Source: a virus. Taken from it: a stretch of 27,428 bases of DNA. Below the pieces are notes generated by a model that saw nothing but the letters and a program-made list of their open reading frames with translations, was not told the DNA's origin and did no database searches. The translations under genes and the position numbers were made by a program. Each line of letters opens with the position of its first letter. Within the stretch, counting starts at the first letter, position 1. Shown here piece by piece: positions 1 through 27,428 of the stretch. The stretch is taken from the IMG/VR virus record IMGVR_UViG_3300017917_003879, positions 1-27,428 of that record; one strand, written 5' to 3'.

Positions 1-378
1 AACAAAAAGCGCATTAGTTACATTTGTTGGACCTTTGGATGTTTTATCTTCTTCAATATCTTTTAACTTTTTTTGCAAATCCATTAACTTATCTGTTGCA
101 TCTGCGACATTTTTAATAAGTTGTCCTGCAACTTCATAAGCTCTTGGCATTTCATTTTCTTGTGCAAGCTCAAGAATACCATTAATTGCTTCTTGACCTT
201 TTTCTATAAGGGAGTATAAATTTCCTCTAGTATACTCATAATCTTTTTTTACATCATCAATTGTAGATGCGATTTTTTCTATCTCGTCATCTAGTAATTT
301 TGGTGAAATATCATCAGAAGAAATAATTTCCGTTGAGACATTAAAAGTGTTGTCTAGTTTATCATATTTTTTTGTCAT
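1..378 (-). CDS. 16: Terminase small subunit gp16, 5' part (C-terminus outside window)
   Basis: The small terminase subunit recognises or regulates phage DNA for the large ATPase/nuclease gp17 during head filling. The first 126 codons are present, from ATG at 376-378, open to the window edge. The protein starts MTKKYDKLDNTFNVSTEIIS. It is acidic at the N-terminus (SSDDISPKLLDDEIEKI) and then helical and charged, with the segment DYEYTRGNLYSLIEKGQEAI followed by NGILELAQENEMPRAYEVAG; this GQEAINGILELA...PRAYEV pattern is typical of T4-type gp16. T4 gp16 is 164 residues, so roughly the last quarter is missing. It starts 2 nt after the gp15 stop with no clear Shine-Dalgarno, so translation is probably coupled to gp15. 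Identity rests on the motif and on the 13-14-15-16 order. Confidence 0.88.
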   Translation of the reverse strand, partial: MTKKYDKLDNTFNVSTEIISSDDISPKLLDDEIEKIASTIDDVKKDYEYTRGNLYSLIEKGQEAINGILELAQENEMPRAYEVAGQLIKNVADATDKLMDLQKKLKDIEEDKTSKGPTNVTNALFV

Positions 379-380
379 TT

Positions 381-1388
381 TCACAGAGAGTCGCTAAATC
401 CAAAATCATCTCCAATTTGAATTAGTTTATCATCTTCACTTGTTATAAGTTTAACAGAAGAACCGGAAACATGAGATTGTTTTATTGTAGAATCTGCACC
501 TCTCTTAACTGTTAAAGTATTTGCAGATTTGGTATCCACATACATTTCTTCTTCATCAATTATAATGTAAGAGTTTTGAGGTATGTTGGATGCATCATTA
601 ACTGTTATTTGTATAGAATCAACTCCGATATCTTGAGATAAATTTGTTACAATATTATTTGTATAACTTTGAATGGCTCTTGGTTCTACAGAATACGTAA
701 TTTCTCTGGTTGGTGTTTTTGTAACATCACCAGATACATAACCAATAGAAACTTTTTTGATGATATCTTTTGCTGCAGCAGAAGACGAAGACATCGGTCC
801 AAAAAGATATGTTTTTGCGGTAAATCTTAAAGTATATATTAAAGATCTTCTTGTTGTATAATCGCCCTCGTAATCATCTTGTATTGAAATATTTTCAATT
901 ACTACTGGAATATCTCTTTTTTCACCGATTGTTTCTACCAAATCAACAGTTAAATTGTATGTTGGTTGGAAATAAGGTAAAATCTGCTCCACAATTTGAA
1001 GCATATCATCATTAAGTTTTGTATAAATTGATAATTCAAATGACATATTATATGGAACAGGCATATATGCTTTTCTCACATCAGTTCCAACTCCAACAAT
1101 TGAAGTTAAAAATGTTTGAGTTGTTGTTACTTTTCTAGATCCATCATAATTTAGTCCAACAAATTCAAATGACATTCTAGGTAATGTTATTTGAACGGGT
1201 TTATTTAAATTTGGAGACTGCTCAAGTCTTGCTAAAAACTTTTGAGTAGGTCCATATGCTAAAGGAACTTTAATCTCATTTGTTACATTTCCATTAGAGT
1301 CTTTATGTTTAATTTGAATATTATTAAAAAGACTTCCAAAAGAAACCACAGTTCTTCTTAATATTTCGTGATAAAAATATTCAAACAT
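381..1388 (-). CDS. 15: Tail sheath stabilizer and completion protein gp15
   Basis: In T4, gp15 forms the hexameric ring that closes the tail and joins it to the neck. The 335-residue product begins MFEYFYHEILRRTVVSFGSL and continues FNNIQIK; T4 gp15 begins with a similar MFGYFYN..FRRY....G.LFSNIQIK. Near residues 114-142 it reads MSFELSIYTKLNDDMLQIVE then QILPYFQP, nearly the T4 text (YELSIFTR.EDDMFQIVEQILPYFQP), and KRDIPVVI at 157-164 also matches. T4 gp15 is 272 residues. The extra length is a C-terminal module at about 246-318 (IPQNSYIIIDEEEMYV, then LTVKRGADST) of a type also seen in the two giant proteins of this window, followed by an acidic tail GDDFGFSD. A late-promoter-like octamer lies about 40 nt upstream; gp16 follows after 2 nt. 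Confidence 0.95.
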   Translation of the reverse strand: MFEYFYHEILRRTVVSFGSLFNNIQIKHKDSNGNVTNEIKVPLAYGPTQKFLARLEQSPNLNKPVQITLPRMSFEFVGLNYDGSRKVTTTQTFLTSIVGVGTDVRKAYMPVPYNMSFELSIYTKLNDDMLQIVEQILPYFQPTYNLTVDLVETIGEKRDIPVVIENISIQDDYEGDYTTRRSLIYTLRFTAKTYLFGPMSSSSAAAKDIIKKVSIGYVSGDVTKTPTREITYSVEPRAIQSYTNNIVTNLSQDIGVDSIQITVNDASNIPQNSYIIIDEEEMYVDTKSANTLTVKRGADSTIKQSHVSGSSVKLITSEDDKLIQIGDDFGFSDSL

Positions 1389-1428
1389 ACTATTATATAC
1401 CTACTATGTTGTCAAATAATGATAATTA

Positions 1429-1436
1429 TATTTATG
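1429..1436 (-). promoter_or_regulatory. Candidate T4-type late promoter for gp15-gp16
   Basis: On the minus strand this reads CATAAATA, one base off the T4 late promoter TATAAATA and fitting the NATAAATA form reported for cyanophages. It directly abuts the gp14 stop codon, in the 48-nt gap before gp15, leaving about 40 nt to the gp15 ATG. The same octamer occurs in the gap before gp13. Because the DNA is AT-rich, related octamers also occur inside genes (AATAAATA at 1516-1523 and 19559-19566), so the placement in a rare gap is the main support. Confidence 0.55.
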
Positions 1437-2816
1437 TTATGGATTTCCAAATGGATTTGATTCTGAAAAATCTATAATGTTATCTGCTTCTAATTCTATT
1501 TCATTATTTTGGGGATATTTATTAATAATATTATCGGATTGCAATGATTTTACTTGATAAGTTGCATTACTTTCCGAACCGGTTATAGTTTCTCCAACTA
1601 TAAATTCTCCAGTTAAATTGGAAATATTCATTTTTCCTGTTGTTGAATTCCATGATTTTACAATAGCAGTTTTTCCACTTAAATTTCCAGTAACAGTTTC
1701 ATTAACAATAAAAGTTCCAATTCCAATCATATATGGAGATCCTATGGTAATAGTTGGTGTTATAGTATAACCAGCACCAGCATTTGTAATTCTAATTGCA
1801 CTTATTGTTCCTCCGGCACTTACTATGGCTAATCCAGTAGCTGTAGTTCCTATTCCGGGAGAACTAAATGTTACATTTGGTGATGTAGTATATCCAGAAC
1901 CACCACTTGTAATAGTAACAATTCCAACTGCATTGTTGGAAATTCTGCTTGTAGCAGCCGCTCCAGAACCACCACCACCAATAAATACAACTCCAGGATT
2001 TACTGTGTATCCATATCCAGGATTTATTATTTGAACACCTTGAACTTTTGAACCTATTTCTGTGCCATCACAATTTACAATTCCACCAATCAATGTTGCA
2101 ATTCCAATAGCTGTTCCTCCATGAGATGGAGATGAAGAAATTGCAACTGTTGGGGCAGACGTGTACTTCTCTCCCCTATTAGTTACAATAATGGAAACAA
2201 CGGCTCCGTTTGCAATTGAAGCTATAGCAGTTGCAGTCGTACCAGATGAAACTAAAGTTAAAGTTTGTAAATTTGATTCTATATCGACACTATCATCAAT
2301 TTCTTCTATTCCAGTATCAAGAACTTCATCCTCATATCTAAACAATTCGCACGTCAAAGTATATACGTAAGTTTTTTGTAGTTGATAAAATGGCTTTTCG
2401 TGCTCTACAAATTTAATTTCAAAAAGTCTGTCACCAAGAGGAAAATATATTAAATCTCCCTCTTTAGGTCTATCTGATAATTCTATATTTGGTAATTTTT
2501 TAGTAAGAGGAGTAATATAATTTTCAAATCTTTCTTTTGATATAGTAACTGTCAATTCATTGAGAGCTTGAATGCCAAATTTTGAAAGTATTACTGGGTT
2601 TGATGAATATCCCTCATAATTTTCAACGTATGCTTCTATAGGATAAGAAGTATCAAATTTTGATTGAATTACTTCTCTAATAACAGTATTTTTTGTTAGA
2701 TATTTTCTTGGAATATAATATATTTCTACTCCATACATTCTAAGTTGTTCGTTGATTAAATCTTGAACCAAACTTTGTTCAGATTGTGAACCTTGAAGAA
2801 AAAATGGATTTAACAT
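1437..2816 (-). CDS. 14: Neck (head completion) protein gp14 with internal beta-repeat insertion
   Basis: gp14 joins gp13 to form the T4 neck, sealing the portal after packaging and docking the tail. The 459-residue product has an N-terminal domain (1-180) beginning MLNPFFLQGSQSEQSLVQDL and continuing INEQLRMYGVEIYYIPRKYL, characteristic of T4-like gp14. It ends with an acidic tail NNEIELEADNIIDFSESNPF. Between them, at about 190-425, lies material with no counterpart in the 256-residue T4 gp14: repeats around GEKYTSAPTVAI, GYGYTVNPGVVF, GSGYTTSPNVTF and GAGYTITPTITI, then two units of the form VNETVTGNLSGKTAIVKSWN and FIVGETITGSESNATYQVKS. The ATG overlaps the gp13 stop (TAATG), indicating translational coupling. 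The repeat-bearing middle is presumably exposed on the neck; its function is not known from the sequence. Confidence 0.92.
   Translation of the reverse strand: MLNPFFLQGSQSEQSLVQDLINEQLRMYGVEIYYIPRKYLTKNTVIREVIQSKFDTSYPIEAYVENYEGYSSNPVILSKFGIQALNELTVTISKERFENYITPLTKKLPNIELSDRPKEGDLIYFPLGDRLFEIKFVEHEKPFYQLQKTYVYTLTCELFRYEDEVLDTGIEEIDDSVDIESNLQTLTLVSSGTTATAIASIANGAVVSIIVTNRGEKYTSAPTVAISSSPSHGGTAIGIATLIGGIVNCDGTEIGSKVQGVQIINPGYGYTVNPGVVFIGGGGSGAAATSRISNNAVGIVTITSGGSGYTTSPNVTFSSPGIGTTATGLAIVSAGGTISAIRITNAGAGYTITPTITIGSPYMIGIGTFIVNETVTGNLSGKTAIVKSWNSTTGKMNISNLTGEFIVGETITGSESNATYQVKSLQSDNIINKYPQNNEIELEADNIIDFSESNPFGNP
1542..2234 (-). repeat. Repeat block inside gp14: four G-x-G-Y-T units plus two GExIxG/SG units
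   Basis: This covers residues about 195-425 of gp14. The first part has four units with the pattern [VI]xITxxGxGYTxxPxVxI, separated by small-residue stretches (GGGSGAAAT, GIGTTATGLA). The second part has two units of the pattern [FI][IV]VxETxTGxxSxxTxxVKS. Both types recur in other genes of the window. Boundaries are by eye. Confidence 0.75.
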
Positions 2817-3664
2817 TATCCTATCATGTCAAGAGGTGGTAGTTCATATGTACTTGACATTTTTTCCATCAAGATATCAATTTCTCTTTGAGCGTCATCA
2901 TAAATTTGTCTTCCATTAAGTTCTATTCCGCCTGGTAATTTGACGCCTTGGAATTTAATTAAATTTTGTCCCCACTGTCTTTTAATTAATGCTGTGAGAT
3001 ATGGTTTTAAAAATGAATCATTCCAAACTCTAGAATAATCATTTGGATCTAAAGTTGAATAACAATCGATTATGAAGTAGTTACCAACATTAACTGAACC
3101 CCAATCAATATCCAAATATAATCTATCTTGTCTTTTATTGAATCTAATTTGCTTTTGAGTATTCAGAAGAAAATCAAGATCTTCTAGGTATGTTTTAACC
3201 ATTGCATAACTTAAAAGTTCGGTTGTTCCCCAATAGTAAATATCATTTAAGAATAACTGATATTTAACACTAAACATATTGTGGGTAATTGTATTTGAAC
3301 CATCAAATGTAAAAATTTTATTTACCCCAATAATATTTGGAGGAACCTGAAGATAATTGCTATTTTCTTGATAATTAAAAGTTGTAGCTGTTCCTACAAT
3401 ATCTGTTGTTACGGATGTAGTAACTACACCAACAGGAGAAGTGTTCCAACTAGGAGCTCTACCTCTGTTTATATCATCTTGAGTAATTTTGTATTTGTAA
3501 AAGGTTGGATAAACTCCATCAAAATGTCTTTCTTGGAAAAACTGTACAGCATCATCGACTAAATCTTCGATTTGTTCATCTGCAACATTAATTTCCAAAA
3601 CTGGCGCTCCCAGTTTTCTCTTGCAATAATCTATTAATTGTTGTCTAGTAGAGGGTTGCGCCAT
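2816..3664 (-). CDS. 13: Neck (head completion) protein gp13
   Basis: gp13 binds the portal after packaging and, with gp14, forms the connector for tail attachment. The 282-residue product begins MAQPSTRQQLIDYCKRKLGA, continues PVLEINVADEQIEDLVDDAV and then QFFQERHFDGV. This 'RQQLIDYC.R.LG.PV.EINV...Q.ED.VDDA...FQ..H.DG' start is diagnostic of gp13 in marine T4-like phages. The second half has the conserved SRVWNDSFLKPYLTALIKRQ and WGQNLIKFQG, and residues near the end, AQREIDILMEKM, are also typical. T4 gp13 is 309 residues, so the length is normal, and no beta-repeat insertion is present, unlike its partner gp14. It has its own promoter candidate 18 nt upstream, and its stop overlaps the gp14 start by one base. 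Confidence 0.95.
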   Translation of the reverse strand: MAQPSTRQQLIDYCKRKLGAPVLEINVADEQIEDLVDDAVQFFQERHFDGVYPTFYKYKITQDDINRGRAPSWNTSPVGVVTTSVTTDIVGTATTFNYQENSNYLQVPPNIIGVNKIFTFDGSNTITHNMFSVKYQLFLNDIYYWGTTELLSYAMVKTYLEDLDFLLNTQKQIRFNKRQDRLYLDIDWGSVNVGNYFIIDCYSTLDPNDYSRVWNDSFLKPYLTALIKRQWGQNLIKFQGVKLPGGIELNGRQIYDDAQREIDILMEKMSSTYELPPLDMIG

Positions 3665-3682
3665 TATTTTCTGCTTTTTAAG

Positions 3683-3690
3683 TATTTATG
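3683..3690 (-). promoter_or_regulatory. Candidate T4-type late promoter for gp13-gp14
   Basis: On the minus strand this reads CATAAATA, identical to the octamer upstream of gp15, in the 35-nt gap between the small ORF stop (3700) and the gp13 start (3664). The last base of the octamer is 18 nt from the ATG, so a transcript starting 5-7 nt beyond it would have a short leader containing AGCAGAAAA. No hairpin terminator is visible in the gap. Confidence 0.55.
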
Positions 3691-3699
3691 AACTAAATC

Positions 3700-3876
3700 T
3701 TATTTTGATTTTAAGAGATCAGCAAGAACTTCTTGTTGTTTCAAATATAATTTCATATAAGACTTTGAAATAGTTCTAAGATCTTCAATATCTTCTATTA
3801 AATCTATTTCCATACATGCTTTGGTATATTCAAAACTTTTTGAAAGATTTTCTAATTTAATATCATCTGGATTCAT
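3700..3876 (-). CDS. Small helical protein of unknown function (58 aa)
   Basis: An ATG at 3874-3876 opens a 58-codon frame beginning MNPDDIKLENLSKSFEYTKA and ending in the basic LLKSK. The product is charged and predicted mostly helical (SYMKLYLKQQEVLADLLKSK at the end), with one Cys and no membrane segment. I do not recognise a named family, though similar short ORFs next to gp13 are a familiar feature of marine T4-like phages. It overlaps the upstream 75-residue gene by 14 nt and has the best Shine-Dalgarno in the window, AAGGAG 8 nt before the ATG, which strongly supports this start and that the frame is expressed. It is too short to be picked up by a simple ORF length cut-off. Confidence 0.75.
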   Translation of the reverse strand: MNPDDIKLENLSKSFEYTKACMEIDLIEDIEDLRTISKSYMKLYLKQQEVLADLLKSK

Positions 3877-4090
3877 TGAGTAAACTCCTTAGTAAAAACT
3901 TAATTTCATTTAAATCACCCTTCATGTTAGCAATGTCCGTTTCAAGATTTTGTATTTTTTGATTCTCTTCATTTTTTATATTTTTTCTTGAAACATATTC
4001 TTGATATTCTGACATATTTCTATTAATAATGGAGTTAGTTTTTGGATCTCTATAAAGATGGGTGTGTCCATCAACTTTCAAATATTCCAT
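3863..4090 (-). CDS. Small protein with C-terminal coiled coil (75 aa), unknown function
   Basis: The chosen start is the ATG at 4088-4090, one base after the stop of the 2496-residue gene (TAA-T-ATG). An in-frame TTG at 4105 would add five residues, but it lies inside the upstream gene and begins an unlikely leucine run. The product begins MEYLKVDGHTHLYRDPKTNS and continues IINRNMSEYQEYVSRKNIKN, a start seen in small structural-cluster proteins of marine T4-like phages. The C-terminal third has a perfect a/d heptad series I-L-I-M-L-I-L-L over four heptads (from IQNLETDI to FLLRSLL), so an oligomeric helix bundle is likely. It lies between the large structural gene and gp13, where T4 has the trimeric coiled-coil gene wac. 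Function is inferred only as structural or assembly-related. Confidence 0.8.
   Translation of the reverse strand: MEYLKVDGHTHLYRDPKTNSIINRNMSEYQEYVSRKNIKNEENQKIQNLETDIANMKGDLNEIKFLLRSLLNESR
3885..3890 (-). promoter_or_regulatory. Strong ribosome binding site of the 58-aa gene
   Basis: Minus-strand AAGGAG, 8 nt before the ATG at 3876 and inside the end of the 75-aa gene. It decides the start of the small ORF. Most other genes here have weak or no Shine-Dalgarno. Confidence 0.75.
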
Positions 4091-4091
4091 A

Positions 4092-7000
4092 TTAAGCAAG
4101 AGCAATTACTCTCAAATCTCTCATTCTTGGCACGTAAACTTGATTCGTTGATGTCATAATAATTTTAATTCTATATGATTTAAATGAAGGTATCTCATCT
4201 GCAGTAAATGTATATTCTTTATATTCAACTTCTGTTGGTAAAAATCCAACTACAGTTGATGGAGAAACATAGAAATCGGACAATCCATCATTATCTTCAG
4301 GATTAATTACCTGTCCTTTTGTATTTAAATTATTGTAACCTGGGAATGGCACATAAATTGGAACAAAGTTTTCTGTTTGGCTAATTGAATAGAAAGCTCT
4401 TATATTTGAATATATGTTTACGTGAGCGTTTACAAGAATCTTTAATGAAGTCGCTGGATTTTCTAAAACAATCTCTTTGGATAGATACTGGAAAGCAGTA
4501 GGATCTTCAGATATACTGTTTATACGATTGTCAGTTGCATAATCCGAAATAACACTATTAACTCTATTAGATGTGAGAATTGTACTAATTCTTTGAGTAT
4601 CAAGAACAGGACTTACTCTAGCGTCCACTGAATCTAGATTAATTCTTAGATTCATCGATTTGTTTCCGGGCAATGCTAAAGTAGCAAGTTTATTTGTTTC
4701 ATTTACTTTTGAACAAATTATTCTTGGACTTGACAAATAATTTGTTTTATTTAATGAAACACTTTCAAATCCAGCATCATTAAATGGAATTTCATTTCCA
4801 CTAATACTTGAACCTGTCACAGTTCTAATTTCAGCACTAATTGAAGTTCCTTGAACTGTTAAGTTTTGGACGACAGGAGTAATTAATTCAAAAGGAATGT
4901 TTTGAGTCGCTTTAGTGCTATATCCACCTGTCGATTTTGTTTGATTCATGTATAGTTTTGGATAACTTAATCCATCAGATCTACCAACTCCACTAGAGCC
5001 CATATCTAATTTGATATTATACGAATCAAAAGTAATTGCGTCAGAAACAGTTACATCTTCTAAATTGTGCGTCTTATTAATTCTTCTTAAAGAAACTCCA
5101 CCAAGTTCATACTTATAAACCAATGTTCCTGCGGGATAATTTTTAGCAATAGTGCTATCGACAGATCTTGATATTAAACCTCCCAGAGTTCCATTAGAAG
5201 TAGAACTATAAGAAATAATTTCATCTCCTATCAAAATATATCCTAAGTTTGTAGTTCCTACGCCAACGTTTTCAAATGTTCCAAAATTTGCTGAACTATC
5301 AATTGAAATTGGAGAAGTTGATGTAGAATCATATGCAACTATCAATTTGGATGGAACAATATCTGATTGTGCATCCGAAATCGTTACATAATTTTGTTCA
5401 AAATACATTCCATGATTTTTATGATTAACAACTATATGAAGTCCATCAGAAACAATATCAATATTTGAAATTTGAACATTTCCTCCTGTAGAACTATTGA
5501 GAGTAGTTGTTAGTCCAGAATTATTAATATATTGTACCGTATTACCCACTCCAGAAATCTTAAAATCGCCTTGAACATTGTCCAAAATTAACTGAGTAGT
5601 ATTTGCGATGGAGACAACAGAGAGTCTGGCGTTAGAACCCAAAGAATTAGCACCAATTGTACCTATACCTAAAACGTCACCGACGACATATCCAGAACCA
5701 GATTCTGAAATTGTTGCAGCAACGGCAACACCATTTGTAATTGTAATATTTGCTTTTGCATTTATTCCATTTCCAGTTACATTTGTTAAAGGAACTCCAT
5801 TAAATTGGAATGTTCCTGATGATGGAGTATATCCAATTCCAGCATTAATGACATTTAATGTGCCAGTTGCGATTCCAGCATTTCCAACATAGTTTCCACT
5901 TGCATTGGTGCCTTGTTGTAAAATTGTATTTCCTAAAGTTAATTCAGAGTCCTGTAATGTAGAACCAAGTCCAACCCTAATCTTTCTTGAATTAAAATTC
6001 AAAGAATTTGGCATTAAAGTTGCTACTTCATTATTTCCTTCTGAGAGTTCTGGGCTATAAAATTCAATAGAACCACTAGGGACAAACTCTGCTCTATATA
6101 AGGTAAATTTAAGATCTTCCCACTGACTTGGTTCCCAAGTTGAAGCATTTTGTGATTTAAACAGTGAACCTAAGTATGGTTGATTGGAAATAAATGTTTG
6201 CGTAATTAAATCATTTTCACCAACTCTTGAAATATAAACACTATACTTGGTAGACAATGAAGCAAGGCATATGCAATATTCAGTTCCACCTTCAAGATAG
6301 ACGGGAGATTTAAATGTAAATGTAGTTGGGACTGAACCATCAGAAGAGACATTTACTTCAGATGGATTTAAAATAACTTCTGAGAATGGGATTACTCTCT
6401 GAGTTGGGAATCCTCCTTGCATTGTTCTTAACTGGAAAGTGACAGGAATATCGATATCATCTTTAGCACTAAAGAATACTTCGCATTTTGTCAAAAATAC
6501 TCCTGTTTCATCTTCTACTAAGAAAGATTGTGCGAGAGGATCGTACCAAACAATATCAACATTTGTTCTAGATGATGAAGAGATTGCCTGAGTAGAAATA
6601 ACCTGAGTTCCGGTAGTTCTAGAAGTGGCTCTCTCTTCAAATTCTCTCTTATTCTCTATTCTCGCATTTCTTACTGAAAGAATATTTTCTTGTACAGTTT
6701 CAAGAGTTCCGCTAGAAATGAATCCCTCTTCAGCAATAGTCGATGCATTATTTTGATCATTAATCGCACTATTTGTTAAAGTGAATACTTTATTTCCAGT
6801 TTCAAAACTTGGGTTACTTGATGAGTTTGGATTTGGAATGTAAAAACTTCCAATGAGCGTAGCAGTAATATCAGAAATTAATCTGACACTTGAGATAGTT
6901 GCTTGAGCACCGCTTGTTTGTCCAACCAAAATCATAGCTGGTTCTACGTATCCAGAGAATCCTCCTTCAGGTTGATTGGATAAAGAGAATGTATCGACAT

Positions 7001-10000
7001 TCAACAGTGTTGATGTTGAGGAATAAGTTGTAGGTAGAGTTTGTGATGTATACGGATTTGTTGTAAAAACATTTGATGGATTATTATATGCACCTTCTTT
7101 ATGATTTGATTGTGCAACCCTAAACGTAACTTTAGAATCTATGTTTTTTGAATCTAAAGGTAAAAGACCCGTAGGTCTAGATCTTCCTATGACGGTTTCT
7201 CCAACTTGAAATACTCCAGATACCATATTAATTTCAAGGAGTTTTGGAATACAATACTTAGTTACATTGACTCCATCGAAGAATGCATAAAGTTGTGTAG
7301 ATGGTTTTACTTTTTTTGCAATAAATTGTATATTTCTAGATCTCATAAAAGAAATCAAGTTTCTACTTACAACTCTATCTCCAACAGAGGTATTATCAAA
7401 TTGTTCTGTAACGATAGTTCTATTTCCAGTTCTAGTTTGAACTCCGGTGTCCCTAACTTCTCTTAAAGTATCCTTAAAAACAGTTGTTGTTGATCCAGTT
7501 ATCCACTCTCCCCCAGTTAAGTCTCCATTTCCACGAAGTCCTCTTGCTCCCCAACGTCCACCACTATTTGTGGTTTCAGTTCTTTCCCTTGTATTTTCAA
7601 TTACCTCCTGTCCTGTCCAACTTGTTTCCCAGGCATTCCAAATTGTTGGAGAAAGTCCTGTTTGGGGATCTACGCTAAGAGTTCTTGATGCTAGAGCAAG
7701 AGTTTCTGCAAAATTACCTTCAGTATTGATAATTTTAGCTTCAAGTCTTACTGTATCCACCCAGGTGTCAGATGCTGGAGTAAGTTCTACGGAACCTTGC
7801 CAAAAACTTACTAAGAAAGGAGTCACACTTTCAGATCTTGTAGCAAAAGTTTGCTTTAACCATTCTATCTCAGAATAATTGAGTGTAACAATATCTCCCG
7901 TTTTTTTAATATTAGTTCCTTCTGGATCAGTAAATGCCAAATCTCTATTTGGATCTATATTTGTAACAGGACCTTGTATTAAATCAATAGAATCTGTATA
8001 ATGTTGCGGTCTTAGTTCTTTATTTTTTATATCAATGCTGTTTTTGAATTCAACTCTATTTTCTTGAGCAAGAAGAGATGTGAAATTATCAACGAAGAAT
8101 CCAGACTTAAATCTATTAAGTCCTGTTGAATCTGGAATGAATAAATTTGATGTATTAGTTTCTAATAGAGAAAGGGCAGTATAATATTCAAGAGTTTTAA
8201 TTCTATTCTCAAGTTGTTTAATATCAACCATTCTATATCTCTTGTGCTCCAAGAAAGTTAGTGAAGCTTGAGATGTGCTGTAAAGGTACGGTGGAAGAGA
8301 AATAGATGCTATCTCTAAAGCATCATCAATTGAAACTGGTTTTTCTGGTTTTTCGGATGGAGTTCCATATTTAATTTGGAATTTTCCATCTTTTGTTAGA
8401 TATACTCTATCGATTCTACCGAGATAGAATGAAAAATTAGTTACAATTGATTCATTGGATGCTAAAATATTTGCTGCAGAATTACCTGATGATGTGAATG
8501 TTCTTCCATAAAATTCTAAAGGAGATCTTAAGTTTTGAGAAACAGTATAATCGGAAACTCTAGGTCTTATATCAATAATATCAGTATTTCTGGTTGAGCT
8601 AACTGTTTGAATTTCTTTTATATAATCAAAACCATTATATGATTCAACTGTTGTGATATCTCCATCATCTGATGATTGATAGTATCCATTTGAAAAATAA
8701 ACTTTTATTTTTCTATTGGGTTCTTTTGCGTCTGCCTTTCTTTTAATTGAACCATAGTCGTAAAAAGACACATTTTGACCATTATCATAACTATAATTAA
8801 AGGATATATCAAAACTTGGAGTATTCAAAGTTGTAATAACCGCTTGAATGTTAGACTCTTCAAATACCACTATCTCTCCTTCTTTAAAATTAATATTATT
8901 TTTAAGAATAAAAGATATTTGCGAATCCGATAGTCTTTCCGCACAAATAGCAGAAGCACCGCTAGTCTGTCCAGTAAAAATTTCTCCGATAATTATATCA
9001 GATGTTTTTCCAGTCGGTCCTGTAATTGATGAAAATACAACTGTTGGTGCAGATGGATTAGAGAGATTTGGAGTTTCATAAATTGCATGAATTTCGATAA
9101 TATCTGGAACATTTAGAGAAATATTCTCATCCTGAACTCTTGTTCCGTATGGATAATTTCCATAACTTAATCCATCGTTTAAAGTTGTTGAGCCGATACC
9201 GGAAGAAACATATTTTGATTTATCAATTATTAAACTATTGACTCTATTTTTAATTTTTACCTTTGATTTTGGTTTAATTTTTTTAATTGTGGTGACGAGC
9301 GTGGCACCCGTGTCATTCGCTCCTAAATTATAAATTTGAAGTTGTGATGAACCATTAGTTAGTGATATCTTATCTGAAGTTAATACTTCAGATTTCCCAT
9401 CAGATCTAATTAAAGAATATCTTTCAGGATCAAATGGTAAAAATGTTTCATTGGTTCCAGAAAGAACTGTTGTTGAAAGTTGATTGTCTGTAATATTAAC
9501 AATATAGGATTTTCTAATTGATAAAGATGCATCAGTTAAATCTAAACTAGATATGTTTGATTTTGGTAATATGGTATAATAAGAATTGTCTGTAGAATTT
9601 TCTAAATTTGTGGTAATAACTTTTAAGTCTGTAACCTGTAATGCTGCAGAAGGAAGTCCTCCATCACAGACGCCAAAAACAGTTGCAACTCCAGTAATAG
9701 TTACTTGAGTTGTCCCAACACTAACTACTGAGGCAAATACTGGATCTACTGTTGTTTGATTACTAAACTTTAAAAGATTTCCTGATTTTAGATTTCCAGG
9801 AAATAATGGATTTGTGCTGGTAATTGTACTGATTCCAACCACATTATAAGCACTTATCGTTGCTACACCAATTGCAAACGATTCCGATTGAATAATATCT
9901 GCGGAAAAAGTTGATGCAGATCCTACAATGCCATATATAGATTTAACATCAGAAATTCCATAAGAAGTAACTGCTGTTGCTACTCTCGTATTTTCAATTC

Positions 10001-11582
10001 CGTTAAAAATGAATGGTTCATTTTTGGAAAACTCTCCGGTTTTTTCATATACCGTTAATGCAGTTCCTGCAGAAACCGAACTCTTAAGAAAAGCAGTAGC
10101 TCCGCTATACTTTCCTTTGATAAAAGTTGGAACGGATAAAGTAATAGGTTCGTTTAATGTAATTTCTGTTGTAGTTTGAATATCATATAAAGAAATATTC
10201 CACTCATTCAGTTGTGGATTGTTTGAATTATAAGAACCAGAATCTAATCTAAAGTCATATACTCTAGCGACTCCAATTTCTTTTCCTGGGGATGTCATTG
10301 AGTTGACACCAACCCTAGAACTTCTTAGACTTAAGATATATGTATTTCCGATTCCAATTGTTGGAGCACCATAAACTCTGTTCAGTTTTAATGTAGAACC
10401 GGTATTATAATTAATTGATTGATTTTCTAAAGTTTTTGTTGTTCTTGGTTTTGGAACGTCTAAAAATGTTGGGCTGATAGTTTCAATTTCATACCCTCTA
10501 ACAAAAGCTTTGCCTGGAGAAACTTGATATAAAGCAAGATCTTCTGCTGGAGTTGAACCTCCGTAAGTTTGTTGATTTGTATTAAAAATGCCCTTGTTTC
10601 CTAAATTGTCATTTAATGATTCCTTAACTGACAAATCAAAAGGAGTTACATAATAATCTCCGGACTCAGAGTAAGTTCTTCTTGCAAGTTCATCCTCTAA
10701 AACACTATAATCGGTGTTTTTCTTTTGCGATCTTAATACACCATTAGTTATAGTTGCAAGTTCAATAAAGTTATTGTCATCAAAATCATCTAAACTCTTT
10801 TTAAATAAAGACGTTGTGATTTTTAATCTATCAGCGCCTGGCGCAGAATAGTTATTAAATCCACTTGAGTTATCATTTAAAGACGGATCAATGAAGGAAT
10901 TTATAATTTCTTCGGTGATTAAAAGTCCTACTCTATAACTTGGTTTATTTCCATATTGATCTAGAAGTATAGTTTCATCTTCTACTCTTAGAAACTGTCC
11001 TTTAGCAAAATAAACACCATTTGATATAGAAAAAGCAGAACCAACGGAAGTTGAATTTGTTGCTATAGTCGAAGCAAATGCCTCTCCTGACGCAATGATT
11101 GTATTCGCTGAACTTATTGTTTTATTTGATGAAAGAAGTTCTCCGTCAGAAAAATTAATAGTTGAATTATCTTGAGAATTTGAACCTAAGTAGCTAATGT
11201 ATAATGTCGTATTGCCTCTTTCGGATTCATCAGATAAAATAATTTTATTTACTACTGCCGTTACTCCAGAAGTTAGTCCTGTAATTTTTGCGCCTATTAA
11301 TTGATTAATATAATCTGATAATGGAATTCCCAAATAATTATTTTCAAGCTCTAAAGCATAATAAGAAGAACTATATGCGGTATTTCCAGGTATTACTTTA
11401 GCACCCTCTTTGAAGAAGTGCTGTCCAAATTTTTCAATTTGATTTTGGAGAATTGACTGTAAAGTCGTTAATTCTCTAGATTGAACAGGATATCCTGGTT
11501 TAAAAAGAACTTTATAATAGTCATTATTTGCATTAAAATCATCGAAATATGGAGATACATTGAGATTTGTTTCCTGTGACAT
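4092..11582 (-). CDS. Giant virion structural protein, DUF4815-type (2496 aa)
   Basis: A large structural protein, probably a peripheral baseplate or fibre-bearing component. The N-terminus MSQETNLNVSPYFDDFNAND (position 19 is N) followed by YYKVLFKPGYPVQSRELTTL and QSILQNQIEKFGQHFFKEGA is the hallmark start of DUF4815-type phage proteins. Other family landmarks are RNTDIIDIRPRVSDY near residue 1000, the helical LENRIKTLEYYTALSLLE near 1120-1140, FMRSRNIQFIAKKVKPSTQL then YAFFDG near 1410-1445, and DPLAQSFLVEDETGVFLTK near 1680. Several GxxSGxxAxV units occur (about 92, 485, 864, 1550), G-x-G-Y units at about 1900-1960, and one IGDEIISY unit near 2115. It lies exactly where T4 has genes 9, 10, 11, 12 and wac. 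The start is 6 nt after the gp8 stop, with no room for a promoter, so it is probably co-transcribed with gp8. Which T4 protein it replaces is uncertain. Confidence 0.9.
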   Translation of the reverse strand: MSQETNLNVSPYFDDFNANNDYYKVLFKPGYPVQSRELTTLQSILQNQIEKFGQHFFKEGAKVIPGNTAYSSSYYALELENNYLGIPLSDYINQLIGAKITGLTSGVTAVVNKIILSDESERGNTTLYISYLGSNSQDNSTINFSDGELLSSNKTISSANTIIASGEAFASTIATNSTSVGSAFSISNGVYFAKGQFLRVEDETILLDQYGNKPSYRVGLLITEEIINSFIDPSLNDNSSGFNNYSAPGADRLKITTSLFKKSLDDFDDNNFIELATITNGVLRSQKKNTDYSVLEDELARRTYSESGDYYVTPFDLSVKESLNDNLGNKGIFNTNQQTYGGSTPAEDLALYQVSPGKAFVRGYEIETISPTFLDVPKPRTTKTLENQSINYNTGSTLKLNRVYGAPTIGIGNTYILSLRSSRVGVNSMTSPGKEIGVARVYDFRLDSGSYNSNNPQLNEWNISLYDIQTTTEITLNEPITLSVPTFIKGKYSGATAFLKSSVSAGTALTVYEKTGEFSKNEPFIFNGIENTRVATAVTSYGISDVKSIYGIVGSASTFSADIIQSESFAIGVATISAYNVVGISTITSTNPLFPGNLKSGNLLKFSNQTTVDPVFASVVSVGTTQVTITGVATVFGVCDGGLPSAALQVTDLKVITTNLENSTDNSYYTILPKSNISSLDLTDASLSIRKSYIVNITDNQLSTTVLSGTNETFLPFDPERYSLIRSDGKSEVLTSDKISLTNGSSQLQIYNLGANDTGATLVTTIKKIKPKSKVKIKNRVNSLIIDKSKYVSSGIGSTTLNDGLSYGNYPYGTRVQDENISLNVPDIIEIHAIYETPNLSNPSAPTVVFSSITGPTGKTSDIIIGEIFTGQTSGASAICAERLSDSQISFILKNNINFKEGEIVVFEESNIQAVITTLNTPSFDISFNYSYDNGQNVSFYDYGSIKRKADAKEPNRKIKVYFSNGYYQSSDDGDITTVESYNGFDYIKEIQTVSSTRNTDIIDIRPRVSDYTVSQNLRSPLEFYGRTFTSSGNSAANILASNESIVTNFSFYLGRIDRVYLTKDGKFQIKYGTPSEKPEKPVSIDDALEIASISLPPYLYSTSQASLTFLEHKRYRMVDIKQLENRIKTLEYYTALSLLETNTSNLFIPDSTGLNRFKSGFFVDNFTSLLAQENRVEFKNSIDIKNKELRPQHYTDSIDLIQGPVTNIDPNRDLAFTDPEGTNIKKTGDIVTLNYSEIEWLKQTFATRSESVTPFLVSFWQGSVELTPASDTWVDTVRLEAKIINTEGNFAETLALASRTLSVDPQTGLSPTIWNAWETSWTGQEVIENTRERTETTNSGGRWGARGLRGNGDLTGGEWITGSTTTVFKDTLREVRDTGVQTRTGNRTIVTEQFDNTSVGDRVVSRNLISFMRSRNIQFIAKKVKPSTQLYAFFDGVNVTKYCIPKLLEINMVSGVFQVGETVIGRSRPTGLLPLDSKNIDSKVTFRVAQSNHKEGAYNNPSNVFTTNPYTSQTLPTTYSSTSTLLNVDTFSLSNQPEGGFSGYVEPAMILVGQTSGAQATISSVRLISDITATLIGSFYIPNPNSSSNPSFETGNKVFTLTNSAINDQNNASTIAEEGFISSGTLETVQENILSVRNARIENKREFEERATSRTTGTQVISTQAISSSSRTNVDIVWYDPLAQSFLVEDETGVFLTKCEVFFSAKDDIDIPVTFQLRTMQGGFPTQRVIPFSEVILNPSEVNVSSDGSVPTTFTFKSPVYLEGGTEYCICLASLSTKYSVYISRVGENDLITQTFISNQPYLGSLFKSQNASTWEPSQWEDLKFTLYRAEFVPSGSIEFYSPELSEGNNEVATLMPNSLNFNSRKIRVGLGSTLQDSELTLGNTILQQGTNASGNYVGNAGIATGTLNVINAGIGYTPSSGTFQFNGVPLTNVTGNGINAKANITITNGVAVAATISESGSGYVVGDVLGIGTIGANSLGSNARLSVVSIANTTQLILDNVQGDFKISGVGNTVQYINNSGLTTTLNSSTGGNVQISNIDIVSDGLHIVVNHKNHGMYFEQNYVTISDAQSDIVPSKLIVAYDSTSTSPISIDSSANFGTFENVGVGTTNLGYILIGDEIISYSSTSNGTLGGLISRSVDSTIAKNYPAGTLVYKYELGGVSLRRINKTHNLEDVTVSDAITFDSYNIKLDMGSSGVGRSDGLSYPKLYMNQTKSTGGYSTKATQNIPFELITPVVQNLTVQGTSISAEIRTVTGSSISGNEIPFNDAGFESVSLNKTNYLSSPRIICSKVNETNKLATLALPGNKSMNLRINLDSVDARVSPVLDTQRISTILTSNRVNSVISDYATDNRINSISEDPTAFQYLSKEIVLENPATSLKILVNAHVNIYSNIRAFYSISQTENFVPIYVPFPGYNNLNTKGQVINPEDNDGLSDFYVSPSTVVGFLPTEVEYKEYTFTADEIPSFKSYRIKIIMTSTNQVYVPRMRDLRVIALA

Positions 11583-11588
11583 AATTCT

Positions 11589-13139
11589 TTAGAACTGCAA
11601 AATGACTTTAATATCTTCTTTTTGACTTGAGGATCTTGTAATTGAAGGTCTATTATCCACATAAATTATGTTTCCAGAATATTTTTTAACTTCTGGTTGG
11701 GCAACTCCTTGAGTGAATGATTGACCTAGGTAATATGTTCTATTATTTATTACAGTTGAGATACCTGTAAAGGATGTTTGTATCGATAATGTTGAGGATC
11801 CTCCAAGAATGTTTATAGAGCCTCCGTTTGGATTTGCAGTAAATCTATTTAATACAAATCCATAAATTGGAGATGTATTTTTTGTGCCATTTGTATTAAA
11901 ACCTGCGGTTGTTCTATCTTGCCAATATTTTAGAACTCCTGTTGTTTGATCGTATGAAATTACTCTACCGACAGCAGTAGAACCGACTCCTATTGTTTGA
12001 GTAATATATGAGTCAGGTGTAAATGATGCCGAACTGTAACCAATTCCAGTGAGTTTTAAAGCATAAACCGCACTTGCTTTATCTAAAGTTAAATTTTGTG
12101 ATGAATTATATGCTTCTGGATTTTGGATGATTCCAATTCTAGAAATTTGATTTCCAGTTATAAAATCTGGATTTTCAGTATCATTTTCAATTCTAGAATA
12201 TATTAGTGCATTTCTAGCGCCAAGTTCTCTGTAAATATTAGCACCATGTCCATCCTGAGGAGGAATGATAACATCAAAAACTGGACTTGTCGTTCCTGTC
12301 GGAACATTTCCGGCAGAAATATCCAATGTTCCAAATGTATATCCAGAACCACCAGAAGAAATAGTTACAGATTCTACTTTTGAATTATTATTAATTACAA
12401 CTGTTGCTTCTGCCCCAGTTCCATCACCTTTGATTGGAACTCTAGTATATGTTCTATTAGCCGTTCCCAGTCCAACACCTCTATTAGTTATTGTGACAAT
12501 TTTTAATTGTCCATTTGTCGCTGCATTGTCTCTTACAGCAGAATTTTCAGTTCCCGTTTCCCAATCTGAAGGAACCGGCATAAAATTTGTAGAATCAAAC
12601 TTTATAATATCACTTGGTTTAATTGTATAAAGATATTTCCATACATATCCATCACCACTTGTGCCAGCTTCTCTTGGTTCTAAATCTGTAAAAGTTGGTT
12701 CATCTAAAGATGCTCTTCCGGATGGATTTTCTGGATTAGTTCCGTTCTGAAGGCAAATATAAACTCTATAATCAGAATTAACTACATAATAATTTGCATC
12801 GTACAAACTAATAGCATTTGAAGGTTTTGAAGGATTTTCCGCCTTAATATCATGCCTATACATGTCATAAGTAATTCCTGATTGCCAAGTTACCTTTCTG
12901 ATAACTTGTTTGACATCATTAGAATTTACTTTTTTAAGTGCTATTATAGTATCCCAATAATTATTTTCTTCATCAAAATTATCTCTAGGATCTGGGGGAG
13001 TGGTATCCCAAGTGGAACTTACTTGAGTCGCATTTGGCAATCCAACAAAAGTATAATATGTGTTGCTAGTAGATGCTACACTAGCAACAAATTCCTTTGC
13101 GTTTAAAATACGAAGTTGATCAGTTATAATTGCTGACAT
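11589..13139 (-). CDS. 8: Baseplate wedge protein gp8
   Basis: gp8 is a dimeric wedge subunit joining gp6, gp7 and gp10 in the T4 baseplate. The 516-residue product has GDGYVWKYLYTIKPSD at 162-177 (T4: GDGYVWEYLFEIPPD) and ends IIYVDNRPSITRSSSQKEDI followed by KVILQF, matching the T4 C-terminus MIYMENRPPI....DQTEEINILFTF. T4 gp8 has 334 residues. Most of the surplus is an insertion at about 209-290 with repeat-type text (VTITNRGVGLG, GDGTGAEATVVI, VTISSGGSGYTF) and looser Gly/Ser/Thr-rich material at about 370-465. The start is supported by MSAIITDQLRILNAKEFVAS, a typical opening. It is preceded by a late-promoter-like octamer and lacks a clear Shine-Dalgarno (CTCTGTAAA before the ATG). Confidence 0.94.
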   Translation of the reverse strand: MSAIITDQLRILNAKEFVASVASTSNTYYTFVGLPNATQVSSTWDTTPPDPRDNFDEENNYWDTIIALKKVNSNDVKQVIRKVTWQSGITYDMYRHDIKAENPSKPSNAISLYDANYYVVNSDYRVYICLQNGTNPENPSGRASLDEPTFTDLEPREAGTSGDGYVWKYLYTIKPSDIIKFDSTNFMPVPSDWETGTENSAVRDNAATNGQLKIVTITNRGVGLGTANRTYTRVPIKGDGTGAEATVVINNNSKVESVTISSGGSGYTFGTLDISAGNVPTGTTSPVFDVIIPPQDGHGANIYRELGARNALIYSRIENDTENPDFITGNQISRIGIIQNPEAYNSSQNLTLDKASAVYALKLTGIGYSSASFTPDSYITQTIGVGSTAVGRVISYDQTTGVLKYWQDRTTAGFNTNGTKNTSPIYGFVLNRFTANPNGGSINILGGSSTLSIQTSFTGISTVINNRTYYLGQSFTQGVAQPEVKKYSGNIIYVDNRPSITRSSSQKEDIKVILQF

Positions 13140-13157
13140 TTTACAGAGTTTTTTATC

Positions 13158-13165
13158 TATTTATT
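13158..13165 (-). promoter_or_regulatory. Candidate T4-type late promoter for gp8 and the DUF4815 gene
   Basis: Minus-strand AATAAATA, fitting NATAAATA, overlaps the first base of the stop codon of the giant gp7-like gene and lies 18 nt before the gp8 ATG. Spacing to the start is the same as for the octamer before gp13. The motif is common in such AT-rich DNA, so this rests on its position in one of only three real gaps. Confidence 0.45.
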
Positions 13166-16100
13166 TAAGAATAATTGACATATTTTAGAGGAGCAACTCT
13201 AGTCAAAGTCGAAGATGTTGTAAGTCCAGATAATCCTCTAGTAGTATATACACTAAATGATTTTGGATCTCTTCGAGTATTTAAAGTAATTCTACCCCAA
13301 GAAAATTCGCCAAAGAAAGAACTATATCCAGTTCCAGATAGTGAATTGTAATTAGAAACACTAGTTATAACTCTAGTAACATAAGTCTGAGCAACTCCTG
13401 GAACAGAAGTTTGTGCAATAGATACTGATGCCACTTCAAAAATACCATCTAGGAATTGTGTGCCAATTCCCAAAATAGAACCATCTTGATAGATAGATGT
13501 CACTCCATTACCAATATTGCTATTTTTGACGGTAAAATAATAACCAGTTTGAATTCCACTTACTGTAGTTGCTGCTGACACAATCGAAGTATCTCTCAAG
13601 AAAGAATTTGTTGGAATGTAAAAATCAAATGCGATACCTGTAGAAGCAACTCCTACAGAAACTGTTGAAATTCCTACAATTATTCCAAAATCACCCTCAT
13701 ATGTCGAAGAAGTATTTGTTTCATAAATTATTTCTGGCACTTCAACAAGAACTTGTGGCGAATTTGATGAGGTATATCCATACCCTGGAGAAGTTACTGA
13801 TATAGATGATACCGTTCCCCCAACAGAAATAGTGGAAGAGGCAATAGCTCTTGCAGTCGTACCAAATCCTATCGGATTACTTATAGTCACTGTTGGTGCC
13901 GTAGTATATCCAACTCCACCACTAGTAATCAGGATTGATGATATTGTTCCAGCTGCAGAGACGACTGCAGTAGCAGATGCTCCAACTATGTTATCCTGAG
14001 AAATAATTATAATTCTTTGTTTATTTGTGGTGGTTTGATTTTCTTTCTGAGAATCAAAGAAAGTTCTGACGCTTTCGACGTATACAATCGTAGAACCAAT
14101 TCCAACTGATTGAATTATATTTGTTGTTGGATTTATTAGTGCCTCATTTAAAATTCTACTCTTGCTTACAATTTGTCCATTAATAATTTTATCCGTAGTT
14201 TGTTTGCACCATTCAATTGTTCTCTTGTTTTCTGGGTTTGAATCTATTCCATTTCCATCATAAGGATTTGTTTCAATAGCGTCAGAAGAAATCACACTAG
14301 TGACTAATCTTTCATCTTGATTTTTAATTGTCAAACTATCTCCAGGTTTAACTGTTTCTAAAACATCACGGAAAACAACATCAATATCTCCACTTCCTTT
14401 ATAGAAAAGAATTTTGCATTTATCTCCAATTATAGAACCATCTGAAGAAGTCCCTTTAGGTGGTTCGGAAAAAGTAATTACACTACCGCCAGTAAAAGTA
14501 TACGCTTCGTTTGGAACTTGTAAAATATCATTTAGAAATACTAGTAATGTCGCTTGAACATCAATATTCGAACCTTTCGCGGATCTTATAGTAACCGGAG
14601 AAGAATTTAATGAAACAGTGAAAGATCTTCTAACTCCATCAAATTGATTTTCAATCTTATCAAAAACTTCTAACTGCCCTAAATGCCATCCAGAAAATTC
14701 ATCGGATGCTGTTTTATCTATTTGAATTTGAAATTCTCTGAATGATTTTGAAATATCTGTAGGAATTCCTGTTGTTCCACCAAAAGGAACTGTTAAAATT
14801 TGAGATTGTCCATAATTATATCCAGGATTTTTAATTTCAAAATCAACAACACTAGAACCATATCCTACAGTTATATCAATCGTTGCTTGAGTTCCAAATC
14901 CAGAAGGAGATGCTGAACTATAAATCAATGGAATATTTGAATATGGTAAAGGTGAATCAAAAACTACATATGGTGGGTTTGAAGAAGTGTATCCAACACC
15001 CGGATTTGTAATTGCCACGCTAACAATATTTCCACCCAAAATTGCTGCCGTTCCAATAAATTGAATATTTGTTGTTCCAGTGGTTGACGTATATACGCCG
15101 ACATTTACATAAGTTTGAATTCCAGATCTATATCCAGATCCACTATTACCTATACTAATTGAAGATATTGTTCCTGCTATAGAAACAATAGCAGTTCCTC
15201 CAGCTGAAACAAGAGGTTGATAACCAAAACCATTTGTGGATGCAACAGAAATTATAATTCCACCCTTTGGAATAGTAGCATTATTTGGATCGTATGCTAC
15301 TGATGTAGCTGTTCCCGTAAATGTAATGCTGCTAATTCCAGAACCCTCTGTTAGAGTATAATCTTGTGAGGAGGATAATTGTCCTGTGGGAGATTGGAAT
15401 ATTCCATTTATTAAAATAACAGCATTATTGGTAGAAAATCCTGTAACATTCTGATTATTTGATTGTAATGCAAATATTTTTTGTGTGGCATTAAATCCTT
15501 GAGATATATCATCAAAAATATAATTATTAACATACGTCTCTTCACTACTATTTTCTGGTGCAGATCTTAAAAACATTCTTCCTTGAAATTTAGAAAAAGT
15601 TGTAATTCCTGCCCAGTCTCTCTCGCTTGGTGGATTCGTTGAACTTCCTATTGGAGTTGGTCCTTGAGGTGCGGTGATAAAATGTATTGTGTTATCTACA
15701 ATATTATAATTACCAGTCAATTTTGTGACTTTTGCATATTCCGAGTGAGTTGATAATCCAGTTCCCATCCAAGAGCGATTAACTAAAATAGAATTAGTGC
15801 TTCCAAGACCAACAGTATTAATTTTCATAATTTCATCATCAATTTTAATTAAATCTCCCCCAAAGAAAGATGTGATTCCAGAAAACTTAATTACATCATC
15901 TACGAGTCCAATGTGTGTAGTAAGACCTGTAGTAGCAGAAGTCGAGACAATTGGTGATTGAATATAGTTGTCGATTGCAATTAAACATTTTGTATTTTGA
16001 TTTTTTGCAGTGAAAGAATGATATGTTCCAATACCAAGACTGGTTATATCTAATTCAACTGGGATTGTTTTTAAAGCATCCTCAGCAGATCTCGCTAATT

Positions 16101-19100
16101 TAATTTTTTGATCGCTAACTTTAATAACGTAAACACTAGATGGTAAAAGTGATGTAGTCCCAATTCCAGCAAAACTTGTACTTGCTATTCCAATTGGACT
16201 TGAGTAAATTGTATCATATGAATATGTTACTTCTTCTCCACTTACAAAGAAATGTCCAGGGACTAAAAATGTGTTATCAGAAACATTTACTATAGAGGAA
16301 CTACTACCATCAAACACTTTCAAAAATATTGGTTGTTGTTGATGTGTTAAGTCAAATGCCCTTTTAACATCAATTTCAGTTCCCTCATAATAACCAAATC
16401 CTGCAGTTATAGATGCATTATTTAAATCAATATATGAGGATTGACTTTCTTCTATATCAACTAATTGAATGCTAGTTTGAAAAACACGAACTTGTATATC
16501 TGCATTTGAAATTGGCGTATAATATAAGTTTGTATATCCTGATGAAACTGCCGCTCCTACGGTTCCTAATGAAGAATTGGTTGTTAGATTGGCATATTGA
16601 GTAACATAAGCGTTTGTGCTGTCATTAAGGACTATAACCTCAGACATCTCATATTGATTGTTTGTAGTATCTTCTACACTTAAAACATAATATGCACAAC
16701 TATGATCACTTGGTACAATATTTTCGTATCTGGCAATTATTGTTTCTGTTGGGGTGGGAGACGATGATATTGCAACATATGAAGAGTCTAAAAATGCAAT
16801 ATTTTCAGAGTCAAATCCAATTTCTTTTCTTCCTGTTCCTATAGAAGAAGTGCTAGCTATGGAAACGACCAATGAATTTGCAGTAATTGCCATTCCTGCA
16901 TTTGCGGTGAAATCCAGGACAACATTTGAACCTGAAATATAAGCATTATATGTTCCCAATCCAGAAGTTCCAAATGTGTCTAAGGAATCATTTGTCAATT
17001 GTCCATATTGAATACTTTCAACATTAGTTCCATTATGAATTAAACTAATCTCATCAAATTGAATCTCACCGTTATCGCCGGATATTTCCAGTAAAATTTT
17101 AGAAGTTCTATAAGAAGAAGCAATAGAAACAATACTTGCTGTAGTATTTGCTGCTACTGGAGTTTCGAAACTTTCAATTTTTACAACATCTCCTAGGTTT
17201 GTAGAGCCCACTCCTGTTGTAGAAAGTCCAATAATATCAAAACTTGCAAAACTTAGATTATAGTTATTAACTGAATATTTTGTTGGATAAAATAGTAATT
17301 GTCCTTCGGAGCCGAAGACATTAAAGTCAAATCCACCTAAATCTAAGACACTTTCAACTCTTCCATATTGATTTATAAATCCAAAAGATCCATCTTGTAA
17401 TAGAGTTACAAGTAATATTTGTCTTTCGCCTGTATATCTAGAATCTCTAATGTAAATTAAATATTTTTTAGATCTATGAGTTAAATCGAATTTATCTACT
17501 ACCGAAAACTTAGTAGGCCTTGGTTCACTGTTAAACTGTCCACTAAAGTCATCGATAATTAATACTCTATTACCAAAAGATTCGAAGTAATCAGTTAAAA
17601 CTTTTGAATTGAAATATACTTCGTCAGAAATTATTTGACGATCACTATTTAAAGAATTCTCTGTAATTATATCAAAATTTGTATAGCAATTTATATCTAT
17701 TTCATCATATATATCAACTATGATGTCAATGTCCCCTCCTCTATAATTTGAATTAACGCCTCTGAAGTTATCATCTTTAGATTCTATTATCAAATCACTG
17801 AATTTTAAAAATCCTGCAGTGTGATTGAGAGAACTTACTGAGTCTTTCCAAGTTTCAAAAGGAACTTTTGATTTTAAAGAATATGAGAAATTTTGATAAT
17901 AATTATTATCAGAGATTCTTTCTGTATTTGAATTCAAAAACCCCGCTTCTCTCTGCCACCCCTTTTTAACAATTGAAGTGGCTCCAGTTTCAATTTCGGC
18001 GTTGAAATCTATTTTTGATTTTATTGCGCCCTGAGTTCTGGAAGTTTTCCCAACTAAAACATCACCAACACTAAAATCTTCTGTTGTTGAAACTTTTAAA
18101 AGTTCAATTTCTTTATTCCAACTTTCAACCTTTCCTAATTTATTATTACCTAAGGCAACTGTTTCTCCAATTATAAAATCATTTTTTCTTAGTTTAATGT
18201 CAAATACTGGGAAATCTTTTTCTGCTATTATCCTACCAGATGATTTTAATGCATCAAAATTTCCTGGTAAGTCTCCACCCTTTAAAAATCCGTTAAGACT
18301 ATAAGTAACAACGCCAACGTTTCCGCCAAGAGCACTAGATCCAGCTGGAACTTTTGTTAATGTAAACAAAGAATACCCATAATCAACAGAATTGTATCCT
18401 ATTCCAGTTGTTCCGACACCAACGCTAATGTTTTCTATTAAAACTTTATCACCAACGGAGAATGGGAAAGAATCACTAAATCCAGTATTTAAACCAACGC
18501 TTACCTCTTTTGTTGATTCGTTATATGAAATACTATTAATACCTATTCCATTTTGATTTCCTATTGGAATAATTTTTGGTGGAGTGTTATAGATTCCAAA
18601 AGTATTCTTTAGTATTTTTACTTTTGTATCGCCTATAGTGTAAGATAAATCTACATCATCAACCACTTTATTAGTATATCCATCAATTACAACTAATTTT
18701 GGAGATATTGTATAATTTTTTCCAGCAGAAGTAACTCCAATTTCATCAAATGATGAAAGTGGTTGCATTAATAAAATTTCTGGTAAATTGCAAACAGGTC
18801 TTAAAGTTTTATCTGTGGGAAAATCAAATCCAATGTCATCTATTTGATTAGAAATAATTTTTCCTATTGATTTACTTGAAGGTTCGAGTATAGAGCCACT
18901 TCCATTCACTGTTACTATCGAGGAAATACCCACTACATTTTCATATCCTTTACCGGAATAGGTAATGGATATACTTGACATTCCTCCGTTTGCTGTTAAG
19001 GAGCTTGTAGAATATTCAAGATTTGCTTCACTAGAATTATATCCGTATCTTTCTGGAGTTTTTTCTAAATCATAAGAGAATGTGGTGTTTGACTCAATCT

Positions 19101-22100
19101 TATGGATAGAATTGTATCCATTATATAAACTATTTTTTACTTCAATTTGATTTGAATTTGTGACTTCCGTGTCAATATAAATTTCTTTTTTAACTTGAGA
19201 TACGAATTGTGAATTAACAGGTGAAAACTTATAGTACAATCTTTCTGGTAAATAATCAGTTACATTTAAAGTTAAAGCTGCATCGGTTGTTATGCCAATT
19301 TGTCCTATCTTAGACACTTCGAAAGAAGTAGTTTTTTCTGTAGATTCAAAAGAATTATTAAATTCAGAATCAAGATAAAGACTAAAATCAAATGCAGAAT
19401 ATAAAGTAGATCCGCTTAGACTAGAAAGTGAAGAATCTGACAAATCAAATCTAAGAGTATTATTTTTAAATGCTATAATTGGTGGATTAATCTGAGATAA
19501 AGTTCCAGATGCCGCAGATGTTATGTCTATGATATCTGGATTAAATTTTAAAGATTGATATTTATTTAAACATAATTTAACCTTATCATTTGTAAAACGG
19601 AATATATAATAAATTTTTTCATTTGATAATCCTGCAGATGGACTTGCAGAGGTGTATATTACTTTATCGCCACTTTTTAGTCCATGATTGTGAATTGTAA
19701 TGGAATTATTTAAAACATCTACATCTCCAGCATTAAAAGATTTTGGATTGAATACTATTCTTCTGTTATAGTCATCATATTTTACTATTATAGTTGTGGT
19801 TATACCACAATTGACTTTTATATTAACTATATCATTTAAAGTTAATCCATGTGTTGTAGCAGTAGAAACTGTGACTACATTTTTATCAAGCTCAGCATGT
19901 ACTACATTTTCTTTTTGTGTTTTAAAGCTATGATAGATGCCAGTCCCAATTCCAGTAAAATATAAAAGTTTAGTATTTAATGTTGTGGTTGCAATACCGA
20001 CAAAAGTTCCTGTAGATCCAATACCTACTTTGTAAGTGGATAAACCAATTAAATCATTTGAAATTTTTGCGACATAAACAGATGAAAATTGAGTTAATGC
20101 AAGTCCACTTGTTCCACCAGTAGAAACTGTGATGGAACTTCCTTGATAAGTATTATACGATAAAATATCACCTGTTTTTAAATCATGATTTGGAAGATAA
20201 ACTGACTGAGTTGGTATGAAAATTTGTGTTAGTCCAGCTCCTGGATTTGAGAACGATATTGTAGTTCCTATCCCAACACCACTTAAAGTTCCAAGTCCTA
20301 TTGATTCTTGAGGATTAAAATAAATTTCTCTATTAAGTTCAAAAATAACTTCGTTTTCTGGAAGAGAATTGAAAGTGAATTTTCTTGAATTTTCCTGTAA
20401 AATTGTTGATGCAGTATGAGCAGAAGAGACGGTATTTTCTTGAGATCTAAGAACTTTAATTCTAGAATTTAAAGAATCAATTTGTAGTATTTTGACTTTT
20501 TCGGAACCTATTGAAAAAATATCATTCTCTCTTATAGAAAGAGGATTATCACTTCTCAAATTTCCAGATACATTGAAGAAAGTTACGATTCCTGTAACTC
20601 CAACTGTTCCAACTCCAGTTGTAAGAATTAATTTTTCTGTAGTTACGCCAATATTAAAACTGGATTGTAAATGATTAATTGAAGTGTTAAAACCGGATAG
20701 TGAAACTAAATCGTTATTTGTAAGATTATGTGGAGACGTTGCAAAAGCGACATATGACTTATCTGAGTTAAAAGGAGAAATTTCTAAAAGAGATATATTA
20801 GTCGTAGCTACACTAATATTATTTACAACTTTTCCTAAAATTTCAGATACTTTTGCCTTTGCTTTTTTAGCATATGCATATTCTTCAAAAGTTATAGTAT
20901 CGCCAACTTTATAACCAGAACCTCCAGTTACAATTCCAATTGAATCAATACTTCCTCTGGAAGATTCATTAATGTTTATAGTTTGTGGTTTTATTTTATT
21001 AGGTTGGAAAAGAAAATCATAATAAGTTCCATTATCATTTAATCCATATGGAGATGTATTTCTAAACCAAGAAGAGGAATTTAAATCATAAGAAATTTGA
21101 TTTGAACTAGCCTCATAATTGAATAAATTTGGTTTAGATTTAAAAGAATTGCCAATAAGATATGGAAAAACTGGTATTTTATATTTGTTAAATGCTGAAG
21201 AAGTTTCTACTCTATCTGGATTTATAGTTGCAAAGTAAGCGTAAACTCCATTTGGAAATTCTGGAGTTTTGCAAAAACGCCCATTGTGTTCATCCAAATC
21301 TCCTGAATTAGTAAATTCATAGTCCTCAACAAAAAATCCTTGTATAAACGGAGGTCTATTTGGTTTGGTTACGGGAGTATAACCAGATTTCATCGCTCTA
21401 ATAGAATCTCCAGTTTTTATTGGGAATCCATATGGACCATAAATTGGATTGCCATCATATGCCCAACCAATAATTGGGGAGTGATATTGTGAAGATGTTT
21501 CCTCTCCATTTGCTGTTTTTTGTAAATCAAATACTCCATATTTTGTTTGATTTCCTTCCCCTTTTCCATATATGGATTCTCTTAATTTTCTTGGAGCATA
21601 TAAATAAGAATATTGAATTCCATAATCATCATTTAATGATGTTGTTATAATTCCATCATCTTCTGAAATTATATTCAAATACTTTTGGAATAAATTAATT
21701 GTCCATTTTTGTATATCCGCATTAAATTGAGCACCATCTCCACTGGGTATGATTGTTACTTTAGTTTTATCATCGTAATCAATTCCTGCGCTTGCAATTT
21801 TTACTGATTTAATTTTGCCATCATTTACAATTGGAATTAGTTTTGCATATTTTCCAGAACCAGCAACAATTAAATCTGGAGGTGAATTGTAATCTTGTCC
21901 CTCATTGGTAACTAAAACCTCTACTATCCTTCCATTATTAATAATTGGTAATAGTTCTGCTGAAGAACCGTTTAATAAGGAAAAACTTGGTTGTCTGTTG
22001 TAATTTAAAATATCAGTAACGCCATATCCAACTCCAGTATTTGTTACTTGAACAGACTCAACAGAACCTCTAAATATCGGTTGAACTTTTGCAGAAAAAT

Positions 22101-25100
22101 CTTGTCCAGTAAAAGTTGATACTCCTATTTCACCATCTATGGACACAGAAATTGGTTCATAGTTGAAATAATGACTACCAGAACCAACAGAACTCAAGTT
22201 AATATATTGTTTATTATTGAAATAAAAGAGTTTTGCAGTGGATCCTACACCGACACTTGATAATTTGAAATTATTTTCATCTACTTTTGTGACAACATAT
22301 GAAGTTAGTGAACTTAATCCAGACACAGGAGCATCAGTATATGAATATTCTACTATTTCTCCAGAATTGTATTGATGGTTTGATATATTAATTTGGTTTG
22401 CTGCTGTATTAATTCCAGAAGAAATTGCGACTCTTCTCTTATTTTGATAATTTAAACCAGGATCAACAACAACAATATTTGAAACAATTTGTTTTTTATT
22501 AACAGATTGTATCCTATGGATGCCAACACCATACCCAGTTAAAGCTACTGTACTGATACCAGAAATTATATCAGATTCTGATTTATAAAGTTTAATGGTA
22601 TATGCATCAACTGTATTAACAAAATAAATAGCATCAGTAATAATACCCGCAACAGCAGTCTGCCCATCTGTTTTGTAAACTACTTGTTCCGAATTTCTGA
22701 ATTTATGATATGTAGAAAATCCAATAGTATTATTAGTTAAATTTACAAATGCAGAACTTGCTGTTGCATTAAAAGAAACTGAATGCTCTACAAATGTTGT
22801 GTTAACATCTGCTTTTGCGCCATAACCATTTCCGCCAGTAATAGTGATAATGGGTTTATTAATATAATCAAATCCAGAATCAATAACGTCAATTCTTCTT
22901 AATGTTCCTTTTATTGAGCAATTTCCAGTAGCTCCAGTTCCAACTTTATCTCTAATCGATAGTATTGGCGGATTAATGATATCATAATTACTTCCTGGGG
23001 AAGAAACTTGGATACCATTTAAAGATCCATAATAAATCGTATCTTCTGCTTTATAATTTAATATCTCTACACCATTAATTAATATACCAGTCTTTCCTGG
23101 AGTAGTTGAATAGTTTCCACTCTTTAAATCTGGTTCTTTAATTTCTCTCAACAATTGTTGATGTTGTATTGTTTTGCCGTGAAAACTAGCATACTCTAAA
23201 GTATTAGAGGTAACTATTCCCGAAACTGATATAAATTTTTGATTATATAAATTTGCCTGACTACTTGCAAGTTTAAATTGATTGGGGTTTTCTAATCTTT
23301 TTATGTAGTAAACACCCTCCTGCATATTATTGAATTTACTGACAGTAGTAACTGTGCTTCCATCAACTACATCTATTCGAGTATATGGAGTATAATAAAC
23401 TGCATCACCAGTATAATAACCATGATCAGTTATATCCGGAATAGTAAAAACTTCTCCACTATAATTTCCGCTGAGAATTATTTTTCTATCATAAAAATTT
23501 AATGCCTGATTATAGTAATTTGGAAGAGAAGATGATGCAACCAAAACATCTTGATTAAATTTTACATAAGTGTTTTGAATATCAGATGTATACTTTGTTA
23601 GATGTAAATAATTAGATAATAAAGAACTTACTTGTGGTTTTGCGATTTTTCTTTGTACTTTAAAACCAATTCTACTTACATCTAGATATCCTTGTCCCGT
23701 TATAGAAAAGGTAAAGTCGTCTGTGATATCACTGATAAAACAATCTTTAGAAACTGAAGATGAGTCGGTGATGGATAGATTATCTCCTATTTTAAAATTA
23801 TTTTTTGCAAAAGTTGTTATTCTATATGTAAAATTGGAGGTATCAACTAATAATAGTGACTTAACATCATATTTGGTTGACAAATTATAAATCCAAGAGT
23901 CTACTTTGGGACTCGATGTTGTAATACCAAGGGATTTGATAGTTCCAGTGTCATTTTTTGAGAAATAATATGTTGAATCATCTACTTTTAAGTTTGAAAG
24001 AACAGATCCAATTCTGACATCAACTCTAGATGCTGTACCAACTCCAACATATCCATACGCATAAGCATTTAATCTAACATCTTCTGCCGAATTAATATCA
24101 GAAATTACATTTGAAACTCCAAAAAATTGATTTAATGATTTTGAAGTATAAGAAACTATACCAGATTCCCCTGAAGAGTATATTACAACTAATTCTCCAG
24201 AATTTGGAAATCCAACAGTAGAATCTACATCAATAATAGAAGAACCCGTAGATACTGTTGATATGACTTTTGTATTTGAATGTACTGAAAAATCACCAAA
24301 CACACTACCATCAAACGTAATATCTTTTGAATAATCAAAATCAACACTTAACTTATAATATTCTTTACCATCAAAATATAATTTTTCTACGTTACTAATT
24401 GAAGCATATGCTTTTTGAATATCGTAATTTGGATATTCATCCTGAAAAAGAGTTTGATTTAATAATTCGAGAGGATTGCCAGATAAAGCACTTACAACTA
24501 TGTCTTTTGTAACTCTGTATTGTGCATCTGACGGTCTAAAAAGATAATCTCTTGGTTTTATGACTTCTACTTTTTCGCCATATAATGCTCCAAAAAGAAT
24601 TTTAAAAGATTCATCAGTTCCTTTTGTTTGATAAAAATCTTTCGCTCTTGATATAAACAGCCTTTCATTTACATCAGAATCAATTTGCCTATCTTCAAAT
24701 CCTGGAGTAAATTGATATTTAACCTTTGATAAAAATTGATTTAAAAGCAGAGCACTTAGATTGATAATTTTTGTTCCTGCTTCGTGCTCAGAAATTTCGG
24801 AAGTTGAGAATGTTAAGTTATCAGTTGAATCTAAATTTTTATATGAAGTTACACCACTAAATCCCCTTAAACATCCAACAAAACTAGTATTTGTTTTACT
24901 GGAATAAAGAATAATTTCATCATCAATTTGAATCAATCCATACTTGTCCGGAAATCCATATGTACCAATAACATTATCATCTAAATTAAAAGAAACACTA
25001 ATAGTAGTATCTGCAAAAGAAATAGAAGACTCTAACTTAGTATAATCAGAGTTATTAGTGAGAGTCTCTAACTTTAAATATTGATCTATATTCTGTATCA

Positions 25101-25248
25101 AATCAACAGAAGCGCCAGGATATTCCTGAGAGATATAATATTGTTTTAAAAACTCTACGATTAAAGGAAAATCTTCCCTAACAAAACTTGGGAGTTGATG
25201 TTCGACTACATCTTGGATTTGTACTCTCTTGAGATCTGTTGATATCAT
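13165..25248 (-). CDS. Giant gp7-like baseplate wedge protein with YHYH-like domain and beta modules (4027 aa)
   Basis: The gene occupies the gene 7 position between gp6 and gp8. In T4, gp7 (1032 residues) is the central wedge organiser. Residues 23-45 (VREDFPLIVEFLKQYYISQE) and about 197-229 (LFISRAKDFYQTKG then TDESFKILFGALYGEKVEV) resemble the T4 gp7 C-terminal third (RSYDFYSTKGIEASYKFLFK). A second gp7-like block near 2445-2485 (YYQNFSYSLKSKVPFETWKD, then HTAGFLKF) resembles T4 YYVMKIKSNLPSSRWKSD..HPVGF. Between and after them are G-x-G-Y repeats (about 740-815, 1058-1183, 3350-3480, 3755-3836), HGLxTGD units, a YHYH-like domain (about 1245-1365: SPIIGWAYDGNPIYGPYG, LDEHNGRF, PNGVYAYFAT), an IDDEI unit at 106-113 and another near 3130-3180, and a tandem duplication (about 2710-2930). 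It starts one base after the gp6 stop. The frame is open throughout. gp7 homology is from memory of the T4 sequence and local only. Confidence 0.85.
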   Translation of the reverse strand: MISTDLKRVQIQDVVEHQLPSFVREDFPLIVEFLKQYYISQEYPGASVDLIQNIDQYLKLETLTNNSDYTKLESSISFADTTISVSFNLDDNVIGTYGFPDKYGLIQIDDEIILYSSKTNTSFVGCLRGFSGVTSYKNLDSTDNLTFSTSEISEHEAGTKIINLSALLLNQFLSKVKYQFTPGFEDRQIDSDVNERLFISRAKDFYQTKGTDESFKILFGALYGEKVEVIKPRDYLFRPSDAQYRVTKDIVVSALSGNPLELLNQTLFQDEYPNYDIQKAYASISNVEKLYFDGKEYYKLSVDFDYSKDITFDGSVFGDFSVHSNTKVISTVSTGSSIIDVDSTVGFPNSGELVVIYSSGESGIVSYTSKSLNQFFGVSNVISDINSAEDVRLNAYAYGYVGVGTASRVDVRIGSVLSNLKVDDSTYYFSKNDTGTIKSLGITTSSPKVDSWIYNLSTKYDVKSLLLVDTSNFTYRITTFAKNNFKIGDNLSITDSSSVSKDCFISDITDDFTFSITGQGYLDVSRIGFKVQRKIAKPQVSSLLSNYLHLTKYTSDIQNTYVKFNQDVLVASSSLPNYYNQALNFYDRKIILSGNYSGEVFTIPDITDHGYYTGDAVYYTPYTRIDVVDGSTVTTVSKFNNMQEGVYYIKRLENPNQFKLASSQANLYNQKFISVSGIVTSNTLEYASFHGKTIQHQQLLREIKEPDLKSGNYSTTPGKTGILINGVEILNYKAEDTIYYGSLNGIQVSSPGSNYDIINPPILSIRDKVGTGATGNCSIKGTLRRIDVIDSGFDYINKPIITITGGNGYGAKADVNTTFVEHSVSFNATASSAFVNLTNNTIGFSTYHKFRNSEQVVYKTDGQTAVAGIITDAIYFVNTVDAYTIKLYKSESDIISGISTVALTGYGVGIHRIQSVNKKQIVSNIVVVDPGLNYQNKRRVAISSGINTAANQINISNHQYNSGEIVEYSYTDAPVSGLSSLTSYVVTKVDENNFKLSSVGVGSTAKLFYFNNKQYINLSSVGSGSHYFNYEPISVSIDGEIGVSTFTGQDFSAKVQPIFRGSVESVQVTNTGVGYGVTDILNYNRQPSFSLLNGSSAELLPIINNGRIVEVLVTNEGQDYNSPPDLIVAGSGKYAKLIPIVNDGKIKSVKIASAGIDYDDKTKVTIIPSGDGAQFNADIQKWTINLFQKYLNIISEDDGIITTSLNDDYGIQYSYLYAPRKLRESIYGKGEGNQTKYGVFDLQKTANGEETSSQYHSPIIGWAYDGNPIYGPYGFPIKTGDSIRAMKSGYTPVTKPNRPPFIQGFFVEDYEFTNSGDLDEHNGRFCKTPEFPNGVYAYFATINPDRVETSSAFNKYKIPVFPYLIGNSFKSKPNLFNYEASSNQISYDLNSSSWFRNTSPYGLNDNGTYYDFLFQPNKIKPQTININESSRGSIDSIGIVTGGSGYKVGDTITFEEYAYAKKAKAKVSEILGKVVNNISVATTNISLLEISPFNSDKSYVAFATSPHNLTNNDLVSLSGFNTSINHLQSSFNIGVTTEKLILTTGVGTVGVTGIVTFFNVSGNLRSDNPLSIRENDIFSIGSEKVKILQIDSLNSRIKVLRSQENTVSSAHTASTILQENSRKFTFNSLPENEVIFELNREIYFNPQESIGLGTLSGVGIGTTISFSNPGAGLTQIFIPTQSVYLPNHDLKTGDILSYNTYQGSSITVSTGGTSGLALTQFSSVYVAKISNDLIGLSTYKVGIGSTGTFVGIATTTLNTKLLYFTGIGTGIYHSFKTQKENVVHAELDKNVVTVSTATTHGLTLNDIVNIKVNCGITTTIIVKYDDYNRRIVFNPKSFNAGDVDVLNNSITIHNHGLKSGDKVIYTSASPSAGLSNEKIYYIFRFTNDKVKLCLNKYQSLKFNPDIIDITSAASGTLSQINPPIIAFKNNTLRFDLSDSSLSSLSGSTLYSAFDFSLYLDSEFNNSFESTEKTTSFEVSKIGQIGITTDAALTLNVTDYLPERLYYKFSPVNSQFVSQVKKEIYIDTEVTNSNQIEVKNSLYNGYNSIHKIESNTTFSYDLEKTPERYGYNSSEANLEYSTSSLTANGGMSSISITYSGKGYENVVGISSIVTVNGSGSILEPSSKSIGKIISNQIDDIGFDFPTDKTLRPVCNLPEILLMQPLSSFDEIGVTSAGKNYTISPKLVVIDGYTNKVVDDVDLSYTIGDTKVKILKNTFGIYNTPPKIIPIGNQNGIGINSISYNESTKEVSVGLNTGFSDSFPFSVGDKVLIENISVGVGTTGIGYNSVDYGYSLFTLTKVPAGSSALGGNVGVVTYSLNGFLKGGDLPGNFDALKSSGRIIAEKDFPVFDIKLRKNDFIIGETVALGNNKLGKVESWNKEIELLKVSTTEDFSVGDVLVGKTSRTQGAIKSKIDFNAEIETGATSIVKKGWQREAGFLNSNTERISDNNYYQNFSYSLKSKVPFETWKDSVSSLNHTAGFLKFSDLIIESKDDNFRGVNSNYRGGDIDIIVDIYDEIDINCYTNFDIITENSLNSDRQIISDEVYFNSKVLTDYFESFGNRVLIIDDFSGQFNSEPRPTKFSVVDKFDLTHRSKKYLIYIRDSRYTGERQILLVTLLQDGSFGFINQYGRVESVLDLGGFDFNVFGSEGQLLFYPTKYSVNNYNLSFASFDIIGLSTTGVGSTNLGDVVKIESFETPVAANTTASIVSIASSYRTSKILLEISGDNGEIQFDEISLIHNGTNVESIQYGQLTNDSLDTFGTSGLGTYNAYISGSNVVLDFTANAGMAITANSLVVSIASTSSIGTGRKEIGFDSENIAFLDSSYVAISSSPTPTETIIARYENIVPSDHSCAYYVLSVEDTTNNQYEMSEVIVLNDSTNAYVTQYANLTTNSSLGTVGAAVSSGYTNLYYTPISNADIQVRVFQTSIQLVDIEESQSSYIDLNNASITAGFGYYEGTEIDVKRAFDLTHQQQPIFLKVFDGSSSSIVNVSDNTFLVPGHFFVSGEEVTYSYDTIYSSPIGIASTSFAGIGTTSLLPSSVYVIKVSDQKIKLARSAEDALKTIPVELDITSLGIGTYHSFTAKNQNTKCLIAIDNYIQSPIVSTSATTGLTTHIGLVDDVIKFSGITSFFGGDLIKIDDEIMKINTVGLGSTNSILVNRSWMGTGLSTHSEYAKVTKLTGNYNIVDNTIHFITAPQGPTPIGSSTNPPSERDWAGITTFSKFQGRMFLRSAPENSSEETYVNNYIFDDISQGFNATQKIFALQSNNQNVTGFSTNNAVILINGIFQSPTGQLSSSQDYTLTEGSGISSITFTGTATSVAYDPNNATIPKGGIIISVASTNGFGYQPLVSAGGTAIVSIAGTISSISIGNSGSGYRSGIQTYVNVGVYTSTTGTTNIQFIGTAAILGGNIVSVAITNPGVGYTSSNPPYVVFDSPLPYSNIPLIYSSASPSGFGTQATIDITVGYGSSVVDFEIKNPGYNYGQSQILTVPFGGTTGIPTDISKSFREFQIQIDKTASDEFSGWHLGQLEVFDKIENQFDGVRRSFTVSLNSSPVTIRSAKGSNIDVQATLLVFLNDILQVPNEAYTFTGGSVITFSEPPKGTSSDGSIIGDKCKILFYKGSGDIDVVFRDVLETVKPGDSLTIKNQDERLVTSVISSDAIETNPYDGNGIDSNPENKRTIEWCKQTTDKIINGQIVSKSRILNEALINPTTNIIQSVGIGSTIVYVESVRTFFDSQKENQTTTNKQRIIIISQDNIVGASATAVVSAAGTISSILITSGGVGYTTAPTVTISNPIGFGTTARAIASSTISVGGTVSSISVTSPGYGYTSSNSPQVLVEVPEIIYETNTSSTYEGDFGIIVGISTVSVGVASTGIAFDFYIPTNSFLRDTSIVSAATTVSGIQTGYYFTVKNSNIGNGVTSIYQDGSILGIGTQFLDGIFEVASVSIAQTSVPGVAQTYVTRVITSVSNYNSLSGTGYSSFFGEFSWGRITLNTRRDPKSFSVYTTRGLSGLTTSSTLTRVAPLKYVNYS
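13740..13985 (-). repeat. G-x-G-Y-T beta repeats near the C-terminus of the giant protein
   Basis: Two consecutive units: ISSILITSGGVGYTTAPTVT and VSSISVTSPGYGYTSSNSPQ, each preceded by an Ala/Gly/Ser-rich linker (AVVSAAGT, STISVGGT). Same pattern as the gp14 block. Confidence 0.7.
14805..15200 (-). repeat. Second C-terminal cluster of G-x-G-Y beta repeats
   Basis: Three units in residues about 3350-3481 of the giant protein: ISSISIGNSGSGYRSG, IVSVAITNPGVGYTSSNPPY and VVDFEIKNPGYNYGQSQ. Spacing between the Tyr positions is irregular, so these look like diverged modules rather than recent copies. Confidence 0.65.
16470..17130 (-). repeat. Tandem duplicated domain in the giant protein (two diverged copies)
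   Basis: Copy 1 (17125 to about 16850, residues about 2708-2800) contains SYRTSKILLEISGDNGEIQF, DEISLIHNGT, QYGQLT, LGTYNAYISGSNVVLDFT and ends SLVVSIAS. Copy 2 (16705 to about 16475, residues about 2848-2925) contains CAYYVLSVEDTTNNQYEMSE, VIVLNDSTNAYVTQYANLTT, SLGTVGAAVSSGYTNLYYT and ends IQVRVFQTS. Aligned landmarks are the paired strands, the [IV]x[HL]N[GD][ST]TN unit, QY[GA][QN]LT and LGT. The copies are clearly related but well diverged. Confidence 0.65.
21155..21510 (-). other. YHYH-like domain inside the giant gp7-like protein
   Basis: Residues about 1245-1365 show the YHYH domain pattern: YHSPIIGWAYDGNPIYGPYG, then GDLDEHNGRFCKTPEFPNGV, YAYFATINP and FPYLIGNSF. The family's eponymous Y-H-Y-H is here Y-A-Y-F, so the two histidines are replaced while the surrounding fold signature remains. 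The domain lies far from the two gp7-like blocks. Confidence 0.75.
21700..22075 (-). repeat. G-x-G-Y / G-x-D-Y beta repeats before the YHYH-like domain
   Basis: Three units in residues about 1058-1183: VESVQVTNTGVGYGVTD, IVEVLVTNEGQDYNSPPDLI and IKSVKIASAGIDYDDKTKVT, alternating with AELLPIINNGR, AKLIPIVNDGK and AQFNADIQKW. The regular 'xIIxxGxIxxVxVTxxGxxY' period of about 45 residues makes this the cleanest tandem array in the giant protein. Confidence 0.7.
22805..23030 (-). repeat. First G-x-x-Y beta repeats of the giant protein
   Basis: Two units in residues about 740-815: LNGIQVSSPGSNYDIINPPI and LRRIDVIDSGFDYINKPIIT, with small-residue linkers GTGATGNCSIKGT and GNGYGAKADVNT. Same period as the following array. 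Confidence 0.65.
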
Positions 25249-25249
25249 T

Positions 25250-27214
25250 TTATCTTACTAAAAGTCCGTTTGTATAACTTGAAGAAACTATGTAGTTTGC
25301 CCCCGAAACATCATAACCCGATGAAATTTGATCTGGTTTCGAATCAATGGTTGTTTTAGACATATCTAACTGTAGATATAAGTCTTGACGCCCAATCACA
25401 TCATTTGAATATGGTGGTACAGAAATTTCAATTAAAGGAAATCCTCTGTTGATAGCAGTGTTCGTGATATTAATAGGAGATAAATTTATTTCTCCCTTAA
25501 CATAATCAATTGTTCCAACAGATTTTCTGACAATTTCTGGTTGTGTTGGGGAATTCAATCTAAACAAGAATATTGTTCCTGTTTTTTTATCTTGATTTGG
25601 TATATCGGAGAGATATACTGTGCCAATAATTCCACTCACATTAAAACCAGAAGATTTGATATTAAAACTATTTTCCGTAACTCCATTTATATTTAATCCA
25701 GAATATTCTATGTTGAGAACCTTTTCATTTTTAATATGAAATCTATTACCAAAACATATTTCATACTCTGCAAAACTATTTAATGCCACTCTCAAATCCC
25801 TTCTCATGACAACGGTAGTGATATTGGAAGTAATTGCATCACTACTATCATCAATTATTTTTAAAAACTTACTGTACTTAAATCTTGCACCAAATTTGTT
25901 CAATTCTGAAGAATTTGCATATCTTTCAACCGTGCTCGATACAATTGATGCAATTGAGTTTGCAGATTGTGCTAAATTTGTATTATAATATGCATTAATT
26001 GATGGTTCAAGATAAAGATATTTTAAATCTATAATTTCTGGTATAATCCCAGCAACAGAATACTTTTTAATTTCTCTTTCAATATTATCTTTAATTAAAT
26101 TTGACAAATATGCACCATTAGTTGGTTTAATGCTAATAAAAACTTTTCCAAACTGTGGTGGGGCTAGATCTTCTCCACCAAACACCGAAATAGATTCAGT
26201 TTCTGGGTAGATAGTTGGAATGATAGATTCATAGTCCTTAGCAGTCACTGCTCTGTTTTGGGAAGCATAAATTCTTGATGCATACTTTTTAATCGATTCT
26301 ACACTTTCAATCTCTTTTCCTGAAAAAGATATTTCATTAGTTGTAATTAGAGATATACCTGATGCAATAGATGCAGTGCTTCTTGGTGATGTAATCTTCC
26401 CGCTGAAATTAAATTGTGAAATTCCATTTGCAGATTCACCATTTGAAACTAGATATGAAACTTGAACATAATTTGGAGATTCTAATTTGACACCAAATAC
26501 GCCATCTCCAAAAATTAATTCATATCTTTCATCTTCTATCTCCTGAACAAAAAAGATTGGAGAATCTGGAGTTATAGTAAATAAACTATCCGCTTGTCTA
26601 TACTTTCTACTAATATCAGATGTTTCACTTGGTTTTACAATGACTCGAATCGAAGAAGTATCAATTTTTGAATTTGGAAGAATGAACCTTTGATTTGGAT
26701 TAAAAGAATCTACAGTAAAAGTAGTGGTAACATAGGTTCCTTCGTAAATATCGACATCATCAAAAGATGCAATATTATCAACTACGGGAACAGTAATATC
26801 ATCAAGAATAGAAAAAGTATAACTTTGATTTCCAAAAGCAGATGTTGAACAAACAACTCCTTTGTTCAGAGTTAGAGTTTCTGGTTTGATTGGATATGCA
26901 GTATCAGAAGTAGTGTCAACGAAAAGAGATATATTTGCTCTTGAGGATTGCACTGATTTGGGAACATAACCAATATTTCGTGCAAGAGAGACTACATTTT
27001 CTCTGAGAGTTGCACTATCAATAAAAACTTCATTCGATACCATATTGGCATTATATGAAGTAATATACGTATTATATGCCAGAACATCAAGAATTACCGA
27101 TAAATTAGATCCCTCAAAATCATAGTCGGTGAAATTTGAATTAGATCTAAGATAATCTTTAATAGATGTTTTAATCTGATCGAAATCTAGATTTGTAAAA
27201 TTAACTAATGGCAT
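25250..27214 (-). CDS. 6: Baseplate wedge protein gp6
   Basis: gp6 forms the ring-linking wedge subunit of the contractile baseplate (J-type baseplate family). The 654-residue length matches the 660 of T4 gp6. The N-terminus has the conserved FTDYDFEGSNLSVILDVLAY then NTYITSYNANMVSNEVFIDS and ATLRENVVSLARNIGYVPKS, typical of gp6. The family motif YELIFGDGVFGVKL lies at 231-244, and the region YASRIYASQNRAVTAKDYES (311-330) through FGGEDLAPPQFGKVFISIKP (345-364) is also characteristic. Near 440-475, KFGARFKYSKFLKIIDDSSD and TTVVMRRDLRV are further landmarks. Unlike its neighbours it carries no obvious repeat insertion. Its ATG overlaps the gp25 stop (TAATG), and the giant gp7-like gene follows one base after its stop. 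Confidence 0.96.
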   Translation of the reverse strand: MPLVNFTNLDFDQIKTSIKDYLRSNSNFTDYDFEGSNLSVILDVLAYNTYITSYNANMVSNEVFIDSATLRENVVSLARNIGYVPKSVQSSRANISLFVDTTSDTAYPIKPETLTLNKGVVCSTSAFGNQSYTFSILDDITVPVVDNIASFDDVDIYEGTYVTTTFTVDSFNPNQRFILPNSKIDTSSIRVIVKPSETSDISRKYRQADSLFTITPDSPIFFVQEIEDERYELIFGDGVFGVKLESPNYVQVSYLVSNGESANGISQFNFSGKITSPRSTASIASGISLITTNEISFSGKEIESVESIKKYASRIYASQNRAVTAKDYESIIPTIYPETESISVFGGEDLAPPQFGKVFISIKPTNGAYLSNLIKDNIEREIKKYSVAGIIPEIIDLKYLYLEPSINAYYNTNLAQSANSIASIVSSTVERYANSSELNKFGARFKYSKFLKIIDDSSDAITSNITTVVMRRDLRVALNSFAEYEICFGNRFHIKNEKVLNIEYSGLNINGVTENSFNIKSSGFNVSGIIGTVYLSDIPNQDKKTGTIFLFRLNSPTQPEIVRKSVGTIDYVKGEINLSPINITNTAINRGFPLIEISVPPYSNDVIGRQDLYLQLDMSKTTIDSKPDQISSGYDVSGANYIVSSSYTNGLLVR

Positions 27215-27428
27215 TATCGTGTTGGCTGTAATGCAAATGATAACTGTTGTGGTTGTGCGTCAATCCCAACGATGTAATATTTAATTGTGACATTCAATTC
27301 GCCGTTGTCATAATCTGGAACTGCATCAACCGATATTAATTCAACTCTAGCTTCATAATTATTGATAACGTTTTCAATTTCATCTCTAACAGAAGATGCA
27401 GTAATATCGTCAAGTGATTCAAATAGTA
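27214..27428 (-). CDS. 25: Baseplate wedge protein gp25, 3' part (N-terminus outside window)
   Basis: gp25 is the small lysozyme-superfamily-named wedge core subunit (GPW/gp25 family) that joins gp6 and gp53 and helps nucleate the sheath. The C-terminal 71 residues are present: LFESLDDITASSVRDEIENV, then INNYEARVELISVDAVPDYD, NGELNVTIKYYIVGIDAQPQ and QLSFALQPTR. The pattern 'IT...VRDEIENVI..YE.RV.L..V' followed by 'GEL.V.I.Y.I' is the conserved end of gp25. T4 gp25 has 132 residues, so about half is missing upstream. The stop TAA shares a base with the gp6 ATG, giving a coupled gp25-gp6 junction. Confidence 0.9.
   Translation of the reverse strand, partial: LFESLDDITASSVRDEIENVINNYEARVELISVDAVPDYDNGELNVTIKYYIVGIDAQPQQLSFALQPTR

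Follow-up and report, generated by a model that had tools for sequence, protein, structure and literature searches.

A 4,027-residue gp7 orthologue of a T4-like phage, with its gp7 core parted within domain V

The baseplate wedge protein gp7 of phage T4 is a chain of 1,032 residues, present in PDB entries 5IV5 and 5HX2. In print, gp7 is counted in the non-cyanophage core (PMC3037559), and PMC7029224 calls it absent from cyano- and pelagimyophages. The databases hold ORFs of 3,007-4,446 aa in phages S-SM2, P-HM1 and S-SSM7 that are already named gp7; giant gp7s are therefore on record, and the protein described here is not unique. A gp7 can also be filed under 'head closure Hc2'.

We analysed a viral stretch of 27,428 nucleotides (IMG/VR record IMGVR_UViG_3300017917_003879), called the window below. 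On its minus strand, an uninterrupted ORF that starts with ATG and codes for 4,027 aa occupies 25248-13165; the plus-strand reading of 13165..25248 is full of stops. Its neighbours are the end of gp25 (27214-27426, minus), gp6 (25250-27214, minus) and gp8 (11589-13139, minus), and one intact ORF between gp6 and gp8 is what the original prediction had described. The order gp6-gp7-gp8 after gp25 is common to the window, S-SM2, HTVC008M and S-H34, the gene labels of the last two having been checked for this comparison. PHROG 2885 ('baseplate wedge subunit') matches the protein with 3,678 bits, residues 7-3393 on positions 8-3361 of 4179. The phage is T4-like and related to marine cyanophages, with a host inferred from these relatives only. 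Megablast against phages matched one 61-base piece, in 7 records, and phmmer with the whole protein gave no match among solved structures up to E 10. The features of the gene are the following.

13165..25248, minus: gp7 orthologue of 4,027 aa; the coordinates include the stop codon (ORF and PHROG 2885)
25024..25230, minus: residues 7-75, helical part at the N-terminus, corresponding to the T4 helical domain (643-689) via compact relatives
24769..25023, minus: residues 76-160, small 'DDEII' module (sequence comparison)
24529..24696, minus: residues 185-240, block 1, KGT motif at 209 (BLASTP and profiles)
24265..24528, minus: residues 241-328, leading part of the stretch corresponding to domain V (profile alignment)
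17977..24264, minus: residues 329-2424, insertion of ~2,100 aa, borders approximate (profiles, tiles)
23233..23433, minus: residues 606-672, 'HGLxxGD' module copy (E 1.2e-5)
22810..23037, minus: residues 738-813, 'GxGY' repeats (E 1.7e-8)
22564..22734, minus: residues 839-895, 'HGLxxGD' module copy (E 5.2e-7)
22231..22407, minus: residues 948-1006, 'HGLxxGD' module copy (E 6.7e-18)
21697..22077, minus: residues 1058-1184 (seed 1058-1150), 'GxGY' repeats, predicted beta structure (block-mean pLDDT 77-91 for 1090-1169)
21217..21501, minus: residues 1250-1344, YHYH domain, C-terminal half only (positions 87-184 of 193 in PF14240; Pfam)
19537..19713, minus: residues 1846-1904, 'HGLxxGD' module, within the seed of the module search
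17764..17976, minus: residues 2425-2495, block 2 with YYQNFSY at 2450, together with the last part of the domain V counterpart (profiles)
13168..17763, minus: residues 2496-4027, C-terminal extension, counterpart parts in a second S-SSM7 gene
15334..15618, minus: residues 3211-3305, 'FLNxxLQ' module copy (E 2.3e-6)
14452..14796, minus: residues 3485-3599, 'FLNxxLQ' module, seed of the module search

Two far-apart stretches of the protein match T4 gp7 in the T4 order, residues ~7-328 and ~2425-2495. Compared with T4 gp7 by hhalign in 66 tiles, the whole protein has five tiles above the best reversed-T4 score, and all five overlap one of these stretches. For the first, BLASTP aligns window residues 158-229 with T4 gp7 680-758 (E 1.8e-6); E-values of BLASTP and of the block set refer to 20 proteins, those of hhalign-type comparisons to single pairs of profiles. 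A profile of residues 1-330 of the window family returns two sequences from all solved structures up to E 10, both of them gp7 (E 1.4e-5 and 2.9e-4). The gp7-like block announced at about 23-229 is thus recovered, with a wider extent of ~7-328. Positions 11-122 of the compact relatives align to T4-type gp7 648-762 in a search of all solved structures (gp7 at E 1.3e-6 and 2.4e-4), and window residues 15-252 align to Melnitz gp7 16-242. The 'DDEII' module is probably an insertion relative to T4.

The second block, first placed at about 2445-2485 and now at ~2425-2495, matches T4 gp7 864-889 with E 2.2e-4 in the same 20-protein set, and its hhalign score is 38.1 against 22.8 for the best reversed-T4 score of the 66 tiles. 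By itself it is weaker evidence, because residues 2340-2640 as a profile find no gp7 among all solved structures, with two matches only, at E 0.93 and 1.5. The profile comparison proposed along with the original prediction therefore succeeds for both blocks over reversed T4, but not for block 2 alone in solved structures. What supports block 2 is its occurrence in the compact relatives (window versus compact E 2.3e-25, one pair of profiles) and, more widely, in every relative whose sequence reaches far enough. Pfam models for T4 domain V, domain VI and the helical domain have no match in the window protein; PF23786 falls under its cut-off there (19.4 versus 27 bits), whereas two compact relatives score above it, at 40 and 32.9.

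The two motifs are ~120 residues apart in T4 (738 and 858) and 2,241 in the window protein (209 and 2450), which agrees with the claim that the T4 counterparts lie close together in the same order. Profile alignment puts window 185-~328 on T4 711-~831, and 2435-2491 on T4 832-898. Since a weak tail of the first alignment extends to T4 851, we place the break between T4 ~831 and ~851, within the Pfam limits of domain V (766-861). A large insertion between two core blocks, as predicted, does split the core; its place can be given more precisely, inside domain V. Judged by sequence, a single gp7 core is divided, within domain V, between residues ~7-328 and ~2425-2495. The protein combines the gene place of gp7 with block 1, domain V by profile alignment and the second motif after it.

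The fold of domain V is matched on the predicted model of a compact relative (L249), poor in confidence, with a mean pLDDT of 50 and the helices of both blocks mostly below 50. Foldseek gives only three matches with E ≤ 0.001 for this model, namely 5iv5_BJ, 9f4a_A0 and 5hx2_A. The last is gp7 by profile search; for the first two, the assignment to gp7 is based on entry, length and numbering. VIA scores these three gp7 chains at Z 12.0, 11.5 and 8.6, the next entry having 6.2; its best match spans 88 residues at 2.5 Å, with chain residues 763 and 851 as the first and last aligned, a span that does not tell apart the domain V parts on either side of the insert.

How widespread is this layout? 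The first 1,083 residues of the protein match 475 of 50,697 phage records. The insertion is not peculiar to this phage: the same place is filled in the 13 named non-T4 gp7s examined, with 380 to 2,799 residues against ~75 (an estimate) in T4. The sizes at this site form a series of ~75 (T4, estimate), 380, 523, 793, ~1,550-1,600, ~2,150-2,340, 2,707 and 2,799; for P-RSM6 the reading covers the first 6,408 residues of the ORF, and for the second S-SSM7 'gp7' the first 2,389. Among 240 metagenomic loci, all 174 with enough sequence (at least 2,330, 470 or 1,350 codons after block 1, depending on the locus set) carry both blocks in order, and none in the wrong order. The blocks are 379-2,306 residues apart in the 170 loci that have both in one ORF, and 379-1,337 in the two compact locus sets; these ranges are no census, because each of the three scans took the best 80 of at least 552-594 confirmed relatives. 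The spacings were counted by block HMMs (38, 65 and 67 ORFs, replacing first counts of 40, 66 and 67). These HMMs were trained on the window, loci L021-L100 and named relatives, whose matches are therefore in part a given; T4, HTVC008M, S-H34 and L101-L260 had no part in the training. According to PMC10665884, ORF 122 of S-CREM2, a homologue, is found in particles with 91 unique peptides.

The printed absence of gp7 from cyano- and pelagimyophages is contradicted by these data, because the split core occurs in 13 of 13 named non-T4 gp7s and in every one of the loci able to show it. At the sequence level, this settles the disagreement between print and the databases with their GenBank giant gp7s.

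Among close relatives the insert varies little in length, from 2,158 to 2,306 residues over 38 ORFs. Its identity to S-SM2 is 0.41-0.47, against 0.55 and 0.56 in the blocks; for the more distant ACG-2014f, it is 0.20-0.38 against 0.49 and 0.45 in the core. The insert thus diverges faster than the core in more distant relatives. Its PF14240 match reaches 75 bits (cut-off 25) and starts at position 87 of 193; the YHYH segment itself does not occur in the window protein, nor in any of 29 rows of an alignment of relatives (A4) or nine named cyanophage gp7s (one read in part). Two bacterial YHYH proteins (L263, L264) do have YHYH upstream of the matched half. We rejected the window's YAYF as a stand-in, both bacterial proteins lacking a histidine at that later site. 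A profile of the YHYH region has no match among solved structures up to E 1. A model of the GxGY and half-YHYH part (mean pLDDT 55) gives no PDB match by Foldseek with E ≤ 0.001 and a best VIA Z of 4.9; a new fold does not follow from this. A weak third T4 resemblance also lies inside the insert, where residues ~731-780 resemble T4 ~743-796 (score 28, probability 13-15%; best reversed score 19.4); the same place scores below the control in the 66-tile scan (19.9 versus 22.8).

After block 2, the chain continues for ~1,530 residues, close to the 1500 expected. Parts of the counterpart of this extension form a second gene in S-SSM7, hence the extension can be separate. At the other end, T4 gp7 1-640 could not be distinguished in the window protein in 50 tiles (best 23.0, probability 2.4%, versus 20.9 reversed), a search that is not sensitive because a single T4 sequence was used. 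For T4 domain VI (920-1012), no tile rises above control and Pfam gives no match. The original prediction had the T4 N-terminal part lost in this lineage; its non-detection stands, but we do not keep the loss, for which polarity is lacking. It is doubtful because complete relatives exist that have only 590 aa, share the starting point of the window protein and likewise lack the T4 N-terminus. Together with the gp7 orthologue of XM1, of 242 residues according to PMC10457771, this makes a gain in the T4 line at least as likely.

We propose, with a probability of roughly 75%, that the 4,027-aa protein is a gp7 core with its own peripheral arms, made of the insert and the C-terminus, in a T4-like phage. 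Once folded, the two core parts would come back together and, in the manner of T4 gp7, connect two gp6 chains, with insert and C-terminus leaving the wedge. These arms may supply within a single polypeptide what T4 divides among the gp7 N-terminus, gp9, gp10 and gp11, namely scaffolding at the periphery and the docking of fibres. Their place and work are suggested by analogy, because loops or ends of TssG, XM1 gp17 and A-1(L) gp32 dock peripheral proteins. Points against the proposal are the weak T4 match of block 2, the lack of a match to the T4-specific Pfam models, the faster divergence of the insert in distant relatives, the weak third resemblance to T4 within it and the poor model of the compact relative. 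More speculatively, marine T4-like gp7 could be an integrated baseplate periphery, whose arms before block 1, within domain V and at the C-terminus replace gp9, gp10 and gp11 by fusion; we would sooner bet against this wider idea than on it. The size series for one insertion site makes the rim composition of the marine myovirus baseplate directly testable.

Receptor-binding parts are usually hypervariable. The near-constant length of the insert among the 38 close relatives, where it is only moderately less conserved than the core, thus speaks against its being a receptor-binding adhesin that decides host range. This reading draws on the half-YHYH domain and repeated modules of the insert, on matches in a viral structure library, which are named cyanophage structural and baseplate proteins, and on PMC7029224, which places YHYH domains among putative receptor-binding parts. 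Because the gap in conservation between insert and core widens in more distant relatives, some room is left for it, and we rate it as unlikely rather than negligible. Far less probable is an enzymatic role, in which the YHYH part would open the cell envelope as a metal-dependent hydrolase: PMC7824862 predicts a tail-associated enzyme of this kind for YHYH domains from conserved histidines and an aspartate, but here only half of the domain is covered, without the YHYH segment, and we rejected this as the main reading. We give equally little credit to a chain cut after assembly, with arms and core separate in the particle, for which the second S-SSM7 gene could be cited.

Replacement of gp7 by VrlC, stated in PMC7029224, would leave the ORF as an unrelated structural protein. 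The window has a VrlC counterpart as well (4092-11582, 62% identical to part of S-SM2 VrlC), coexisting with the two gp7 blocks, which occur in this ORF only among 9 window proteins; sequence comparison therefore refutes the replacement and leaves it next to no probability. Least credible of all is an assembly chimera of two genes. The ORF does come from a single metagenomic contig, but both blocks lie in a single ORF, with like spacing, in 38 close loci from other contigs, and named phages have the same layout, which refutes it.

The window protein can be compared with several known systems. S-SM2 gp7 (GU071095, 4,156 aa, 'baseplate wedge initiator') has the same gene order, 44% identity over window residues 7-3353 and 3380-4001, the half-YHYH match and blocks 2,206 residues apart; we see no difference beyond divergence. 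T4 gp7 shares the order of helical part, KG motif, domain V and second motif. Contrary to the window protein, it has no large insert or extension, and its 640 N-terminal residues and domain VI are not detected in the window. Compact relatives (Melnitz, 896 aa; phiN3, 1,006 aa; HTVC008M, 1,016 aa; metagenomic forms from 590 aa) possess both blocks; the 590-aa form has only ~50 residues after block 2, and the inserted stretches of L249 and Melnitz show GxGY-like repeats by eye. At the other extreme, syn9 (6,076 aa) and P-RSM6 (~8,570 aa), neither annotated as gp7, have both blocks in order with 2,707 and 2,799 residues between them, ~500 extra residues ahead of block 1, near the 'DDEII' module, and, like the window protein, the HSPIxGWAxDG stretch of the half-YHYH domain.

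Outside this family, TssG, XM1 gp17 and A-1(L) gp32 are comparable, from published descriptions, as single-copy partners of two gp6-like chains. TssG of type VI secretion has two loops, each holding a TssK trimer (PMC6300606); residues 80-106 and 201-242 of XM1 gp17 hold tail spikes (PMC10457771); and a C-terminal loop of A-1(L) gp32 helps to hold the long fibre (PMC10966104). The gp7-like chain is not alone in docking fibres, because in A-1(L) an insertion in the two-copy wedge protein gp31 holds the long fibre as well (PMC10966104). The three places proposed for arms are the kinds of place where gp7-like proteins elsewhere dock separate receptor-binding proteins.

The giant ORF of the window, a virus fragment of 27,428 bases, reads from an ATG to its end with no internal break and, as the original prediction had it, stands intact between gp6 and gp8. 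Judging by its relatives, the phage is probably of the marine cyanophage kind.

Ahead of the giant ORF: the end of gp25, then gp6 (654 aa)
25248 to 13165, minus strand: the giant gp7-like ORF (4,027 aa)
After the giant ORF: gp8 (516 aa)
4092-11582, minus strand, beyond gp8: a 2,496-aa protein that matches DUF4815 and corresponds to VrlC of S-SM2 and HTVC008M

The name gp7 stands for the 4,027-aa protein. BLASTP aligns residues 158-229 with T4 gp7 680-758, and a profile of the first 330 residues of the window family, searched against all solved structures, matches gp7 alone (E 1.4e-5 and 2.9e-4), as anticipated for this part; compact relatives also find gp7 (E 1.3e-6 and 2.4e-4), followed by chance hits at 1.4 and 1.5. 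The protein was scored in 66 tiles, each 120 residues long, against a T4-type profile built from six sequences, with that profile reversed as control. Five tiles exceeded the best reversed score (22.8): 181-300 (91.0), 121-240 (79.7), 2401-2520 (38.1), 2461-2580 (27.1) and 241-360 (23.8). All of them overlap block 1 (~185-240), block 2 (~2425-2495) or the domain V part, which bears out the presence of two gp7-like blocks far apart. The model of L249, a compact metagenomic relative of 590 aa, has a mean pLDDT of 50 and is well predicted in its beta parts alone (~131-250 and 471-510). Foldseek returns three matches for it at E <= 0.001, the gp7 entries 5iv5_BJ, 9f4a_A0 and 5hx2_A, the first two assigned to gp7 by entry, length and numbering.

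Inside the insert, residues ~731-780 (window ~22909-23058, minus strand) weakly resemble T4 gp7 ~743-796 (probability 13-15%). Through these residues, the 160-residue tiles 641-800 and 721-880 rise to 28.3 (probability 15%) and 27.9 (13%) against T4 641-1032 alone, where the reversed control peaks at 19.4; in the 120-residue test the same stretch reaches 19.9, below the control. The resemblance may be due to chance or to another piece of the domain V type.

The Pfam limits of T4 gp7 are 643-689 for the helical domain, 766-861 for domain V and 920-1012 for domain VI. Profile alignment sets window 185 to ~328 against T4 711 to ~831, with a weak run-on to window 343 and T4 851, and window 2435-2491 against T4 832-898. 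Because the flanks align in this way, the insertion is placed, at the level of sequence, within domain V at T4 ~831-851. A core split by about 2200 residues had been predicted; the large insertion stands, its extent and place becoming ~2,100 residues (~329-2424) inside that domain. VIA puts 88 residues of the L249 model (first 131, last 517) on T4 763..851 with Z 12.0 at 2.5 Å; other entries give 11.5 (9f4a) and 8.6 at 4.0 Å (5hx2), and the next 6.2. This range, which gives the first and last aligned residues and not how many of the 88 come from past the insert, agrees in the model with a domain closed by residues from there.

HMMs of the two blocks match all 11 other non-T4 gp7s of the named set and T4, as well as HTVC008M and S-H34, at very different spacings.

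Residues between the block matches
Window: 2,184
S-SM2: 2,206
S-SSM7: 2,179
ACG-2014f: 2,149
P-HM1: 2,337
syn9: 2,707
P-RSM6: 2,799
S-PM2: 1,577
S-RSM4: 1,562
S-CAM4: 1,549
S-H34: 1,603
phiN3: 793
HTVC008M: 523
Melnitz: 380

The metagenomic loci comprise three sets, each the best 80 of at least 552-594 confirmed relatives; 66 of these 240 were set aside for too little sequence past block 1. Block 2 is found in all 174 remaining loci, on one ORF in 170 and on separate ORFs in four. Among the 170, the spacing is 2,158-2,306 in 38 close loci, 379-447 in 65 Melnitz-like and 383-1,337 in 67 phiN3-like ones, and the reversed block order occurs in none. In each of these four loci (L043, L088, L184, L214) the separate ORFs lie on the same strand; by coordinates, L184 resembles an in-frame stop, L043 and L088 frame changes, and L214 has a gap of ~670 bases. 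Sequencing error or gene split may be responsible. Run by tblastn against 50,697 phage records, the first 1,083 residues match 475 at E <= 1e-5; for residues 2340-2500 the number is 440 at E <= 1e-3. Outside the cyanophages, the sulfate-reducer phage Nitratidesulfovibrio phage SRB7757 (PV062637.1, 58376-58663) matches the block 2 region at E 9e-7. A second insertion place is seen in syn9 and P-RSM6, whose N-terminal part is separated from block 1 by ~500 additional residues.

The insert and C-terminal extension carry modules, detected by running single-module profiles along the chain; reversed proteins gave no module match below E 0.1.

HGLxxGD: residues 606, 839, 948; seed copy 1846; weak at 1397, 1681, 2989, 3040
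GxGY: residues 738-813, 1131-1184, 3357-3492, 3753-3802, plus the seed copy
FLNxxLQ: residue 3211; seed copy 3485
Half-YHYH domain (a PF14240 match), the YHYH segment itself missing: residues 1250-1344

GxGY repeats are common to four window proteins (1437-2816, 4092-11582, 11589-13139 and 13165-25248, all minus strand): besides gp7 they occur in the head closure protein gp14/Hc2 (E 1.8e-10 at best), in gp8 (3.2e-8) and in the VrlC counterpart (2e-5). This sharing may explain the placing of gp7 relatives, in profile libraries, together with families called 'head closure Hc2' or 'head and packaging'. The DDEII module (gp7 residues 76-160) leaves traces in the VrlC counterpart (E 6e-4); in the sheath stabiliser (381-1388, minus strand) its value, 0.14, is not significant. 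In S-SSM7, the first gene holds counterparts of residues 4-2494 and 3012-3147, and a second gene, also annotated gp7, those of 3154-3287 and 3425-3733, parts of the C-terminal extension; a 'baseplate wedge tail fiber protein connector' ORF is flanked by the two gp7-annotated ORFs.

Among close relatives, the 33 long ones show 0.54-0.62 identity in the insert regions versus 0.70 and 0.68 in the blocks, so that near relatives present the insert as steady and not as a tip under rapid change. Identity is 0.41-0.47 versus 0.55 and 0.56 to S-SM2, 0.20-0.38 versus 0.49 and 0.45 to ACG-2014f, and 0.27-0.41 versus 0.50 and 0.49 to S-SSM7; at greater distance the insert does diverge more than the core.

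One paper describes T4 gp7 as absent from pelagi- and cyanomyophages, where it 'appears to be substituted' by VrlC (PMC7029224), another places gp7 in the non-cyanophage core, among proteins too divergent for one cluster (PMC3037559), and a list of morphogenesis genes, as far as shown, is without gene 7 (PMC2993671). The window has gp7 and a VrlC counterpart near each other, and of the two gp7 alone has the blocks. The 1,016-aa protein between gp6 and gp8 of Pelagibacter phage HTVC008M (NC_020484.1; L265:5983-9033) also has both and is likely misnamed 'head closure Hc2' in RefSeq. GenBank names the ORF gp7 in S-SM2 and P-HM1, and S-CREM2 has a 1,937-aa ORF at the same place listed as 'baseplate wedge protein, intermediate', with 91 unique peptides in the particle (PMC10665884); from this cluster, as that paper delimits it, the blocks were tested in S-H34. 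The giant gp7 is therefore not new but an already known kind of protein, of which the window holds one member. Of a split domain V we found no account in the accessible parts of the open-licence literature searched. Of interest are where the insertion falls, the series of sizes and the names that can be corrected.

The best explanation as a whole, to which we give a probability of roughly 0.75, is a gp7 wedge protein split within domain V, with its enlarged parts as peripheral arms; within it, the part of domain V beyond the insert and the degree to which the insert is conserved are less firmly shown. By analogy, we infer that the enlarged parts could form a built-in peripheral scaffold. T4 gp7 joins two gp6 chains (PMC6300606) and belongs to the pins together with gp8, gp10 and gp11, one of its domains binding gp9 (PMC3004832). 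TssG has two loops off its C-terminal beta sheet, each holding one TssK trimer (PMC6300606); the spikes of XM1 are held by residues 80-106 and 201-242 of gp17, which is that phage's gp7 orthologue (PMC10457771); and in A-1(L) the long fibre is held by the C-terminal loop of gp32 and an insertion of gp31 (PMC10966104). The window protein is enlarged at kinds of place that look like the docking sites of TssG, XM1 gp17 and A-1(L) gp32.
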